Below, piece after piece: positions 1 through 64,000 of a stretch of DNA of 64,000 nt. The notes under the pieces are model-generated. The model did not search any database. It was given only the letters and a program-made list of their open reading frames with translations, and was not told the origin of the DNA. Origin of the DNA: Levilactobacillus senmaizukei DSM 21775 = NBRC 103853 (GTDB taxonomy: Bacteria; Bacillota; Bacilli; Lactobacillales; Lactobacillaceae); contig NZ_BCWD01000002.1 of NCBI RefSeq assembly GCF_001592085.1, positions 1 to 64,000 of the forward strand, given 5' to 3'. Within the stretch, counting starts at the first letter, position 1, and every line of letters begins with the position of its first letter. The position numbers and the translations under genes are program-made.

Positions 1-55
1 GATTGGCCACCTTTTTAATTTGGCCTAACTCGATTTCAAAGGAGCAAAATCCGTT

Positions 56-1222
56 TTGACAAAGAAATTTTCGTTTTTTTCTAGAAACATTATTTGTGTC
101 ATGGTAGCCACTTTCTGCTATCAATTTAGCATTCAAGCCGTTAACCCCTTAATGAATGGCTACGCCCGTAATTTAGGGATCAATAGTACCTTTGCCGGTA
201 TTATTGTGGGTGTGATGAGTATCACCTCAATGGTATTGAGACCCTTTGCCGGAAATCTAACCGATCGGATTTCTAAATATCGCTTAGCCCTAATCGGTGG
301 GAGCCTCTGCGCAATTAGTGATTTTGGTTACCTGGTCGCTTACAATCCCACTTGGCTGTTCGTCTTTAGAGTCGTCAACGGGTTAGGATTTGTTCTATGT
401 ACCGTGTGCCTGGCGACTTGGATGGCCTATTTAGCTCCCCGACAACACCTGGGCGCGGCGATGGGGTATTACGGCTTATTAAATGCGCTGGCCATGGCCA
501 TTGCTCCCGCCCTAGCCGTCAGCCTCTATCAGCACCTAGGTTATCAGTTCATTATTGTTCTGGCGGGCTTGAGTGCTGTAGCCATGGTTATCGTCATCCA
601 GTTCATCAATAATCGGGCCCAGCCTGCCGTGAGGCCAGCTGACCAGCACTTTAAGATTATCCAGCGCGATGCACTACCCGTAGCCATCATCTTTTCGTTG
701 CTGTCGATTCCCTACTTTGTTACCCAGGCGGACATTGTCATGTACGTTGCGGAGCGCCATCTGCCGATTACCGTCAGCTGGTTCTTCTTGTGTTACTCGC
801 TCACTTTGATTGTGATTCGGATCCTATTGAAAAACTATTTTGATACGATTTCATTTGGCGTTTGGTTCTTCATCTGCATCATTGCCACCATTGGTTATAT
901 TCTCCTACTAACAATCATGCAAAATAACTTTGAGATGATCCTGGCCGCTGGATTAATGGCCGTCGGGTTTGGCGTGATGGTTTCCGTTTCCCAGTCAACG
1001 GCTCTCTTATTAGCACCCATGGAAGAGCAGGGACTCGCTAACGCCACCTATTATCTGGGCAGCGATATTGGGATGTCACTTGGCCCCATCATTGGGGGTA
1101 TTCTACCCACGATATTCCCACTCAAATTCTTTTACCCCATGATGTTACTGATCGTTCCACTGACCGCAATTCTATATTTAAGCAATCGGCGTAAGTTGAA
1201 CGCGGCCGTGCAGAACAATTAA
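56..1222 (+). CDS. MFS transporter (drug/sugar efflux type)
   Basis: Major facilitator superfamily permease of 388 residues, a usual MFS length, with about 12 hydrophobic segments. The loop after the second segment, G66-N-L-T-D-R-I-S-K-Y-R, matches the MFS motif A pattern (GxLaDrxGrk) and supports the family. The start is TTG at 56, preceded by AAAGGAGC at the proper distance. The gene stands alone on the plus strand, with a divergent or convergent context on both sides. MFS proteins of this kind export small molecules by proton antiport. The substrate cannot be read from the sequence, and no adjacent regulator suggests one. Confidence 0.85.
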   Translation: MTKKFSFFSRNIICVMVATFCYQFSIQAVNPLMNGYARNLGINSTFAGIIVGVMSITSMVLRPFAGNLTDRISKYRLALIGGSLCAISDFGYLVAYNPTWLFVFRVVNGLGFVLCTVCLATWMAYLAPRQHLGAAMGYYGLLNALAMAIAPALAVSLYQHLGYQFIIVLAGLSAVAMVIVIQFINNRAQPAVRPADQHFKIIQRDALPVAIIFSLLSIPYFVTQADIVMYVAERHLPITVSWFFLCYSLTLIVIRILLKNYFDTISFGVWFFICIIATIGYILLLTIMQNNFEMILAAGLMAVGFGVMVSVSQSTALLLAPMEEQGLANATYYLGSDIGMSLGPIIGGILPTIFPLKFFYPMMLLIVPLTAILYLSNRRKLNAAVQNN

Positions 1223-1304
1223 AGTCGCATTATTTAAAATTGAATATATTCAAAATCTTTTGAAATAATCGGTGTTGCCGGATATTCGTCAACATCATTT
1301 TTTA

Positions 1305-1333
1305 TAATAAAAAAGAGGTAGCGTCAACTACCC
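1305..1333 (-). terminator. Intrinsic terminator of the small membrane protein gene
   Basis: Read on the minus strand, GGTAG and CTACC arms around a six-base loop are followed by a T-rich tail. It lies immediately after the stop of the 1339-1650 gene. Confidence 0.8.
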
Positions 1334-1338
1334 CCAAC

Positions 1339-1650
1339 CTATTCCCCAAAAATAATGGCAAGCAGGATCATCCCAGCTCCTCCCAGTACAAACATAAACA
1401 AACCATACGCAACCAGGAGACACCCGATAATGCCGACTCGATGTTGGGCCAACTTGGACGAGATATAGTCTCCCCAAGCCAGTAACGACGCGCCGTACAA
1501 GCCAAAGCCCAAATCATGTAATTTAGTCAAGCTCAAAAAAATAATCCCAGCTGTAAATAGCACGAGACCTGTGATCGGCATCACCCGATTAACCGCGGTC
1601 GGCGTGTACGTCCGGCTATATCGTTCCGAAAGTTTTCGATACCATGACAT
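1339..1650 (-). CDS. Small membrane protein, function unknown
   Basis: Protein of 103 residues when started at the ATG at 1650 (MSWYRKLSERY...), which has AAGGTGG just upstream. A longer frame reaches 1734 but would bury this ribosome binding site. Three hydrophobic segments follow a basic N-terminus, so it is probably an integral membrane protein with the N-terminus inside. No catalytic motif is visible and I do not recognise the family. It is monocistronic, with a terminator directly downstream. Confidence 0.65.
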   Translation of the reverse strand: MSWYRKLSERYSRTYTPTAVNRVMPITGLVLFTAGIIFLSLTKLHDLGFGLYGASLLAWGDYISSKLAQHRVGIIGCLLVAYGLFMFVLGGAGMILLAIIFGE

Positions 1651-1955
1651 ATGACCACCTTGTTTTATAGATAATTCCAGCTTTACAAGCGCGGAATATT
1701 GATGACCCGTGCTCTTTGACCCCATTGTATCCACTCGGCTGGGAATGCAATAATTGTCGAGGAAAAATTCAGGACTATCCTTGCTGAACTAATTATTTTA
1801 GACATCTGTTTCCCCCAACAATCAATCCTTATCATCTCAAGCCTGCTGATAAATAGCTTGATCCTCTAGCTAATAACCTTAGCCAAATGGAAATCCACGC
1901 TGCTCCATCCGATAGGTGCCAACGACGATCACTTTAAACTTCTTAGATATGTAAA

Positions 1956-2016
1956 GCACCCTGCGAGACTATTTACTGGTTAGTAACCATTAGATAATCT
2001 CGCAGGGTGCCTTTTG
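1956..2016. terminator. Long hairpin, probable terminator of the serine hydrolase gene
   Basis: GCACCCTGCGAGA and TCTCGCAGGGTGC form perfect 13-bp arms around a long loop. On the plus strand a CCTTTT tail follows; on the minus strand the tail (CTTTACAT) is weak. It sits just past the minus-strand stop at 2027. Confidence 0.6.
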
Positions 2017-2026
2017 TTAAGGGCTT

Positions 2027-2845
2027 TCAGCCCCGATGTCCATTTAAATAATTGACCACATCGCGTCCCAGCCGGTTCATCCCCCGGTACTGTTGGGCTT
2101 GCTTCCCCTGCTGAGCCATCACCACGACGATGTAGACGCCGTGCTTCGTCCGAAACAGACTGGCATCGTTCTGGACTCCCTTGGCCGGATACTCTCCGGT
2201 CTTGTTGAAGACCGTGGCGTGCTTAACCAACTTCGGTAGCTTGGAATGATTGCGACAGTGCCGCAACAACGTCAACATGCGATTATCGTACGTCTTCCCC
2301 AGTAATTGGTGACGATAGGTCTTACTGAGAAATTTGGTCAGATCGGCCACGGACGTATAGTTGTCGTGCCCCTTCGCCAGGGCCCGCGTGTCCATCATGT
2401 AGCGCCGAAGATGCGAGTGCTTAAATCCATAATGTTTCATCGTCTGATTAACCCGTTTGAACCCACCTAGCTTGTGAATGAGACGGTTAGTCGCCGCGTT
2501 ATCCGAATTGTGAATCATCCGTTTCAAATCGGTCTTGGTGGCCGTGGTCAGCTTCAGCTTATGCTGCTGCGCCCGTTTAAAAATCGTGAGCATCACGAAC
2601 ACCTTGATGGTGCTGGCCGACCGTTGACCACGAACTCGTTGGTTGCCCGCGGTAACCGCCAGTGGTTGCCGGCCTAACCGGGTAACCTTGACCGACCACC
2701 GACCGTGCGCGGCCTTCATATCCCGTTTAGCAATTCTCTGAATAGCCGCCGGTTGAGCGGCCTTCGCCTTGGCTTGAACCCCGATTGCCGGCCACAACAG
2801 ACCAGCTAGTAACATCACTATTAAACCTAACCTTAACCGTCTCAT
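2027..2845 (-). CDS. Secreted class A beta-lactamase-fold serine hydrolase
   Basis: A 272-residue exported protein with an N-terminal signal sequence (basic MRRLRLG, hydrophobic core to about residue 24). The three penicilloyl-serine transferase motifs are present in order: S78-T-I-K81 with the nucleophile serine, S114-D-N116, and K215-T-G217. The fold is therefore that of class A beta-lactamases and related DD-peptidases. I do not see the Glu166-type deacylation motif (ExxxN) at the expected place (the region reads D-T-R-A-L-A-K-G-H-D-N), so a true beta-lactamase is unlikely. Such proteins in lactobacilli are usually annotated only as serine hydrolases. It is monocistronic. Confidence 0.8.
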   Translation of the reverse strand: MRRLRLGLIVMLLAGLLWPAIGVQAKAKAAQPAAIQRIAKRDMKAAHGRWSVKVTRLGRQPLAVTAGNQRVRGQRSASTIKVFVMLTIFKRAQQHKLKLTTATKTDLKRMIHNSDNAATNRLIHKLGGFKRVNQTMKHYGFKHSHLRRYMMDTRALAKGHDNYTSVADLTKFLSKTYRHQLLGKTYDNRMLTLLRHCRNHSKLPKLVKHATVFNKTGEYPAKGVQNDASLFRTKHGVYIVVVMAQQGKQAQQYRGMNRLGRDVVNYLNGHRG

Positions 2846-3090
2846 TTGTTTACTCCTAACGTAGATACTGGCGCACGAAGCCCTTGGTCACCAACCATTC
2901 GGTTCTCATGCCATCACCTAAATCCTTGGTATCCTCAGCCAACTTTCTGCAGTATTTGTTGCCAATAAGCTATGCATAATGGCTTAAGTATAGGTGAAAA
3001 ATTAATGAACCGCAATGTCATTTCGATAGCGATCTATTCACAGGAAGACAGACCTGATCGTCCCTCTGTTTAAGCTAGTCCGACTCCACG

Positions 3091-3121
3091 AAAAAGGCCG
3101 CCCCGATGTGCGAGGCGGCCG
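3091..3121 (-). terminator. Intrinsic terminator of the UvrA-like gene
   Basis: On the minus strand, GGCCGCC and GGCGGCC arms are followed by TTTTT. It lies about 75 bases past the stop at 3196. Confidence 0.85.
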
Positions 3122-3195
3122 TGAATTCATTGAAATAATCTGTGTACCTACAATAGGTTCTGCGGAACACCTAAGCACCGGTGATTTTTGCGCGG

Positions 3196-5742
3196 CTAGC
3201 TTCGCCCAGCTAAATGGAATTTTTCAAAATGGGCCTTTAGGTAATCCAACGTTAGACTCTTAGTGGTCTTGATCAGTTGTTGCGGCTCGCCGCTAGCCAT
3301 CAACCGGCCACCAGCTTGCCCACCCTTAGGGCCGAGATCAATCAGATAATCGGCGTTAGCCATCAGATCGAGGTCATGCGTGATGATAATAATCGTGGCC
3401 CCCTTGGCCTTCAGACTGTTAATCACACCCAGTAACGTTTGCACATCTTGGGGATGTAAGCCGACGGAGGGTTCGTCAAAGATAAACAGGGTCTTACCTT
3501 GGCGCTTGTTCAAGTGGCTCATGAGCTTTAACCGCTGGGCTTCCCCACCGGACAGGCTCGGCGTACTTTCGCCTAAATGCAGGTAACCCAGCCCCATTTC
3601 ATCCAGCAATTGGAGCTGCTTCTCAATCTTCGGTACCGTTTCAAAGACGGGTAACGCCTCACGGACCGATAAGTTCAACAGGTCGACAATATTGTAGCCG
3701 TGCCAGCGAATCTGTGGAATCTCGTCCTTATACCGCGCGCCATGGCAGTAAGGGCAGACCTCTTCCATGTCCGGCAAATATTGAATATCCAGGGTAATGG
3801 TGCCCAGTCCGCCACACTGCTCACACGCACCCTGCTTATTATTATACGAGAAGTGAGCGATTCCAAATTTCTTGGCCTTAGCTTCTGGTAAATCTGCAAA
3901 CAGTCGGCGCAAATTATCCATAATGGTCGTGTAGGTGGCAATCGTCGAGCGGGCATTCTTCCCAATTGGCTTGGCATCCACCGACACCACGTCTTTCAAA
4001 TGGGTCTTCAGAGTCGTCACCTGCTTGGGTAGGGCGGCCTTAGCATTCGCCGCCTGAATCGCCGGCACCAGGCTGTCCAAGATCAAACTCGTCTTACCAG
4101 CACCAGAGAACCCGGTAACCGCAGTGATTTCATTGCCCGGAATGGTCACAGCCACGTCATGTAGATTAAAGTAGTCCTGAACCTCAAAATGCGTGGTGAG
4201 GTCGCTAGCTTTCTGACTAGCGGGTACCTTGTCATGCATGATCTTAGCCTGACCCGAAATGTAGGGCCCAATCAGTGACTGGGGATTGCCCACGAGATCG
4301 TTGGGCGTTCCTTCGGCAATGATTTGACCACCGGCATCCCCCGACCCAGGGCCAATCTCAATCACCCAGTCGGCCGCTGAAATGATGTCGACTTCATGGT
4401 CGACCACCACCAAGGAATTTCCTTGGGCAATCAACTCCCGAAAAATTCGGATGAGTCCTTCAACGTTATCGGGATGCAACCCAATGGAGGGTTCGTCCAG
4501 CACGTACAGAACGCCCGTGGTCTCCGTCCGAATGGTCTTGGCTAGTTGAAGCCGTTGGAGTTCACCGGTCGACAGCGTGTTGCCGTTCCGCGATAGGGTC
4601 AAATAGTCCAGCCCCAATTCCAGCAAGGGCCGCAACGTATCCGTCAGATTCTTGAAGAGCACGTCAGCCATGGCTTTCATCTCGGCTGGCAACTCAGCTT
4701 GAGCCGCCGCTTGCCACTCGGACAATGACCCCAAGGTCAGGTCAGATACCTCCGCAATATTTTTACCCCCAACTAGTTGGGTCAAGAGTTCCGGATTCAG
4801 CCGCGTCCCGTGACAGGTCGGGCACACCGCGAAGTGGAAAAATTCGTTAACCTTCTTGATGGCCCGATCGCTCTTCACCGTCTTCAGGGAATCGTAGACG
4901 GCCTCGTGGGCATTCTCATACAGCGTCTTGTCGGTATGAAACACCCGTCCGGTCGAGGTTCGAAAGTCCACGGGATACTGCTTCTTGTCACCGTTGAGGA
5001 CGATGTCCTTCTCCCGGTCGGTGAGATCCTTGTAGGGCACGTCGATACGGACCCCCAGCGTTTCTGCCACCGTCGGCATAAAGTTGCGGCCGGGCAGATG
5101 CCAGGAGGCCACGACCCCTTCCGATAGACTGAGGCTCGGATCGCCGATCAGTTTATCCTCGTCTAAGGTCTGAACCGTCCCCGTCCCATGACATTCGGGG
5201 CAGGCACCGCCGGAATTAAAGGCAAAGTCTTCGGCCGATCTCGCCATAAACTCGACGCCACACTCCGGACAGGTCACGTAACCCATCTTACTGTCCGCGC
5301 CACCCGGTAGATCCATGGCCTGGGCCACTTTCAGGCTGGGGGCAATCCGGTGACCATTGGGACAAACCATCGACCCAAGGCGTGAGAAGATGAGGCGGAC
5401 GACGTTAAACAATTCACTCATCGACCCCACCGTCGAGCGCTCGGAGGGGACTCCCGGCCGCTGCCGCAGGGCGATAGCGGATGGAATGTGCCGAACCTCT
5501 TGGACCTGCGACCGCTTGCTTTGGCCGATCCGCCGCCTGGTATAGGTGGATAGCGCCTCTAAGTACCGCCGCGACCCCTCCGCATACAAGATGCCCATGG
5601 CCAAGGAACTCTTCCCGGAGCCCGAGGGACCCGAGATAGCCACAAACTGATTCAACGGAATGTCCACGTCAATATTCTTTAAGTTATGGACGTTCCCACC
5701 ACGTACACTAATATGTTCACGTTGTTTATCACTCGTTGTCAT
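3196..5742 (-). CDS. UvrA paralogue (short, UvrA2-type excinuclease ATPase)
   Basis: An 848-residue protein with two ABC ATPase modules in UvrA arrangement. Module 1 has Walker A G38-PSGSGKSS, CxxC zinc-finger pairs (C-P-E-C twice, around residues 150-190), signature L-S-T-G-E-L-Q-R near 395 and Walker B V-L-D-E-P-S near 417. Module 2 has Walker A G-F-S-G-A-G-K-T near 545, C-E-Q-C and C-P-Y-C near 640-665, signature L-S-G-G-E-A-Q-R near 730 and F-D-E-P-S-V-G-L-H-P. Canonical UvrA is about 940-950 residues, and the shortfall fits paralogues lacking the UvrB-binding part. It probably binds DNA lesions or DNA-binding drugs, but the role is not established. No uvrB is nearby. Confidence 0.85.
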   Translation of the reverse strand: MTTSDKQREHISVRGGNVHNLKNIDVDIPLNQFVAISGPSGSGKSSLAMGILYAEGSRRYLEALSTYTRRRIGQSKRSQVQEVRHIPSAIALRQRPGVPSERSTVGSMSELFNVVRLIFSRLGSMVCPNGHRIAPSLKVAQAMDLPGGADSKMGYVTCPECGVEFMARSAEDFAFNSGGACPECHGTGTVQTLDEDKLIGDPSLSLSEGVVASWHLPGRNFMPTVAETLGVRIDVPYKDLTDREKDIVLNGDKKQYPVDFRTSTGRVFHTDKTLYENAHEAVYDSLKTVKSDRAIKKVNEFFHFAVCPTCHGTRLNPELLTQLVGGKNIAEVSDLTLGSLSEWQAAAQAELPAEMKAMADVLFKNLTDTLRPLLELGLDYLTLSRNGNTLSTGELQRLQLAKTIRTETTGVLYVLDEPSIGLHPDNVEGLIRIFRELIAQGNSLVVVDHEVDIISAADWVIEIGPGSGDAGGQIIAEGTPNDLVGNPQSLIGPYISGQAKIMHDKVPASQKASDLTTHFEVQDYFNLHDVAVTIPGNEITAVTGFSGAGKTSLILDSLVPAIQAANAKAALPKQVTTLKTHLKDVVSVDAKPIGKNARSTIATYTTIMDNLRRLFADLPEAKAKKFGIAHFSYNNKQGACEQCGGLGTITLDIQYLPDMEEVCPYCHGARYKDEIPQIRWHGYNIVDLLNLSVREALPVFETVPKIEKQLQLLDEMGLGYLHLGESTPSLSGGEAQRLKLMSHLNKRQGKTLFIFDEPSVGLHPQDVQTLLGVINSLKAKGATIIIITHDLDLMANADYLIDLGPKGGQAGGRLMASGEPQQLIKTTKSLTLDYLKAHFEKFHLAGRS

Positions 5743-5998
5743 ACTTGCCCACCTTTACCTTTAGTTCCGTTCATGATACTTATCATTTTAAACCATCCGG
5801 TAACGTTACAGTCAAGCTTAGGAGTAAAAACTGGCCATTCTTCTTGTTGGTGTCTCAGCTCCCGCTATAGTTACCCCGATTATCAAGGGCCTCACGCGAG
5901 AATTGATCACCAATCACAGGTACCTCCAGTATCTCTTAAGGCAACAATCAAAATAACTTCAAAAACTTATTGATTGTCACCTCGCTTAAAAAATATGT
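5743..5998. other. Intergenic stretch upstream of the UvrA-like gene
   Basis: It holds the minus-strand promoter region of the UvrA-like gene. I see no convincing gene; the only open frame over it has no ribosome binding site and no recognisable product. Confidence 0.5.
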
Positions 5999-6040
5999 AA
6001 AACTGGTTACGGAAAATCGTCAAGTTTCCATAACCAGTTT
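5999..6040. terminator. Intrinsic terminator after the 85-residue hypothetical gene
   Basis: AACTGGTTA and TAACCAGTT arms, extended by GGAAA/TTTCC, form a long hairpin. On the minus strand it is followed by an A/T-rich tail containing T runs. Confidence 0.75.
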
Positions 6041-6137
6041 CTAATTTGGTAAATATCTAATTGCGAGCAAAGACCTTTCAGGCCTGTTCGTTTTGCTATA
6101 GCGGATATGCTCTTTAATTTACTGCAGGCACACTGGT

Positions 6138-6395
6138 TTAACTAGCGTCTGCATCTTCCTGTACAAACGTATGCTTGTCATCCAACACATACTGGAACTC
6201 AACGGTGTTCAACATCAAGCTAGCCTTGAACAACGCCTTGATACCCTGTTCGTTACTCATGACCACAAAGAATTCCCGATCGGTGCCACTAACTCGTTGG
6301 AAAGTCTCGTACTCGCCAGTGAAACCTTCTTTGCGAAATAGACCAATAATCTTCATCATTTCAACCTGGGTAACTGCTTTTTCTGCCAAATTCAA
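6138..6395 (-). CDS. Small hypothetical protein, 85 residues
   Basis: A soluble acidic protein with no signal peptide or membrane segment. Upstream of the start the minus strand reads AAGAGAGAAAAGAG, a plausible ribosome binding region. The pattern (helical N-terminus, then strand-like segments such as R-E-F-F-V-V-M and E-F-Q-Y-V-L) suggests a compact alpha/beta domain. I do not recognise the family. It is monocistronic between two terminators and lies downstream of gpmA. Confidence 0.6.
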   Translation of the reverse strand: MNLAEKAVTQVEMMKIIGLFRKEGFTGEYETFQRVSGTDREFFVVMSNEQGIKALFKASLMLNTVEFQYVLDDKHTFVQEDADAS

Positions 6396-6456
6396 TCTCT
6401 TTTCTCTCTTAAAGTAAGTTGCTAATTATCTATACTGCTAGCCAGTTTCAGGCCAC

Positions 6457-6486
6457 GAAAAAGCCGCCCCACAACTGAGGCGGCTC
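6457..6486 (-). terminator. Intrinsic terminator of gpmA
   Basis: On the minus strand, AGCCGCC and GGCGGCT arms are followed by TTTTT, fifteen bases after the gpmA stop. Confidence 0.9.
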
Positions 6487-6500
6487 TGAGTCCGTTGGAA

Positions 6501-7193
6501 TTACTTACCCAACTTCGTCTTGTTAGTCATGTTTAACTTGTCATCAAAGTCGTAGACAACTGGTTCACCGGTTGCCATTTCGAGGTTCATGATGTCATCG
6601 TCGGAGATCCGTTCGATGTACTTGCTCAAAGCACGGAGTGAGTTACCGTGGGCAGCGATGATGACGTTCTTGCCATCGAGTAACTTAGGTGCGATTTGGT
6701 CTTCCCAGAATGGCATAACCCGTTCCAAGGTAACCTTCAAGTTTTCACCACCGGGTACGATGTTAGGGTCCAAGTTAGCGTAACGGGGGTCCTTAACCGC
6801 AGAACCTTCGGCGTCAGCATCCAAAAGTGGAGGTAAAACATCGTATGAACGACGCCAGATGTGGACTTGGTCGTCACCGTACTTTTCAGCGGTTTCAGCC
6901 TTGTTCAAGCCTTGTAAGGCCCCATAATGACGTTCGTTCAAGCGCCAAGTCTTCGTTTCCGGAATCCAAAGTTGGTCGGATTCTTCCAAAACGTAGTGTA
7001 ACGTCTTGATTGCTCGCTTAAGAACTGACGTGTAGGCGTAGTCAAACTTCAGGCCAGATTCCTTGATCTTGTTACCTGCAGCCTTGGCTTCTTCAACACC
7101 CTTTTCACTTAAATCAACGTCAACCCAGCCAGTAAACTTGTTGGATAAGTTCCATTCACTTTGACCGTGGCGAATCAGTACTAATTTTGCCAT
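6501..7193 (-). CDS. gpmA: 2,3-bisphosphoglycerate-dependent phosphoglycerate mutase
   Basis: Interconverts 3- and 2-phosphoglycerate in glycolysis or the lower phosphoketolase pathway, in the cytosol. At 230 residues it matches the dPGM family. The L-I-R-H-G motif near the N-terminus supplies the phosphorylated His9; E87 in N-E-R-H-Y-G is the usual acid/base residue; H182 in A-A-H-G-N-S is the second active-site histidine. A purine-rich ribosome binding site (AAGAAAGAGG) lies upstream on the minus strand. It is monocistronic with its own terminator. Codon use looks strongly optimised (many GTT, AAG, TTC), as expected for a highly expressed glycolytic gene. Confidence 0.96.
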
Positions 7194-7260
7194 CCCTTAA
7201 AACCTCTTTCTTCTTTAGAATACTTTGCCATTTTACACTATCTAGCCCAAAATTTCAGCC

Positions 7261-8394
7261 TTATTCGTCTTTTCCATCATCCCGATTTCTCGATGGTAAA
7301 CGATAGTCCTTTAATTTCTGGACATCCACGTGCGGCGGCTGGTGTAACCCATGAACCGGCTTAACCCCCAAAATATCCAGGAAGAACGTGAAGATTGGCA
7401 CCCCAACGATCAGGCCCCAGACGCCAAAGAGCTGTTCCCCCGCCAATAGGACGACGAAAGTGTAGAAAATTGGCAGTTCGGTTCGACTGGACATAAACTT
7501 GGGATTCAAAACGTAGGCTTCTAACGCGTGGACCACAACTACCATGACTAAGATATAAATCACGTAACGGAAGCCACCAACGGAATACCCTAAGATGGTC
7601 AATGGAATAATCGATACGATAACTCCGGCCACCGGAATCAGGCTCAGAATAAAAATCATAATAGCCAACGTTGGTAGCTGCGGCATCTTCATAAAAGCCA
7701 GCACGATGGTGGTAATCACCGTATTGCAAAGCGCGATGAAGAATTGGGCTTCCAGGACTACCCCGAAAGTATTAACAAACTTTGAGGCGAAAAAGTTAAT
7801 ATCCTGGAAAACCCAGCCATAGGTACTGGTTAAGAAGCGCTTGGAGAAGGCCGCCATCTGCTTATTCTCAATGGTAAAGAAGTAACTCAAAATCATCGAC
7901 ATAAACAGGGTGACCCCAAACGACCCAATCGTCGAGATGTAAGTTAAGACCACCTTGGCCCCACTTTGAACTTGACTCATGATATTCGAGTTATTGATAT
8001 ATTCCGTGGCATAACGAATAATCTCGTTTTGGTCGTTCCCGGGTTGCTGGTAGAACTTATACAGGTTCTCCACCCCGTGGACCGACGACGTTAAGAGTTG
8101 CGGAAGATACGTGGTGATTGCCCCATACAGGCCCCCCAGAATCAACAAGTACGCGACCGTAACGATGATCCCCGCCGGAATCTTCACGAACCGGTGAACA
8201 AACTTCACCAGTTGTAGAACTAAGAAGGTGAAAATGAAGGTTAATAGAATCATATTCATTTCCGACCGGATTAGCCACAGAATAAAGATTAAGACGACCA
8301 ACACCGTAAACCGGCGCAATCTGACATTATCAACAAACCGTTGCCATAAACTCACTTCTGAACCGCCCCTATCTACTTTTTTCGGTAGTTTCAT
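7261..8394 (-). CDS. AI-2E family (PerM/YdbI-type) membrane permease
   Basis: A 377-residue polytopic protein with about eight transmembrane segments in the order typical of the AI-2E transporter family: two N-terminal segments, a large extracytoplasmic region (residues 100-145) and a C-terminal bundle containing P-x-P-T-L-A and G-L-I-V-G-V-P-I-F, the family's C-terminal glycine/proline signature. Family members have been linked to autoinducer-2 export or Na+/H+ antiport; the substrate here is unknown. The C-terminal tail is charged and cytosolic. No clear ribosome binding site is seen before the ATG at 8394. The gene is tandem with gpmA but separated by about 67 bp. Confidence 0.85.
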   Translation of the reverse strand: MKLPKKVDRGGSEVSLWQRFVDNVRLRRFTVLVVLIFILWLIRSEMNMILLTFIFTFLVLQLVKFVHRFVKIPAGIIVTVAYLLILGGLYGAITTYLPQLLTSSVHGVENLYKFYQQPGNDQNEIIRYATEYINNSNIMSQVQSGAKVVLTYISTIGSFGVTLFMSMILSYFFTIENKQMAAFSKRFLTSTYGWVFQDINFFASKFVNTFGVVLEAQFFIALCNTVITTIVLAFMKMPQLPTLAIMIFILSLIPVAGVIVSIIPLTILGYSVGGFRYVIYILVMVVVVHALEAYVLNPKFMSSRTELPIFYTFVVLLAGEQLFGVWGLIVGVPIFTFFLDILGVKPVHGLHQPPHVDVQKLKDYRLPSRNRDDGKDE

Positions 8395-8441
8395 TCTACG
8401 CTATTTGCCGTTAATTCCCTAGACATTTAACCAAGGACAAC

Positions 8442-8472
8442 AAAAAAGTCTGAACCCAATTGGATTCAGACT
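8442..8472 (-). terminator. Intrinsic terminator of the ROK regulator gene
   Basis: AGTCTGAA and TTCAGACT arms around CCAATTGG, followed on the minus strand by TTTTTTG. Confidence 0.9.
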
Positions 8473-8543
8473 TTCAGTCACTCGGCCATCGTTCGGCACC
8501 GCTCACTGGCGGCATGCCCAACCGACTCGACAACCAAATTTGC

Positions 8544-9728
8544 TTACGATTCAACTCCCTCTAACACAGCCGACCGTTGATTCCCAAAGGTTAGTTGCAG
8601 GTCATCCAATCCCAATGCCTTATGAATAATGGCGGATGCGCCACCCAGTAATGAGGCCTCTTTAGCATTTTTAGTTAAGAGTAATGGGGCTTTCCGTAAG
8701 ATGGCCATTTGGCCCACGTAGTCCCGCACTTTGTCCATCAATTCTGGTAGTAATTCCAGGATTGGGGCGTTAACGATAATCGCATCCGGCGCGAAGGTGT
8801 TGGAAATATTTCCCAGGACCTTCGCCAGGTAGTAGGCAAATTCATCGAGGATCGACAGTAGTTCTGGCCGATGACCCAGGTAATCTCGCCGAATGCGGTT
8901 AACATCTACCCGGTCAATCTTTTGATAAGCCATGATCCGTTGTAGAACTGGTCCTTCGGCAACGTAATGGTTGACCGTTTCCATATTTTCTTCATGGTAG
9001 CGGTCGGCCAACGGACAGGTTCCGATGTTCCCAGCTTCTCCATTGTGTCCTCGGTAGAGCCGGTCGTCGGTCACAATCCCTGCGGCTACTTGGTCACGGA
9101 TGGTCACTGAAATCAGGTTGTGATAGAGGCCTTCCCCGGCGAAGTCCCGTTCATAAATTGCGGATTCACTAGCCAGGTTTTCCAGCACAACGGGAACTTG
9201 GAACTTGTCGCTGAAGTACTTCGCGAGGTCAAAGTTCTTGAACCCCTTCAACGAAGCCGCCAGGATTTGGTTATCGTAAATAACTCCATCCAGGCCAAAC
9301 GCAATCCCTAACAAGCGGTTTTCGTTGGCACTCATCGTGGCCGAGATCCGGTCATCAATCATGTCCAGCACCGTTGTTAAATCAACGTCACGCGTGGATA
9401 CACTTTCATAATTCTCAGATTTCCCGTCCAACCGGCAGGTAATCATTGAGAAGCGTGACCGCAAAATATTAATACTGATGACATAACCATACCCCACGTT
9501 TAGTAATGCCATAACTGGTTTACGCCCACCATTCCGGGTACTTACTCCGTGACCAACCTCACGGATTAACCCTTCATGTAGCAGTTGACTATAAATATCA
9601 GAAACCGTCACTTTGTTTAAACTCAGATTCCGTGAAATCTGACTACGAGAAATTGGTCCAGAGTTTACAATTTGTTGTAGAACTTGCTTTTCATTAGTCG
9701 TACGCATGATGTGTTTGTTGATAATCAT
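8544..9728 (-). CDS. ROK family transcriptional regulator (XylR/NagC type)
   Basis: A 394-residue sugar-responsive repressor. Residues 10-60 form a winged helix-turn-helix (I-S-R-S-Q-I-S-R-N-L-S-L-N-K-V-T-V-S-D-I). The rest is a ROK sugar-kinase-like domain with H-N-G-E-A-G-N-I-G. The cysteine cluster (CxCGxxGC) that binds zinc in many ROK proteins is not present; only one Cys follows the HxGExG segment. No sugar catabolic genes are adjacent, so the effector is unknown. A near-consensus cre lies about 200 bp upstream. The start is uncertain: an ATG 21 bases downstream is an alternative, and neither has a strong ribosome binding site. Confidence 0.85.
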   Translation of the reverse strand: MIINKHIMRTTNEKQVLQQIVNSGPISRSQISRNLSLNKVTVSDIYSQLLHEGLIREVGHGVSTRNGGRKPVMALLNVGYGYVISINILRSRFSMITCRLDGKSENYESVSTRDVDLTTVLDMIDDRISATMSANENRLLGIAFGLDGVIYDNQILAASLKGFKNFDLAKYFSDKFQVPVVLENLASESAIYERDFAGEGLYHNLISVTIRDQVAAGIVTDDRLYRGHNGEAGNIGTCPLADRYHEENMETVNHYVAEGPVLQRIMAYQKIDRVDVNRIRRDYLGHRPELLSILDEFAYYLAKVLGNISNTFAPDAIIVNAPILELLPELMDKVRDYVGQMAILRKAPLLLTKNAKEASLLGGASAIIHKALGLDDLQLTFGNQRSAVLEGVES

Positions 9729-9925
9729 AATTTTCTTGGCAACGTAGCTCCCCCAAATAGCAACGGTGATTCGGGAATCAAATCAGTTTAGGTTGCCCCA
9801 TCCCCCAAGGTTGGTGCTCACCTGCTATTCTGGGGGCCACATTGCCTAACCCCCCTTGTAGATTCTGATTCTATTATTATAGTAAATCACCCTTACCAAT
9901 TAAGAAAAGAAAGTGACTTGTGAAA

Positions 9926-9939
9926 TTTAAGCGGTTTCA
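9926..9939. promoter_or_regulatory. Near-consensus cre (CcpA) site upstream of the ROK gene
   Basis: TTTAAGCGGTTTCA differs from the cre consensus TGNAANCGNTNNCA only at the second position. It lies upstream of a minus-strand -10-like TATAAT at about 9872-9877, which would suit CcpA activation or a second promoter. Confidence 0.4.
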
Positions 9940-10197
9940 AAAGCCGAATGTACGGGAAATCGTTGTCCCCATAGGCTTATAACGCCAAAATTCCATGATC
10001 GACCAATTAATTTGCTTATTCGGTTTATAAATGCATTTGTTTAGTGACTTACCTTTCATGTCAAGTTTTATAACCAAAAGTTTAAGAATGGTTAGTTCAG
10101 CGACCAAATTGATCGGTTTTGACTTTTGCGGCCACGTTCTGTGTTATTTTTTCTGACATTTTTAGATTGTTCGCGTTATATTTATTTTGGCTTTCAC

Positions 10198-10333
10198 TGC
10201 CCGCCTACCGGTTGGCCCCGCAGGGGGCTGGAACATGGTGGACACGCTTGGAAGCCAGCAAGCCCAGCTGTCTTCAAACTCGGTCTTTACCTAACCCGGA
10301 AGCCCACCGACTAAGGCAAACGACACCACTGAG
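10198..10333 (+). repeat. Structured dispersed repeat, copy 1 (forward)
   Basis: Member of the 13-copy family of this window. The core runs from GCTGGAAC to CCACTGAG with two internal hairpins. It is nearly identical to the copy starting 165 bp downstream, so the two look like a tandem duplication. The right outer arm is degraded here (GAGTCCACG instead of GAGCCCCCTGC). Confidence 0.85.
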
Positions 10334-10362
10334 TCCACGCTTATGGTTACTTTAGCTTAGAT

Positions 10363-10507
10363 TGCCCGCCTACCGGTTGGTCCTGCAGGGGGGCTGGAAC
10401 ATGGTGGACACGCTTGGAAGCCAGCAAGCCCAGCTGTCTTCAAACTCGGTCTTTACCTAACCCGGAAGCCCACCGACTAAGGCAAACGACACCACTGAGC
10501 CCCCTGC
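10363..10507 (+). repeat. Structured dispersed repeat, copy 2 (forward)
   Basis: Near-identical duplicate of copy 1, with one extra G in the G-run of the left arm. Here the outer arms match: GCAGGGGG...CT on the left and AGCCCCCTGC on the right. Confidence 0.85.
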
Positions 10508-10720
10508 GAGACCGCCCTCACGGCTAAGATTGACTAGTTATTAGCAACTATCTTAGAGCAAGGTGCTAGGTCAACCAGAAATAGCTACTCGTCTAAAATC
10601 GTAGTATTATCGTCATACCCACTCTCAATCAGATAGATTCAAAACACCCTATTCATATCGAGTAAAACACCCTTCACTTCATCTGGACACCATCGCCGAC
10701 CTCAACGACCAATAGGCAGC
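10508..10720. other. Intergenic spacer between repeat copies
   Basis: Non-coding; no terminator, promoter or open frame that I can support. Confidence 0.4.
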
Positions 10721-10859
10721 CAATGGCCGGCCCGGGGCTCAGCCGTGGGACTGCCTTAGCGGAGTGAACTGCTCCGGTTAGGCAGAACTGACTTTTGAGA
10801 CCGCCCTTTGGCTCAAAATCATGTTCACCGCGTTCCAGCCCGTTAAGGGCCGGCCATTG
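10721..10859 (-). repeat. Structured dispersed repeat, copy 3 (reverse)
   Basis: Outer arms CAATGGCCGGCCC and GGGCCGGCCATTG are perfectly complementary. Internal hairpins are CTGCCTTA/TTAGGCAG and TTTTGAG/CTCAAAA. It lies just beyond the terminator of the TPR-like gene. Confidence 0.9.
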
Positions 10860-10903
10860 GCGAGCCAGCATCAGCAATTTCATAATCAGTATTGTCTGAG
10901 GCC

Positions 10904-10941
10904 AAAATAAAAACCGGCATGGACAAATGTCCCTACCGGTT
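10904..10941 (-). terminator. Intrinsic terminator of the TPR-like gene
   Basis: On the minus strand, ACCGGTAGGGACA and TGTCC...CCGGT arms are followed by TTTTTATTTT. Confidence 0.85.
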
Positions 10942-10952
10942 CGAAACAGTAT

Positions 10953-11828
10953 TTATTTGAGATATTGTTGCGTGTACTTGGTCAACGACAACTTCTTCTT
11001 GCTGGCAGTTTGCATTGCCACCCGCACGTCTTGATCGCTCATGGCATCGGATTGGCCACCCGCAGCGTTAATCGTTTGCCGGGCACTGGCAATCTGCGCA
11101 TCCGTAATCGTCTTACCATTTAACTCCTTTTGGCTTTGCGTCACGGTGTACTCGTTACTCCCCTTGTAGTTCTTAGCAGCCGATTGTTCGGCCGGCGTCA
11201 ATGAAGCGCTTGAACTACTGGTATCGGAACTGGAAGAAGTAGAGCTAGCCGCCGCAGTCACAGAACTCGTTTGTCCCGCATTGTTCGCTTTCCGTAAGGC
11301 CAAGGCTTGGTCATACAAGTCCTTGTAATACGTCTGACGGAACTTGTCGTTGTTGAACAGTTCATCCAAAGTGGTATTGGATTGACCATAGTTCAGCGCC
11401 TTGTTTTCCCCTTGCGCCTTACTCAAGATCGTCTTGAATTGCTTAACGTTCGCAACCACACCCTTAACCAACTTGTATTGGCTAGTGGCCCGCGATACCA
11501 AAACCTTGGACCCCTTCTTGGTGTCCTTGACCGTCTGGTAGTGTTCCTCCGCACTGGTGAACTTCCGTGCTTCCATAGAATTCTCAGCCGAGACGAACCG
11601 TTGTGTTTGCGTTAAATAAGTCTGTGCTGTCGGATCATTTAATTTACGCTTTAAGGCATTCTGAAAGTAGCTTTCAGCCTGCGTGTAGTGCTTACCTTTG
11701 ATGGCAGTACGCCCGTTAGCCATTGCCGCTTGGTACTCCTTAGCTGTTGCGTGATGATTCGAATACGCGTAACCGCCAATCAGCAGTGCCACCACGATTG
11801 TTGCCACGACCCATACCCATTTTTTCAA
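10953..11828 (-). CDS. Membrane-anchored TPR-like surface protein, unknown function
   Basis: A 291-residue protein with a single N-terminal membrane segment (residues 4-23) and no lipobox cysteine, so probably a signal anchor facing outward. Residues 33-130 carry TPR-like helical repeats (pattern A-x-x-x-G-x-x-A-x-x-x-x-x-Y-x-x-A). A serine-rich linker with S-S-S-S-D-T-S-S-S-S at about 195-215 leads to a C-terminal helical domain ending in K-Y-T-Q-Q-Y-L-K. The TTG start at 11828 follows GGAGG by 8 bases. The TPR/linker/helical layout suggests a scaffold at the cell surface; I do not recognise a named family. Confidence 0.7.
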   Translation of the reverse strand: MKKWVWVVATIVVALLIGGYAYSNHHATAKEYQAAMANGRTAIKGKHYTQAESYFQNALKRKLNDPTAQTYLTQTQRFVSAENSMEARKFTSAEEHYQTVKDTKKGSKVLVSRATSQYKLVKGVVANVKQFKTILSKAQGENKALNYGQSNTTLDELFNNDKFRQTYYKDLYDQALALRKANNAGQTSSVTAAASSTSSSSDTSSSSASLTPAEQSAAKNYKGSNEYTVTQSQKELNGKTITDAQIASARQTINAAGGQSDAMSDQDVRVAMQTASKKKLSLTKYTQQYLK

Positions 11829-12040
11829 AATGAAGACCTCCGCCGGTTAATTATAGTTATATTATACCATGCATCAGTATAGAAACGACCCTTTTTACTT
11901 GAGCTAATTTTTGTGAATAAAAGTTAATGCGCTTACATTAAGACCCCCTCTTACGCTTTACCGGATGAAAGGCGTATACTAAGAAAGTATATTTTTGTTT
12001 TACTGCACGCCATGCAGCGAAACCAGAAAGGACTCCTGAC

Positions 12041-13240
12041 ATGCTTGAAAAAACTTTCTACAAAACATTTTTAAGTCACACTTTCAACATTCCCGTTCGA
12101 GTCAACTACTGGGACGGCAGCAGCGATGTCTATGGGACCGGCACTCCTGATATCACTATCACCATTCATGAGGCCATTCCGATTAAGGAAATTTCTCGAA
12201 ACGCTTCGATTGCGCTCGGGGAAGCGATCATGGACGGTAAAATTGAAATTGACGGGAGTATCGAAGACCTCTTAACGGCGGCCTACGAAAACACCGACAG
12301 TTTCTTCCACAATAAGAAATTTATTCATTTCTTACCCAAGCAAAAACATACGGAAAAGGAAAGCAAGACTGATGTCCAAAACCATTATGATATTGGAAAT
12401 AACTTCTACAATCTTTGGTTAGACGACACCATGACTTACTCTTGTGCTTACTTTGAAACACCTGACGATGATTTATACACCGCCCAGATGAATAAAGTTC
12501 ACCACATCATCCGTAAACTCAACCCACAACCTGGCAAAACCTTGCTGGACATTGGTTGTGGCTGGGGCACGTTGATGCTGACCGCCGCCAAGGAATACGG
12601 GTTGCACGTGACTGGGATTACTTTGAGCCAGGAACAATACAACTATGTTAATCAACAAATCGAAGCGGCCGGTCTGCAAGACGTCGCCGAGGTTCGCTTG
12701 GAAGACTACCGTGAACTTGGCAACGAGAAGTGGGACTACATCACCTCAGTCGGCATGTTTGAACACGTTGGTCAAGAAAACTTGGGCGAATACTTCAAGT
12801 GTGTTCAAGAATACTTGATGAACGATGGGGTTGCCTTGATTCACGGAATTACCCGTCAACAAGGTGGCGCCAACAATGGTTGGTTAAACAAGTGGATCTT
12901 CCCCGGTGGTTACGTGCCTGGCTTAATTGAAAACACCACGCACATCATTGAAAACGGCCTCCAGATTGACGACATGGAACCTCTTCGTCGCCATTACCAA
13001 AAGACGGTAGAAATCTGGGACCAAAACTTCAATGAACACCGTGACGAGGTCGCCAAGATGTTTGATGACCGTTTCGTACGCATGTGGGACCTGTACCTGC
13101 AGGCCTGTGCCGCATCCTTCAAGTCTGGAAACATTGACGTTATCCAGTACCTGATTTCCAAGGGACCATCCGCCCGGATGTTACCAATGACGCGGGACTA
13201 CATGTACGACGAAACACATAAGAAAGTCGCAGCTAAATAA
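12041..13240 (+). CDS. cfa: Cyclopropane-fatty-acyl-phospholipid synthase
   Basis: Adds a methylene group from S-adenosylmethionine across the double bond of unsaturated phospholipid acyl chains at the inner membrane face. The 399 residues match the family. H115-Y-D-I-G-N and Y133-S-C-A-Y-F are the classic CFA synthase blocks, and L169-D-I-G-C-G-W-G-T-L is the SAM-binding glycine loop. The ATG at 12041 is preceded by AAAGGACTCC. A promoter-like TATACT lies at about 11974-11979. It is monocistronic, with a terminator 35 bases downstream. In lactobacilli this gene makes lactobacillic or dihydrosterculic acid and is usually growth-phase or acid controlled. Confidence 0.95.
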
Positions 13241-13274
13241 AAACCAGTTAAGCGACCGCGGATCGCCTGACGAT

Positions 13275-13325
13275 AAAGGCCCTCTAACTACCGGATTGAT
13301 CACCGATAGTTGGCGGGCCTTTTTG
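13275..13325 (+). terminator. Intrinsic terminator of cfa
   Basis: AAAGGCCC and GGGCCTTT arms with an extra internal hairpin (ACTACCGG / CCGATAGT), followed by TTTTTG. Confidence 0.85.
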
Positions 13326-13462
13326 ATTCTGTATCCGATTAACGGCCGCCATTACACTATTTATAAGGGGCCTTGCTTGTTCACGGTTGGCTAGCGTGTT
13401 ATAGTTTTGAGCACTGGTAATGGTGTTAATAATTTAGGACATAAAAAGGGATTAAATAAATT

Positions 13463-14275
13463 ATGCAGACTAAGCAAATGCTATTGTTAGCCACCGCGTT
13501 CGCTGCCATGCCGACCAAAGGCAAACCGACAGCCAAGCAGTTGAAGCCACTGATGAAGTTTCGCCACCTCCATGTGTCGAAGCACAAGGTCACTGGCAAG
13601 ACGGTCAAACACGCCCAGGTCCACATCTATGACTTAAAACACCACGCCCTGTTAAGTGCCCAGGCTGACCGTCACGGCCACTTTAGTATCCGCTCCAAGC
13701 AAAGTAACCTGGATAAGCTAAAGTTCCACTTAATCGCCACCAAGCCCGGCTATCAAGCTCGCGTCCTGACACACCAACTAAGGAAAAACAAGACTGCTGG
13801 TTCGGCCAAATCAACAGATTTAATCGAGGGCAAACCCGCCCTGCCGGTCAAAGTCACCGCACGGCCGGCCCGTCAACAACCTAAGCAACAGGTCCAAGAC
13901 TTATTAACCCAGCTACGGTCCGTGGCCAACGCCGAAAAACGGGAAATTCTGGCCCAACGCCCCTCAAGAAAAACCATTCAAGACCATCAGGAAATTCTGC
14001 GACGGTTACAGAATACCCTGGCCCAGACACAGCTGGATCTCACGGCCGCCGAAAAATCCGGTAACCAGTCGCTCCAACGGTCGCTGAAGGACGACGTTCT
14101 GGCCGCCCGGACCGAACTGTCTAATCAAATCGATGTATTCAAGGTGGATACCGATACGCTCCACAACCTCAACGTGGCCTTGAACTATTTTAAAACCCAA
14201 CGCACGGTCCTCAAGGAACGATTGGCCTCACTGGATACCAATGAGACTGGCAAGGTGACCGTTGCCCAGGCCTAA
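13463..14275 (+). CDS. Secreted-type protein with Ig-like N-terminus and coiled coil, unknown
   Basis: A 270-residue basic protein. The first ~20 residues are only weakly hydrophobic and not a convincing signal peptide. Residues about 33-105 (V-T-G-K-T-V-K-H-A-Q-V-H-I-Y-D, then H-G-H-F-S-I-R-S and a K-P-G-Y block) resemble the carboxypeptidase-regulatory-like or Cna-B-type beta-sandwich pattern. Residues 145-260 are strongly helical with heptads, likely a coiled coil. The ATG at 13463 follows AAAAAGGGA. I do not recognise a named family. The gene stands alone between cfa and azlD and has no plus-strand terminator beyond the shared hairpin at 14321-14348. Confidence 0.6.
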   Translation: MQTKQMLLLATAFAAMPTKGKPTAKQLKPLMKFRHLHVSKHKVTGKTVKHAQVHIYDLKHHALLSAQADRHGHFSIRSKQSNLDKLKFHLIATKPGYQARVLTHQLRKNKTAGSAKSTDLIEGKPALPVKVTARPARQQPKQQVQDLLTQLRSVANAEKREILAQRPSRKTIQDHQEILRRLQNTLAQTQLDLTAAEKSGNQSLQRSLKDDVLAARTELSNQIDVFKVDTDTLHNLNVALNYFKTQRTVLKERLASLDTNETGKVTVAQA

Positions 14276-14320
14276 TCATTCCCCATTGGTTATCACAACT
14301 CTAGCAAGTTTAAGGCCACT

Positions 14321-14348
14321 AAAAAAGGCGGAGCCCAGCTCCACCTTT
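14321..14348. terminator. Bidirectional terminator between azlD and the plus-strand gene
   Basis: AAAGGTGGAGC and GCTCCGCCTTTTTT on the minus strand form a strong terminator for azlCD. The plus-strand tail is poorer. Confidence 0.8.
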
Positions 14349-14364
14349 GATTAACCTATTTAGA

Positions 14365-14700
14365 TTAAGCGATGACCATCGATAACAGGAAAACGCTGAT
14401 TAAACCAACAACCACCGAGATTACCATTGACCGAGTCCGGTACGCGACCACAATCACAATAACGGCCGCTAGCATTTCAGAATATTTGGAAATGATAAAC
14501 TGGTAGCTTTCGCTATCAATGAAAATATCCTTCACGACTAACGCCGTAAATAATGACACGGGAATAAACTTCATCCATTCATTGAACCATTCCGGGATCT
14601 GCCGCTTGGTGAATAACATCAGGGGAAAGAACCGTGGGATAAATGCGACGAAAAAGCCGAGGATGATTAGCCAAAAGTGTTGCGTACTATTCCAATTCAT
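14365..14700 (-). CDS. azlD: Branched-chain amino acid exporter subunit AzlD
   Basis: A 111-residue protein with four hydrophobic segments, the small partner of AzlC in LIV-E type export of leucine, isoleucine, valine and analogues. The segment I-P-R-F-F-P-L after the first helix is typical of the AzlD family. The ATG at 14700 has AGGAGA upstream and lies 17 bases after the azlC stop, so the two genes form an operon. A terminator follows immediately. Confidence 0.88.
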   Translation of the reverse strand: MNWNSTQHFWLIILGFFVAFIPRFFPLMLFTKRQIPEWFNEWMKFIPVSLFTALVVKDIFIDSESYQFIISKYSEMLAAVIVIVVAYRTRSMVISVVVGLISVFLLSMVIA

Positions 14701-14717
14701 ATAGCGTCTCCTGTATC

Positions 14718-15521
14718 CTAATTATCTTCTGTGTTCTCAACAACCGATTTCTTAGCCCCGGGACTGCGGAGTTTCCACAACCAGTGACTGTCTGGCAAAT
14801 GCTTCTTTAAAGTGGTCTCTAGTAAGAAACCCAGCAATGAAGCAATAAGGGTCGAGATGACTAACCCCAGGGTACTCTTGGTTAGCATCATGCACAGGGC
14901 CGCAAACACCCCGGAAAACAAGCAAATCAGAATGGTCAGCCGGTTTTTAATCTGCATGACAATCATATACAAGAATAGTGCCGTCAGTGCGAAGTTAACG
15001 ACCCCGAGGTCAATCTTCAACGCACTCCCGACCAAACTGCCGATAACGTTGCTGACCGCCCAAAAGAGTAAAGAATAGTGCTCCACCATCAAAGCCTCTT
15101 TACCCGTCCACTTCTTATCAGTGGCGAATTTTAAATAGTTAATGGCGTAATTTTCATCGTTTAACGAGACCGCAAAGATAAACAAAAAGCGGTTTGATTG
15201 GCCTTTTAAGTATGGCGATAAGCTCGAACTCAATAAGGCATAACGTAATTCCAAGAAGAACAGCATCAAAACAATTGAAAGTAATGGGGAATTAATCGTC
15301 AACATCGTGGCAATCAGAAATTGTGCCCCACCGGAAAAAATTAGTAATGAAACTAATCCGGTCAGTAAGGTATTGAATCCTGCCGCGTGTAGCAAAATCC
15401 CACAAGCCAGCCCAATGGGAACGTAACTTAAGTTCAGGGGCATGGCTACCCGCAAGGTCGACCGCCATAAGGGTTCATCGGGGTCTGGCACTTGCTTGGG
15501 GTTTGGCCGTCGTTTATTCAA
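14718..15521 (-). CDS. azlC: Branched-chain amino acid exporter subunit AzlC
   Basis: A 267-residue polytopic protein with the AzlC layout. The early block P-L-N-L-S-Y-V-P-I-G-L-A-C-G-I-L and the following S-G-G-A-Q-F are family hallmarks. It is first in the azlCD operon. The start is TTG at 15521, preceded by GGAGG nine bases upstream; the N-terminus is basic and cytosolic. AzlC and AzlD together export branched-chain amino acids or toxic analogues; no AzlB-like regulator is adjacent. Confidence 0.9.
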   Translation of the reverse strand: MNKRRPNPKQVPDPDEPLWRSTLRVAMPLNLSYVPIGLACGILLHAAGFNTLLTGLVSLLIFSGGAQFLIATMLTINSPLLSIVLMLFFLELRYALLSSSLSPYLKGQSNRFLFIFAVSLNDENYAINYLKFATDKKWTGKEALMVEHYSLLFWAVSNVIGSLVGSALKIDLGVVNFALTALFLYMIVMQIKNRLTILICLFSGVFAALCMMLTKSTLGLVISTLIASLLGFLLETTLKKHLPDSHWLWKLRSPGAKKSVVENTEDN

Positions 15522-15784
15522 TAATGTTTGCCTCCGTCGAAATACCTGAGATATGAAGCAAGTTAATGGATTTACCCGTTATCCACAAAACACAATGATA
15601 TTTTAACATGTTTCATCCTATTTTCATATAACAACCGTGATATTTAGCAAAGGTAATCGGGCATTCCGGCGGGTTTCATTAAAACTTTGTGAAATTGCAA
15701 AGCTCATTTTCATCATTTTCACGCCAATTAAAGGACCCGTAATCTTTCAATCTTCGGATAGACGGCCTCGCCTATCCCACCCCA

Positions 15785-15825
15785 CAAAAAAATGTCGCAA
15801 GGCTCGTAGCCCTGCGACATTTTTA
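15785..15825 (-). terminator. Intrinsic terminator of the YhgE/Pip gene
   Basis: AAAATGTCGCA and TGCGACATTTTT arms with an inner GGCT/AGCC, T-tailed on the minus strand and similar in reverse. Confidence 0.9.
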
Positions 15826-15830
15826 TAATT

Positions 15831-18710
15831 TTATGAATGTGAATTAGTGTTTGGATCCTCAACGGCGCCCAACTTTTGGTTGTCGTCCAGTTGAGAAACG
15901 CCCATCAGATGCTTCTTCTTTAACCAAATCATCGTTGGCCACAACAGGGCTAACGCGATAATCATGAAGAGCAGTAGCATCCAGAAGGCCTTACCAACCA
16001 TCCCTGGCATCCCTGACGTAATCGCATCCCGGAAGCCGAGAATCGAGTAAGTCATTGGCAAGAATGGGTGAACCACGTTGTAAAACGAGTTCGTAACTTC
16101 CATTGGGAACGTCCCACCAGAACCACCAAGTTGCAGCATCAGGAGAACCATGGCCAAGAACCGACCAGGGTTGTCCAACAGCATCGACAGGAACATGACG
16201 ATGAACATCGACGCCTCCGAGAACATGATGGAAACCAGAATCATTTGCATTGGGTGAGTAACACTCAGTCCACCCAGCATCATCAGTGATGGTTCGATAA
16301 CGGCCATAGCCAGCGCTACGACAGCGCCAATGGAAACCTTACTGAAGAACCAGCCGGTCGCACTACCATCTGCCTTGGAAACCTTACGGATTGGGAAGGC
16401 AAAGTTGAAGACCAAGGCCCCAACGTAGAGCGCCACGGACAGCACGTACGGTGCTAAGGCATGACCGTAGTTTGGTACGTAGCTGTAGCTCTCATGCTTC
16501 AGGTGAGTTGGCGTCGCGAACATGTCCGCCGTCTTGTCAGACAGTGGTTGGTCGTTGATCTGCTTAGCCCCACTCTTCAAGGACGTGGCTAATTTGCCTT
16601 GACCCTTGTTAAGCTTGTCGGCTCCGCTGATAATCTGACCGTTCTTGTCAACTAATTGTTGTGACCCATCGGCAGCTTGGTTAACTCCACTGACCAGAGC
16701 CGGTACTTTGCCGTTCAAGGTGGTCAAGCCACCATTAAGGGTACTTGCACCTTGGTTAAGCCGATTGCCCGCAGACGTCAATTTAGGCGTGTTAGCTTGC
16801 AGCTTATTAACACCGGCAGCCGCCTGGTTAATCCCACTTGCTAACGTGCCCATACCACCATCAAGCGTTTGGGCACCTGTCTTTAAGGATGGACCGTTCT
16901 TGGCAAGTTTAGCTGAACCAGCGGCAATCTTAGCCATACCATTAGACAGAGCTGGAACCTTTTTATTCAGAGTAGCAGCACCCGTACTAAGTTGTTGAGA
17001 ACCACCAAATGCGGTCGAAACCCCATCGGTGTACTGTTTAGTACCATTTTGTAGTGCCGTAATACCGGCAGTTAAACCAGCAGTTGGCGAGTTAACCTGT
17101 CCATCCAATTGTGACAGGCCAGCTGCAAGATCTGACAAGCTGGCAATTTGGTCATTAAAGTCTTTAGAATTTACAACCCCGTCCAAGCCCGTCAGGCCAG
17201 TCGAAATCGTGCCCAAAGCACCCACTAACTGAGTCGTAAGAGTAGCTAGTTGAACATCATCCGAAGCCGCCTTTGTTTGAATCGTGTTGCTCGAGGCCTT
17301 AATTTCTTGAGTGGCAGCATTGGCAGCCGTTGTCTCACTAGCCAACTTTTTGGCCAACGAGCTAACCTCATCTTGGTTATCGGACTTTGCTGCAGCTGCC
17401 TGAACATCGGCCGCTGTAGCAGCAGCCGCTTTGCTCAGTGACTGAGCCTTTTCAACGCTTGCCGCATTCGAGTCCGAGCTCGTTGTAGAAGCAGTACTAC
17501 CTGATTGGCCCTTCACAATGTTATCGATTTCCTTCGACAGTGCTTCGGCTTGGGTGGCACCCGTAGACAATTGCGTCACGCTGGACTGCAGTTTAGAAAC
17601 TTGTCCCGACATTGCCCCAATTTGTCCGGTGCCATCACTCATCGTCTTAATCGCAGCAGACATTTTTGATGCGCTAGCTGCCAATTGGGCAAGTCCATTG
17701 TTCAGGTCACTGGACTTACCATTCAGAGTAGACAACCCTGTGTTCAGGTCCTTACTCCCGGAAGCCAATTGTGATACACCCTTAGACAGTGGTCCAACCC
17801 CAGCGTTCAGTTGCTTGGCCCCATCGTTCAGCGTGTAAACCCCGTTGACGTACTTGTAGACACCGGTATTCAATTGGCTAGCACCAGTCGCAAGTTTATT
17901 TGCACCCGCCTGCATCGTTGGCATCTTAGCACTCAGTTGGCTAACCCCACCGGTAAACTGGTTAACCCCAGACGTGTATTGGCCGAGTCCGGAAGCCAGG
18001 GTGGCGGAACCATCCGTCAACTTTTGAATCCCACTCGAAAGTGGTTGAACCTTGGTCTGCATGGTTAACAGGCCATTATTCAGCTTGGATACACCAGTGG
18101 TGTAGGCGTTCAGGCCATCCGTCAGGGTAACGGTCCCGTCCTTTAACTTAGCGGAACCCTTGGCGGCCTTGTCCATCCCCTGACCCACAGCGTAGATTTG
18201 CTTAAACGTTGCTTGGGCGTACGCTTTGGTAACCTTGGCCTTGATTTGGCTATCCAACTTGTCGGATCCAACTTCACTCATGACCTGAGCGATATAGTTG
18301 GCCGACCCGTTCGTCTTGTAGCTAAAGGTCATCTTCTTTGGCGTCTTGTTCAACGCCGTTGCGGCGTTAGCCGAGAAATTCTTGGGAATCGTGATGACGG
18401 TGTAATACTTGTGATGCTTCAAGCCATCCGCTGCCTGGCTTGCGGAAACGAACCGCCAGCCCAGCTGATGGTTCTTCTTCAGGTTTGACACCGTCTGATC
18501 CCCAACGTTTAACTTCTGCCCCTTGAAACTTACCGCTTGGTCATTGTTGACCACGGCCACGGGCAGTTTACCGGTTTCCCCATAGGGGTCCCAAACCGAT
18601 TTTAGAAAGAAAATACTATAGAGGAATGGAATAAACATAATGGCAACAACCGAGATTAAAATCAATCGGTTGTGCCGGATGTAGTTCCATTCGCCTTTAA
18701 TCATGTCCAC
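15831..18710 (-). CDS. YhgE/Pip family large membrane protein
   Basis: A 959-residue protein with the architecture of the YhgE/Pip (phage infection protein) family. There is one N-terminal transmembrane helix (about residues 16-36), a long extracytoplasmic region and five or six C-terminal helices (about 750-940) resembling an ABC-2-type permease. The middle is built of about 20 imperfect repeats of G-x-x-x-L-x-x-G or A-x-G-x-x-x-L, which should make long helical bundles, with a low-complexity Ser/Ala part near 410-460. The start is GTG at 18710, nine bases after GGGAG. Family members have been linked to phage adsorption and to export or ESX-like systems; the role here is unknown. Confidence 0.88.
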   Translation of the reverse strand: MDMIKGEWNYIRHNRLILISVVAIMFIPFLYSIFFLKSVWDPYGETGKLPVAVVNNDQAVSFKGQKLNVGDQTVSNLKKNHQLGWRFVSASQAADGLKHHKYYTVITIPKNFSANAATALNKTPKKMTFSYKTNGSANYIAQVMSEVGSDKLDSQIKAKVTKAYAQATFKQIYAVGQGMDKAAKGSAKLKDGTVTLTDGLNAYTTGVSKLNNGLLTMQTKVQPLSSGIQKLTDGSATLASGLGQYTSGVNQFTGGVSQLSAKMPTMQAGANKLATGASQLNTGVYKYVNGVYTLNDGAKQLNAGVGPLSKGVSQLASGSKDLNTGLSTLNGKSSDLNNGLAQLAASASKMSAAIKTMSDGTGQIGAMSGQVSKLQSSVTQLSTGATQAEALSKEIDNIVKGQSGSTASTTSSDSNAASVEKAQSLSKAAAATAADVQAAAAKSDNQDEVSSLAKKLASETTAANAATQEIKASSNTIQTKAASDDVQLATLTTQLVGALGTISTGLTGLDGVVNSKDFNDQIASLSDLAAGLSQLDGQVNSPTAGLTAGITALQNGTKQYTDGVSTAFGGSQQLSTGAATLNKKVPALSNGMAKIAAGSAKLAKNGPSLKTGAQTLDGGMGTLASGINQAAAGVNKLQANTPKLTSAGNRLNQGASTLNGGLTTLNGKVPALVSGVNQAADGSQQLVDKNGQIISGADKLNKGQGKLATSLKSGAKQINDQPLSDKTADMFATPTHLKHESYSYVPNYGHALAPYVLSVALYVGALVFNFAFPIRKVSKADGSATGWFFSKVSIGAVVALAMAVIEPSLMMLGGLSVTHPMQMILVSIMFSEASMFIVMFLSMLLDNPGRFLAMVLLMLQLGGSGGTFPMEVTNSFYNVVHPFLPMTYSILGFRDAITSGMPGMVGKAFWMLLLFMIIALALLWPTMIWLKKKHLMGVSQLDDNQKLGAVEDPNTNSHS

Positions 18711-19009
18711 TTGTTTCAGCTCCCTTTATCCTCAAAATAACCTTAAATAATTGCAGTCTCTTTTATAATAGAAGTATCTTCGCACATTATTACTTGACTT
18801 GTCAAAACAATAACATGCCATCGACTATTAATAGAAATCGTCACCAACCGCACCCCATCAACGTTTCGGCGTGTTCTACATTCATTTTTAAAATTTTTCG
18901 GTTGCTTAAATAAATCCCTCAGGTTACGGAATAGCTTATCAAACCGGCCTGTAATCCACCTTGATCCGAATCAATCGTGCCCATGTCCGATCCGTTCAAG
19001 CCAAATCGC
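18711..19009. other. Promoter region upstream of the YhgE/Pip gene
   Basis: AT-rich non-coding DNA. It contains the palindrome described at 18794-18805 and no supported gene. Confidence 0.5.
18794..18805. promoter_or_regulatory. Palindrome TTGACTTGTCAA, candidate operator
   Basis: A perfect 12-base inverted repeat about 90 bp upstream of the YhgE/Pip start codon, reading TTGACAAGTCAA on the coding strand. Size and symmetry fit a TetR-like operator, and YhgE/Pip genes are often TetR-controlled. No regulator gene is adjacent. Confidence 0.35.
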
Positions 19010-19048
19010 AAAAAAAATCCGCCACCTTTTTATTTTGGTAGCGGATTA
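19010..19048 (-). terminator. Intrinsic terminator of dacA
   Basis: On the minus strand, AATCCGC...ACC and GGT...GCGGATT arms are followed by TTTTTT. Confidence 0.9.
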
Positions 19049-19069
19049 CTACTATATTTATCTAACCGA

Positions 19070-20404
19070 CTAGAACAAGGCGACGATCGATCGCCATGCC
19101 CGCACCAAAAAGTTGGCTTTCTCAACGGGTTCGGTCACCTTGAGTGGGACCTTAGTCGTCTTGGTATCACCCAAGAACCCTAACTGGTCGCCCTTCAGGG
19201 AAATGTTGGCCGTCCCGATCTGATCGTTCTTAGCAACTGGGGCTTGTAGCTCCCGATCCTTGGCTAACTTGGCGGTTAACTGTGGCGTGGCCTGAACGTT
19301 GCTAGCCACTTGGTCGTCACGAATCCACAATTGAACATCACTAGCTAAGACCGTCTTAGCCGTTGGTTGCTTGGCATCATGCGTCTTAACTGACTTGGCG
19401 CCAGCAATTTGGGAGCCAGCCTTGAAGGAAACCGTCTTGAAGTTATTGTAAACGTACGACATCATCTTCTGGGTCTGTTGGAACCGCGCAGGGTCAGTCT
19501 CGGACTCGTGGGCGGCGTGCAAGACGACCGTCACAATCCGCTTACCACCATTGTTGGCGGTCCCGGTAAAGTTTGCACCGGCAGCATCGGACGTCCCCGT
19601 CTTTAACCCGTCAATATGCAGCTTGGTGTAAGCAGCCGTCAGCCCCTTCAACATCCAGTTCCAGTTTTCCATCTTAGTCGCATCCTTCGTGCCCTTCTCA
19701 AACCACATCTTGGAAATCTTGGTGGTGTCGAGTACTTCCGGATACTTGTTTAACAAGGCCACGGCCAATGTTGCTTGGTCGGCGGCCGACCATTCGTTTT
19801 CAGCCTTGGCAGAGACACGACGGTCCCCCAGCTTACCGACTTGCTGGTTGGTCAACCCACAGGCGTTGTAAATCTTGACATCGGTCATGCCTAAATCCTT
19901 GGCCTTGGTCTTCATCTTGGCCACGAAGGCTTGGGGTGAACCAGCAACCGCCGTTCCCAAGGCTTCGATGGCCCCGTTAGCGGAGTAGATCAGGGAAGCC
20001 TGATACAAGGACTTCACCGTGTAGCTGTAGCCCGCCCGCAATGGGACGTTCGACAACTTGGTGTTTTGGGCAACCTTAGCCGTTGCGGCATCAATCTTAA
20101 CCTTCTGGTCCCACTTCAGCTTGCCACTGTGAACCGCCTCTAACACCAGGTAAATCGACAACAATTTACTCATCGAAGCCACCGGCAAGGTCTTGTCGGC
20201 ATCCTTACTGTACAAAATCTGGCCGGTCTTGGCGTCAACCGCGATGCCCGCCTTGGCCTTCAAATTAACCGTAGAACTGGCGGTATGCTTGGTCGCCGCC
20301 TGCGCCGTTACCGTTACGGGGGCCACGCTCAGCCCACTGGCAGCACCAGTGAACAAGGTCATCGCCGTGACGAGACCCATCACAACTTGCTTTAATCGTT
20401 TCAT
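19070..20404 (-). CDS. dacA: Serine-type D-Ala-D-Ala carboxypeptidase (PBP5-like)
   Basis: Removes the terminal D-alanine from peptidoglycan pentapeptides outside the membrane. Of 444 residues, a signal peptide spans 1-37 (cleavage near A-Q-A-A). The catalytic motifs are S77-M-S-K80, S141-A-N143 and K268-T-G270 in the usual order, followed by the PBP5-type beta-rich domain. The C-terminus (F-L-V-R-A-W-R-S-I-V-A-L-F) is the amphipathic membrane anchor of this family. The ATG at 20404 follows GAGGAG. The adjacent upstream sensor kinase and response regulator, in the same orientation and about 47 bp away, suggest co-regulation of cell-wall trimming. Confidence 0.94.
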   Translation of the reverse strand: MKRLKQVVMGLVTAMTLFTGAASGLSVAPVTVTAQAATKHTASSTVNLKAKAGIAVDAKTGQILYSKDADKTLPVASMSKLLSIYLVLEAVHSGKLKWDQKVKIDAATAKVAQNTKLSNVPLRAGYSYTVKSLYQASLIYSANGAIEALGTAVAGSPQAFVAKMKTKAKDLGMTDVKIYNACGLTNQQVGKLGDRRVSAKAENEWSAADQATLAVALLNKYPEVLDTTKISKMWFEKGTKDATKMENWNWMLKGLTAAYTKLHIDGLKTGTSDAAGANFTGTANNGGKRIVTVVLHAAHESETDPARFQQTQKMMSYVYNNFKTVSFKAGSQIAGAKSVKTHDAKQPTAKTVLASDVQLWIRDDQVASNVQATPQLTAKLAKDRELQAPVAKNDQIGTANISLKGDQLGFLGDTKTTKVPLKVTEPVEKANFLVRAWRSIVALF

Positions 20405-20451
20405 TTAACTTAAAACTCCTCTATATGTAGGTCGCCGAGTCGGCCGACACT

Positions 20452-21627
20452 TTATTTCGTTGATCCCGCAGTTTTCAATTCATTGGGGATCTCTAAGGGG
20501 TGATCTTGTTTGACTGGTAAATGAATGACGAAGCTGGTTAAATCATCATCCGATTCAACAAAAATATAGCCACCATGTAAGGCCACAATACTTTGGGCAA
20601 TCGCTAAGCCCAGCCCCGTTCCGCCGGTTTCCTTGGACCGTGATTCTTCAACCCGGTAAAACCGTTCGAAGATTAACGCCAGGGACTCCTTGGGAATCTT
20701 AGGCCCATCGTTGGTCACGCGGACCTCTAGTTCCTGATCGTTGACCCGTTTGGCAATCAAATTGATCTCGGTCCCGCCATCCCCGTATTTCAAGGCATTG
20801 GCGACCAAATTGTTAAAGACCCGGACCAATTTCTCCGGATCGGCCTCCATCATCAGACTAGCCGGCGTACTCGAAGCCCCGATCGTCATGCCTTTCTTCT
20901 GGGCTTCCAACTCAAAGCTGGCCCCCAGTTGGGCTAACATCGCCGCCAAATCAATCTTTGTCAGGCTGAGTGGCGTATCCGTTTGCCGAACCTTGGTGTA
21001 TTCAAACAAATCATCCACCAGGGACTTCATCTGTTTGGACTTCAGAAAGGCGGTATGAGTGTACTTCAACAGATCGTCTTCGGAGTGATACTGCTGGTCT
21101 TCGATTAAGCCCAGGTAGCCAATGATCGAGGTCAATGGCGTCCGAATATCATGACTGACATTCGTAATCAGTTCATCCTTTGACTTCTCAATTGCCCGCT
21201 CTTCATCCATTGAATGAATGACCGAGTCCACCAAGGCATTGACGGAATCCACCACGCGTTGTACGTCGCCACTGACCCGAAACGGAATCCGGTGGTCGAA
21301 GTGACCATTGGCAATGTAGTGAAGTTCTTCAATAATATGGTGAAGCTGCATCTGCCGGTAACGCCGAATCAGGCGCCACCAAACGACGACGGCATCGGCG
21401 ATTAGCATCAAGCCAATGAACAGATTCTCCCAGCTCCATAGCTGAAACTTATTGGGTCCCAACATGATGGAGCGCTTGATAATAAAGATCCCGTCCCGCA
21501 GACCGGGATTACTTTCGATGGCCTGAATGATCAGAACCAGTAACGCCAGATTCAACATGAACAACAGGATCACCGTGACAACGCCCTCTAACCAGAGGGT
21601 ACTCTTCTCTCGCGTGGTCAGCTTCAT
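20452..21627 (-). CDS. Sensor histidine kinase of an OmpR-type two-component system
   Basis: A membrane sensor of 391 residues. The ATG at 21627 is preferred because TTGGGAGGTCAGAGT directly upstream supplies the ribosome binding site; a longer frame with TTG at 21642 would place this site inside the gene. Two transmembrane helices (about 12-37 and 68-84) flank a short extracytoplasmic loop. A HAMP-like linker is followed by the H box N-V-S-H159-D-I-R-T-P-L, the N box N-N-L-V-A-N-A-L-K-Y and the G box G-G-T-G-L-G-L-A. It is encoded after its response regulator and before dacA, an arrangement like VanRS-type wall-sensing systems. The ligand is unknown. Confidence 0.9.
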   Translation of the reverse strand: MKLTTREKSTLWLEGVVTVILLFMLNLALLVLIIQAIESNPGLRDGIFIIKRSIMLGPNKFQLWSWENLFIGLMLIADAVVVWWRLIRRYRQMQLHHIIEELHYIANGHFDHRIPFRVSGDVQRVVDSVNALVDSVIHSMDEERAIEKSKDELITNVSHDIRTPLTSIIGYLGLIEDQQYHSEDDLLKYTHTAFLKSKQMKSLVDDLFEYTKVRQTDTPLSLTKIDLAAMLAQLGASFELEAQKKGMTIGASSTPASLMMEADPEKLVRVFNNLVANALKYGDGGTEINLIAKRVNDQELEVRVTNDGPKIPKESLALIFERFYRVEESRSKETGGTGLGLAIAQSIVALHGGYIFVESDDDLTSFVIHLPVKQDHPLEIPNELKTAGSTK

Positions 21628-21714
21628 ACTCTGACCTCCCAAGTGCCAATCAACCGGGAGTCGCTAAATTTTTCCATTGAACATCCCATCTTTCTTGACT
21701 GCCACCTTAAACCT

Positions 21715-22404
21715 TTAATGTGATTCAATCTTGTAGCCCACACCCCAAACGGTTTGAATAACTTTTTCACCGTTCGTGGCTTCTTCAATCTTATCGCGCA
21801 AGTGACTCACGTGGACCATGACGGTCTTGGCCGACACGATACTTTCCTGACGCCAGACCCGCTCGAAGATTTCGTCCGCGGAGAACACCCGGTTGGGGTG
21901 ACTGGCCAACAGATAGAGAATCCCGAATTCCAAGGCGGTCAGCGAGATCGTCTTGCCGGCAATCGTCTTCACTTCGTGGGAATCCTTGTTGATCGTCAAC
22001 GTGCCGATGTCCAAGATATCGGGAGCATCGTCGGTCACTTGGTCCTGGCTCCGCCGCAACAGTGATTTGACCCGCGCCATGACTTCTAATGGGTTAAATG
22101 GCTTAGTAACATAATCATCCGCACCAGTAATCAACCCCTGAATTTTGTCCATATCGCCGGTCTTGGCCGACAAAATTAAGATTGGAATTTGAGAGTCTTT
22201 CCGCACTTCCTTCACGACTTCAATCCCACTCATCTCAGGCATCATGATGTCCAAGATCATTAAGGAAATATCGGGCGTGGTGTGTAATTTAGTAAGGGCT
22301 TCCTTCCCGTCATAGGCGGTTAAGGGTTCGTACCCTTCGTTTTTAATGTAAATTTCGAGTAACTGAGCAATTTCTTTATCATCATCGACAACTAAAATTT
22401 TCAT
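21715..22404 (-). CDS. OmpR/PhoB family response regulator
   Basis: A 229-residue regulator with an N-terminal receiver domain (D7-D8-D9 acidic pocket, phospho-acceptor D52 in L-D-I-M-M-P-E-M, K101 in Y-V-T-K-P-F) and a C-terminal winged helix (residues about 130-229, ending V-W-G-V-G-Y-K-I-E). It pairs with the histidine kinase encoded 87 bp downstream and probably controls the dacA region. The ATG at 22404 has AAAGGAGA nine bases upstream. The receiver resembles the VanR/YycF group, but no assignment to a named system is possible. Confidence 0.93.
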   Translation of the reverse strand: MKILVVDDDKEIAQLLEIYIKNEGYEPLTAYDGKEALTKLHTTPDISLMILDIMMPEMSGIEVVKEVRKDSQIPILILSAKTGDMDKIQGLITGADDYVTKPFNPLEVMARVKSLLRRSQDQVTDDAPDILDIGTLTINKDSHEVKTIAGKTISLTALEFGILYLLASHPNRVFSADEIFERVWRQESIVSAKTVMVHVSHLRDKIEEATNGEKVIQTVWGVGYKIESH

Positions 22405-22852
22405 AAGAGCTAGTCTCCTTTACCAACTAGGTCACATCACTAGTGGTTTCCCCTTTGGATTTATCTTCATTCTAGCAAATAAACCCGCCGGAACGTCCTG
22501 TCGCCACCAACCTTTAATCGGGCGTAAGGCACTTTACCATTCCTTAATTTTACACTAATTACCGATGACTAGCCAACTGGATGTTTAAACCTGGTTAAGG
22601 TTCTGAAATTTTCGGTCGCTGACCTTCTTTGGTGCTCCGATGGTGGGACCTGGTCGCTCTGCCCCGATGGTGGGATCTGGCCGTCTCCGCGGCGCTGACA
22701 CTTACCACTAACTGCAACGACAATCGCCCCAATCATCGACGACCCAATTCGACGGTTCCATCGTCGTCCTCACTTTCCAGTACGCTACGATTGGCAATTA
22801 GCTTTGCCGCTTCTACACTGGGGGCAAAACGTGTAAGTGAGGAGGCCTTTAT
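22405..22852. other. Divergent intergenic region with a short tandem repeat
   Basis: It contains promoter DNA for the response regulator (minus) and the 58-residue gene (plus). At 22638-22680 the block CCGATGGTGGGA(C/T)CTGG appears twice, 36 bp apart. I see nothing else. Confidence 0.5.
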
Positions 22853-23029
22853 ATGAAATCACCACGCACAACGGTCATCATCCTCAGTTGCCTAGTCGTC
22901 CTGGCCGCAATTGCTTCTTTCCCAATTGAACACACCGCGTTCGGTAAATTTATCGAGGTCGCCATGGTTCTAATTATCGTCATCGTGGCTAACTTCCACA
23001 AATTCCAACACTGGCGGCATCAACATTAA
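22853..23029 (+). CDS. Small membrane protein, 58 residues
   Basis: ATG at 22853 preceded by GAGGAGGCC, ending TAA at 23027-23029. Two hydrophobic segments (residues 6-23 and 34-46) are joined by a short polar loop, and the C-terminus is histidine/tryptophan rich (H-W-R-H-Q-H). The strong ribosome binding site and the intrinsic terminator a few bases downstream make this a real gene. It is unlike any family I know; a small two-helix membrane protein of unknown role. Confidence 0.75.
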   Translation: MKSPRTTVIILSCLVVLAAIASFPIEHTAFGKFIEVAMVLIIVIVANFHKFQHWRHQH

Positions 23030-23036
23030 TGGTTAA

Positions 23037-23074
23037 CGCCAAGTAGTCAGGCTCCTGATACTTGGCGCTTTTTG
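23037..23074 (+). terminator. Intrinsic terminator of the 58-residue gene
   Basis: CGCCAAGTA and TACTTGGCG arms followed by CTTTTTG. Confidence 0.9.
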
Positions 23075-23218
23075 TTGTCGTAACTAATTGGCTATTACCA
23101 TATACCACTGATTGACGGGAATAAAAACCACCAACCGTCTACACCGCCCCCACTAGCAACCCACTTATGCAGGACTAGTCGAGACCGAACATTGACTGCC
23201 GGATCTCAACCAGAGGGC

Positions 23219-23345
23219 GCCGGGAGGGGGGCTCAGCCGTGGAACTGCCTTAGTGGAGTGCCTTTCTCCGCTTAGGCCGAACTGACCTTTGAGACCGCTC
23301 TTTGGCTCAAAGTCATGTTCACCGCGTTCCAGCCCCCCTCCCGGC
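23219..23345 (-). repeat. Structured dispersed repeat, copy 4 (reverse)
   Basis: Outer arms GCCGGGAGGGGGGCT and AGCCCCCCTCCCGGC are perfectly complementary. Internal hairpins are present: CTGCCTTAG/TTAGGC and CTTTGAG/CTCAAAG. It lies between two terminators. Confidence 0.9.
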
Positions 23346-23379
23346 AACCGGCGGTTGCCAGCTTAACCCAAAACAAACA

Positions 23380-23410
23380 AAAAGGGTCGATCCCCAGTGG
23401 AATCGACCCG
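23380..23410 (-). terminator. Intrinsic terminator of guaB
   Basis: On the minus strand, CGGGTCGATTCC and GGATCGACCC arms are followed by TTTTTG. Confidence 0.9.
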
Positions 23411-23418
23411 CAAAAACA

Positions 23419-24579
<1,161 letters not shown>

Positions 24580-24680
24580 TTAGTCTCAGGCTCGGTTAGG
24601 AATCCTGGGAGATATTGTTTCTTAATTTACCAGTCTAGGCCTTTGAGGTCAAGGACTCTCATTGAACTATCATCATTGAA

Positions 24681-26408
24681 TTATTTAGCAACCGTTACTG
24701 ATTGAGTCGGTGAATCGGTCACCCCACGCCGGTATTTTCGAATCAACCAACCGATGAGGCTCACCCAACTCAGCCCGGAAATCCAGGCCGATAGTCGCTG
24801 GATCCCCGTAGGTACATATTTTAACACGATGGTACTCTGCCCCTTAGGAATCGCTACGTGGATCACATCCGTCTGGTCGGCGGTCCAATGGCGCCGCTGA
24901 CCGTTCACCCAAACCTGATAACCTTGGTATCCCAGGTGAGGCAACTTGGTCTGACGGGCTCGTTGACTGCTAACGCGATAGGTAAAGCTGTCGGGACCCA
25001 CCGTACGACTCAACTGGCGAATCGTCCGGTCCCGTTGGCCATTGGCCCGGGTATCCATCACCTCAATCGAATGCGTTTCGATGGCATCCAGGGAAACCAA
25101 TGACCGGGGCGGCACGTAATCGGGATTCCGCATAGTCGTTGCCGCCCAGTGATACTGATCATTTCGAATCGACCGATTGGTCTTCGCCGAGCTATTAATG
25201 AAGCCCTGGCAACTAAAGAAGCCAAACAGAACGATAATCCCCGTCCCCGCAGTCAGCCAGGCCGTGCGATTGAATCGCCATCCCTGACCAAATAGGGTCA
25301 CGATCGCCCGTGTTCCCACTAAGGCCACGAATAGATTGGCAATTCCCAGGAAACGCCAAGGAAATTGAATCATCCCCAGTAGCCCCTGAAAGGGTGGCCA
25401 CGGGAACAGCCGCGTCGCCATGAGGGTAAACAGCCAACCGAGCACCAACAGATACCGATCCCTGGGGCTAAACCGACGAAACGCCACGATCCCAAGTAGC
25501 AGCAGGATTAAGGCAACCAAGCCGATGTTGATATGACCGGAAGCCATGCGATTCATCATCGAATCGGTCAGGAAGGCCCACGGCTGTTGCACACTATCCT
25601 CTAGCGAGAACTGAGCCACATTGAGTTTACCCACCCGATGCAGCTGTTGTAGCAGTGGCGCTAAACAGGTCACCGTCAGGAACACCGTGGTGATCACCGC
25701 CCAGCACAGCATTTTGAAACGCCACCATAAATTTTGCCGTTTGATCAGGGCCATCCCTAAGGTAACCAGGACCAATACCGCACACAACAAGAGTGAGACC
25801 AAATGGGTCAGGGCAATGAGCGCCATCCCAATCGCCAGCCAATACCAGCGGTGCCAGTCACCAGCAGCGATGCTGTAAGCGCCATAAAAGACTAACGGGA
25901 TGATGGCAAAGGTCATTCCTTCCGCCAGCGCCCCGCGAACAAAGAAATCCAACAAGCGGTAGTGAGCAAAAGCGTAAAATACGGCCACCATGATCCCCTG
26001 AAACCGGCTATGTAACAGGCGTTGCCCCACAAATGAGGCCGAATACAGGGTAGCCATATTGATGATAAATAGATACAAGGTATAGGCTAAGGGCCCACCA
26101 AACAGCACTTGAAGTGCCGCCATGGGCCACAACAGATAGGCCGGATAAAACAAATTAATCGGATAACCCCAGGCGTTGAATGACCCGGTCGCAACGTGCC
26201 CCAGTCCCAACTTACCAAACTTTAAGTACTGCGTGATGCTCTGAACCCGATTCAGATGGAATGCCAAGTCATCCCCTAGATAGATCCGCCCGTTAGCGAT
26301 CCAGGGCAGAAGCCAGACTAACGTGAGAACAATGAAAAACAACAGTTGGGCAAGCGCCCAGTGCTGCCGCACCCAGTGCCCAAGGGCCGTATGTGATTTC
26401 GTTTGCAA
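24681..26408 (-). CDS. Large multi-span membrane protein (PTPS-related/YfhO-like)
   Basis: A 575-residue protein with about 12 hydrophobic segments. The start T-L-V-W-L-L-P-W, then G-D-D-L-A-F-H-L-N-R-V and N-L-F-Y-P-A-Y, matches the membrane domain called 6-pyruvoyl-tetrahydropterin-synthase related, which resembles GT-C glycosyltransferases in having an acidic pair after the first helix. The C-terminal 150 residues form an extracytoplasmic beta-rich part before a last helix. The start is TTG at 26408, nine bases after GAGGGAGG. It is the second gene of an operon with the frameshifted membrane protein 23 bases upstream. A role in surface glycan assembly is plausible but inferred. Confidence 0.75.
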   Translation of the reverse strand: MQTKSHTALGHWVRQHWALAQLLFFIVLTLVWLLPWIANGRIYLGDDLAFHLNRVQSITQYLKFGKLGLGHVATGSFNAWGYPINLFYPAYLLWPMAALQVLFGGPLAYTLYLFIINMATLYSASFVGQRLLHSRFQGIMVAVFYAFAHYRLLDFFVRGALAEGMTFAIIPLVFYGAYSIAAGDWHRWYWLAIGMALIALTHLVSLLLCAVLVLVTLGMALIKRQNLWWRFKMLCWAVITTVFLTVTCLAPLLQQLHRVGKLNVAQFSLEDSVQQPWAFLTDSMMNRMASGHINIGLVALILLLLGIVAFRRFSPRDRYLLVLGWLFTLMATRLFPWPPFQGLLGMIQFPWRFLGIANLFVALVGTRAIVTLFGQGWRFNRTAWLTAGTGIIVLFGFFSCQGFINSSAKTNRSIRNDQYHWAATTMRNPDYVPPRSLVSLDAIETHSIEVMDTRANGQRDRTIRQLSRTVGPDSFTYRVSSQRARQTKLPHLGYQGYQVWVNGQRRHWTADQTDVIHVAIPKGQSTIVLKYVPTGIQRLSAWISGLSWVSLIGWLIRKYRRGVTDSPTQSVTVAK

Positions 26409-26431
26409 GTTACTTCGCCTCCCTCTTCTAA

Positions 26432-27803
26432 TTAACGTGCCCGCCGTTGATAGAGCCGGTAGGTGACGTTAACACTCTCGAATGATTGCGTATGCCGGGC
26501 CACCAACCGGTAGTTCTTGGTCAGCGACTGTGCAATCACGCGCGTCCCTGGATTCAAATTGCCCCCGGTAATCTGTCCCTTATGGTAAGGATCCCCCGTC
26601 CAGGTTCGCAAGGTTTTCTTTGCCGGCGTATTCAGCACCACCCATTCGACCTTCCGGTGGCGAATCGTGGCTCGCTGCCCCCGCAAAATCTGGGGCGCAT
26701 CCTGTTCCGGAATATTATAATTTTGAAAATAGTAGGTGTTCGGCACGGCGCCCGCGGCCGTATAAAAACCCATGTCGATCGACCCATAATTCAATAGTGT
26801 CAACGGTTGCGGCGACCGTCGCATGATCCGTCCAAACACGACCTGGGCGGGTTGTTGTGGTGCCGCCGTGTCCTGCTTGGTCACCGAAGCATTGTTCGGA
26901 AACAAGCGAGAACTCACCACGTTATTATTCACACCGAGCACCAAAAAGCCGCTCAGTACCACCGTGGCAACGATGATAAACGGATCGTCCGTTGCCGGTA
27001 ATTTAGCAAAGGCTAAGCCCCAACGGGCCATTAGAATTAATGGTAGCACGAAAAACGCGAAGTACACCAATTGATAATAGGCGTAGACCGACCCGGAGTC
27101 ATACCCATACAGGGCCAACAGGTCGCTGGCCAAGAAAATGACGAGATATAGCGCCCGGGCGAAGGTGGTGTGAAACAACTTGGGCTGGAAAATAACCACC
27201 CAACAACAGGTAAAAGGCGATCCAGGCCCCGAGCAGCGTGTACTTCGACAGGAAAACCACGCCCACAATCAGGCCTTGCGCGAAGTACCACCAGTGACTC
27301 ACGGCGAAACGGCGCCGGTCCATCAAGACAATCAGGTAGATCAGGGACAGCAGTAATGGTAGTGTGAAGAATTCGACGGTGTCACCGTAATCATAGTATG
27401 GGTGAAAAACGAATAACAGCGGCGACAACAGCGCGAGTAACAAACTACCCAGTTCCGGTGTCTCCAGGAGCAACGCCAGCTTATAAACCAGAAACATCGC
27501 CGCCACCAGGGTGATAATTTCAAAAACAAAAATTAGTGCAAAGCTCCGATGACTGACTAAATAGGCCAGGCCGTGAATGAAGTACACGTATGGCCCCTTC
27601 TGCTCGAAGATGTCCTTATAGGGGACGATACCGTGCATCATGGCCTTGCCTACGGTGAAGAACGCGTTGTTGTCAGGTGATGTGTCGAAATAAAACGCGG
27701 GAGAGGTGTAGGAACAAAATGCCATGATAAACGCCCCAACCACGGTCAATAAGCCTAACACCTGAGTTGAGCGGTGATGGAACAGTAATTGCATTCGTTT
27801 CAT
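26432..27803 (-). pseudogene. Frameshifted polytopic membrane protein (GT-C/glycosyltransferase-like)
   Basis: Two overlapping frames together make one protein of about 456 residues. The N-terminal part (27803 down to about 27200) has six or so helices and the G-P-Y-V-Y-F-I-H-G block typical of DPM/GT39-like membrane glycosyltransferases. The C-terminal part continues in another frame through V-V-I-F-Q-P-K-L-F to 26432. Removing one G from the GGG run at 27199-27201 joins them smoothly as L-L-V-V-I-F-Q. So the gene is broken by a +1 insertion, or the base is a sequence error. ATG at 27803, GAGAGGGG upstream. It forms an operon with the 24681-26408 gene. Confidence 0.7.
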
Positions 27804-27854
27804 AATCGTTACCCCTCTCCATTAATTCGGTGAACAATCAATCCGACGAGATAA

Positions 27855-27880
27855 GAAAAGGCGTGGTTACCCACGCCTCT
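27855..27880 (-). terminator. Intrinsic terminator of the small secreted protein gene
   Basis: AGGCGTGG and CCACGCCT arms around GTAA, then TTTTCTTA on the minus strand. Confidence 0.85.
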
Positions 27881-27896
27881 CCTTATAGCAAGCCAG

Positions 27897-28433
27897 CTAC
27901 TTCTTGATATCGTAACGGATCGTGTAAGGCTTGTAGCCGTGATCCCGAACGGTAAAGGTAAAGTACTTACCGCCGTGGTCCAACTTCAAGGCTTCCTTAC
28001 GAGACAACCGTACATCGAAGCGGCCGTTCTTCTTGACCGTGAACCGGTCAACAACAGCACCTCGGCGATTACGTAGGGTAACCCGTGCGCCCTTCATGCC
28101 CTTTTGGAACAAGATGGTCCGGCCATCACGATCGTAGTGTAAGCGGCCCCGCATTTCGCGGTCTGCCCGCAGCCGATAAACGACTGGGTGACGGCGAACG
28201 ACTCTTCTGCGAGAGGTCCACTTGGTTGAACTAGAAATACTACTGCTCGTCGCACTTGAAGGTGCAGTTGATCCGCCACCGTTGTCGGCACCGGAAGTCA
28301 TCGTGGCACTGTCACTACCACTACCGCTTGCTGCATCAGCACTGTTTCCATCGGCGTTTGCTGTCGTGGCGACCACACCAGCAAATGATAAGGCTGCAAC
28401 TAACCCTGCAACATACCCAAAGACTTTTTTCAT
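27897..28433 (-). CDS. Small secreted basic protein, unknown function
   Basis: A 178-residue exported protein. The signal peptide spans 1-27 (M-K-K-V-F-G-Y..., A-N-A cleavage). A low-complexity Ser/Gly/Asp/Ala linker at 28-72 leads to a basic C-terminal domain (R-R-R-V-V-R-R, then Y-D-R-D-G-R-T-I and alternating beta strands from 105). The domain has a compact all-beta look (V-T-L-R-N-R-R-G-A-V-V-D-R-F-T-V), possibly a Cna-B/transthyretin-like fold. It carries no LPxTG or anchor. ATG at 28433 after GGGGAGG. Family not recognised. Confidence 0.65.
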   Translation of the reverse strand: MKKVFGYVAGLVAALSFAGVVATTANADGNSADAASGSGSDSATMTSGADNGGGSTAPSSATSSSISSSTKWTSRRRVVRRHPVVYRLRADREMRGRLHYDRDGRTILFQKGMKGARVTLRNRRGAVVDRFTVKKNGRFDVRLSRKEALKLDHGGKYFTFTVRDHGYKPYTIRYDIKK

Positions 28434-28782
28434 AAAAAAATCCTCCCCGAAATGCTGAATTTTTCGTCAGGCCGAAGACCGGTTCGGCTTGATTACTTGA
28501 ACGCATAATAAGGCTATGGAGTAATGGGGTCAAGCACCGATACCACTGGGTTTAGCGGTGGTCACAATTAGTTTGCCCCTGAATAAATAGCTGCCATTAA
28601 TACGCCGAATCCTTGTTCTTCTTGGACTTCTTTCCTAGTAGCCACCAATTCAGTTAGGTTTAGCTTAATCAGTCTATTAGTCTTTTAACTGAAATTCTTT
28701 TTTGCTTACTTCCGTGAGTTTACTAAGCGAAGCCACTTGGTAAGAGTTTAAGGCCGCTTTTATCCTTTGATGGACCGCCGTC
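28434..28782. other. Intergenic region upstream of the small secreted protein gene
   Basis: Promoter region of the preceding minus-strand gene; no supported gene or RNA element. Confidence 0.4.
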
Positions 28783-28947
28783 GGCGGTTAGGGGTGGGGG
28801 CCTATGGGACCCGTCCGGAGCCACAGCCCGGTCTCCGAACTCGCCTTCAAGCCAACCACAACCCGGTCAGCTCGAAGGTCGGTCCGTGCTGTAAGGCCTA
28901 AGCCCTTGGCCTAACACCACTTTCACAGGCCCCCACCCCTAACCGCC
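28783..28947 (+). repeat. Structured dispersed repeat, copy 5 (forward, divergent)
   Basis: A divergent member. The outer arms, at 28783-28803 and 28927-28947, are a perfect 21-bp inverted repeat. The core keeps the layout (GGAGCC...GGTCTCC hairpin and a second hairpin) but with largely different bases, including CTTCAAGCC/GCTCGAAG-type pairs. Confidence 0.8.
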
Positions 28948-29505
28948 TTTGGCTAACACTGAATACTAGGACCAACACCTCAACGCCTGAAAATCCATAG
29001 TGACTAACCCCTCATATCCAGTCCCACTAAACAACACAGCGTGATCAACCTTCACTGTAATCATCGATATTTTCAGGCCTACTTCGCAGTAAATACCAGC
29101 ACCCTGATCGGGCCCAGCCTTTGGTCCCAACAGGATCGCTGTCCTACGTCCACAACCATTAAGATAGCCAAATTGACCGCGTTGCCAACAACAAATACAG
29201 CCTCCCGATCTACTGTTTATCCCAATGACTGTGGCCACTCCGCCGTGAAATCATTCTTAATCGAGGGAACTTCCTGACTCAAAAGAATGGCCGTACTTGG
29301 AAACTGATGTCCTCCCAGACTTTAAGACATGTCCACAGCGGGCCAACATTCTCTAACAAGAAGTAGCAACCCAGTTCAGCCAGCCGAACATCTTCAAGTC
29401 TTTTGCGGTGTAAAAATCAAATTGAATCAATTGATTACTAACAACAGCGCTGCATGTCGACTTACCTCATTGTCGTATTTGCGGCCGAGCACAAACCGTA
29501 GGGCG
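28948..29505. other. Non-coding spacer between repeat copies 5 and 6
   Basis: Open frames on both strands are short, cysteine-rich and lack ribosome binding sites. I see no promoter/terminator pair. Nothing I can support. Confidence 0.4.
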
Positions 29506-29630
29506 CCGGGAGGGGGGCTCAGCCGTGGAACTGCCTTAGTGGAGTGGTTTTCTCCGCTTAGGCAGAACTGACCTTTGAGACCGCTCTTGGGCTCAAAGTC
29601 ATGTTCACCGCGTTCCAGCCCCCAGCCCGG
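29506..29630 (-). repeat. Structured dispersed repeat, copy 6 (reverse)
   Basis: The core is almost identical to copy 4 (23219-23345). The left arm is CCGGGAGGGGGGCT, the right arm AGCCCCCAGCCCGG. The first internal hairpin is CTGCCTTAG/TTAGGCAG. Confidence 0.9.
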
Positions 29631-29661
29631 TAACCGAAGGTTGCCAATCCCGACCAAAGCA

Positions 29662-29699
29662 ACAAAAAAGCGCCAACCATCATGACGATAGTTGGCACC
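29662..29699 (-). terminator. Intrinsic terminator of the DUF1129 gene
   Basis: On the minus strand, GTGCCAACTAT and ATGGTTGGCGC arms are followed by TTTTTTG. Confidence 0.9.
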
Positions 29700-29715
29700 C
29701 GAAATCAATTTAAAT

Positions 29716-30471
29716 TTAGCTTTGACCGAAGAAGCCGCCCTCGATCTTGAAGAACCGCCGTACCAGGAACATGCCACCGATTGATAGCACGCCGAGCACG
29801 ATGCTCCACATTGCTGGAAGCACTGGGTTGAAGACAGTCAGGTTTTCTGAGACGTAGAACAATCCCATCCAAACCCCGAAACCTAAGACAACCGCAATTG
29901 TCCGGAAGAACAGGTTAAACCGGTGCTTGATGTGTGTGTCCAATAATTTAGGCATCATTGGTAACAAGAACCCAGCGACAATGGCACTAACGGCGATGGC
30001 CGTTACCCCAACGGGCTTGCTGGTCTTCATCAGGTTAGGACTAAAGGTGTACATCAGCCCAAACATCAGGTTGAAGATCATGAAGAAAGTCAGGGCATTG
30101 TACAAGACGTTAGGCCAGTAACCAATACCACCGATTAACTTTTGTTCAACCTTAGGGCCTTCAACGACACGTTTGATGTGTTCATCAACGTCGCCGTACA
30201 TCGCCTTCGCGGTCTTACCTTCTTTTTGCCCCGCCGTCAGCTCGGTGACCATCCGCTTGATGACCCCGGCCTTGTGGTCCGGCGACAAACGTTGCTTCTG
30301 TAACTCACGGTTAAACCGGAACATGTAGTCGGCGTTTCGCTTGGACAAACCAATGTTGTCAAAGGCAGCCCGTTCTTCGATGTCGACATGCCGGTGAGTC
30401 TGGCGGACACCCGCATTCCGTGCGGACTGCTGGGCGCCTGCGTTGCGTGGAGTTTCCTTGTTATCGCTCAT
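29716..30471 (-). CDS. DUF1129 family membrane protein
   Basis: A 251-residue protein started at the ATG at 30471 (MSDNKETPRN), which has AGAAGGGA ten bases upstream; a longer frame to 30513 overlaps ychF and lacks a site. The cytosolic N-terminal part (N-A-D-Y-M-F-R-F-N and T-A-K-A-M-Y-G-D) is the DUF1129 signature; residues 110-251 hold about four membrane helices. The family is widespread next to ychF in lactobacilli and its function is unknown. It is the last gene of the rsmG-to-ychF run. Confidence 0.85.
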   Translation of the reverse strand: MSDNKETPRNAGAQQSARNAGVRQTHRHVDIEERAAFDNIGLSKRNADYMFRFNRELQKQRLSPDHKAGVIKRMVTELTAGQKEGKTAKAMYGDVDEHIKRVVEGPKVEQKLIGGIGYWPNVLYNALTFFMIFNLMFGLMYTFSPNLMKTSKPVGVTAIAVSAIVAGFLLPMMPKLLDTHIKHRFNLFFRTIAVVLGFGVWMGLFYVSENLTVFNPVLPAMWSIVLGVLSIGGMFLVRRFFKIEGGFFGQS

Positions 30472-30487
30472 GTATTCTTGATCCCTT

Positions 30488-31588
30488 CTAAACGTTGAAC
30501 CGGAATTCGACAATATCGCCGTCTTCCATCACGTAGTCTTTCCCTTCAACCCGCAGCTTTCCTGCTTCCTTGACGGCAGCTTCTGATTCGAATTGGTCCA
30601 AGGCATCAAATGCCATGACTTCTGCTCGAATGAAGCCTCGTTCAAAGTCGGAGTGAATAATCCCTGCGGCTTGAGGAGCCTTAGTTCCCTTCTTAAACGT
30701 CCAGGCACGGGTTTCCTTACCACCAGCCGTAAAGAACGTTTGCAGGCCTAAGAGGTGATATGAGGCCCGAATCAAACGGTTCAAGCCAGGTTCTTCAACC
30801 CCTTCAGCTTCCAGGAAGTCTTGCTTTTCGTCATCGTCCAATTGGGCGATTTCTTCTTCGGCCTCGGCTGCCACCGCAATGGCTTCGGCACCTTCCTTGG
30901 CCGCGTAGTCTTCGATAACCTTGAAGTACTTGGAGTCTTCAGGGTCCGCCATGTCATCTTCCGCAATGTTGGCCACGTACAGAACTGGCTTAGAGGTTAA
31001 TAGGAACAGCCCCTTCACAATCTTGGTTTCTTCTTCATCGAAATCAATCGTGCGAACCGCCCCGCCCTTTTCCAGAACGGGTTGAATCTTCTGTAAGACG
31101 GCCAATTCGGCCTTGGCTTCCTTGTCGCTCCCCTTGGCCGCCCGCTCAACCTTCGCTAAGCGTTTGTTGACGGCTTCCAAGTCGGACAGACCGAGTTCCA
31201 AGTTGATGGTTTCAATATCATCAATTGGGTCGATCTTACCGGAAACGTGGGTGATGTTATCGTCGTCAAAGGCCCGCACCACGTGGACAATGGCGTCGAC
31301 TTGGCGAATGTTTTCCAAGAACTTGTTCCCTAGTCCTTCACCCTTGCTGGCACCCTTAACGATCCCGGCAATATCGGTAAATTCAAAGGTCGTTGGGACC
31401 ACCTTTTTGGCTGGAATCAATTCCTGAATCCGGTCCAACCGGTTATCGGGTACCTCCACCATGCCGACGTTCGGGTCGATCGTGGCAAATGGGTAGTTGG
31501 CCATTTCGGCCCCCGCCTTCGTAATCGCGTTAAATAACGTGGACTTACCGACGTTTGGCAGTCCAACGATCCCTGCAGTTAATGACAT
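30488..31588 (-). CDS. ychF: Redox-regulated ATPase/GTPase YchF (EngD)
   Basis: A 366-residue P-loop protein of the Obg-related YchF family, which prefers ATP and associates with ribosomes. G9-L-P-N-V-G-K-S-T17 is the P-loop and D-I-A-G-I-V-K-G the G3 region. The insert at about 130-200 is the helical coiled-coil domain, and the C-terminal 80 residues are the TGS domain (ending D-G-D-I-V-E-F-R-F-N-V). It starts 5 bp after the DUF951 stop, in the conserved parB-DUF951-ychF order of the Firmicute origin region. Confidence 0.96.
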   Translation of the reverse strand: MSLTAGIVGLPNVGKSTLFNAITKAGAEMANYPFATIDPNVGMVEVPDNRLDRIQELIPAKKVVPTTFEFTDIAGIVKGASKGEGLGNKFLENIRQVDAIVHVVRAFDDDNITHVSGKIDPIDDIETINLELGLSDLEAVNKRLAKVERAAKGSDKEAKAELAVLQKIQPVLEKGGAVRTIDFDEEETKIVKGLFLLTSKPVLYVANIAEDDMADPEDSKYFKVIEDYAAKEGAEAIAVAAEAEEEIAQLDDDEKQDFLEAEGVEEPGLNRLIRASYHLLGLQTFFTAGGKETRAWTFKKGTKAPQAAGIIHSDFERGFIRAEVMAFDALDQFESEAAVKEAGKLRVEGKDYVMEDGDIVEFRFNV

Positions 31589-31593
31589 AGCAA

Positions 31594-31800
31594 TTATTCA
31601 CTCTTTCCATTATCAGCATCGGCCTGGTGGACCAATACCTTCTTTAATTTCTTTTCAAATTCACGCCGTGACAACATGACAATGTGGCCACAGTTCGTAC
31701 ACTTAATCTTAATGTCGGCTCCCATCCGGGTAATCTCCCACCGGTTAGTCCCACATGGATGAGGCTTCTTCATTTCTACCAAATCTCCGAGATCATACAT
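31594..31800 (-). CDS. DUF951 family zinc-ribbon-like protein
   Basis: A 68-residue protein typical of DUF951: M-Y-D-L-G-D-L-V-E-M-K-K-P-H-P-C-G opening, then C-T-N-C-G-H, three cysteines suggesting metal binding. The ATG at 31800 is preceded by GGAGG. It sits between parB and ychF as in many Firmicutes. Function unknown. Confidence 0.9.
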   Translation of the reverse strand: MYDLGDLVEMKKPHPCGTNRWEITRMGADIKIKCTNCGHIVMLSRREFEKKLKKVLVHQADADNGKSE

Positions 31801-31820
31801 GACAAGGCCTCCAAATCTGA

Positions 31821-32705
31821 TTAATCCAAGTGAATGTCTAACAAATCTAAGATCCGGTTCAAATCATCGTTGGACAGGTATTCAATTTCAATCCGCCCTT
31901 GATGGTCATCTTTGCTGCTTTCGTTAATCGAAACCTGGGTTCCGAAGCGTTCTTGAAGTTGGTTCTCCGTGGACCGCAAGAATGGTGATTTCTTCTTGCC
32001 GGGCTTCTTAGCCAACTTCTTAGCGGCACCGTTCAACTTGTTAACCTCGGCCTCAAGTGTCCGCACGGTCATTCCGTCCGTCACGGCTTTTTTGGCCAAT
32101 GCAACTAGCTTACTCTTGTCCTTCAAGGATAACAACGTTCGCGCTTGCCCCATGGACAACTCGTTGTGTTGCAGCATGTCCTTCACGGCCTTAGGCAGCC
32201 CCAACAACCGCAGGTAATTAGCGATATAGGGCCGACTCTTGCCTAAACGTTCGGACACCTGGGCCTGCGTCAAGGTGAGCTTGGTCATCAATGTATCGTA
32301 AGCTTCGGCCTCTTCCAAAGGTGTCAAATCTTCCCGTTGTAGGTTTTCCAAGACGGCAATTTCCATCATCTGTTCTTCGGAAATCGTCCGGACGATGGCG
32401 GGAATGGTGTCCTTACCGGCTAGCTTAGATGCCCGGTAGCGCCGTTCACCCGCAAGGATTTCGTAGCGTTGCAAGCTCTTGTCTGGCTGACGGACGATGA
32501 TGGGTTGAAAGACCCCGGTCTTCTCGATCGAAGTTGCCAAGTCCTTTAAGCCCTTTTGGTCAAACTTTTGTCGTGGTTGGTAGGGGTTGGGCCGAATGTC
32601 AGCCAACGCCAGGTCAACCACATTTTCTTCGGCGGTATCCACACCATTTTCGGCAAACAGTGCGTCAATCCCGCGTCCTAAACTTTTCTCTTTCTTACTT
32701 GCCAT
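31821..32705 (-). CDS. parB: Chromosome partitioning protein ParB (Spo0J)
   Basis: A 294-residue CTPase clamp that loads at parS sites near the origin and recruits condensin. It has the N-terminal ParB/Srx domain with N-P-Y-Q-P-R and G-E-R-R-Y-R-A-S, a central HTH (Q-V-S-E-R-L-G-K-S-R-P-Y-I-A-N) and a C-terminal dimer domain. It overlaps the end of parA by 11 bases and has GGAAG upstream, so it is translationally coupled. It acts with ParA in origin segregation. Confidence 0.95.
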   Translation of the reverse strand: MASKKEKSLGRGIDALFAENGVDTAEENVVDLALADIRPNPYQPRQKFDQKGLKDLATSIEKTGVFQPIIVRQPDKSLQRYEILAGERRYRASKLAGKDTIPAIVRTISEEQMMEIAVLENLQREDLTPLEEAEAYDTLMTKLTLTQAQVSERLGKSRPYIANYLRLLGLPKAVKDMLQHNELSMGQARTLLSLKDKSKLVALAKKAVTDGMTVRTLEAEVNKLNGAAKKLAKKPGKKKSPFLRSTENQLQERFGTQVSINESSKDDHQGRIEIEYLSNDDLNRILDLLDIHLD

Positions 32706-33462
32706 GGGCTGCTAGCACTTCCTTTGCGAGTTCTGCGTACACCTGAGCACCTTTCGACTTTGGCGCGTAGTCCACGATCGGCATCCCATGACTAGGCGCC
32801 TCCGCTAACTGCACGTTGCGAGGAATGATGGTTGAATAGACCTTGTTTTGGAAATACTTCTTCACTTCTTCGTTGACCTGCTTACCCAAATTAGTCCGGG
32901 CATCGTACAGCGTCAACAGCACGCCTTCAATCTTCAAATCACGGTTGAAGTGCTTCTGCACCAATTTAACCGTGTTTAAGAGTTGGGTCAACCCTTCCAA
33001 CGCGTAGTATTCACTCTGCACCGGAATCAAGATGGAATCCGCTGCGGTGAAAGCGTTGATGGTCAGGAGCCCCAGCGAGGGTGGACAATCAATTAAAATG
33101 TAATCATATTCGTCACGCACCTCATCCAAGGCCGCCTTTAACCGGGTTTCCCGGGCCATCATGGGGGTCAGTTCGATCTCCGCACCAGAAAGCTGGATAG
33201 TGGCCGGCACGATGTCTAGGTCCGGATGGTCCGTATGAATGATAGCTTCTTTAATCGGCGTTTCGTTGACTAGGACATCATAGATTTCCCGTTCAATCGT
33301 GGCCTTTTGAATCCCAACGCCACTCGTCGCGTTCCCTTGGGCATCAGTGTCGACCAACAACACGTGTTGACCCGCACTTGCCAAGGCTGCGCCCAAGTTG
33401 ACACCGGTCGTGGTTTTACCCACACCACCTTTTTGGTTGGCTAATGCAATGATAGTGCCCAT
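32695..33462 (-). CDS. parA: Chromosome partitioning ATPase ParA (Soj)
   Basis: A 255-residue Walker-type ATPase. The ATG at 33462 (M-G-T-I-I-A-L) is chosen because AGAGGTGG lies just upstream; the longer frame to 33534 would overlap noc. The deviant Walker A K-G-G-V-G-K-T-T follows at residues 11-18, with D-T-D-A-Q-G-N and I-D-C-P-P-S-L-G as the other switch motifs. Its start lies 14 bases past the noc stop. Confidence 0.95.
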   Translation of the reverse strand: MGTIIALANQKGGVGKTTTGVNLGAALASAGQHVLLVDTDAQGNATSGVGIQKATIEREIYDVLVNETPIKEAIIHTDHPDLDIVPATIQLSGAEIELTPMMARETRLKAALDEVRDEYDYILIDCPPSLGLLTINAFTAADSILIPVQSEYYALEGLTQLLNTVKLVQKHFNRDLKIEGVLLTLYDARTNLGKQVNEEVKKYFQNKVYSTIIPRNVQLAEAPSHGMPIVDYAPKSKGAQVYAELAKEVLAAHGK

Positions 33463-33475
33463 ATGTTTTCCACCT

Positions 33476-34333
33476 CTAGCTTTCTTTTGGAATATCGATA
33501 ATGATGCGGTAACCGTCTGGCGTTTCTTCTTCATGGGTTTCCAGCTTCATCCCCGCGTCGGTGACCATCTTCACGGATTTCCGGATCGTGTTCACCGCAA
33601 CTCGGGTATCGCCAGTCACGCCATGACGCGTGACCTTGCGCCGTCGTTTCGCCGGCTTAGCGGGTGCTTTGGCCTCAGCAATCAATGCTTCGGTCTCCTT
33701 GACCGTCAGCTGATCTGCCAAGACTTGCTCGAGGATTTCCGGTTGTTCGTCCGCTGGCACGGCCAACATGGCCCGCCCATGACGTTCGGAAATCTTACGA
33801 TTCAAAATAGCTGCCCGCACGGGTTCGGCCAGCTTCAAAAGCCGTAGCTTATTGGCAATGAACCCCTGGCTCTTGCCAATGCCTTCCGCCAATTGGGCCT
33901 GCGTCATGTGATTTAAAGCCATCAGTTGCTGATAGGCATGGGCCTCTTCCACAGCGGATAGTTCCTCACGTTGGAGGTTTTCAATCAACGCCATGGAGGC
34001 CGTCTCATCGTCATCCATGGTTTCGACGATGGCGGGCACCGTGTCCCAGTTGAGGCTCGATACCGCTCTGAATCGCCGTTCACCGGCAATAATTTCGTAA
34101 TGATCGGGCTCGTATTGCCGGAGCACAATGGGTTGAAGTAACCCGTGTTCCGCAATGGTCTGTGCTAACTCACCGATCGCCGTTTCATCAAAGCGTTGCC
34201 GTGGTTGGAATCGGTTGGGAATGATTTGACCAACCGGAATCATCACGACAGATTGTTTCACGGGATGCGTTGGTTCATTCGTCTTATCCCGGTTATTTCC
34301 AAATAATGAAAATGGCAATGATCTTACCCCCAT
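33476..34333 (-). CDS. noc: Nucleoid occlusion protein Noc
   Basis: A 285-residue ParB paralogue that prevents division over the nucleoid. It has the ParB domain (N-R-F-Q-P-R, G-E-R-R-F-R-A) and an HTH with Q-L-A-E-G-I-G-K-S-Q-G-F-I-A-N-K. The N-terminal extension (S-L-P-F-S-L-F-G-N-N) is the amphipathic membrane-binding helix that marks Noc rather than Spo0J. It lies between rsmG (4 bp gap) and parA, the standard Firmicute position. Confidence 0.93.
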   Translation of the reverse strand: MGVRSLPFSLFGNNRDKTNEPTHPVKQSVVMIPVGQIIPNRFQPRQRFDETAIGELAQTIAEHGLLQPIVLRQYEPDHYEIIAGERRFRAVSSLNWDTVPAIVETMDDDETASMALIENLQREELSAVEEAHAYQQLMALNHMTQAQLAEGIGKSQGFIANKLRLLKLAEPVRAAILNRKISERHGRAMLAVPADEQPEILEQVLADQLTVKETEALIAEAKAPAKPAKRRRKVTRHGVTGDTRVAVNTIRKSVKMVTDAGMKLETHEEETPDGYRIIIDIPKES

Positions 34334-34337
34334 CCCA

Positions 34338-35066
34338 TTAATCTTCTAGCGGCTCCCGGTTGGGTGTGCCGGCCTTACGCGGATATTTCTTCGGCGTATG
34401 CTTAACCTTATCGATCACCACGATGTGGCGTGGATCATTGGATACAGGCAAGTTAAAGGCCTCGTCAGCGCTCAACTGGCCACCTAGTGTGACAATCCCC
34501 GTTTGGCTAACCGCGAGCTCGTTGGCCGTCTGAGCCGCCTTTAAAGCGACAAATTGCCCCCCCACCTTAACCAGTGGCAAGCACAGTTCACTCAAAACCG
34601 ACATCCGGGCCACGGCTCTGGCCAAGACCAGGTCGTAGGCTTCCCGGTGTTCGGACCGCTTACCACCAAACTCTTCGGCACGCGCATGGTGAAAGGCCAC
34701 GCCCGTCAAGTCGAGCTTGGCTGCCAGGTCATTTAAGAAGGTAATCCGCTTGTTCAAGGAGTCCACGATGGCAACCTTGAGTTGGGGGAAGACGATCTTA
34801 AGCGGCAATGACGGGAAGCCAGCACCGGCACCCACATCACAAATGGTAAGGGGTTCCGTCCGGATTCCCGGCACATAAAAGGCAGGGGTCAACGAGTCAT
34901 AGAAATGCTTCAGATAGACCTCGGGCTCCGCGGTAATCGTTGTCAGATTAACGTGTTCATTGGTCGCGACTAAGTAGTGAAAATAGTCCGCAAATTGTTG
35001 TTCTTGTGTAGCGGTTAATTCAATGCCCTGCTTAGCTAGCGCGGCACGAAACTCTTCTGGATTCAT
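34338..35066 (-). CDS. rsmG: 16S rRNA (guanine527-N7)-methyltransferase
   Basis: A 242-residue class I methyltransferase using SAM to methylate G527 of 16S rRNA. Motif I is [16 protein letters not shown], followed by V-D-S-L-N-K-R (motif II) and the late basic K-K-Y-P-R-K-A-G segment typical of GidB. The ATG at 35066 has GGGAG upstream. First gene of the rsmG-noc-parA-parB run; loss gives low-level streptomycin resistance in other bacteria. Confidence 0.95.
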
Positions 35067-35088
35067 GCAATATCTCCCAGTTCATTTT

Positions 35089-35107
35089 GTGAAACAAAAT
35101 GTTTCAC
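35089..35107. promoter_or_regulatory. Palindrome GTGAAACAAAATGTTTCAC upstream of rsmG
   Basis: A perfect 8-bp inverted repeat around AAA, 23 bp upstream of the rsmG start codon. Its halves are those of the Firmicute parS (TGTTTCACGTGAAACA) in inside-out order. Further GTGAAAC/GTTTCAC half-sites occur at about 35136 and 35171. It is probably an operator or ParB-family site, but it is not a consensus parS. Confidence 0.4.
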
Positions 35108-35245
35108 GTTTGAGTATACTTTACCTTAATTACTGGTGAAACGCAACCGAACCACCGGGCTCAATTGACCGTTTCACACTCACGTCGTTCTCTATTATAC
35201 CGAAAATCAGGGTCACATGGAACGCTTTCCCCAGGAAATAAATAG

Positions 35246-35285
35246 GAGGCATGATTCCAGTCATATAACCGGGAATCACGCCTCG
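35246..35285 (-). terminator. Hairpin after the metallophosphoesterase gene
   Basis: GAGGCGTGATTCC and GGAATCATGCCTC arms on the minus strand; the tail (CTATTTATTT) is only moderately T-rich. Confidence 0.6.
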
Positions 35286-35297
35286 CAACAGGTCGAT

Positions 35298-36179
35298 TTA
35301 AAATGGGGGCTGGTTCACCAAGCGCCGGGGATTCATCAACCGGGGGCGATGCTTGGCAAAACCAGTATTGCTAATCCGAATGGTATCGATCACGGGTTCA
35401 CCTAGCAATAGCGGATGATTCGTCACGCTAGCTAAGCCCCGTTGAATCGTAATGACATTGTAGCTAATTCCGTCATGAACCTCATGTTCATGGGGGTTCT
35501 GGCAATCAATATAAGTGGCCGTCGACCCCACCGAGGTCACGGGAATGCCGTTATCGACCAAATAGCTCGCACCAAAATGTAAGTGCCCGGTAAAGATGCC
35601 GCCAATATTGTGGCCGTGCAGAATCGCCAACAATTCTCGGTTATTCTGCAGGAGGGCATAGCGCATTGACTGTAATGCCGGCGTATCCAGCGGGTGATGG
35701 ACGAAGATAAACGCCCGCCGACGTGGCGCTAGATGGAGGCTCTTATTCAACCAGTTCAGCTGTTCCCGGTCGAGCCAGCCCGCCTCCTTATTGGGTTCCC
35801 ACTTCGAATCCAGAAAATAAAAATCCATGTTCTGATGAACCTGCTTATAAGCATAGTACGGTTGATGCGGTTCTTCTAAGTAACCTTCGTTAAAGGCTTC
35901 CCGGTCGTCTTGATCGCCCAGGATCACCTGAATTGGTGCCCCAATTTGTTTAGCTTGCTGATCTAAGTAGGTGCGGAATTGGGCATAATCTTTGCTGGTT
36001 CCACCGGTTAATAAGTCCCCGCCAATGACAATTAGATTTGGCTCAATCTGCTGACGTCGCACGTCGTCAAACAGTCGCTGGAGTTTATGTTTCGGTTCGA
36101 TCTGTTGATGATACTGTGGCGCGGTCGTTCCCGCCGCCAACTGCGGATCGGATAAATGGACGATTTTGAATTTATTCAT
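35298..36179 (-). CDS. Calcineurin-like metallophosphoesterase
   Basis: A 293-residue cytosolic metallophosphoesterase. The first metal motif is S-D-P-Q near residue 10 (family usually D-x-H), then G-G-D-L-L, G-D-Q-D-D in place of G-N-H-D/E, H-H-P-L-D and G-H-L-H. The Q and D substitutions at two canonical histidine positions are unusual and may reflect altered metal use. Related proteins hydrolyse cyclic nucleotides or other phosphodiesters. No clear ribosome binding site (GGGGG only). It is separate from rsmG. Confidence 0.75.
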   Translation of the reverse strand: MNKFKIVHLSDPQLAAGTTAPQYHQQIEPKHKLQRLFDDVRRQQIEPNLIVIGGDLLTGGTSKDYAQFRTYLDQQAKQIGAPIQVILGDQDDREAFNEGYLEEPHQPYYAYKQVHQNMDFYFLDSKWEPNKEAGWLDREQLNWLNKSLHLAPRRRAFIFVHHPLDTPALQSMRYALLQNNRELLAILHGHNIGGIFTGHLHFGASYLVDNGIPVTSVGSTATYIDCQNPHEHEVHDGISYNVITIQRGLASVTNHPLLLGEPVIDTIRISNTGFAKHRPRLMNPRRLVNQPPF

Positions 36180-36386
36180 ACCCCCGTGGCCCCATCGAAT
36201 AAAGTTACTACCACCGGGAACCCCACCCGGCGACAGCTAAGCTGACTATCACTAAGTTAGGTCTAGCATACCGAACCGATGTAAATTCTCTGTATGAAAT
36301 TCGTCAACATCCTGTAAAGTTTCCGCAGATCGTGCACAAAGTCCCGGCTCAGGGTGCGGTTCGATAAGGCTGGCAACCTCCAGTTG
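36180..36386. other. Intergenic region before repeat copy 7
   Basis: Promoter region of the metallophosphoesterase; nothing else supported. Confidence 0.35.
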
Positions 36387-36509
36387 CCGGAAATGGGCTG
36401 GAACGCGGTGAACAGGATTTTGAGCCACAGCGCGGTCTCAAAAACCCGTTCTGTCTAACCGGAGCAACCCCCTCCGCTAAGGCAGTCCCACGGCTGAGCC
36501 CATTTCCGG
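36387..36509 (+). repeat. Structured dispersed repeat, copy 7 (forward)
   Basis: Arms CCGGAAATGGGCT and AGCCCATTTCCGG are perfect inverted repeats. The core reads GCTGGAACGCGGTGAACA, then the TTTTGAG/CTCAAAA hairpin and a second hairpin ending in CTAAGGCAG. It is the clearest forward copy. Confidence 0.9.
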
Positions 36510-36633
36510 CCGCCCTGCGGTCTTAGATAGATCGTCGAGGTCTAGACTGGTTTAGGACCAAGTCAAAATCCGCGAATTTGAAACAGAGAAGCCCCTGGAC
36601 TCTTTCAATCAGGTCCAAGATTTCAATGGGACA

Positions 36634-36673
36634 GAAAAGCACCAGTACCCACACGGTGGCGAGTATTGGTGCT
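36634..36673 (-). terminator. Intrinsic terminator of the 31-residue gene
   Basis: On the minus strand, GCACCAATAC and GTACTGGTGC arms are followed by TTTTCTG. Confidence 0.8.
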
Positions 36674-36677
36674 GCAG

Positions 36678-36773
36678 TTACTTCTTCGGATGTTTAACGG
36701 GCTTGGCAAACCAAATCATGGGCAACCACGTGACAATCAATAAGATCAACGTATCAAAGTGTACAGCTGACAT
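36678..36773 (-). CDS. 31-residue single-span membrane peptide
   Basis: A short frame from ATG at 36773, with GAAGAGG eight bases upstream, to TAA at 36678-36680. The peptide has one hydrophobic helix (residues 7-23, with L-I-L-L-I-V-T-W-L-P) and a basic tail (K-P-V-K-H-P-K-K). A terminator follows within a few bases. Size, single helix and basic end resemble type I toxins or small regulatory membrane peptides, but I see no antisense RNA promoter. Confidence 0.6.
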   Translation of the reverse strand: MSAVHFDTLILLIVTWLPMIWFAKPVKHPKK

Positions 36774-36964
36774 ACGATCATCCTCTTCCCCTATGCTTGC
36801 CCTCATCATAGCAGGTCTATGTTTCGTTTCTGTATTGAAATGCACCCATTCTTGTAAAGGTTACTAGGGAGAATTCGGATTGCCCACAAATGCCTATTTA
36901 ACGGGGCCTTGTGCCCCTAATTTAGCGATAGCAATTATCGGTGACCGAACAAATATGGCCACTC

Positions 36965-36996
36965 AAAAACGGCCCCCAGCATGTGCTGGGAGCCGT
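36965..36996 (-). terminator. Intrinsic terminator of the nucleoside hydrolase gene
   Basis: On the minus strand, GGCTCCCAGCA and TGCTGGGGGCC arms are followed by GTTTTTG. Confidence 0.9.
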
Positions 36997-37025
36997 TCAT
37001 TAATCATTATCTGTAATTGTTGAAA

Positions 37026-37943
37026 TTAGTCCTTGATAGCCCGAACTTCTTCGATGAACCACTTGTTGAAGGCATCGGCGTCGATATCAACGGAAACCTT
37101 GGCGTTCGTCTTACCATCATGGTAAGCGCCACGGATATCGCCGACCGTTTCACCAATGGCAGCACCATCGGTAACAACATCGATCCACATGTCCTTCGTG
37201 GTAATTGCTTCTGGGTGAAGGAGGTAGAAGATGGTGTTCACATCGTGCATGGCAATCCCGGCGTCACTATTGTCACCGTCGTGGATGATAATGTCATGCA
37301 GCATCTTGCCGGCTTCGTTCAAAGTAGGCAGGGTTTCGATGCTCTTGTGAGTTAACAGGGCCTTCATGGTGATGTCCAAACCAACCATGACGATTGGAAC
37401 ACCGGACTTGTACATGATAGCGGCGGCATCTGGGTCGGTGAAGACGTTGAATTCAGCGGCACTCGTCATGTTCCCCATGCTCAACGAACCACCCATGGCC
37501 ACGATTTCCTTGATGTGGCTCTTAACTTCTGGGTATTCGGAGAAGAGCAACGCAATGTTAGTGTATGAACCGGTTGGAACCAAGGTAATGGGTTCGTCAC
37601 TAGCCATGATTTCGTCATGCAAGGCTTCTACGGCCGTCTTCTTCAATGGCGTTGGTAGGTCAGTTGGGAAGTCATAACCAGGCATCCCGGATTCACCGTG
37701 AATCCGTGCAGCATCTTCAAAGTCCTTGAATAATGGTTGTTCAGCACCACCTGCAACGGGGATGCTTTGGTTAAAGAACCGCACAATCTTTAAAGCGTTG
37801 ATCGTGGTCTTATCAACCGTTACGTTACCGGCAACCGTCGTCACCAGCTTCAAGTCAATCTTTGGGTCATTAATGGCCATGGTTAAGGCCGCTGCATCGT
37901 CAATCCCAGGATCTGTATCCATAATAATCTTAGTTGTCATCAT
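37026..37943 (-). CDS. Inosine/uridine-preferring nucleoside hydrolase (IUNH family)
   Basis: Cleaves ribonucleosides to base and ribose. At 305 residues it has the family calcium-binding fingerprint M-D-T-D-P-G-I-D-D-A near the N-terminus (D10, D15, D16 region), a V-G-L-D-I-T block and a late H-D-V-N-T (catalytic His/Asp) block. The ATG at 37943 follows GGGAGG. It closes a nucleoside-salvage stretch transcribed the same way (pseudo-phosphopentomutase, NupC, NCS2 permease), so it likely acts on imported nucleosides. Confidence 0.92.
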   Translation of the reverse strand: MMTTKIIMDTDPGIDDAAALTMAINDPKIDLKLVTTVAGNVTVDKTTINALKIVRFFNQSIPVAGGAEQPLFKDFEDAARIHGESGMPGYDFPTDLPTPLKKTAVEALHDEIMASDEPITLVPTGSYTNIALLFSEYPEVKSHIKEIVAMGGSLSMGNMTSAAEFNVFTDPDAAAIMYKSGVPIVMVGLDITMKALLTHKSIETLPTLNEAGKMLHDIIIHDGDNSDAGIAMHDVNTIFYLLHPEAITTKDMWIDVVTDGAAIGETVGDIRGAYHDGKTNAKVSVDIDADAFNKWFIEEVRAIKD

Positions 37944-37980
37944 TATTTCCTCCCAATGAATTAATTCGGTTTTTATAATT

Positions 37981-37999
37981 TAAGCGGCGTAACCGCTTA
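37981..37999. promoter_or_regulatory. Palindrome TAAGCGG-N5-CCGCTTA between nucleoside genes
   Basis: Perfect 7-bp arms around CGTAA, 28 bp past the NCS2 permease stop and 38 bp upstream of the nucleoside hydrolase start. It has no T-tail on the minus strand, so an operator is more likely than a terminator. Confidence 0.4.
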
Positions 38000-38026
38000 C
38001 GTTAAACCCTTAAGTAAAGTTCCCCA

Positions 38027-39340
38027 CTATAGCAGGGAACTGAAAATCAAGTCGAGTAGGAACAAAAATCCTAACAGGTACACTGGCCAGGCAACGTGTT
38101 TCCCCTGTCCCAGTGCGAGTTTCATCACCGGATAGCAAACGAAACCGAATGCTAGTCCCGTGGAGATACTGTTGGTGAGTGGAATCAGCACAATGATTAG
38201 AAAGGCTGGGAACCACTCGGCGAAGTCGCTCATCTTAATATTGCCAATGGCTTGCATCATGATCGCCCCGGTAATAATAATCACGGGAGCAATCGCACCG
38301 GATGGCACGTAGGCCAACAGTGGTACGAAGACCAACGACAAGGCAAACATGATGGCGGCGGTCAGCGACATCAGGCCGGTCCGACCACCCGTCTCGATCC
38401 CAGAAGCACTTTCGGCGGCCGCCACGGTTGGGCTGGTCCCCAAGAAGCTAGAAAGGAACGTGGTTACGGAACTGCCTTCAAAGGTCTTCTTGAACTTTCG
38501 TTGGTCGGGCAGTAACCCTTGCAACAAGCCCATTGACTCAAATACCAGAATCATGGTCATCGAGAAAGCGGCCAAGATGAATGGGGTTGAGAGCCAACTG
38601 GAGAAGTCATTTTGAAAGACAATCTTGTGATATTGACCTAGCCGAGCCAGATCAACCGTTGGGGTGTCGGCATCCTTGATCCCAAAGAGGAAGGCCACCA
38701 GACTAGTCGCAATGATCCCAATGAAGAAGTTTCCTTTGACCTTGCGAATATACAAGATGAAGCTCAAGACCAGACCGAACAACGCCAGGAGCGTTGCGGG
38801 TTTGGTTAAATCACCCAACACAATCAGCGACGACTTCCCGGCAACGATTAACCCGGCTTTCTCCAGACCAATCTCCACCAGGAACAGGCCAATACCGGCC
38901 GTAATCCCACTCTTTAGCGATTCTGGAATCGCCTCCGAGAGCACCGTCGACGCCTTGGTAAAGGCAATCAACATATAAACAAAGCTGGCCACCGCAGCGA
39001 TCCCTAGCGCCTCACGCCAACTCAGGCCCATGTTCACGACAACGGTGTACGTGAAGAAGGCGTTCACACCCATCCCCGGCGTCAAGATGATTGGGGCATT
39101 GGCCCAAAAGGCCATGACCAAACAACCAATGATTGACGAGAAGATGGTCGCGAAGACACTCAAATCAGTGGGAATCCCAGCATCCTTTAAGATTAATGGG
39201 TTCACAATGATGATGTATGAGATGGCGAAGAAGCCAGTGACCCCTGCGATCAGTTCGTTGCGGACGACATCCTTATGTCGCAGTGCTTCTCCGAGCGTCA
39301 TTTTCTCCGCCCGTTCCACCTGCGCTTGTTGCTTATCCAT
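38027..39340 (-). CDS. NCS2 family purine permease (guanine/hypoxanthine type)
   Basis: A 437-residue permease with about 12-14 helices. Family blocks include the early I-I-V-N-P-L-I-L-K-D-A-G, then L-T-P-G-M-G-V-N-A-F-F, and G-T-S-P-T-V-A-A-A-E-S-A-S-G-I in the AzgA/PbuG-like subgroup, which imports adenine, guanine or hypoxanthine by proton symport. AGGGATTTTT precedes the ATG at 39340. It lies between NupC and the nucleoside hydrolase. I looked for a purine riboswitch in the leader and did not find one. Confidence 0.92.
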   Translation of the reverse strand: MDKQQAQVERAEKMTLGEALRHKDVVRNELIAGVTGFFAISYIIIVNPLILKDAGIPTDLSVFATIFSSIIGCLVMAFWANAPIILTPGMGVNAFFTYTVVVNMGLSWREALGIAAVASFVYMLIAFTKASTVLSEAIPESLKSGITAGIGLFLVEIGLEKAGLIVAGKSSLIVLGDLTKPATLLALFGLVLSFILYIRKVKGNFFIGIIATSLVAFLFGIKDADTPTVDLARLGQYHKIVFQNDFSSWLSTPFILAAFSMTMILVFESMGLLQGLLPDQRKFKKTFEGSSVTTFLSSFLGTSPTVAAAESASGIETGGRTGLMSLTAAIMFALSLVFVPLLAYVPSGAIAPVIIITGAIMMQAIGNIKMSDFAEWFPAFLIIVLIPLTNSISTGLAFGFVCYPVMKLALGQGKHVAWPVYLLGFLFLLDLIFSSLL

Positions 39341-39609
39341 AAAAATCCCTATCTTTCAGTACGCCAGCTATGACGCACATAGTTCACGGGCATTGCAATC
39401 GGAAGGTCTCATACTTCCGGCTGGGTTTCACTCTCATAGAAAGGTCGACACCCGTACGAACAGCTTACCACAAGCCACTAGAATCTGTCTTGCCTGACTT
39501 TGCTAATTTGTTGACTGCAGGTTGCTAGCCTTTGACTCACAGATCCAGGAGCCTTCGGCTCCGGTTGGCCAGTATGCGGCAATAGTGAAACTAGTCCGCA
39601 CTCCGGCTT
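39341..39609 (-). promoter_or_regulatory. Leader of the NCS2 permease gene
   Basis: On the minus strand the leader holds a hairpin GGAAG-tatgagac-CTTCC at about 39399-39419 and further short stems. It does not contain the conserved core of the guanine/adenine riboswitch. Possible regulatory function unproven. Confidence 0.3.
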
Positions 39610-39731
39610 CCGGGGCTGGAACGCTGTGGACACGACTTCAAGCTTCGTAAAAACCACGAATCTTGAAGGTCGGTCTTATTCTAAGGTGAGAAATTCCCTC
39701 CCCTAAGAATAATTTCACAGCTGAGCCCCGG
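39610..39731 (+). repeat. Structured dispersed repeat, copy 8 (forward)
   Basis: Arms CCGGGGCT and AGCCCCGG. The internal hairpins use other bases than most copies: ACTTCAAG/CTTGAAGGT and TTATTCT/AGAATAA, each still paired. Confidence 0.85.
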
Positions 39732-39965
39732 GTCCTCCGTACTCTAAATTCCATTCTCTAATTACGGTCGGTTAACTGGCAACACCAACCTCCTGCCATT
39801 TTGAATCACTCGGCAAACACGTTCACCAGAGCGACAAATACAGCATTGTATAGTTGATTCACCTGTCAATGAAGAGCATATGGTGCCCATAACCAGCGTC
39901 TAGAGAACCAGTACTACTGGGCTACCGCTATTTCACCAATAGCGATCCCTGTAAGGCGGAGGGCG

Positions 39966-40093
39966 GGCCAGATGGCGCTCAGTCGTGAAATTTTCCTTAT
40001 TCGAGTACTTTTCTCGGATTAGGAAAAGACTGGTCTCAGAGACCGCTCTTTGGCTCTGAGCCACGTCCACGACGTTCCAGCGCCAATCTGGCC
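39966..40093 (-). repeat. Structured dispersed repeat, copy 9 (reverse)
   Basis: Arms GGCCAGATGGCGCT and AGCGCCAATCTGGCC are complementary with one extra base. Internal hairpins are TTTTCCT/AGGAAAA and CTCAGAG/CTCTGAG, both compensated variants. A further hairpin GGAGCC/GGCTCC follows the right arm. Confidence 0.85.
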
Positions 40094-40165
40094 AACCGGA
40101 GCCGATGGCTCCGCACACAAGAAAATCAAAGGCTAAACCCAGTAAAAACTGGTTTTATTGACACA

Positions 40166-40197
40166 GATGGCCCAGAAGCAAATGCCTCTGGGCCATC
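40166..40197 (-). terminator. Hairpin terminator after nupC
   Basis: GATGGCCCAGA and TCTGGGCCATC arms around GGCATTTGCT, 38 bases after the stop; the U-tail is weak. Confidence 0.65.
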
Positions 40198-40234
40198 AAT
40201 TGTATAGAATCACTCACAATGAGCGACGATTAGA

Positions 40235-41488
40235 TTACCAAACGAAGAGCCCAACGATCCCGGCAGAAAGCAGGGAAACAAGGATCCCGGAAAGTAACAT
40301 GTAACCAACGTTCTTAGAGATTAATTCGTTGTTTTCACGGTCAACGATCCCCTTGAAACAACCAATGATCATCCCAGTAGTTGAGAAGTTAGCAAAGGAA
40401 GTTAAGAAGACAGTTAAGATGGCACGGTAGTGAGGTGAGAACGCGTTCGTGTTGATGGTTGAAGCAATCTTACCCATAACAACGAATTCGTTCGTGACTA
40501 ACTTAGTCCCCATGTATTGAGCAAAGCCGAATGCATCGTGGACGCTCAGACCCATTAACCATGCAAATGGGAACATAATGATACCCAAGATGTGTTCCAA
40601 TGATAACCAAGGGTGAACCAAGCCAAGCAACTTATCGATCAGGGCTGCCAAGGCAACGAAGGCGATAACGTTTGCGGCGATGATCAAGATTAAACGACCG
40701 GCACCAAGGATGGAGTCACCCAAGAATGAGAAGAATGGTTCGCGCTTGCCGTCGTCTTCGCCATCTTCAGCAGCAGCGGCGTTTGAGCCACCAACTTTAG
40801 CGATGGTATCTTCTTCAGCAGACACTTCAACCGGGTTCAACATGTTGGTAACGATGATGGCGTTCAAGATGTTAATTGGAACGGCCGTCAGAACAAATTG
40901 ACCTGGAACCATTTGGGTATATGCACCCAAGATAGAAGCGGTGATACATGACATTGACATCATAGCCAGCGTCAAGTTACGTTCCTTACGCATGCTCTTC
41001 AATTGTAATTGAGAAACGGCTAAGGCTTCAGTGTTACCTAAGAACATCATTTCAACAGAGAAGAATGATTCGAACTTAGGTTGACCAGTGATGAATGAAA
41101 GGCCACGACCAACCCACTTGATGATCCATGGCAATACCCCGATGTAAGTCAAGATATCGAACATTGGAACAACTAATAAGATTGGCAGCAATGAACTCGT
41201 AATGAAGTTCATGGTCTTAGCAGTACCACCGTAGTTAGGCGTTACCCAGTTAGGTAAGGCGAAGACGATCCCTTGGTAAGCCACTTGGACCAACCAGTTG
41301 AATCCGTCGGCAGCGCCTTGAACGATTTCACGACCGATACCGAAACTGGTGAAGAACCAGGCTAAGATTAAGTTAAGAACCAGAACGATAGCCGTAGACT
41401 TCCAGTTGATTTTCTTCTTGTTCTTTGAGAACAAGAAAGCGATTGCGAGGTAAACAATTACCCCTAAAATATTGACTGCGATTAGCAT
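40235..41488 (-). CDS. nupC: NupC-family concentrative nucleoside transporter
   Basis: A 417-residue CNT family transporter importing nucleosides with protons or sodium. Family blocks include F-E-S-F-F-S-V-E-M-M-F-L-G-N-T-E-A-L-A-V (substrate-binding hairpin), T-A-S-I-L-G-A-Y and the C-terminal F-A-N-F-S-T-T-G-M-I-I-G. The acidic insert E-D-G-E-D-D-G-K around residue 243 is a cytosolic loop. GAAAGAGG precedes the ATG at 41488. The next gene upstream is the phosphopentomutase homologue. Codon use is highly adapted, suggesting high expression. Confidence 0.94.
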   Translation of the reverse strand: MLIAVNILGVIVYLAIAFLFSKNKKKINWKSTAIVLVLNLILAWFFTSFGIGREIVQGAADGFNWLVQVAYQGIVFALPNWVTPNYGGTAKTMNFITSSLLPILLVVPMFDILTYIGVLPWIIKWVGRGLSFITGQPKFESFFSVEMMFLGNTEALAVSQLQLKSMRKERNLTLAMMSMSCITASILGAYTQMVPGQFVLTAVPINILNAIIVTNMLNPVEVSAEEDTIAKVGGSNAAAAEDGEDDGKREPFFSFLGDSILGAGRLILIIAANVIAFVALAALIDKLLGLVHPWLSLEHILGIIMFPFAWLMGLSVHDAFGFAQYMGTKLVTNEFVVMGKIASTINTNAFSPHYRAILTVFLTSFANFSTTGMIIGCFKGIVDRENNELISKNVGYMLLSGILVSLLSAGIVGLFVW

Positions 41489-41756
41489 TGGTCAAAATAC
41501 CTCTTTCCGATATTGTTTTGATGAATGACGCCAGTGTCATCCAAAAGTTGACTCGATGTTTCCTGCAGAAATTATGTACAGCATAACTTCTATATGTGAA
41601 CGAACAGCACCAGTTCTCGACAGGTCGTCAATCCAGCGGCAAGAAAAATGGCGAAAATCTATCAATAATGATTTGTCGCTGATTGCCTGACAACTCTACG
41701 TTGCGGTCCCTGGCTTGGTGCCCCTCACCTCCTTTCAAATGGTTGTTCATTCACGG

Positions 41757-42581
41757 TTACTGCGTGAGTTCATTTAAAAAACTATGTCCTGCGGCGCGGG
41801 CAGCCAAACCGTAATTTTCCAAAACGGTGGCGCCCACGTCAGCTAACGTGCGGCGAATGCCTAAGGCGTGTCCCCGTGGTCGTGACGATGATGCCACGAT
41901 CAAGGGAAGATACTCTCGCGTCGGTTGCATGGTCCCCACCGGGTCACTGGCCTGCGTCGCGGTGACGATTAACAAGTCGTTGGCTGCCATATCCTGAAGC
42001 ACCTGCCCCAGGTATTGGTCGGCCTGAATTAACGAATCGCCAAACGCCTGCACGTCGTGTTGCCGAGCCGCGAAGCGGAAATCTGGCAACATCACGTAGG
42101 TTAACCCGGTGTCGGGATGGTTCAATCGGTTAAAGAGTACGCGAAATGCCCCGCGATTGTCCCCCAACTGGAACCGTCGGGTGCGTCGCTGGGTTTGTAA
42201 GTAACTGAGAAACGGCCCAGCTACCGTGACTGGATAACCAGCCGCTGGCAGCGTATCCAGCACGCTCTCCGTGCGATAGGCCCCGGTATAGTCCCACATT
42301 TCTCGCAAGCCGGTCGCCGGATGATTCCCGGTCGCCTGCATGTGGAGTCGGCCAAAGAACCCCGTCGGTTGGTCAACCGGGGCAATGCCCGGCAATTCAT
42401 GACCAATCCGAATATTTCCTAAGCCTAACTCCTGAAATGTTGGAAGATTTAGCTGACCGGTCCAACCAGCGGCGACATGCCCGATGGTATCCGCCCCCAC
42501 AGATTGAAAGCGATTTGCTTCCGGCGCTTCCCCCAAACCTAACCCGGCAAAATCGATAACGAAAATGCGATGAAAGGCCAC
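41757..42581 (-). CDS. Degenerate phosphopentomutase (DeoB) homologue
   Basis: A 274-residue protein clearly related to DeoB (usual length about 390): it keeps the opening V-I-D-F-A-G-L-G, G-A-D-T-I-G-H-V, L-G-L-G-N-I, N-D-L-L-I-V-T-A and T-R-E-Y-L-P-L. But the metal and catalytic residues are replaced: A-D-H-G-N-D becomes A208-T-Q-A-S-D, T-D-H-T-R-E-Y becomes M-Q-P-T-R-E-Y, and the K-D-T-x-T-G-H-W-E phospho-threonine block becomes N-H-P-A-T-G-L-R-E. Part of the cap domain is missing. It is therefore probably not an active phosphopentomutase; a binding or regulatory role is possible. GTG start at 42581, nine bases after AAGGAG. It lies upstream of nupC. Confidence 0.8.
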   Translation of the reverse strand: MAFHRIFVIDFAGLGLGEAPEANRFQSVGADTIGHVAAGWTGQLNLPTFQELGLGNIRIGHELPGIAPVDQPTGFFGRLHMQATGNHPATGLREMWDYTGAYRTESVLDTLPAAGYPVTVAGPFLSYLQTQRRTRRFQLGDNRGAFRVLFNRLNHPDTGLTYVMLPDFRFAARQHDVQAFGDSLIQADQYLGQVLQDMAANDLLIVTATQASDPVGTMQPTREYLPLIVASSSRPRGHALGIRRTLADVGATVLENYGLAARAAGHSFLNELTQ

Positions 42582-42939
42582 TATTTCTCACTCCTTAGGT
42601 GAAATTCCTGTAAATTCTCCCCCGACGTTTTTTTGTCTAGTAATAATATACCTTTTCCCGCCAAGCCTGTAAATGGCCGATTTGCGAAAAGCGGAAATTC
42701 GTAATTTCCGAACATTGGCACCCTTAATTATTTCGATTGGCCCGTCCCAATCCCGGTTGCCGAACGTCCTCAAAAAGTTGATAAAAGGATTTACTAACAA
42801 CAATTTGTCCTGTTTTCAAAGATCAAAAGAAAGGCTGACCCCGTGGTACTTAGGGGATCTTGGTGTGTTTCAAAATCTAATCGTTACATAGCTAAAACTG
42901 GAAAAATCTAGTTGAACCGAACGACCAACTTCCTAAAAC
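42582..42939. other. Upstream region of the DeoB-like gene
   Basis: On the minus strand it holds the promoter region with an AT-rich -10 (TATATTATTA at about 42643-42652). It also contains the palindrome at 42692-42710. No other gene is supported. Confidence 0.4.
42692..42710. promoter_or_regulatory. Palindrome CGGAAATT-cgt-AATTTCCG, candidate operator
   Basis: Perfect 8-bp arms with a three-base centre, about 110 bp upstream of the DeoB-like start and 40 bp upstream of its likely -10. The symmetry fits a dimeric repressor or activator. Confidence 0.4.
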
Positions 42940-42983
42940 TAAAAAACGGGCTTCAAGTTTTTTGGAGAATACTTGAAGTCCGC
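42940..42983 (-). terminator. Terminator of the large structured RNA
   Basis: On the minus strand, CGGACTTCAAG and CTTGAAGCCCG arms are followed by TTTTTTAG: a textbook intrinsic terminator with no protein gene ending near it. Confidence 0.92.
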
Positions 42984-43527
42984 TAACTCTCGGAAAGGAG
43001 GTTGTGACGACTACTTAATTTCCGTTTCGAAATCATTTTAATACTTAATCGCCTCATTACTTTAATTTCCCAGCTGAGCTGTCACAGTCCAACTACAATC
43101 ATATGGTTTAATTTCTGACTGTCGTTTCAGCTTGTCACGTCGAATCTAAAACTTTAATCCCTTCATCATACCAACAAGACACGCTCCAACGATTCTTATT
43201 GAAATCTTCGCATGACCCTTGTTACCACAACATCCGAGCTCTAGCTAACGCCTGGAACTGTTCTCAAGTCTGTCAACATCGCGCTTTGACAAGCGCTAAA
43301 CTGAATTCCCTTATTCAATTGTCGATGGTGCTTGATTCAAATACTTTTAACACTGCCTGGAACTGCTAGAGTTCGTTAGAAGGTTTACCTTAGTTGCATT
43401 GAATCTTTCAGTATCTCGGAGTTACTCAGAAACTCTGACTCACGTTACCAAAACGGAAATCATAAATGTTCCTGTTGCTTAAGTTACCTTACCGATGTTA
43501 CTGTCACAACCTTTGATACCTTTCCAT
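42944..43527 (-). ncRNA. Large (~580 nt) structured non-coding RNA
   Basis: Minus-strand transcript predicted from about 43527 to the terminator at 42944. No frame longer than short fragments is open across it. Its ends pair: GGAAAGG (43525-43519) plus AGGTTGTGAC (43512-43503) match GTCACAACCTCCTTTCC (43008-42992) perfectly, with a six-base bulge. Inside, ATTTCCGTTT (43460-43451) pairs with AAACGGAAAT (43027-43018), and CTCTAGC (43371-43365) with GCTAGAG (43245-43239). Local hairpins include GCGCTT-GTCA-AAGCGC. The 11-mer CAGTTCCAGGC occurs twice (43365-43355, 43260-43250). Size and ornate fold recall the ROOL/GOLLD classes of large bacterial RNAs, but I cannot confirm membership. Confidence 0.78.
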
Positions 43528-43533
43528 GGCTTT

Positions 43534-43562
43534 ACTATAGCACTCGTTGTAAGCGTTTGCAA
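43534..43562 (-). promoter_or_regulatory. Promoter with overlapping cre site for the large RNA
   Basis: On the minus strand, -35 TTGCAA (43562-43557), 17-base spacer, -10 TATAGT (43539-43534). The -35 overlaps TGCAAACGCTTACA (43561-43548), a perfect match to the cre consensus TGNAANCGNTNNCA. A CcpA dimer bound here would block RNA polymerase, so the RNA should be repressed on preferred sugars. Confidence 0.85.
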
Positions 43563-43595
43563 TCAAAATGCGTAAATTTTCTTCCCTAATTAAAT

Positions 43596-43637
43596 AAAAA
43601 AATACTGCCAGTGATCAGCGACCACTAACAGCATTTC
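43596..43637 (-). terminator. Terminator downstream of the NAD(P)-binding gene
   Basis: AATGCTG...AGTGG and CACT...CAGTATT arms on the minus strand with a TTTTTTT tail. It ends transcription about 250 bases after the stop at 43887 and insulates the promoter of the large RNA. Confidence 0.85.
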
Positions 43638-43886
43638 CGCAAAGTATGAATCAATTCCAGGCAAATCCATGGGTTCTTGTTTGGAGGAAAGGTTCACAGA
43701 ATGAGCTCAGTAAATTGATTCCATATTAAGTAATTGGAGCAATGATTCATGCGGAGCTTTTACTCAACGCACACCCTAGTTATACCGCGAATCACGGCCC
43801 ATTGCACCCTTTTTGACCGCCTAAATTAGCCGGTCTGGTAACGAATGCCGGGCGCTAGGCGTTCCGCTCCGGAAAAAACTTTTAGC

Positions 43887-44525
43887 CTATTTCCAGACTG
43901 GCTTATCACCATCGGTGTTGGGCTTGTTAACGCCCAAGGATTCATGAATGGCTTGCGTTGGATTGGCCACCAGCTTCGTGACCAAGGCCGCAATCGACTT
44001 CCGTGAGACTTCGGTTCCCTTGAAGGCCTCACCCTTCTTAGTCGTTTCGTAGTCAATCTCATCATGATTGGATAACCAGGCCGGCCGGATGATCGTGTAG
44101 TCCAGGTCGGACCCTTCAATGGTCTTCGCTGCGGCGGCGTAAGTTTCAAGGTAGCCCCCGTCCAGCATCTGGTGATTCCACTTGCCGTAAGCCCCAGGGA
44201 CCTCATCGTAAATGCCTAACGTGGAAATCCAGATCAGGCGCTTCACACCGGTGGCATCCATGGCACTGACAACTGCCTTGGCTTCATCCTCAATCTTACC
44301 GGCCAGGTTGGCATAGACGACATCGATTCCGGCTAAGGCGGCCTTCAAGTCGTCGGCGTTGCCGGCATCACCATCGATCACCTTGACCCGGTCACTTGCC
44401 TTATCGGCTAACCGGTCGGCGTTGCGCAGGAATAACGTCAAATGGTTGTCGGGATTGGCCAACAGTTGGTCGGTTGCTAAACGAGCAATTTGCCCATGAG
44501 CACCTAATACTAATACGTTTGTCAT
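43887..44525 (-). CDS. NAD(P)-binding SDR/NmrA-like protein
   Basis: A 212-residue Rossmann protein. The N-terminal V-L-V-L-G-A-H-G-Q-I-A-R has the glycine pattern GxxGxxA/G of atypical short-chain dehydrogenases (NmrA/YwnB type). It then has V-I-D-G-D-A, D-V-V-Y-A-N-L-A-G and I-W-I-S-T-L-G-I-Y. There is no classic YxxxK at the usual place, and R-P-A-W-L-S matches the R-P-x-x-L block of these proteins. They commonly act as NAD(P)H sensors or reductases. The ATG at 44525 has only a weak AAAAAGAAAAGGGG upstream. It is monocistronic. Confidence 0.85.
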   Translation of the reverse strand: MTNVLVLGAHGQIARLATDQLLANPDNHLTLFLRNADRLADKASDRVKVIDGDAGNADDLKAALAGIDVVYANLAGKIEDEAKAVVSAMDATGVKRLIWISTLGIYDEVPGAYGKWNHQMLDGGYLETYAAAAKTIEGSDLDYTIIRPAWLSNHDEIDYETTKKGEAFKGTEVSRKSIAALVTKLVANPTQAIHESLGVNKPNTDGDKPVWK

Positions 44526-44671
44526 TGTACAGAACCCCTTTTCTTTTTATCTACGGTTATACTGTAACTCTGGCAATTACATTTAGCAAGCAAAGAGGTT
44601 TAAACTTTTTCGGCTACCGCAGGTAGCTGATTCTTTATCTATTGTCCCCCAATACTCCTCGGTCGCCTTGC
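44526..44671. other. Spacer between the NAD(P)-binding gene and repeat copy 10
   Basis: AT-rich promoter region of the minus-strand gene; no other supported feature. Confidence 0.35.
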
Positions 44672-44800
44672 GGCGCTTTCGGCGCTGGAACGCTGTGGAC
44701 ACGACTTCAAGCCTTGAAACCCGCAAGTCTTGAAGGTCGGCCTTATTCTAAGCCGCCCAGCCCGCGACTAAGAATAACCTCACAGCTGAGTGCCCGCGCC
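44672..44800 (+). repeat. Structured dispersed repeat, copy 10 (forward)
   Basis: Core GGCGCTGGAACGCTGTGGACA...CACAGCTGAGTGCC. The internal hairpins are ACTTCAAG/CTTGAAGGT and TTATTCTAAG/CTAAGAATAA. The outer arms are partly degraded (GGCGCT/AGTGCC with G-U pairs). Confidence 0.8.
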
Positions 44801-44867
44801 TCCAGGCTCCCCGTTTAATTCAAAAGCCAGTCCGACCTTGCCCAGTACCCGTGTCCCTTCATTCCGA

Positions 44868-44899
44868 CAAAAAGGCATCGACCAATTGGTCGATGCCTA
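44868..44899 (-). terminator. Intrinsic terminator of the 129-residue gene
   Basis: A perfect palindrome AGGCATCGACC/GGTCGATGCCT followed by TTTTTG on the minus strand. Confidence 0.92.
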
Positions 44900-44915
44900 T
44901 AAAACAAATATGCTA

Positions 44916-45305
44916 TTATTTCTTCTTCGGTCTTAGTTTCAGCCAAGCATAGCCGGCAATGCCCAGGAAGATTGCGCCAAATCGTAGAACAACGTCAATC
45001 CCCCAGTCGCTGAGTTTGTCCTTACCGTTCGACCGGCCACCGGCATCGGTCCCAAAGCTACCAGTGTTTTCACTGCTGATGTTGACCCGACGCGCCTCTT
45101 GGACTGGATTCTTGTTCGTCATGTCAATGTCCTTATAGTCGCTTTGACTCCAGTGGCTGTAGACCGTTGGGAAAAACCAAGCGTAACTAATGACCAGATA
45201 GACTGTCCACCAGGACCACTTGAAGCCCATGGACTGTGGATCGAGATTCATGACGATTAAGATCAAGATGAGTGGGATTAGCCCCTTTAAGTAAATCCGT
45301 TTCAT
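44916..45305 (-). CDS. Membrane protein of unknown function, 129 residues
   Basis: Three hydrophobic segments (residues 6-23, 29-48 and 103-121) with a polar, Ser/Gly/Asn-rich loop between 50 and 100. It ends in a basic tail K-L-R-P-K-K-K, so the C-terminus is probably cytosolic. The ATG at 45305 follows AAGGAGA. Monocistronic with its own terminator. Family not recognised. Confidence 0.65.
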   Translation of the reverse strand: MKRIYLKGLIPLILILIVMNLDPQSMGFKWSWWTVYLVISYAWFFPTVYSHWSQSDYKDIDMTNKNPVQEARRVNISSENTGSFGTDAGGRSNGKDKLSDWGIDVVLRFGAIFLGIAGYAWLKLRPKKK

Positions 45306-45335
45306 GTCGCTGTCTCCTTATTACAAGTTCAGTAA

Positions 45336-45365
45336 ATAAAAAGCATCAGCTTGTCAGCTGGTGCT
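45336..45365 (-). terminator. Intrinsic terminator of the 88-residue gene
   Basis: On the minus strand, GCACCAGCT and AGCTGATGC arms are followed by TTTTTATTT. Confidence 0.85.
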
Positions 45366-45373
45366 AGCTCTAA

Positions 45374-45640
45374 CTAGATTAACATAAGCGTGACGCCCTT
45401 GATGGGAGTCAGGCTATCGCCGAGGTCACCGAAAATCAATGGCTTCTTGAAGACCGCTTGGTCCAGTTCGACGAGGTTCGTTTTTTCAATCGTTAGATGA
45501 TAACGGCCATGCCGGTCCCGACGAAGTTCGTAGTTCACGAAACGTTGTTCGGGGGCGTAATTCGCGAAGTGCGCGGCATAATGGCCGAGCTGATGGGATA
45601 CAACTAGACGAATCCCGTTTTCATCTTCAAAGATATGCAA
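45374..45640 (-). CDS. Small hypothetical protein, 88 residues
   Basis: A soluble protein with alternating hydrophobic strands (I-R-L-V-V-S, F-V-N-Y-E-L-R, Y-H-L-T-I-E) and a C-terminal G-V-T-L-M-L-I. The start is TTG at 45640, nine bases after AGGAG. It has its own terminator. No family recognised. Confidence 0.6.
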   Translation of the reverse strand: MHIFEDENGIRLVVSHQLGHYAAHFANYAPEQRFVNYELRRDRHGRYHLTIEKTNLVELDQAVFKKPLIFGDLGDSLTPIKGVTLMLI

Positions 45641-45933
45641 AATTGTTCACTCCTATATTAATTAGAACTGCCGCTACCGGGCTAGTCACTTTCAGCCGCG
45701 GTAGCTGCGCTAAGTTCTTAAACCACTCAGCGTCGCTAACGCGTTCCTCTTTGTGTTCTGATTGTACCATACTTACTTAAAAAAATTTAGTAGGCGCCAA
45801 AACTCCCTTAAAATTCATAATGTTTTGACCAATAACTCTTGTTGTCAGCGAATAACAATGATTCAATATTAAGTAGACGGTTTTCAATAGCCTACGAGAT
45901 TGTATGGAAGTTGGTAGAGGTTGGCTCGCCTGC
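45641..45933. other. AT-rich intergenic region
   Basis: Promoter region of the 88-residue gene plus about 150 bp of AT-rich DNA; nothing more supported. Confidence 0.35.
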
Positions 45934-46056
45934 GGCGGCTAGGTTTCGCGCTGTGGGCACGCTTTAGAGCCAAAGGACGGTCTCTAAAGTCGGCCATGCT
46001 CTAAGTGGGAAAAATCCCCACTAAGACCATTGTCACTGCGCTTCACCTAGCCGCCT
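45934..46056 (+). repeat. Structured dispersed repeat, copy 11 (forward)
   Basis: Arms GGCGGCTAGGT and ACCTAGCCGCC are perfect. The internal hairpin CTTTAGAG/CTCTAAAG is a double-compensated variant; the second hairpin is CTAAGTGGG/CCCACTAAG. Confidence 0.85.
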
Positions 46057-46368
46057 CCGGCTTTTGATCGACCACTATGGTCACCAAAAGCCTTTAGCCA
46101 TCTACGTTAGCGGTCAATTTTACTAATATTATTTCACAAATCTCCACCTATTATAGAAATAATATTTACAGGCGAGTTAATCGTACCCCACCGATAAGGC
46201 ACAACCGCTATGATGAGAGCGACTCAACAGCGCGGAATAACCACTTAACTTTCCTGAGTAAGTAGGCACCCTGCCTGAGAACAAGTATTTACGCCCATTG
46301 GCGCAAACTGACAACTGATTGATTTGATTAATCAGTTGTCACTATAATTGAGACAACGACACAGGCAG
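46057..46368. other. Spacer between repeat copies 11 and 12
   Basis: AT-rich DNA, containing only a small inverted repeat TGACAACTGATTgatttgattAATCAGTTGTCA at 46309-46341, which may be a terminator or operator. No gene supported. Confidence 0.4.
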
Positions 46369-46507
46369 CTCGCCCCCAGCCCGGGCTCAGCCGTGGCACT
46401 GCCTTAGGGGAGCGAACTTCTCCGCTTAGGCAGAACGGACCTTCAAGACCGCCCTTTGGCTTGAAGTCCTGTTCACAGCGTTCCAGCCCATCCGGGCTGG
46501 GGGCGAG
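46369..46507 (-). repeat. Structured dispersed repeat, copy 12 (reverse)
   Basis: Arms CTCGCCCCCAGCCCGG and CCGGGCTGGGGGCGAG form a perfect 16-bp inverted repeat. Internal hairpins are CTGCCTTAGGGGAG/CTCCGCTTAGGCAG and CTTCAAG/CTTGAAG. It ends 48 bases upstream of the ribosome binding site of the next gene. Confidence 0.92.
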
Positions 46508-46565
46508 CGAGACAGAACCATCTACCTTAAATAAAACACTTATCAAACTAAAACGGAGGTTCACA

Positions 46566-47261
46566 ATGGCAAATACCAAAAATAGTCAGGCGGCCAAGAT
46601 CCGCCAACAAATTATGACGTGGCTTCAGGATGACCAAATCACCGAAGTCGCCTCTGATGAAAAATTCCCCGGCATTCGTGGACTACGGGCCGTCACCTTA
46701 CGTCAGATGTTAGGTGACCAGGGCTATACGAGGTCCGTCGTCATGGGTGCGGTGTCCGCCGCCCCTTCAATCGATGGCCGGATCAAGAAGGCCGCGGTAA
46801 CGCCCCGGCAGGTCTACTACTATTTCGACAGCAAGGGGCCAGCCCCCAAGCGGCAACACCACCCGGCTGCCGCGCCTAAGCCCGCGGCCAAGAAGTCCAT
46901 TACTAAGCCTAAGCAGACGACCAGCGCCCCAACCAAGGTGGCGGCCAGCTCCACGGCCACGCCCGTTTCCAGTGCGACGACCGCTCCGATCGCTTCGGCG
47001 GCCCCAGCCAGTCAAGCCACAGTTACACCAACGGCCACTGCCGGCGGTATCGTGGCCACCAATGCTTTCGAACAATTGATGACCACCAACACCGATCTGG
47101 CCAACCAGGTGGATGCCCTGTTAACCGCCGCGCAGGTGCAACGACCACTGAGTGATCTGGACCTTGATTTTCTCAGCAACTTTGCCACGGCCGTGACCCG
47201 GCAGAGTGAACTGTTACGGAACTACGCCACCCAGTCTAAGATCGAACAGTTACGGAGTTAG
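46566..47261 (+). CDS. Hypothetical protein with Ala/Pro/Thr-rich linker, 231 residues
   Basis: ATG at 46566, preceded by GGAGG; the frame is open upstream into repeat copy 12 but that part is not coding. Residues 1-90 are a basic folded domain with a possible winged helix (R-G-L-R-A-V-T-L-R-Q-M-L-G-D-Q-G-Y-T-R-S-V-V-M). Residues 95-190 are low-complexity Ala/Lys/Pro/Thr, and 195-231 are helical. There is no signal peptide, so a cytosolic, possibly DNA-binding protein. Function unknown. Confidence 0.65.
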   Translation: MANTKNSQAAKIRQQIMTWLQDDQITEVASDEKFPGIRGLRAVTLRQMLGDQGYTRSVVMGAVSAAPSIDGRIKKAAVTPRQVYYYFDSKGPAPKRQHHPAAAPKPAAKKSITKPKQTTSAPTKVAASSTATPVSSATTAPIASAAPASQATVTPTATAGGIVATNAFEQLMTTNTDLANQVDALLTAAQVQRPLSDLDLDFLSNFATAVTRQSELLRNYATQSKIEQLRS

Positions 47262-47386
47262 TTAGTTATAATATTCGATAATCCCCTAAATCTTTCAGCC
47301 AGAGGGACTATTTTTCCAAATTCCCTTGACTTTTTGCCGACTGACCATTACTCTGTTATAAATTACCTTAATGGGGGACGAGTTAC

Positions 47387-47653
47387 ATGGCACTGCACGA
47401 AGATAATCGAGTATTCTGTAAAAAAACTGAACTATTTTCCGATTCATTCTATGGCACCGTTACTAAACTCTACGAACACTCAGTTATCGTTAAAGTCGAA
47501 CCCGACCAATTATCCAAGAAAGAAACGGATAAGATCGATTCATTCGGCGACTTAGTCGTTATCCGGATGAGTGAACTTCAACTGGTCGACGCAGATGGTA
47601 ATGCCATCGATGAACCCGAAGAAGACGAAGAAGAAGTCGAAGCAGCTGAATAA
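47387..47653 (+). CDS. DUF2187-like small KOW-type protein, 88 residues
   Basis: The central segment Y-G-T-V-T-K-L-Y-E-H-S-V-I-V-K-V resembles the KOW-like strand-turn-strand core of DUF2187 proteins, followed by I-D-S-F-G-D-L-V-V-I-R. The C-terminus is a strongly acidic tail (E-E-D-E-E-E-V-E). GGGGGACGAG precedes the ATG at 47387. It is likely a small cytosolic nucleic-acid or ribosome-associated protein, by family analogy only. Confidence 0.65.
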   Translation: MALHEDNRVFCKKTELFSDSFYGTVTKLYEHSVIVKVEPDQLSKKETDKIDSFGDLVVIRMSELQLVDADGNAIDEPEEDEEEVEAAE

Positions 47654-47660
47654 GCAAATG

Positions 47661-47702
47661 AAAACGGAGAAGCCTGGTGAGTAACCGGCTTCTCCGTTTT
47701 TT
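47661..47702. terminator. Bidirectional terminator between the DUF2187-like and MarR genes
   Basis: AAAACGGAGAAGCC and GGCTTCTCCGTTTT arms with T-runs on both strands, fitting the convergent genes. Confidence 0.92.
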
Positions 47703-47707
47703 ATTAC

Positions 47708-48103
47708 TTAATCATTAGTGGGGCCATCGATGATATCCGCCAGTTGGCGCATCAGGTCGGGAACGACCCCGCTCAAGATGTCGCTGACGTGCTCTTCAAC
47801 CCGCCGGCCCCGCGCCGTGATTTGAAAGACGTGGTAACGCCGGTCCGTTGGTAAGGTTTCGTCTTGGATAAACCCACCGTTGAGCAACCGACTGATTTGA
47901 ATGGATACCATGGATTGGCCGACGTTTAGACGCCGAGACAATTCACTGGTACTGATTTTTTCTGATGCCAGTTCATGGAGAATTCGATATTGTTCAAACG
48001 TAATCGCATCCCCAGTGCTCGGGCGTTTGATAAATGGCCGGAGTAACGAATTCAATTGGTGAATCCGTTCTACATCTACGGCTAACTTGTTGGCTTCCAT
48101 CAT
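47708..48103 (-). CDS. MarR family transcriptional regulator
   Basis: A 131-residue winged-helix regulator. The ATG at 48103 is preferred because GGAGG lies nine bases upstream; a longer frame reaches 48178. The HTH reads I-S-T-S-E-L-S-R-R-L-N-V-G-Q-S-M-V-S-I-Q-I-S-R-L, followed by the wing D-R-R-Y-H-V-F-Q-I-T. Typically a repressor of efflux or stress genes. The target is not evident, as the neighbours are convergent or divergent. Confidence 0.85.
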   Translation of the reverse strand: MMEANKLAVDVERIHQLNSLLRPFIKRPSTGDAITFEQYRILHELASEKISTSELSRRLNVGQSMVSIQISRLLNGGFIQDETLPTDRRYHVFQITARGRRVEEHVSDILSGVVPDLMRQLADIIDGPTND

Positions 48104-48354
48104 GACGCTCTTCCTCCTCGTGACCACCAGCAATTCTGAATTAATTGCCGATGTGTCTTTAACATAGTCATCGTGCATATTAGCAAGTAAGGCGGCAAAC
48201 AGATTGTTGTCTAACTTGCCCTACCTAAATATCCTATCATAGATAACCGACTATATTATGAACAAATCACATCTCAGCCAAACTTTTTATTATTTCGCTT
48301 ATATAGCGGGCTTATGAGCCATTATTTCGACTGTTACACGCAGTTTATAAACGA

Positions 48355-49149
48355 CTATCGTTCGTCATTTAGATGTAAGGAATCGTTATTTCCCCGGTCA
48401 ATCTCACGGACGATCCGCTTGATGTCAGCCCCCTTAATTTCTTTATCAAAGCCAGCCTTATGCAAGACCTCTTTGGCAAAGATCTCCTTGGATAATTGAT
48501 ACAGCTCGGATACCGCATCCAGCCAATCATTGGAAGCATTCACTGAATTAGTCCGCGCTCGAACGGCCTGTTCGGCCTGCTCCAACCGCAACACAGCTTG
48601 AGCATCCGTTAAGCTCTTCCGTAGTCTGGGCTCCGAGTCCCAAATGACCATTTCCATATGATTGGCCAGGTCAATTCGAACTTTGGGCTTCCCATTTGTC
48701 TTGGCGACCTCGTTGATGTGACGAACGAATTGGCCACCAATCCAACTGGTATGATTCCGACTCTTGGGTACCTCTGTCGGGATAAACATCAACGGGCCAA
48801 TCACAAAGGGCACCCGTCCCGTCAAATGGAGATACCGATAAAACATCGTCATATCAAACCACGAAATTCCATTATCTTCGGCTAACCGATTCAACAACAT
48901 TCGTGGCCGCACCTTGGTGCGATAGAACCCCTCGGTCCGCGACCAAACAATGGTATCAAATGAACTACGCTTAGGTCCCCGAATATTCTTGATAAAGATC
49001 ACTTCGGTCCAGTCAATGTCTAATGATTTACCGGGAACGACGCGCTTAACGTCCTCTTGTCGAATCTTGGTAAAATCCACACACCCCGCCGATTCGACCT
49101 GTTCTCGATACTTAGCGGATAATCCCCTAGTACTCAGCCATGCCTTCAT
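48355..49149 (-). CDS. ComK-like protein (candidate competence regulator)
   Basis: A 264-residue protein whose central region resembles ComK. V-P-F-V-I-G-P-L-M-F-I-P-T-E-V-P-K-S-R-N-H-T-S-W-I corresponds to P-P-I-x-x-x-P-x-x-x-I-F-x-P-T-x-S-x-x-x-x-x-x-x-W-I in ComK, followed by a beta hairpin ending N-H-M-E-M-V-I. The N-terminal 60 and C-terminal 70 residues (a charged coiled-coil-like helix) are extra, as ComK is about 190 residues. No ribosome binding site is obvious before the ATG at 49149. Moderate confidence; it could be a different ComK-superfamily protein. Confidence 0.5.
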   Translation of the reverse strand: MKAWLSTRGLSAKYREQVESAGCVDFTKIRQEDVKRVVPGKSLDIDWTEVIFIKNIRGPKRSSFDTIVWSRTEGFYRTKVRPRMLLNRLAEDNGISWFDMTMFYRYLHLTGRVPFVIGPLMFIPTEVPKSRNHTSWIGGQFVRHINEVAKTNGKPKVRIDLANHMEMVIWDSEPRLRKSLTDAQAVLRLEQAEQAVRARTNSVNASNDWLDAVSELYQLSKEIFAKEVLHKAGFDKEIKGADIKRIVREIDRGNNDSLHLNDER

Positions 49150-49473
49150 AAGTTTTGCAAGATTCGGGACTATCTAGACACTTCTTAACGTTGCATGCCT
49201 TCCAGTTGCCCGGCTATAGATTCTCACAAAACACGAATAATAGCAAGAAATATACACTTATTTTTTAAAATATGCATTGCTGTTCGCACTCTACAATTTG
49301 CCTAGTAACAGGTTTCTAGGCAACATTATCGGCTAAACAGATAACGAACAATAATATATTTTATACTGGTTTAATTCGATTTTTCTCATAAAATCGGCTC
49401 GATTCTCACGAGATTTCCATGCAACGCTGACCAATTCTTGCTATACTCGGCAGTACTAGAGAGAAGGGGTAAA
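49150..49473. other. Divergent promoter region
   Basis: AT-rich stretch between the ComK-like gene and the 218-residue gene. It contains an A/T palindromic block (ATTTTTTAAAAT at 49259-49270) and no ORF. Confidence 0.4.
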
Positions 49474-50130
49474 ATGCAACCGTTGCGGCACACTTTGGGT
49501 GATTTACTAACCAACGCTCGCTTGGTCTTGGCCAACGAGGCACCAATCGAAACCGTCCTCAAGAATACGGGCATTCCATCTTGGTACCTGGCTGAACTGG
49601 AAAAAGATCACATTGCTAAGCCCAATCCAGACTTTCTGACCCTCATTTTGCAGTGCTACGAGCTCACCTACGCCCAAGCGGTTAAGCTGCGGCGAACCGA
49701 CCACATCACGTCAGCCCTCTCCGAAATGGCCTACTACAAGCATCAACGCCTGGTGACCTATCAGCAACAGCAAGAAATGCAATGGCCCGACAGCGCCGAT
49801 TTTGCCCAGCACCACTCACGAGTGGAAATGCCCAATCCCAACGCCGTCAACAGCTATGCCGACATCATGCGGTGCGTCCGGGTTCAGATTGAATGGCATC
49901 CCGTGGCGATCGCCTGCATCTTCTACCGGGTCTCACCCATGGAATACTGGCAGATGGAGGCCGAACAACTCTACGTGACGCCGAGTGTAATTAACATGCT
50001 GTGTCACCGGCTAGAGGTGCCCGACCTGGATGAGTTGCTGGCCGCACCCGACCTCTTTGCCACGATCTGTGATCACTTGGGTCTGGAAAAGGAAAAGCTC
50101 CCGACCACGTTGCGGATGCCGGGAGAATAA
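49474..50130 (+). CDS. HTH-type hypothetical protein, 218 residues
   Basis: ATG at 49474 with AGAAGGGG just upstream (an upstream in-frame ATG at 49438 has none). The N-terminal 75 residues look like a lambda-repressor-type HTH (L-R-H-T-L-G-D-L-L-T-N-A-R, L-K-N-T-G-I-P-S-W-Y-L-A-E-L-E-K). A second similar segment follows near 135-175 (A-D-I-M-R-C-V-R...I-A-C-I-F-Y-R-V-S-P-M-E-Y). Two tandem HTH-like units suggest an internal duplication. Function unknown. Confidence 0.6.
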   Translation: MQPLRHTLGDLLTNARLVLANEAPIETVLKNTGIPSWYLAELEKDHIAKPNPDFLTLILQCYELTYAQAVKLRRTDHITSALSEMAYYKHQRLVTYQQQQEMQWPDSADFAQHHSRVEMPNPNAVNSYADIMRCVRVQIEWHPVAIACIFYRVSPMEYWQMEAEQLYVTPSVINMLCHRLEVPDLDELLAAPDLFATICDHLGLEKEKLPTTLRMPGE

Positions 50131-50143
50131 GTGATAGCCAACT

Positions 50144-50175
50144 ACCCTGCTCATTGATTTGAGCAGGGTTTTTTC
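50144..50175 (+). terminator. Intrinsic terminator of the 218-residue HTH gene
   Basis: CCCTGCTCA and TGAGCAGGG arms followed by TTTTTT. Confidence 0.92.
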
Positions 50176-50230
50176 TCGTGAGAAACAAGACAAGTTATGA
50201 TAAGAATCAGAACACATCGACCAAGTCTGG

Positions 50231-50674
50231 ATGTGCAAAGTGCCCAATATTGATAAAATAAAATCAATTGTAACGACTACTAAGAACCGTCGTGAAGTCT
50301 TCACCGACGTCACCCAAACAGAAAAAGTCAGCGTAAAGCATCTAAATGACTTGATCGTCCAACACCATTACCTGCGTGACTCGACTGGTGAGCTCTGGGT
50401 CGACTTCGATCATCCGTTAGAGAACGTCCAGGCAGACTTTGCTGCCTACCGTCAGCGGCTAGGACTGATGAGCCCACAAGAGATCTACGAACTACGAAGC
50501 AGTCTTGGCCCAACTGTTCGCGAATTTTCCGAAAAGTTGGGCCTAGGTTCGTCCACCGTTTCTCAAATCGAGAACAATCAACGCGTCCAAACTGGCTATC
50601 AAGATAATCTATTCAAATGGGCGAAAGGGATCCACTTTAATGCCACCGTAAAACCCGACAACCCAAAAACATAA
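50231..50674 (+). CDS. XRE/MqsA-like HTH protein (antitoxin-type fold)
   Basis: A 147-residue protein whose C-terminal half is an HTH of the Y-R-x-x-x-G-L/x-S-P-x-E-I-Y-E-L-R-x-x-x-G...F-S-E-K-L-G-L-G-S-S-T-V-S-Q-I-E-N type. This pattern is seen in MqsA-type and Panacea-associated antitoxins. The last block T-G-Y-Q-D-N-L-F-K-W-A also fits. The N-terminal part (residues 30-75) would be the toxin- or DNA-binding extension. No toxin gene sits next to it. The start lacks a clear ribosome binding site. Confidence 0.55.
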   Translation: MCKVPNIDKIKSIVTTTKNRREVFTDVTQTEKVSVKHLNDLIVQHHYLRDSTGELWVDFDHPLENVQADFAAYRQRLGLMSPQEIYELRSSLGPTVREFSEKLGLGSSTVSQIENNQRVQTGYQDNLFKWAKGIHFNATVKPDNPKT

Positions 50675-50783
50675 CACCTCAACCTTCATCATCACCTGTT
50701 GTCCGTTCTTAAACACGGTCGCGAACGAATCTGTTCGGAACTTTTTATATTATCGAAACTGATGCCAGTGCACACCCGAACAG

Positions 50784-50792
50784 TGTTACACT
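50784..50792 (+). promoter_or_regulatory. Extended -10 of the first MucBP paralogue
   Basis: TGTTACACT, a TGnTAnACT extended -10, about 35 bases before the start codon. The same motif stands at the same distance before the other two paralogues. Confidence 0.6.
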
Positions 50793-50826
50793 GATCAGTA
50801 AATAAGTAAAAAAATGAGGCGATCAA

Positions 50827-52618
50827 ATGACTATCAAGATTCGCCGGCTCATTCTTACCGGTCTTTCACTCGTACTAATTGGCGGGGTATTGTCCCCGAC
50901 TGTCGTCCAAGCGGCAACCACCGATCCGTCGGCGACTACTTCTGATCCCAGTGACACTGGCACCACCGTTACTTTCGGCGCCATGCAATTGCCCTACGTC
51001 TTAATCACGGATAGCCATGGAAAAACAACTAAGGTTCCCTGGTATCCTGATGTCAAATCCCAGATTATTCCTCGTGACACAATTCTCGGAGATGACAACG
51101 GGCTCACCTTTGCAAATGATCTAAAAGCTTCGGAGCCAAATCATCCCGACACCCCAGGGACTGCTGGAAAGATGGCCCAGCTGGCAGACTCCGGCAGCAC
51201 ACTGAAGCCTGGTGACAAATTTGCTGACTACCTAATTTCACGACGCGTGTATTCCGCAGCTAAGACTTCTGCCGACATAACCTCCATCTATGAAACCATC
51301 GCCTATTCCTATGCTTGGTTATTCGAATCGCTTGCCAAAGCCCAACTGCATCAGACCAACTTTACAGCTATCCACGCAGATTACATCCAGAATGTCTTAT
51401 CAAAACTTAAGCCAGAAAAAGATATGATCGGTAGTGAAAACTGGCAACTGTTTGAAAATACTATGTCGGATGAGAGCAAATTTAATGATATGGCATCAGC
51501 CTTATTAAATGACACCGCCGAATTCCACTTAGATAGTCTCACAGTCGATCAACTGGCCCGGTTGGATCCCACAGCCTCAAAAACTGCCGAGGCTAAGTTA
51601 CTGCAAACACCGATGACTGATCTCGTCACGAAACAAACCGACGGGACCATGTTAGCCGATGGACTCCTAAGTAGCTCTTCCTTACCATCCGCCTATGTCC
51701 TTAAATCCGTAGCATCGTCTACGGCTACCAGCCACCCTGTCACCGTCCACTACGTCGATGAACAAGGCAACACCTTGAAGCCAGACAAGACCTTAACGGG
51801 TTCACTCGGCGAAGACTACAAGACGGAACCACTCAGTATCGATGGCTACCAACTTGTTAAGACGACTGGTGATGGATCTGGCAAGTTTACCAGTTCCGAT
51901 CAATCCGTCACTTACACCTATCGCAAAGCAGCGGCCAACATTGTGGTTAAGGACAGCGTAGTCTACGCCACCAAGAAAATTGGCCTCTACGCATCCCCAA
52001 AGTTCAGTAAGCAGGCTCTCTTGACCACCTACGCTAAGAAGTCTCGGATGAACCGGCCAATGTTCAAGGTCATCGGCACCGCTACCTCGAAGAACGGCGT
52101 CAAGCACTACAAGGTGAAGGACCTCAACGGTAAAGGAACGACTGGTTACATCACGACCAAGTCCAGCTACGTTACGCCACTCTACTATGCTAAGAAGCAA
52201 AAGCGCGTGACCGTGATTAACGCTAATGGCCTTAACTCTTATACCAAGAGTAATTTGACTGGTAAGGCGGCTCACTACAAGCAAGGTCAAGTCCTCAAAA
52301 TAAAGCAGATTATTCACCACAACCTGACCACCCGCTTCGTCCTTAACAATGGCAAATACATCTCTGCCAACAAAAAAACTGGTCATCGCGGGTAAGTACA
52401 AGATGCCTAAGCGCGTCCAAGCCAAGACGGCGATCAACCGTTACGGGACGGCTAACCTGACGAAGAAGAACAAGCACTTCGCCAAGAAGTCTACCTTCAC
52501 CATTAAAGGCTGGGCCTACTCCAATACCAACAACTTCCGCAAGGGCGACACTCTGCGGTATAAGGTTGCCGGTGGTTACATCACCGGAAATTCTCGTTTT
52601 ATCAAAACCTTCAGATAG
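50827..52618 (+). pseudogene. Secreted MucBP/DUF5776 protein, frameshifted (paralogue 1)
   Basis: Signal peptide residues 1-30 (cleavage near V-V-Q-A-A), unique N-terminal domain (about 40-290), one MucBP repeat (S-H-P-V-T-V-H-Y-V-D-E-Q-G, about 297-362) and a DUF5776 C-terminal region. The frame breaks at the run of seven A's at about 52371-52378: this copy has N-K-K-T-G-H-R-G-stop. Removing one A restores N-K-K-L-V-I-A-G-K-Y as in both paralogues, and the second frame continues to 52618. Full length would be about 596 residues. It may be inactive, or kept alive by slippage at the A-tract. Confidence 0.85.
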
Positions 52619-52641
52619 AAAATTAATAACAACTTCTTCAA

Positions 52642-52675
52642 GTCCCGAACGAACTGGTCCGGGACTTTTTGTTTG
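52642..52675 (+). terminator. Intrinsic terminator of paralogue 1
   Basis: AGTCCCG and CGGGACT arms followed by TTTTTG. Confidence 0.85.
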
Positions 52676-52706
52676 TCTTGCCTATATTCTTTTTATCATC
52701 GAACAA

Positions 52707-52715
52707 TGTTAAACT
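52707..52715 (+). promoter_or_regulatory. Extended -10 of the second MucBP paralogue
   Basis: TGTTAAACT, matching TGnTAnACT, 37 bases before the start codon. Confidence 0.6.
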
Positions 52716-52751
52716 ATAGATGTATAAATATGAAAAAAGTGAGGCGTTCGC

Positions 52752-54545
52752 ATGGATAAATGGACTATCAAATTACTCATTGCCAGTTTTTCGTTGTTCC
52801 TAATTGGCAGCGTTTCCACACCAATAACTGTTCAAGCTGCCAGTAATGCCCCCGGTTCCGAGACAACTGACCCTGGGACCTCTACAGCGACAACTATACA
52901 TTTCGATACTTATGAATCCCCTTATATTATGATCTATGATGGTACCAATGCGCCCACCAAAAATTATTGGTATCCACAAGCCGACTCACAGACTTATACT
53001 CTGGCCGAAATTTCAGCTCCAGACTTTGCGGCAACTTACCCCAAAGGCGTCACGGACCCACTAATGGTAGAAGAAACCACTGATATGATGAAAAAGCATG
53101 CCTTCGCAAAATTTTCAGTTTTCCTTGATGATAGTTTAGCACAACACGTTTATGATCATTTTTATCCTCAGGGAGCAGATGACGGCGAGTCATATATCCA
53201 GCTACATACCATGTACATGCACTACTGTCTCTGGGCCATCAAAATGGGTGCGGAACAAAAATTAGGAACCTTCAACTTCACGGCTGCTAAGCATGAATAT
53301 TATGCCACAATCCGACCATTGCTTGCCCGTCTTGATGTACTTCAACCAGGTGGCACTTCTTACGTTTCGCACCTCGATCCCATCTTTGCAGCCGACAACG
53401 ATACAGATAGTCTTATACCTTCCCTGGGCGCGGTTCCATCATTTCATCTCACTCAACTCAATACTAAACAACTTGCTAGATTGGATCCCGCGGCCTCCGA
53501 AGAAAAAGATACCCAAATACTTAAAAAGCCGGTAAGTACCTATATTCAGAATGTTAATGGCAAAGTTCAAGCCGATGGTGCCATATTTACGGGACTGTTT
53601 CAGCCGCTTACGGTGGTCTTATCACCCGAACCAAGTGTCGCTCACGCCACCAGCCACCCCGTCACCGTCCACTACGTCGATGAACAAGGCAATACCTTGA
53701 AGCCAGACAAAACCTTAACGGGCTCACTCGACGATAACTACAAGACGGAACCACTCAGTATCACTGGTTACAAGCTGGTTAAGACGACAGGCGACGAATC
53801 TGGTAAGTTTACCAGCTCCGATCAATCCGTCACCTACACCTATCGCAAGGCTCCGGCCGACGTGGTGGTTAAGAACAGCGTGGTCTACGCTACCAAGAAG
53901 ATTAGTCTCTATAGTTCCCCAACTTTTACCAAAAAAGCCATCAAACAAACTTACGCCAAGAAATCGCGGATGAACCGGCCTATGTTTAAAGTCATCGGCA
54001 CCGCTACCTCAAAGAACGGCGTTAAACGTTACAAGGTTAAGGACCTCAATGGTAAAGGAACGACCGGCTACATCACCGCAAACAGTGATTACGTTGCGCC
54101 ACTCTACTATGCCAAGAACCAAAGCAAGATTACCGTGATTAATCCTAAGGGTCTCAACGCCTACAGCCGGAAGAATCTGACTGGCAAGGTAGCCCACTAC
54201 AAGCAAGGCAAAGTGCTCAAGGTGACTCAGATTGTTCACCACAACCTGACGACTCGCTTCGTTCTCAGCAATGGGAAATACGTCTCCGCCAACAAGAAAC
54301 TGGTGATTACCGGCAAGTACAAGATGCCTAAGCGCGTCCAAGCCAAGACGGCCATTAACCGTTACGGTACCGCCAACCTGACGAAACGCAATCGCCACTA
54401 TGCCAAGAAGACGCATGCCACCTTTAACGTGACCGGCTGGGCTTACTCCAACGCGAATAACTTCCGCAAGGGAGACACCTTGCGATACAAGGTTGCCGGT
54501 GGCTACATCACCGCAAATAACCATCTCGTTAAAGCGCTCAAGTAA
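52752..54545 (+). CDS. Secreted MucBP/DUF5776 protein, paralogue 2
   Basis: 597 residues: signal peptide 1-28 (cleavage near V-Q-A-A), divergent N-terminal domain, MucBP repeat (S-H-P-V-T-V-H-Y-V-D-E-Q-G-N-T-L), and DUF5776 repeats with V-V-Y-A-T-K-K-I and F-K-V-I-G-T-A-T-S-K-N-G-V ending in A-N-N-H-L-V-K-A-L-K. The MucBP and DUF5776 parts are nearly identical to paralogue 1, the N-terminus is not, pointing to gene conversion or domain selection. No LPxTG; retention is probably through the basic DUF5776 region binding the cell wall. MucBP domains bind mucin; here that is by family only. Confidence 0.9.
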   Translation: MDKWTIKLLIASFSLFLIGSVSTPITVQAASNAPGSETTDPGTSTATTIHFDTYESPYIMIYDGTNAPTKNYWYPQADSQTYTLAEISAPDFAATYPKGVTDPLMVEETTDMMKKHAFAKFSVFLDDSLAQHVYDHFYPQGADDGESYIQLHTMYMHYCLWAIKMGAEQKLGTFNFTAAKHEYYATIRPLLARLDVLQPGGTSYVSHLDPIFAADNDTDSLIPSLGAVPSFHLTQLNTKQLARLDPAASEEKDTQILKKPVSTYIQNVNGKVQADGAIFTGLFQPLTVVLSPEPSVAHATSHPVTVHYVDEQGNTLKPDKTLTGSLDDNYKTEPLSITGYKLVKTTGDESGKFTSSDQSVTYTYRKAPADVVVKNSVVYATKKISLYSSPTFTKKAIKQTYAKKSRMNRPMFKVIGTATSKNGVKRYKVKDLNGKGTTGYITANSDYVAPLYYAKNQSKITVINPKGLNAYSRKNLTGKVAHYKQGKVLKVTQIVHHNLTTRFVLSNGKYVSANKKLVITGKYKMPKRVQAKTAINRYGTANLTKRNRHYAKKTHATFNVTGWAYSNANNFRKGDTLRYKVAGGYITANNHLVKALK

Positions 54546-54568
54546 TCCCCGCTTTCTCAACTCCCCCA

Positions 54569-54598
54569 AGGTCAAGACGTCAAGGTCTTGACCTTTTA
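54569..54598 (+). terminator. Intrinsic terminator of paralogue 2
   Basis: AAGGTCAAGAC and GTCTTGACCTT arms followed by TTATTT. Confidence 0.85.
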
Positions 54599-54633
54599 TT
54601 TATCTGCACACCCAGTTTTTTAATATCGATTTG

Positions 54634-54642
54634 TGCTAGACT
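54634..54642 (+). promoter_or_regulatory. Extended -10 of the third MucBP paralogue
   Basis: TGCTAGACT, matching TGnTAnACT, 37 bases before the start codon. Confidence 0.6.
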
Positions 54643-54678
54643 GAGCATATAAATAACTGAAAACTATGAGGTGATGAG

Positions 54679-56499
54679 ATGTCAAAATTAGTTCGCCGGC
54701 TCGTTCTAGCTGGCCTCACATTAAGTTTACTTGGTGGTATCGTCACACCAACACTGGCTCAAGCAGCAACAACTACGCCGGCCACTACTGATACAACGGA
54801 GCCTCAAGACTCTGTCAATTATCAATTTGCATCGATTCAGGCGCCTTACAATCGGATCACCGATGAACAAGGTCAGACGACCAAGGTTCCTTGGTATCCA
54901 GGGACATCTACGAATCCTTTTCCCCAGAGCTATGCTTCCTCGGATGTAAAAGTCGAACTTTCTTTACCGTTCGTCAAATATGATGATCCTGAAACTTCGA
55001 CACCTCGCTTTATCGCGCGTGGAATGCTGAGCCTCGCCAAGGATGGGGTAAGCGTCGATCCGGATGAATCCTTAGCGGAATACCTAGCACCGCGTAATGG
55101 TTATAGTAGCTCCTTCAGTCCGGATGACTTAACAACCTACTTTACCAATTATTCTTACGTCTATTCATGGCTTTATAAGGTCGCGGCACAAACAAAACTT
55201 GGTACACGCAGCTATAGTGATATCAAAAAGGACCTCAATGGCAACGTCATGGAAAAGTTAGCGGAAATGGAGGATATCTATTCAGCAATTCCAATGACTG
55301 AGGGCATGAGCAACTATCTTGGCAAAACCGCAGCCGACTTTAAGGTAACTGCCTCCCAAATTCTTAAAAGTGAATCCATGATATTCCTAACCGATTCAAC
55401 CGAACGACTGGCTCGATTAGACCCTCAAGCCTCAGCAGACAAGGAGCGTGATCTACTCAAGCAACCCGTCAAGAGTTTTATTATCCCACAAAAAGATAGT
55501 AGCGATCCCGAGAGAACGACTTACATCGCTGACGGCCAATTAAGCACCATCGCATCGCCAAACTGTTTCGTCTTTAAGGCCGCCACACCAGCAACAATGC
55601 CCAGCGCTACCAGCCACCCTGTCACCGTCCACTATGTCGACGACCAAGGCAAGACCTTGAAGCCGGACAAAACATTAACGGGTTCCCTGGGTGATAGCTA
55701 TAATGCGGAGCCACTTAACATCGCTGGCTACAAGCTGGTCAAGACGACCGGTGACGAATCCGGTAAATTTACCAGCGCCAAGCAAGCCGTTACCTACACC
55801 TATCGTAAGGTTGCGGCCGATGTTGCCGTTAAAAACAGCGTCGTTTATGCTACCAAGAAGATTGGCCTCTACAGGTCCCCAACTTTCAGTAAAAAAGCCC
55901 TTAAGACCATGTACGCCAAGAAGTCCCGGATGAACCGGCCCACGTTCAAGGTCATTGGCACCGCTACCTCGAAAAACGGCGTCAAGCGCTACAAGGTTAA
56001 GGATCTCAATGGTAAAGGGACCACCGGATACATCACGGCTAATGCCGGGTATGTGGCACCGCTCTACTATGCCAACCAGCCAACCAAAGTTACCGTGATC
56101 AATCCTAAGGGGCTCAATGCCTACTCAAAGAAGAATCTGACGCACAAGCGGTCGCATTACCAGCAAGGTCAAGTCCTCAGGGTTAAAAAGATTGTCAACC
56201 ATAACCTGACGACGCGCTTACAACTCAGTAACGGTAAATACGTCTCTGCCAACAAGAAGTTGGTCATCGCTGGCAAATATACGATGCCGAAGCACGTTCG
56301 GGCCAAGACGGGTATCAACCGTTATGGCACGGCTAACCTGACCAAGAGGAATAAGCATTTTGCTAAGGGCAAGACGCTTAAGGTTACCGGCTGGGCCTAC
56401 TCCAATGCCCACAATTTCCGTAAAGGCGACACGCTACGTTACCGAGTCTCTGGTGGCTATATCACGGGGAATAAGCGATTCGTGAGTCCTTTCAAGTAA
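54679..56499 (+). CDS. Secreted MucBP/DUF5776 protein, paralogue 3
   Basis: 606 residues with the same layout: signal peptide 1-31, its own N-terminal domain (about 35-310, ending A-S-P-N-C-F-V-F-K), one MucBP repeat (S-H-P-V-T-V-H-Y-V-D-D-Q-G-K-T-L), then DUF5776 to the basic end F-V-S-P-F-K. GAGGTG precedes the ATG at 54679. The C-terminal half is about as similar to paralogues 1 and 2 as they are to each other, the N-terminal part less so. It converges with the S-layer-type gene at a shared terminator. Confidence 0.9.
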   Translation: MSKLVRRLVLAGLTLSLLGGIVTPTLAQAATTTPATTDTTEPQDSVNYQFASIQAPYNRITDEQGQTTKVPWYPGTSTNPFPQSYASSDVKVELSLPFVKYDDPETSTPRFIARGMLSLAKDGVSVDPDESLAEYLAPRNGYSSSFSPDDLTTYFTNYSYVYSWLYKVAAQTKLGTRSYSDIKKDLNGNVMEKLAEMEDIYSAIPMTEGMSNYLGKTAADFKVTASQILKSESMIFLTDSTERLARLDPQASADKERDLLKQPVKSFIIPQKDSSDPERTTYIADGQLSTIASPNCFVFKAATPATMPSATSHPVTVHYVDDQGKTLKPDKTLTGSLGDSYNAEPLNIAGYKLVKTTGDESGKFTSAKQAVTYTYRKVAADVAVKNSVVYATKKIGLYRSPTFSKKALKTMYAKKSRMNRPTFKVIGTATSKNGVKRYKVKDLNGKGTTGYITANAGYVAPLYYANQPTKVTVINPKGLNAYSKKNLTHKRSHYQQGQVLRVKKIVNHNLTTRLQLSNGKYVSANKKLVIAGKYTMPKHVRAKTGINRYGTANLTKRNKHFAKGKTLKVTGWAYSNAHNFRKGDTLRYRVSGGYITGNKRFVSPFK

Positions 56500-56516
56500 A
56501 AATTAATTAAAACAAA

Positions 56517-56558
56517 TAAAAACGACGGTCAAAACCAAATTGGTTTTGACCGCCGTTT
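56517..56558. terminator. Bidirectional terminator between paralogue 3 and the S-layer-type gene
   Basis: ACGGTCAAAACC and GGTTTTGACCG arms with T-runs on both sides, suiting convergent transcription. Confidence 0.9.
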
Positions 56559-56571
56559 CGTTTAATTCAAA

Positions 56572-57966
56572 TTAGTTCTTGGCAGCTGCAGCAGCTGGCG
56601 TAACGTATGCATTTGAATCAGGAATCGTGGTTGCGTTGGCTGGGGAAGTCCCAGTCTTAGTTTCGGCCGTGTAGAAGGCCTTAGTTGGCGTACCGTAAGT
56701 CCCGGCAATCGTGCTGGATAACGTGTAAACCGTGTAAACATCAACGGCAGATTGACTATTGCTGGACTTGTAGTTAGGCGTGTACAACTTCGTCAAAGCA
56801 GAATTCGTCAAGAATGCCTTGGAAGTTGCGGCGGTGAAGTCTAAGCCTTCAGCACCAGTAAAGGCACTGGCGGCTGGGAAGACAACCGTGTCAGGTGCGG
56901 CAGTAGCGCCGGCAGTGTAAGCCTTCAGTGGTGAAGCGGCAACAGACAAGTCACCGTTACCATTAGTTTGGTAGAAGCTGAAGGTTGAGGCCTTGTTGTC
57001 GCGAGTCGTGACGAACAGGTCGATCGTGTCACCGGTCTTAGCGTTGGCTAAGGCACTTTGGTTCATGGTGTCACCAGCAGTGTACTTGTAACCAGTACCC
57101 TTCAGTAAAGCATTACCCCAGTTATCGTCAGCAGCCTTGACAGCAGCAGTCGCAACGGACGTCCCCGTCTTAGTTGCAGGTGCAGTCGTGCCATCAGCGT
57201 TCAACTTATTCAGAACCGTTGAGCTAACCGTTGTACCAGTCGTAGTCTTGAAGTTAACCTTAACGTCGGTTGCATCGTTGAATGATGATGCAGGAAGCTT
57301 GTCGGTAACGGCCTTGTAGTAAATCCAACCTTTAACGGAAGGATGAGCGGCGTCGGTTACGTAGTAGTACATTGAACCTTCACGCGTCTTAGTAGCGGCT
57401 GCGGTGATCTTCAACGTATCGTTAGCGTATGGCTTCGTGTCCTTAACCGACTTCGTTGCCTTGTATTGGGTGTACTTTGGTGCACTCCAGGTCACATTGC
57501 TGGTACCAGGCTTCGTGAAGTAAACGGTCGTGTTCGTAGGTAAGTTACGGTCACGCGTCGTGGAAGACTTCTTGATCCCACCGGCGAAAGTCCCAGCCTT
57601 CTTACCACCGTAGATGTAACCACGGTATTTACCATTCATGGAAACAACCTTGTAGTAAACGGCACCCTTGTTCGTAACCTTTTGGTAGTAGGCACGGAAG
57701 TAGTCCGAAGACTTAGCTGAACCAGCTAACTTCTTCATAGTCTTCTTAGACGCAACGGTCTTAGCACCCTTAACAGTCCCAGGCTTCGTGAACAAAGCGT
57801 TCTTACCATTTGGTTGAACGTTACGAGTCGTTGGGTCAGTATTTAAGGTCTTGCTGGAAACAACCTTGGCTTTAGAAGCTGCATTGGCAGTAGATACCGT
57901 GGCAACGGCACCTAAACTCAAAGCGGCCAAACCAAGATACAATGATTTAGATAAACGAGATTGCAT
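56572..57966 (-). CDS. S-layer-type surface protein (Levilactobacillus SlpA-like)
   Basis: 464 residues. The signal peptide M-Q-S-R-L-S-K-S-L-Y-L-G-L-A-A-L-S-L-G-A... to A-N-A-A (about 30) and the following T-L-N-T-D-P-T-T-R-N-V-Q and N-A-L-F-T-K-P-G-T-V-K-G-A-K-T-V-A-S-K blocks resemble Levilactobacillus brevis S-layer precursors. The N-terminal 200 residues (Y-F-R-A-Y-Y-Q, K-Y-R-G-Y-I-Y-G-G-K) are basic and should bind the wall; the C-terminal part is Ala/Thr/Lys rich and would form the lattice. AGAGGAG precedes the ATG at 57966. Biased codon use (GTT, AAG, ACC) suggests strong expression. An S-layer or S-layer-associated role is inferred. Confidence 0.82.
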   Translation of the reverse strand: MQSRLSKSLYLGLAALSLGAVATVSTANAASKAKVVSSKTLNTDPTTRNVQPNGKNALFTKPGTVKGAKTVASKKTMKKLAGSAKSSDYFRAYYQKVTNKGAVYYKVVSMNGKYRGYIYGGKKAGTFAGGIKKSSTTRDRNLPTNTTVYFTKPGTSNVTWSAPKYTQYKATKSVKDTKPYANDTLKITAAATKTREGSMYYYVTDAAHPSVKGWIYYKAVTDKLPASSFNDATDVKVNFKTTTGTTVSSTVLNKLNADGTTAPATKTGTSVATAAVKAADDNWGNALLKGTGYKYTAGDTMNQSALANAKTGDTIDLFVTTRDNKASTFSFYQTNGNGDLSVAASPLKAYTAGATAAPDTVVFPAASAFTGAEGLDFTAATSKAFLTNSALTKLYTPNYKSSNSQSAVDVYTVYTLSSTIAGTYGTPTKAFYTAETKTGTSPANATTIPDSNAYVTPAAAAAKN

Positions 57967-58008
57967 ATGTGTTTGCTCCTCTGGAATAAGTAATTTTATA
58001 ACGAATCT

Positions 58009-58017
58009 AGTATACCA
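58009..58017 (-). promoter_or_regulatory. Extended -10 of the S-layer-type gene
   Basis: TGGTATACT on the minus strand, 43 bases before the start codon; no good -35 is visible. Confidence 0.5.
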
Positions 58018-58136
58018 GAGAATGGTGTGGTTCGGGTGGTTTAAGGTTAATTTAATGAAGTAACTTTAGATTATCGTTATTCTAAAGAATATCGAATTAC
58101 TTAAGATTAATGTGCCCTTAAGGAAGGTCAACTTAC

Positions 58137-58165
58137 TTGCATTCATCCCCCACCGGGTCTACACT
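58137..58165 (+). promoter_or_regulatory. Promoter of a small structured RNA
   Basis: -35 TTGCAT (58137-58142), 17-base spacer, -10 TACACT (58160-58165). Confidence 0.75.
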
Positions 58166-58171
58166 GCACTT

Positions 58172-58302
58172 ATTAAATGAAAGGGGGTGATGCTTTTTGG
58201 CAACAGGAAATTGTCGCCTTAAGGTTATCGCTTCCGTGGAGAACGGAAACGATTAACTTCTTTAAGGCAAGGCCCGGCGAAATCATTCGTCGGGCCTTTT
58301 GT
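58172..58302 (+). ncRNA. Short structured transcript with possible leader peptide
   Basis: A plus-strand RNA of about 130 nt from the promoter at 58137-58165 to the terminator at 58270-58302. A strong ribosome binding site (AAAGGGGGTG at 58180-58189) precedes a TTG-started 19-codon frame (M-A-T-G-N-C-R-L-K-V-I-A-S-V-E-N-G-N-D). The middle folds into a long hairpin: GCCTTAAG/TTTAAGGC with inner ATCG/CGAT and TCCGT/ACGGA. It may be a small peptide gene, an attenuator-like leader or a regulatory RNA. Confidence 0.55.
58270..58302 (+). terminator. Intrinsic terminator of the small RNA
   Basis: AGGCCCGGCGAA and TTCGTCGGGCCTTTT arms with a TTTTG tail. Confidence 0.92.
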
Positions 58303-58320
58303 TATGCCAGAGTGTGAGTA

Positions 58321-58413
58321 CCAGCGGTTAACTGCTGAGCATTAACGTCGACAGGGTGGAAATCCCGGGCTTGGATTTCTGGCCTGTCGGGGTTAAGCGG
58401 AGGCAGTTGCTGG
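58321..58413 (+). repeat. Long nested hairpin of unknown role
   Basis: Five collinear paired blocks: CCAGC/GCTGG, AACTGC/GCAGTT, TTAAC/GTTAA, CGACAGG/CCTGTCG and GGAAATCC/GGATTTC, closing on a 7-base loop. An alternative outer pairing AGCGGTT (58323-58329) / AACCGCT (about 58441) also exists. The fold is far better than chance and unrelated in sequence to the 13-copy family. Confidence 0.6.
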
Positions 58414-58502
58414 TGCGAACACGTTTCGGCTACACTGCCGTCAACCGCTCCACCCACTCCCTAAATCAGTTTTCCTTTTCTGCCTCTTTAGTTAAAGCTC
58501 AC

Positions 58503-58551
58503 AAAAAAGCAGTGACTCCCCACCTAAACGAGGGTGGTGAGTCACTGCTTT
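58503..58551. terminator. Strong hairpin terminator, T-tails on both strands
   Basis: AAAGCAGTGACTC and GAGTCACTGCTTT with inner CCACC/GGTGG arms. On the minus strand TTTTTTG follows. It ends the structured minus-strand transcript beyond the aminotransferase gene. Confidence 0.9.
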
Positions 58552-58730
58552 CAAATCTTCACGCTTCTTCAGCCAACGAGCACTAACGGGTTCACCCTGA
58601 ACGATGTGGGTTTCCCCCAAGAGAGGACAATAACCCTGCGATAATTGCAGAGGCGTGTATACAGGAGATACAGACTCTAACAACTCATTGACCGGTAAGC
58701 GTGATCCATCTACCAATTACCGCAGGTTAT
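58552..58730 (-). ncRNA. Candidate structured RNA (rod-like, 6S-like shape)
   Basis: On the minus strand TCACGCTT (58704-58697) pairs with AAGCGTGA (58566-58559), and GGTCAATGAGT (58693-58683) with GCTCGTTGGCT (58581-58571, several G-U pairs). They enclose an asymmetric internal region with CTGC-GCAG and GTTC-AGGGT-GAAC hairpins. A rod with a large bubble and a terminator resembles 6S RNA, but I do not see a proper promoter, and it may be a 3' untranslated region of the aminotransferase gene. Confidence 0.4.
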
Positions 58731-58759
58731 ACTTTTGCTTTGTCCTAAATCTTCCATGA

Positions 58760-59974
58760 CTATTTCAGTGCTTCCACGTCATGCAACGCACTCTTCACGG
58801 CATCCCCCAGCCGATGCATCCCATCGTCAATCACAGCTGGCGTGAGGCCGCTGAAACACAGCCGCATGCCGTTATGAACGTCGCGGTAAGGATAGAAGTT
58901 CGTGGCGGGCACGTAGTTAATATGGGCGTGCGGTTGAATGTCGCTCAACAGCAATTTGCCCGCATCGATGCCCTCCGGCAAGGTGACCCAGTCGAAGAAC
59001 CCCCCGGTTGGCCGGGTGAAGGTCACTTCATCCGGGAAGTAGTCTTCCAGCCCCGTAATCATGGCGGCACATTGCCGCTTGTAGTGGTCCTTCAAGACCG
59101 TCACGTGGGCATCCAGGTCATTATGCGTCATGTAGGCGTCAATCGCCGCATGAATCACGCCGCAAGCTTCCAGGTCGGCGGCTTGCCGCATCTTGAAGAT
59201 GGCATCGAACAGCTCCCCGTCCGCCACCAGCCAGCCGGTCCGCAGTTCGGGCATCAAGATCTTCGACATGCTGGAGATGAAGACCACCCGTCCTTGGGTA
59301 TCGAAACTCTTGATAGCTGGCAAGGGTGAGGCCACATAATCGAGGTCCCGATACGGTGAATCTTCTATAATAATAAAGTCATATTTGTTGGCAAGGTTTA
59401 CCAGGGCTTCCCGCTTGGTGACGCTCATGGTAATCCCGGTTGGATTGTGGAAGTCCGGCACCGTGTAGAGAAGCTTAATCCCCGGGTGACGCTTCAAGGT
59501 ATCTTCTAAGGCGTTCAGGTCCAGCCCATCGGGTTCCAGGCCCACGGCATGATAGTTGGGTTCATAGATGTCAAAGGCCGCTAAGGCGCCCACGTAGGCC
59601 GGTGTTTCGACCACGATATCATCGCCAGGGTTCAGGACGGCCTTGGCCACCAGGTCAATGGCTTGTTGACCACCGACGGTCAACAAAATATTGGCCGCCG
59701 TCGTGTGAACGTTGCCCCATTTGCCAATCCGCGCCGCTAATTTTGCCCGCAGACTATCATTACCGGCAACCGATTGATATTGAAAAAGATGCGGTCCCTT
59801 GTCGTCGATGGCGTCGCTGAAGGCCCGCTTCATGGCCGCCACTGGGAAGAGACTTTCGTTAGGACTGCCGGCCGCAAAGGACACCGCGCTGGGATCCGTG
59901 TCATTTATAAACAAGCCGCTTAACGCTGACGGGCGATCAGGATTAACCCGCGTTGCGAAGATATCTGTCATCAT
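58760..59974 (-). CDS. PLP-dependent aminotransferase (class I/II)
   Basis: A 404-residue aminotransferase of the fold-type I group, MocR-like without an HTH (2-aminoadipate/aromatic type). The ATG at 59974 (M-M-T-D-I-F) follows AAAGGTG by eight bases; a GTG three codons upstream is less suited. S-F-A-A-G-S-P is the substrate-side N-terminal block; G-G-Q-Q-A and N-P-T-G-I are typical PLP-fold contacts. S-S-M-S-K is the Schiff-base lysine site (around residue 230). It is divergent from a LysR regulator, which probably controls it. The substrate cannot be deduced. Confidence 0.88.
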   Translation of the reverse strand: MMTDIFATRVNPDRPSALSGLFINDTDPSAVSFAAGSPNESLFPVAAMKRAFSDAIDDKGPHLFQYQSVAGNDSLRAKLAARIGKWGNVHTTAANILLTVGGQQAIDLVAKAVLNPGDDIVVETPAYVGALAAFDIYEPNYHAVGLEPDGLDLNALEDTLKRHPGIKLLYTVPDFHNPTGITMSVTKREALVNLANKYDFIIIEDSPYRDLDYVASPLPAIKSFDTQGRVVFISSMSKILMPELRTGWLVADGELFDAIFKMRQAADLEACGVIHAAIDAYMTHNDLDAHVTVLKDHYKRQCAAMITGLEDYFPDEVTFTRPTGGFFDWVTLPEGIDAGKLLLSDIQPHAHINYVPATNFYPYRDVHNGMRLCFSGLTPAVIDDGMHRLGDAVKSALHDVEALK

Positions 59975-60020
59975 ACCGCTCACACCTTTCTGGTTGACCC
60001 CCTCCGGTCGAACCGTTGAC

Positions 60021-60035
60021 TAGGCTTTCTGCCTA
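60021..60035. promoter_or_regulatory. LysR-type operator candidate
   Basis: TAGGC-N5-GCCTA, a perfect inverted repeat between the divergent aminotransferase and LysR genes. Size and position suit a LysR recognition site. Confidence 0.5.
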
Positions 60036-60134
60036 TTGGGGTTTATGATAAGATACCAGTAAGAGAAACGCCGTTACGGCGATCTAAAAGTTCGCCGTTG
60101 GAAAGTCATTCAACCTAACCAAGGAGGTGCCCCG

Positions 60135-61049
60135 TTGTTACCATTTGCTTACCGCGTCTTTCAGGCCATTGTGCATGAACATACCTTTTACCGCGCGGCT
60201 CAGACGCTGAACGTGACGCCTTCAGCGATCAGTCATTCCGTCAATCAACTTGAAAAAGAACTCGGCTTCCCCCTCTTCATCCGTAATCGCACGGGGGTCG
60301 AACTCACGCCGGACGGCCAATCCGTCCTGCCCTTATTGCAGGCGGTCATTAACGCCGAAGACCGGCTCCAACAAGCCGCTTCTAACATCAACGGCTTAAA
60401 CGCCGGTAACGTCCGCCTCGGTGCCTTCTCCTCCGTGTGCCTGACCTGGTTGCCCCCCATCATTCGTCAATTCAAGCGGGACTTTCCGCAAATTGGCGTG
60501 GATTTGGAACAGGCCAGCTTCAGTGAAATCACGGCGGCGGTCAAAGTCGGTCGACTAGACATTGGCCTCTCCGCTTTGCCGGTGGCCGAAAAGCTCACGG
60601 TGATTCCCCTCATTAAAGACGAAATCTATTGCATCACCCCACAAGAATTCAAGCCGGCCAACGGCAAGACCATTACCGCGGTCGACCTGCGTGGTCAAAG
60701 CTTCATTCTCCAACGAGGCGACTATGATAAGGACACCAAGGCGGCGCTGGACCACTACGAGATTCGCAGTAACGCGCTGCGCTTCTCGATTGACGACCAA
60801 TCCATCCTCGCGATGGTCGAGGCCGGCATGGGCATGGGCATCTTACCCGAATTGGCGCTGGAACGCTTAAGTGGTCAGGTCAACGTCTATCCCTTCGACG
60901 AACAATTCTTCCGGACAATCTGTTTGGTGGTCAACGGCGAACAGGCCAAAGCCCCTTCAACCGCCCAGATGATTGCCGCCATCGAGAACTACGTGGACAC
61001 GAAGTACCCGGACCGGGTGCTGACACGGACAGCGAGTGCGGAAGCCTAA
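60135..61049 (+). CDS. LysR family transcriptional regulator
   Basis: A 304-residue LTTR. The N-terminal HTH reads T-L-N-V-T-P-S-A-I-S-H-S-V-N-Q-L-E-K-E-L-G-F-P-L-F-I-R, and the C-terminal part is a periplasmic-binding-protein-like effector domain. The start is TTG at 60135, seven bases after AAGGAGG. It is divergent from the aminotransferase, the classical LTTR arrangement, so it likely controls that gene and itself. A terminator follows. Confidence 0.93.
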   Translation: MLPFAYRVFQAIVHEHTFYRAAQTLNVTPSAISHSVNQLEKELGFPLFIRNRTGVELTPDGQSVLPLLQAVINAEDRLQQAASNINGLNAGNVRLGAFSSVCLTWLPPIIRQFKRDFPQIGVDLEQASFSEITAAVKVGRLDIGLSALPVAEKLTVIPLIKDEIYCITPQEFKPANGKTITAVDLRGQSFILQRGDYDKDTKAALDHYEIRSNALRFSIDDQSILAMVEAGMGMGILPELALERLSGQVNVYPFDEQFFRTICLVVNGEQAKAPSTAQMIAAIENYVDTKYPDRVLTRTASAEA

Positions 61050-61114
61050 GTTGGACTAATTTTCCCGTACAGCTCTGACTTAGCTGACTAATCCAGAACT
61101 TATACAATAACAAC

Positions 61115-61160
61115 TAAAGGTTACAAGTCTGCTTTTTCGTCAGGCTTGCAACCTTTTTTG
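61115..61160 (+). terminator. Intrinsic terminator of the LysR gene
   Basis: AAAGGTT-CAAG and CTTG-AACCTTTTTT arms with a T-tail. Confidence 0.85.
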
Positions 61161-61256
61161 ACTTTCTATAGTGATATTGACCGTTTCCAACATTCATGAT
61201 TGTTAACGGCATGGTCTACGTTACATGGATCTATTTTTCCTTATTGCTATCGTTCT

Positions 61257-61514
61257 CTATGCAGCTAGTGCCTGTTGCTGAATAGCCGTGGCATAATCTT
61301 TATTGATTGAGACCTGCCGTCCTTTCCATTCTGCTGAGTCATTAAACGCACTTTTATTAACTCTAAGTTTCAGTTTAATTGGCAGTCCCAAATTCCATTC
61401 ACAGTCCCAATCAATTTCAAGCAGAGTTGCTATAAACCGATCGAACCTTGGATCATTCACCAGTTCCTTGATAACAGCCTCTGTGTCCTTTAAATCAAAA
61501 TTGAACTTCGCCAT
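61257..61514 (-). CDS. Small hypothetical protein, 85 residues
   Basis: GAGGTGG precedes the ATG at 61514. The protein is soluble, with a helical N-terminus (D-T-E-A-V-I-K-E-L-V) and a central W-D-C-E-W-N-L-G-L-P-I-K-L-K-L-R strand pair. No family is recognised. Confidence 0.6.
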   Translation of the reverse strand: MAKFNFDLKDTEAVIKELVNDPRFDRFIATLLEIDWDCEWNLGLPIKLKLRVNKSAFNDSAEWKGRQVSINKDYATAIQQQALAA

Positions 61515-61813
61515 CTTTCCACCTCTTTAGTAACATGGATCATTCTCGTTGAAGTCTACCACGTGCACAACAGCAAGTGATCATAATGGCCTGAGAAATT
61601 ATTACCAGCCACCCGGACCAATCCATCCTGTAACACACGACGATTGACAAGTGCTTTTAATTAACAATAACTCTGTGTAACCTTCTCAAGTAGGGCTGCA
61701 GAAAGAGCCCATGACCACCGGTAATCCCACTTCGATAGAATATGACTTTGCGTGGCTTTTACCGTTAAGCCTGCTGCCAGTCACGCCATGGCTGAGACAT
61801 CGACCAATTGACA
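61515..61813. other. Intergenic region before repeat copy 13
   Basis: Promoter region of the 85-residue gene; no other supported feature. Confidence 0.35.
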
Positions 61814-61954
61814 GCCAGCGGTCGGCCCGGGCTCAGCCGTGGCACTGCCTTAGCGGAGGGAATTTCTCCGGTTAGGCAGAACCGACTTTTGAGACCGCCC
61901 TTTGGCTCAAAATCGGGTTCACCGCGTTCCAGCCCAGCGGGGCCGACGGCTGGC
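61814..61954 (-). repeat. Structured dispersed repeat, copy 13 (reverse)
   Basis: Left arm GCCAGCGGTCGGCCC, right arm GGGGCCGACGGCTGGC, complementary with one bulge. The internal hairpins are those of copy 3 (CTGCCTTA/TTAGGCAG; TTTTGAG/CTCAAAA). Confidence 0.9.
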
Positions 61955-62021
61955 GGGCAGCATTATCTAAGGTACCCAAACCCCAACCACACCCATGGCT
62001 TAGAAAACAAAAACCAACGCC

Positions 62022-62057
62022 AAACGCCCGGCTCTCTCACTGGAGAACCGGGCGTTC
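62022..62057 (-). terminator. Intrinsic terminator of the sigma-factor operon
   Basis: AACGCCCGG and CCGGGCGTT arms with inner TCTC/GAGA, and a T-rich stretch (TTGGTTTTTG) on the minus strand. Confidence 0.75.
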
Positions 62058-62090
62058 TTTGGTTGCGTCACCGTTCAGTGACAGGTGTAA

Positions 62091-62312
62091 TTAGACGACT
62101 GGTACCAGCGTCGTGGTGTTAGTGTCGACTAAGTCGGCCTTCACGGGTTCGGCGTATAAGTCAACGCCTTCCTTAGCGAAGAGCTTAGTAGCGGCCAACG
62201 TTTCCATAAAGTGTTGAATTTCCTTGGGCTGTAAGTCGGTGTTCACGTACTTCAAGCGCAAATGCTTGATCCGGGTGTCGGAACCTTTAAACGTCAATTC
62301 TAATGCTTTCAT
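62091..62312 (-). CDS. DUF2922 family protein
   Basis: 73 residues opening with M-K-A-L-E-L-T-F-K-G-S-D and ending T-T-L-V-P-V-V, the pattern of DUF2922 (a lactobacilli family of small proteins of unknown function). AAGGAAGG precedes the ATG at 62312. It is the last gene of the three-gene sigma operon; about 35 bp separate it from the DUF1659-like gene. Confidence 0.85.
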   Translation of the reverse strand: MKALELTFKGSDTRIKHLRLKYVNTDLQPKEIQHFMETLAATKLFAKEGVDLYAEPVKADLVDTNTTTLVPVV

Positions 62313-62347
62313 AAAGAACCTTCCTTTCGGGACTTAGTGGCGGACGA

Positions 62348-62545
62348 TTAAGCTAAGACGTTTTGGACCGTAACCAGGCCGCCTAAGAATGGCAAGCCGG
62401 TCAGACCGGATAAGGTGTTGCCGAAGTCTTCGACCTGCTTGGCCGTTGGATCTGCGACGGCATTGGCCATCGCAATCTTAACGGGGTGCACAGCGTCGGT
62501 ACCTAGGAGAAAAGTAATCGTGGTCTTCTTCCAATTCGTTTGCAT
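62348..62545 (-). CDS. DUF1659-like small protein, 65 residues
   Basis: ATG at 62545 (M-Q-T-N-W-K-K-T-T), after GAAGGGAG; the frame is open further upstream but lacks a site. The body T-I-T-F-L-L-G...V-K-I-A-M-A-N-A-V-A-D-P-T-A-K-Q-V-E-D-F-G-N-T-L-S-G-L-T-G matches the DUF1659 pattern seen beside DUF2922 in lactobacilli and bacilli. Unknown function. Confidence 0.75.
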   Translation of the reverse strand: MQTNWKKTTITFLLGTDAVHPVKIAMANAVADPTAKQVEDFGNTLSGLTGLPFLGGLVTVQNVLA

Positions 62546-62645
62546 GGTGGAGCTCCCTTCGTGAACCTGTTTTGGTAAGTGGTCGGCCAACCCTTACACT
62601 CCTACTAACGAAATCCGGGCCGATTTTTTCGCATGTTTTCGCAAA

Positions 62646-63206
62646 TTAATTTAAAAAATTTTCCGGTGGCGTCAAATGGGCAATCAGTCGCTGGGTTAGC
62701 GAACGCCGCCAGCGGTACACCGTGGCCAGGTTCACGTCATGGCGTTGCGCAATCTCGGCCGCCGTTAGCTGATCGACCATGGTGCCCACCAAGAAGCGCC
62801 ATTCGCCGGTCTTACCGGCGGCTCCCACTAATTTTAGGAGGTAGCGGCGATAATCGGCCAGGCCAATCGCCGTCAGGACATTCTCCTCATTCGGGAGTTC
62901 CGTGAGGACGGGATCGGCATCCCCCGGCAGTTGGCGTTCCGTTTGTTTCCGGTCCTGTCGCAATTGATCGGCCAGCGTCCAGACCACCTTTTGCAGGGCG
63001 TACGCCAGGAACTGGTGGGGTTGGGCCTCCGGATCACCGGGATAGGTCGCATAAATTTCGGGAAAGGCCAGCCGGCCCTCCTGGAGGTAGTCCTCGTAGT
63101 CGTTGTGACTGGGCGACAGGTGGAGGCGCTTGAGGGCGGCATAGAGAATCGTTTCGTGGTCGCCTTCGTATAAGAAGCGATACGCGGCGGTGGGGTCAGT
63201 AACCAA
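62646..63206 (-). CDS. Sigma-70-family sigma factor (short, ECF/SigX-like)
   Basis: A 186-residue sigma-like protein. Residues about 30-85 resemble region 2 (Y-E-D-Y-L-Q-E-G-R-L-A-F-P-E), and residues 145-178 form a region 4-type HTH (L-T-A-A-E-I-A-Q-R-H-D-V-N-L-A-T-V-Y-R-W-R-R-S-L-T-Q-R-L). The start is TTG at 63206, nine bases after GGAAGGA. It is the first gene of an operon with DUF1659-like and DUF2922 genes. Comparable in size to ComX/SigX-like factors of lactobacilli, which have been discussed in competence contexts; a specific role is not shown here. Confidence 0.75.
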   Translation of the reverse strand: MVTDPTAAYRFLYEGDHETILYAALKRLHLSPSHNDYEDYLQEGRLAFPEIYATYPGDPEAQPHQFLAYALQKVVWTLADQLRQDRKQTERQLPGDADPVLTELPNEENVLTAIGLADYRRYLLKLVGAAGKTGEWRFLVGTMVDQLTAAEIAQRHDVNLATVYRWRRSLTQRLIAHLTPPENFLN

Positions 63207-63289
63207 ATGAAATCATCCTTCCGAGTGTGATGATCCATAGCGCTATGGTCACGGCCTACCTTACCGGAGTCGGCGGCGGACTCCTAACG

Positions 63290-63417
63290 CCCGTTTTTTC
63301 CCGTTTAGCCCCCGTTTTTGGCCTGTAAAACCGGTCCTTCATCCCCTAAATAGCTATTCGCGGGAAAATCGGCTGAAATCGTCAAAGTCCTGCTTTTTCC
63401 CGTTTAACCCCCGTTTT
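63290..63417. promoter_or_regulatory. Phased CCCGTTT boxes between sigma operon and secreted gene
   Basis: CCCGTTT occurs at 63290, 63300 and 63311, and again at 63399 and 63410, with spacings of 10 and 11 bp. The second group lies within a 24-base near-identical repeat of the first, 99 bp apart. Helical phasing suggests a multi-site protein-binding region between the divergent genes. Confidence 0.6.
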
Positions 63418-63487
63418 GTTCTTTTTAGAGGGTAAATTTATTTTCAGAATCACCCGCAGACTGAGTTATTTGTGGTATAAATAATTA

Positions 63488-63501
63488 TGTAAGCGGTTAA
63501 A
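63488..63501 (+). promoter_or_regulatory. Near-cre site before the secreted protein gene
   Basis: TGTAAGCGGTTAAA differs from cre at one conserved position (A instead of C near the 3' end). It lies about 30 bp upstream of the start codon, where binding would interfere with transcription. Confidence 0.3.
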
Positions 63502-63527
63502 TAATAGATTTCATATCGGAGGCATTT

Positions 63528-64000
63528 ATGCACATGAAGAAAGCGGTTTGGTTAACGGCCGTTGCCAGCGCGGCCCTGCTCTTGGGCGGGACCAGCGTGG
63601 CTCAGGCCAAGACTTATAATCAAAAGGGTAACGCCCTAGCCAGTTATAACGTTAAGAAGTACAAGACGGTAAACAATAAGAACTTATTTGTTAAGCGGTA
63701 CGGCTTCAAGACCAGTTATAGCAACATTTTCCAGACGTCACCCACTAGCCTACATAGCACCAAGGGGAAGAAAGCCACGTTCAAGAGTAACGTCTTCCTA
63801 CCCGTCACCTACAACCGGTCGGCCGACTGGGGCAATCCCCAAAGTGAGGTCATCACAAAGGACGGCAAGACCCTCTACGAGCTGATTACCACCAGTTCGC
63901 AAAGTACCCGCGGTTGGATTGTGAAGTACAACCTGGGCGCCCTGCGGAGCAAATACGGCATCAGTACTAGCCACATGGATGCCTTGCGCCGGGCCACTTA
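63528..64000 (+). CDS. Secreted protein, partial at window end
   Basis: Frame from ATG at 63528 (GGAGG five bases upstream; an alternative ATG at 63534) open to the window edge, 157 codons so far. The signal peptide is clear: M-K-K-A-V-W-L-T-A-V-A-S-A-A-L-L-L-G-G-T to A-Q-A-K, cleaved near residue 28. The mature part has repeated basic Lys/Tyr/Ser segments with a pattern of short beta strands (Y-N-Q-K-G-N-A-L-A-S-Y-N-V-K-K-Y). No anchor is visible yet. Family not identified. Confidence 0.75.
   Translation, partial: MHMKKAVWLTAVASAALLLGGTSVAQAKTYNQKGNALASYNVKKYKTVNNKNLFVKRYGFKTSYSNIFQTSPTSLHSTKGKKATFKSNVFLPVTYNRSADWGNPQSEVITKDGKTLYELITTSSQSTRGWIVKYNLGALRSKYGISTSHMDALRRAT

Follow-up and report, generated by a model that had tools for sequence, protein, structure and literature searches.

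The deo operon of L. sakei has the order deoC-deoB-deoD-nucleoside symporter-purine transporter-deoR-pdp, as described in PMC3146418. In three relatives (loci L171, L172, and L173), a genuine deoB gene was found after a DeoC-family gene and before nupC and an NCS2 permease gene, with a PNP_UDP_1 phosphorylase gene located just before nupC. The deo operons of L172 and L173 additionally contain a pyrimidine-phosphorylase-type gene, and a gene for a sugar-binding regulator is located next to deoB in L173 and after the permease gene in L171. The six metal ligands of DeoB are D13, D286, H291, D327, H328, and H339 in the numbering of the B. cereus phosphopentomutase (PPM), and the catalytic Thr or Ser is at position 85 (T85 in B. 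cereus PPM). YejM is an alkaline-phosphatase-superfamily protein that is used as a regulator and acts in lipopolysaccharide control.

We analyzed a stretch of 64,000 nucleotides from Levilactobacillus senmaizukei DSM 21775 = NBRC 103853, hereafter the window, in which a DeoB homologue is encoded at the following locus:

41757..42581, minus strand: pseudo-phosphopentomutase of 274 aa with a GTG start, a DeoB homologue lacking cap and metal ligands, assigned by homology searches and alignments
40235..41488, minus strand: nupC, CNT-family nucleoside transporter, over the Pfam cut-off and below the NCBIfam nupC cut-off
38027..39340, minus strand: NCS2-type (Xan_ur_permease) permease
37026..37943, minus strand: RihC-type ribonucleoside hydrolase

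The pseudoenzyme gene is thus followed by the gene of the CNT nucleoside transporter, the nupC that the initial annotation had placed downstream, and then by those of the Xan_ur_permease protein and the RihC-type nucleoside hydrolase. The order of nupC and NCS2 is the same as in the Lactobacillaceae deo operons of L171 to L173 and of L. sakei (PMC3146418). In contrast to these operons, the window locus contains neither a phosphorylase nor an aldolase gene, a nucleoside hydrolase gene is found instead, and the pseudoenzyme gene replaces deoB. Elsewhere in the window, positions 50827-56499 hold three tandem, similar, secreted-looking ORFs with a common VTVHYVDEQGNTLKPDKTLTG-type segment.

Homology to DeoB and lost residues

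The ORF at 41757-42581 (minus strand) starts with GTG and comprises 274 codons plus a stop codon; its Shine-Dalgarno sequence is AAGGAG, in line with the open frame and strong ribosome binding site claimed for it earlier. The window protein matched the B. cereus phosphopentomutase with an E value of 7e-42 (phmmer) in two stretches, pairing residues 3-103 with chain positions 9-102 and residues 97-273 with chain positions 219-398. Since only these parts of the chain are matched, the cap between them is missing. The score against the Pfam family Metalloenzyme (PF01676) was 45.4 bits versus a cut-off of 24.3, which places the protein among the homologues of this core, while the score against the NCBIfam deoB model (TIGR01696), 110.5 bits versus 341.2, did not reach the DeoB cut-off. 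Judging by the strength of these matches, the homology to DeoB is not a chance match. Compared with DeoB (TIGR01696; B. cereus PPM, PDB 3m8w), the protein has the core fold in common and a core sequence agreeing at 30-38% over ∼270 aligned columns (15 DeoB sequences). It differs in lacking the cap, the catalytic Thr, and the metal ligands, in scoring below the family cut-off, and in having an invariant new Asp10. In the literature searched, we found no paper that joins the terms phosphopentomutase and pseudoenzyme, and a search by title and start of abstract returned nothing on this gene.

A first AF2 model, for which 20 close relatives were used, was of poor quality with a pLDDT of 49, whereas a model built on 29 sequences reached a pLDDT of 70.7 and a pTM of 0.78, with an unreliable segment at residues 78-103 (pLDDT <50). 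The best PDB matches of the latter model were phosphopentomutases (E 2.8e-16), a fold match that is not independent of sequence homology, since the 29-sequence alignment held one genuine DeoB, from a viral contig. Weaker matches were phosphoglycerate mutases, sulfatases, and YejM. The periplasmic domain of YejM (PDB 6vat) and the model have the fold of their superfamily in common (Foldseek E 1.6e-4, probability 1.00), and in both an enzyme fold would have been turned to regulatory use. Unlike YejM, the window protein has no membrane segment (highest 19-residue hydropathy 1.08) and belongs to a different lineage.

Alignments with genuine DeoB showed that all six metal ligands of B. cereus PPM are replaced in the window protein (D13 by A12, D286 by R169, H291 by R173, D327 by T209, H328 by Q210, and H339 by P220), so that none of the six is left, and that the catalytic T85 corresponds to P88. 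The motifs DHG, DHT, and TGHWE, which the initial annotation had described as lost, read TQA, QPT, and TGLRE. It had also proposed that part of the cap is lost; cap loss was indeed found, and it extends to essentially the whole cap, with ∼120 DeoB residues absent. In one alignment the motif REM(W/F)D appeared to lie on a cap helix, an assignment that was dropped because a second alignment and phmmer agree on a single excision of the cap.

The motif-filtered alignment and tree comprised 36 of the 75 distinct relatives and 15 of the 27 available DeoB sequences, and the sequences dropped by the filter included all eight genuine DeoB retrieved from the genus of the window. The residue counts were repeated on the full set of 75 relatives and 27 DeoB. 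All six metal ligands are kept in 27 of 27 DeoB, whereas 39 of the relatives keep none, 34 keep one, and two keep two; His328 alone is retained in 33 of 75. Position 85, which is Ser or Thr in every one of the 27 DeoB, is occupied by 14 different residues among the 75 relatives (Ser in four, Thr in none). The free variation at several metal positions fits a loss of the ligand site as well as its reuse.

Other positions became fixed or nearly so. Asp10 is present in all 75 relatives (Val in 27/27 DeoB), Arg93 in 71 (Trp in 27/27 DeoB), Tyr127 in 70 (Ile in 27/27 DeoB), and Arg103 in 67. Residues of DeoB are retained beside the excision point (Glu94 in 75/75 and Asp97 in 71/75 relatives) and adjacent to the former DHG and DHT motifs (Asp213 and Thr221, each in 73/75). 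A divergent subgroup of genus g20 (L073, L080, L081, and L082) lacks Arg93, Asp97, and Arg103; its members have Asp10, have lost the REM(W/F)D motif, and are still located at nupC. From the alignments, an alkaline-phosphatase-type core is kept, the cap is excised, the metal site and the catalytic Thr are lost, and new residues are fixed.

Gene context and control of the locus

The comparison of gene context took in 67 loci. The named loci among them number 27, of which 25 bear the title Levilactobacillus and two Lactobacillus sp.; the other 40 come from the 58 carriers found in other genera. Several of the 67 loci end at contig ends. In 64 of the 67, the gene that follows directly, on the same strand, is nupC, the exceptions being L070, L073, and L083. 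Overall, nupC is present at 65 of 67 loci, a nucleoside hydrolase gene at 54, and an NCS2 permease gene at 49. The upstream neighbor is variable (GDSL hydrolase, NAD-binding protein, and others), and rsmG-noc-parA-parB, named by reading of the sequences, is often found beside the locus. This context backs the link to nucleoside uptake made in the initial annotation, and regulation or scaffolding of nucleoside uptake by the pseudoenzyme is the best-supported function, which we put forward tentatively, at slightly less than even confidence.

The pseudoenzyme is not obligately tied to NupC, since 20 of the 32 pseudoenzyme-free genomes that were searched have a NupC of at least 63% identity, and since L070 and L083 carry the pseudoenzyme without nupC at the locus. 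In L174, L175, and L189, nupC, the hydrolase gene, and rsmG follow each other without a pseudoenzyme gene, and L186 and L187 are arranged likewise with one extra ORF. In genome G094, nupC is located on another contig, and in G034 NupC was not matched at E 1e-30.

The main rival to a role as regulator or scaffold is a new, metal-free activity, which we consider unlikely. The gained Asp10, Arg93, and Arg103 together with the retained Glu94 and Asp97 would form a new active site after loss of the cap, and the fixation or near fixation of these five residues in the 75 relatives speaks for it, with Asp10 in place of the Val of DeoB. The g20 subgroup, however, lacks three of the five, and the geometry of the putative site rests on the poorly modelled segment 78-103, so that the arrangement of Asp10, Arg93, and Arg103 could not be judged. 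Moreover, we know of no metal-free enzyme of this fold.

It is even less likely that the protein is a ligand-free structural partner or chaperone of the nucleoside hydrolase or the NCS2 permease rather than of NupC. The frequency of the hydrolase gene (54/67 loci) would suit such a role, as would L083, where the hydrolase gene adjoins the pseudoenzyme gene and nupC is absent. However, nupC is far more often the next gene (64/67), and L060 and L061 have nupC and neither a hydrolase nor an NCS2 gene among the ORFs called nearby.

The region upstream of the pseudoenzyme gene contains the following elements:

42645..42673, minus strand: predicted promoter TTTACA-17-TATATT, which is conserved when the upstream regions of the window and the 27 named loci are aligned
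42704..42716, plus strand: PurBox-like site ATTTCCGAACATT, whose left end lies ∼135 bp before the start codon
42782..42794, minus strand: conserved box GTAAATCCTTTTA, located farther upstream than the PurBox-like site in the alignment of named loci

The PurBox consensus is given as AWWWCCGAACWWT in PMC3547956. All 27 named loci have the PurBox-like site in the same place (21 exact, four with one mismatch, and two with two mismatches) and an intact CCGAAC core, compared with nine of 502 other upstream regions of the 67 loci in the same test. Among the 40 loci outside the genus, a PurBox with at most two mismatches was found in three, one of them exact. PurR is encoded in the genome of the window, and boxes with one or two mismatches were seen by eye upstream of purR and purA. 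The genome-wide count of exact matches was discarded as uninformative, as it gave three matches, two of them away from purine genes, versus two in a backwards control. In B. subtilis and L. lactis, PurR responds to PRPP (PMC10912719). For the Levilactobacillus operon, PurR/PRPP control is also probable.

By eye, we noticed a hairpin at 42944-42985, upstream of the promoter, with a T stretch after it on the minus strand. It may be the palindrome noted previously on this side of the gene, although the terminator scan did not call it.

The gap between the pseudoenzyme gene and nupC measures 268 bp (41489-41756) and contains three further elements:

41723..41737, minus strand: SD-like TGAAAGGAGGTGAGG just behind the stop codon, its core unchanged across the aligned gaps (18 of 28)
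41567..41591, minus strand: inverted repeat AGAAGTTATG...CATAATTTCT, kept in the 18 of 28 aligned gaps
41525..41540, minus strand: small variable hairpin before the nupC ribosome site, with few double-sided pair changes

The gap is 243-298 nt long in the named loci versus -26 to 130 nt in other genera with nupC next. Its alignment covers 18 of 28 gaps, those left out including L037, L038, L040, and L041; the inverted repeat has diverged in L038 and L040. By eye, no start codon was seen at the usual distance from the SD-like sequence, and covariation of the gap hairpin is limited (covariation term -1.2 in the 18/28 gaps). A search of positions 36000-46000 against Rfam gave two hits far below the gathering scores, neither of them in the gap, which led us to reject a known RNA element in the neighborhood of the gene. 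Possibly, the gap is an mRNA-stabilizing or regulatory leader.

Distribution and selection

A family search of 397 genomes found a short full-length relative in at least 83, which belong to eight of 40 genera (25 carriers in the genus of the window, 22 in g14, 16 in g23, 10 in g26, six in g20, two in g32, and one each in g34 and g36). The 83 carriers were counted by eye and divergent members may be missed. Within the genus, the identity of the 25 carriers to the window protein is 67-100%, and with the deoB model the pseudoenzyme was detected in 35 of 35 genomes, 29 of which also have a genuine deoB that passes the cut-off. In an order-wide search with a 32-sequence profile (395 genomes), every match with an E value of 1e-46 or better lies inside the family, and the best match outside (2.5e-34) lies in a 396-residue frame. 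One split divides all pseudoenzymes from all DeoB with a support of 1.0 on unrooted trees of both sets (36 vs 15 and 75 vs 27 sequences). No internal stop was present in any listed match of the family search. The L. tangyuanensis orthologue (L031:5001-5804) lacks six residues in an otherwise conserved segment around LPTLQ.

A plasmid origin was rejected, as all 34 plasmid records have an identity <60% and nine of the ten listed are annotated as phosphopentomutase. A viral origin was likewise rejected, as no relative of the pseudoenzyme alignment was found among viral contigs.

In 39 of the 83 carriers, including the genome of the window, no other DeoB match was found at E 0.001 (a count also made by eye), and the same holds for every carrier seen of g23, g26, g32, g34, and g36. 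This argues against the pseudoenzyme being a partner of DeoB, i.e., a dominant-negative or regulatory subunit of the genuine enzyme, which the core common to both proteins could suggest. As the assemblies are drafts, single absences are no proof; six of the 35 genomes of the genus also lack a DeoB above the deoB cut-off, and this reading is largely refuted and was rejected as very improbable.

The dN/dS ratio between the window and L. tangyuanensis is 0.028. Of the 378 pairs that the window and the 27 named loci form, 33 had a usable dS (0.1<dS<1) and gave a median of 0.036 for the pseudoenzyme; the remaining 345 were outside this range or saturated. The medians of the neighbors, each from its own and different set of pairs, are 0.076 for nupC (356 pairs), 0.029 for the NCS2 permease (51 pairs), and 0.060 for the hydrolase (323 pairs). 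Over all pairs, the median pN/pS of the pseudoenzyme is 0.229 versus 0.085-0.095 for the three neighbors. The pseudoenzyme hence diverges faster than its neighbors but is plainly constrained, and dN/dS reveals strong purifying selection. A decaying pseudogene kept by chance, to which the faster divergence and the six-residue deletion in L. tangyuanensis might point, has a negligible probability in view of the low dN/dS values and the lack of internal stops and was rejected on dN/dS.

The gene is neither confined to one strain nor evolving neutrally, since it is present in 35/35 genomes of the genus and at least 83/397 of the family and is under purifying selection, and its relatives show the same losses. 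Judged on sequence, catalytic residues are lost while the protein is conserved under purifying selection. The description of a conserved non-enzyme in the initial annotation is thereby sustained, and that the protein is a conserved pseudoenzyme derived from DeoB appears close to certain. At least eight lactic acid bacterial genera retain the gene intact, so that it probably has a non-catalytic job.

Origin and proposed role of the pseudoenzyme

The genome of the window (99.4% complete, 74 contigs) yielded neither a second DeoB nor DeoC, a Pdp-type enzyme, or DeoD, and its sole PNP_UDP_1 protein is an MTA/SAH nucleosidase. Together with the deo operons of the three relatives, this suggests a deoB that outlived its pathway. 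The ancestor would have been the deoB of an operon like deoC-deoB-phosphorylase-nupC-NCS2, in which RihC-type nucleoside hydrolysis took over from phosphorolysis, turning the deo operon into a transport-plus-hydrolysis operon. The former deoB would have survived through having a non-catalytic job.

If the pseudoenzyme regulates or scaffolds nucleoside uptake, its core would still bind a pentose-phosphate or nucleoside-derived ligand in the region of the old pocket, where the neighbors of the lost ligands (E94, D97, D213, and T221) are retained, and by contact it would tune NupC or another product of the operon. The more specific proposal that a former mutase without pathway, cap, and metals serves, in at least eight genera, as a ligand-sensing subunit that regulates a concentrative nucleoside transporter from the cytosol is speculative and rather doubtful.

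For annotation, the gene is a warning, as it matches deoB models, yet no phosphopentomutase above the cut-off was found in the genome of the window. If regulation of NupC is true, the pseudoenzyme would be a cytosolic regulator for the CNT transporter family, and to our knowledge no other is known. The pseudoenzyme seems to be a natural example of an enzyme outliving its pathway: one bacterial family contains deoB-nupC operons as well as genomes that have both genes and others that have just the dead version.
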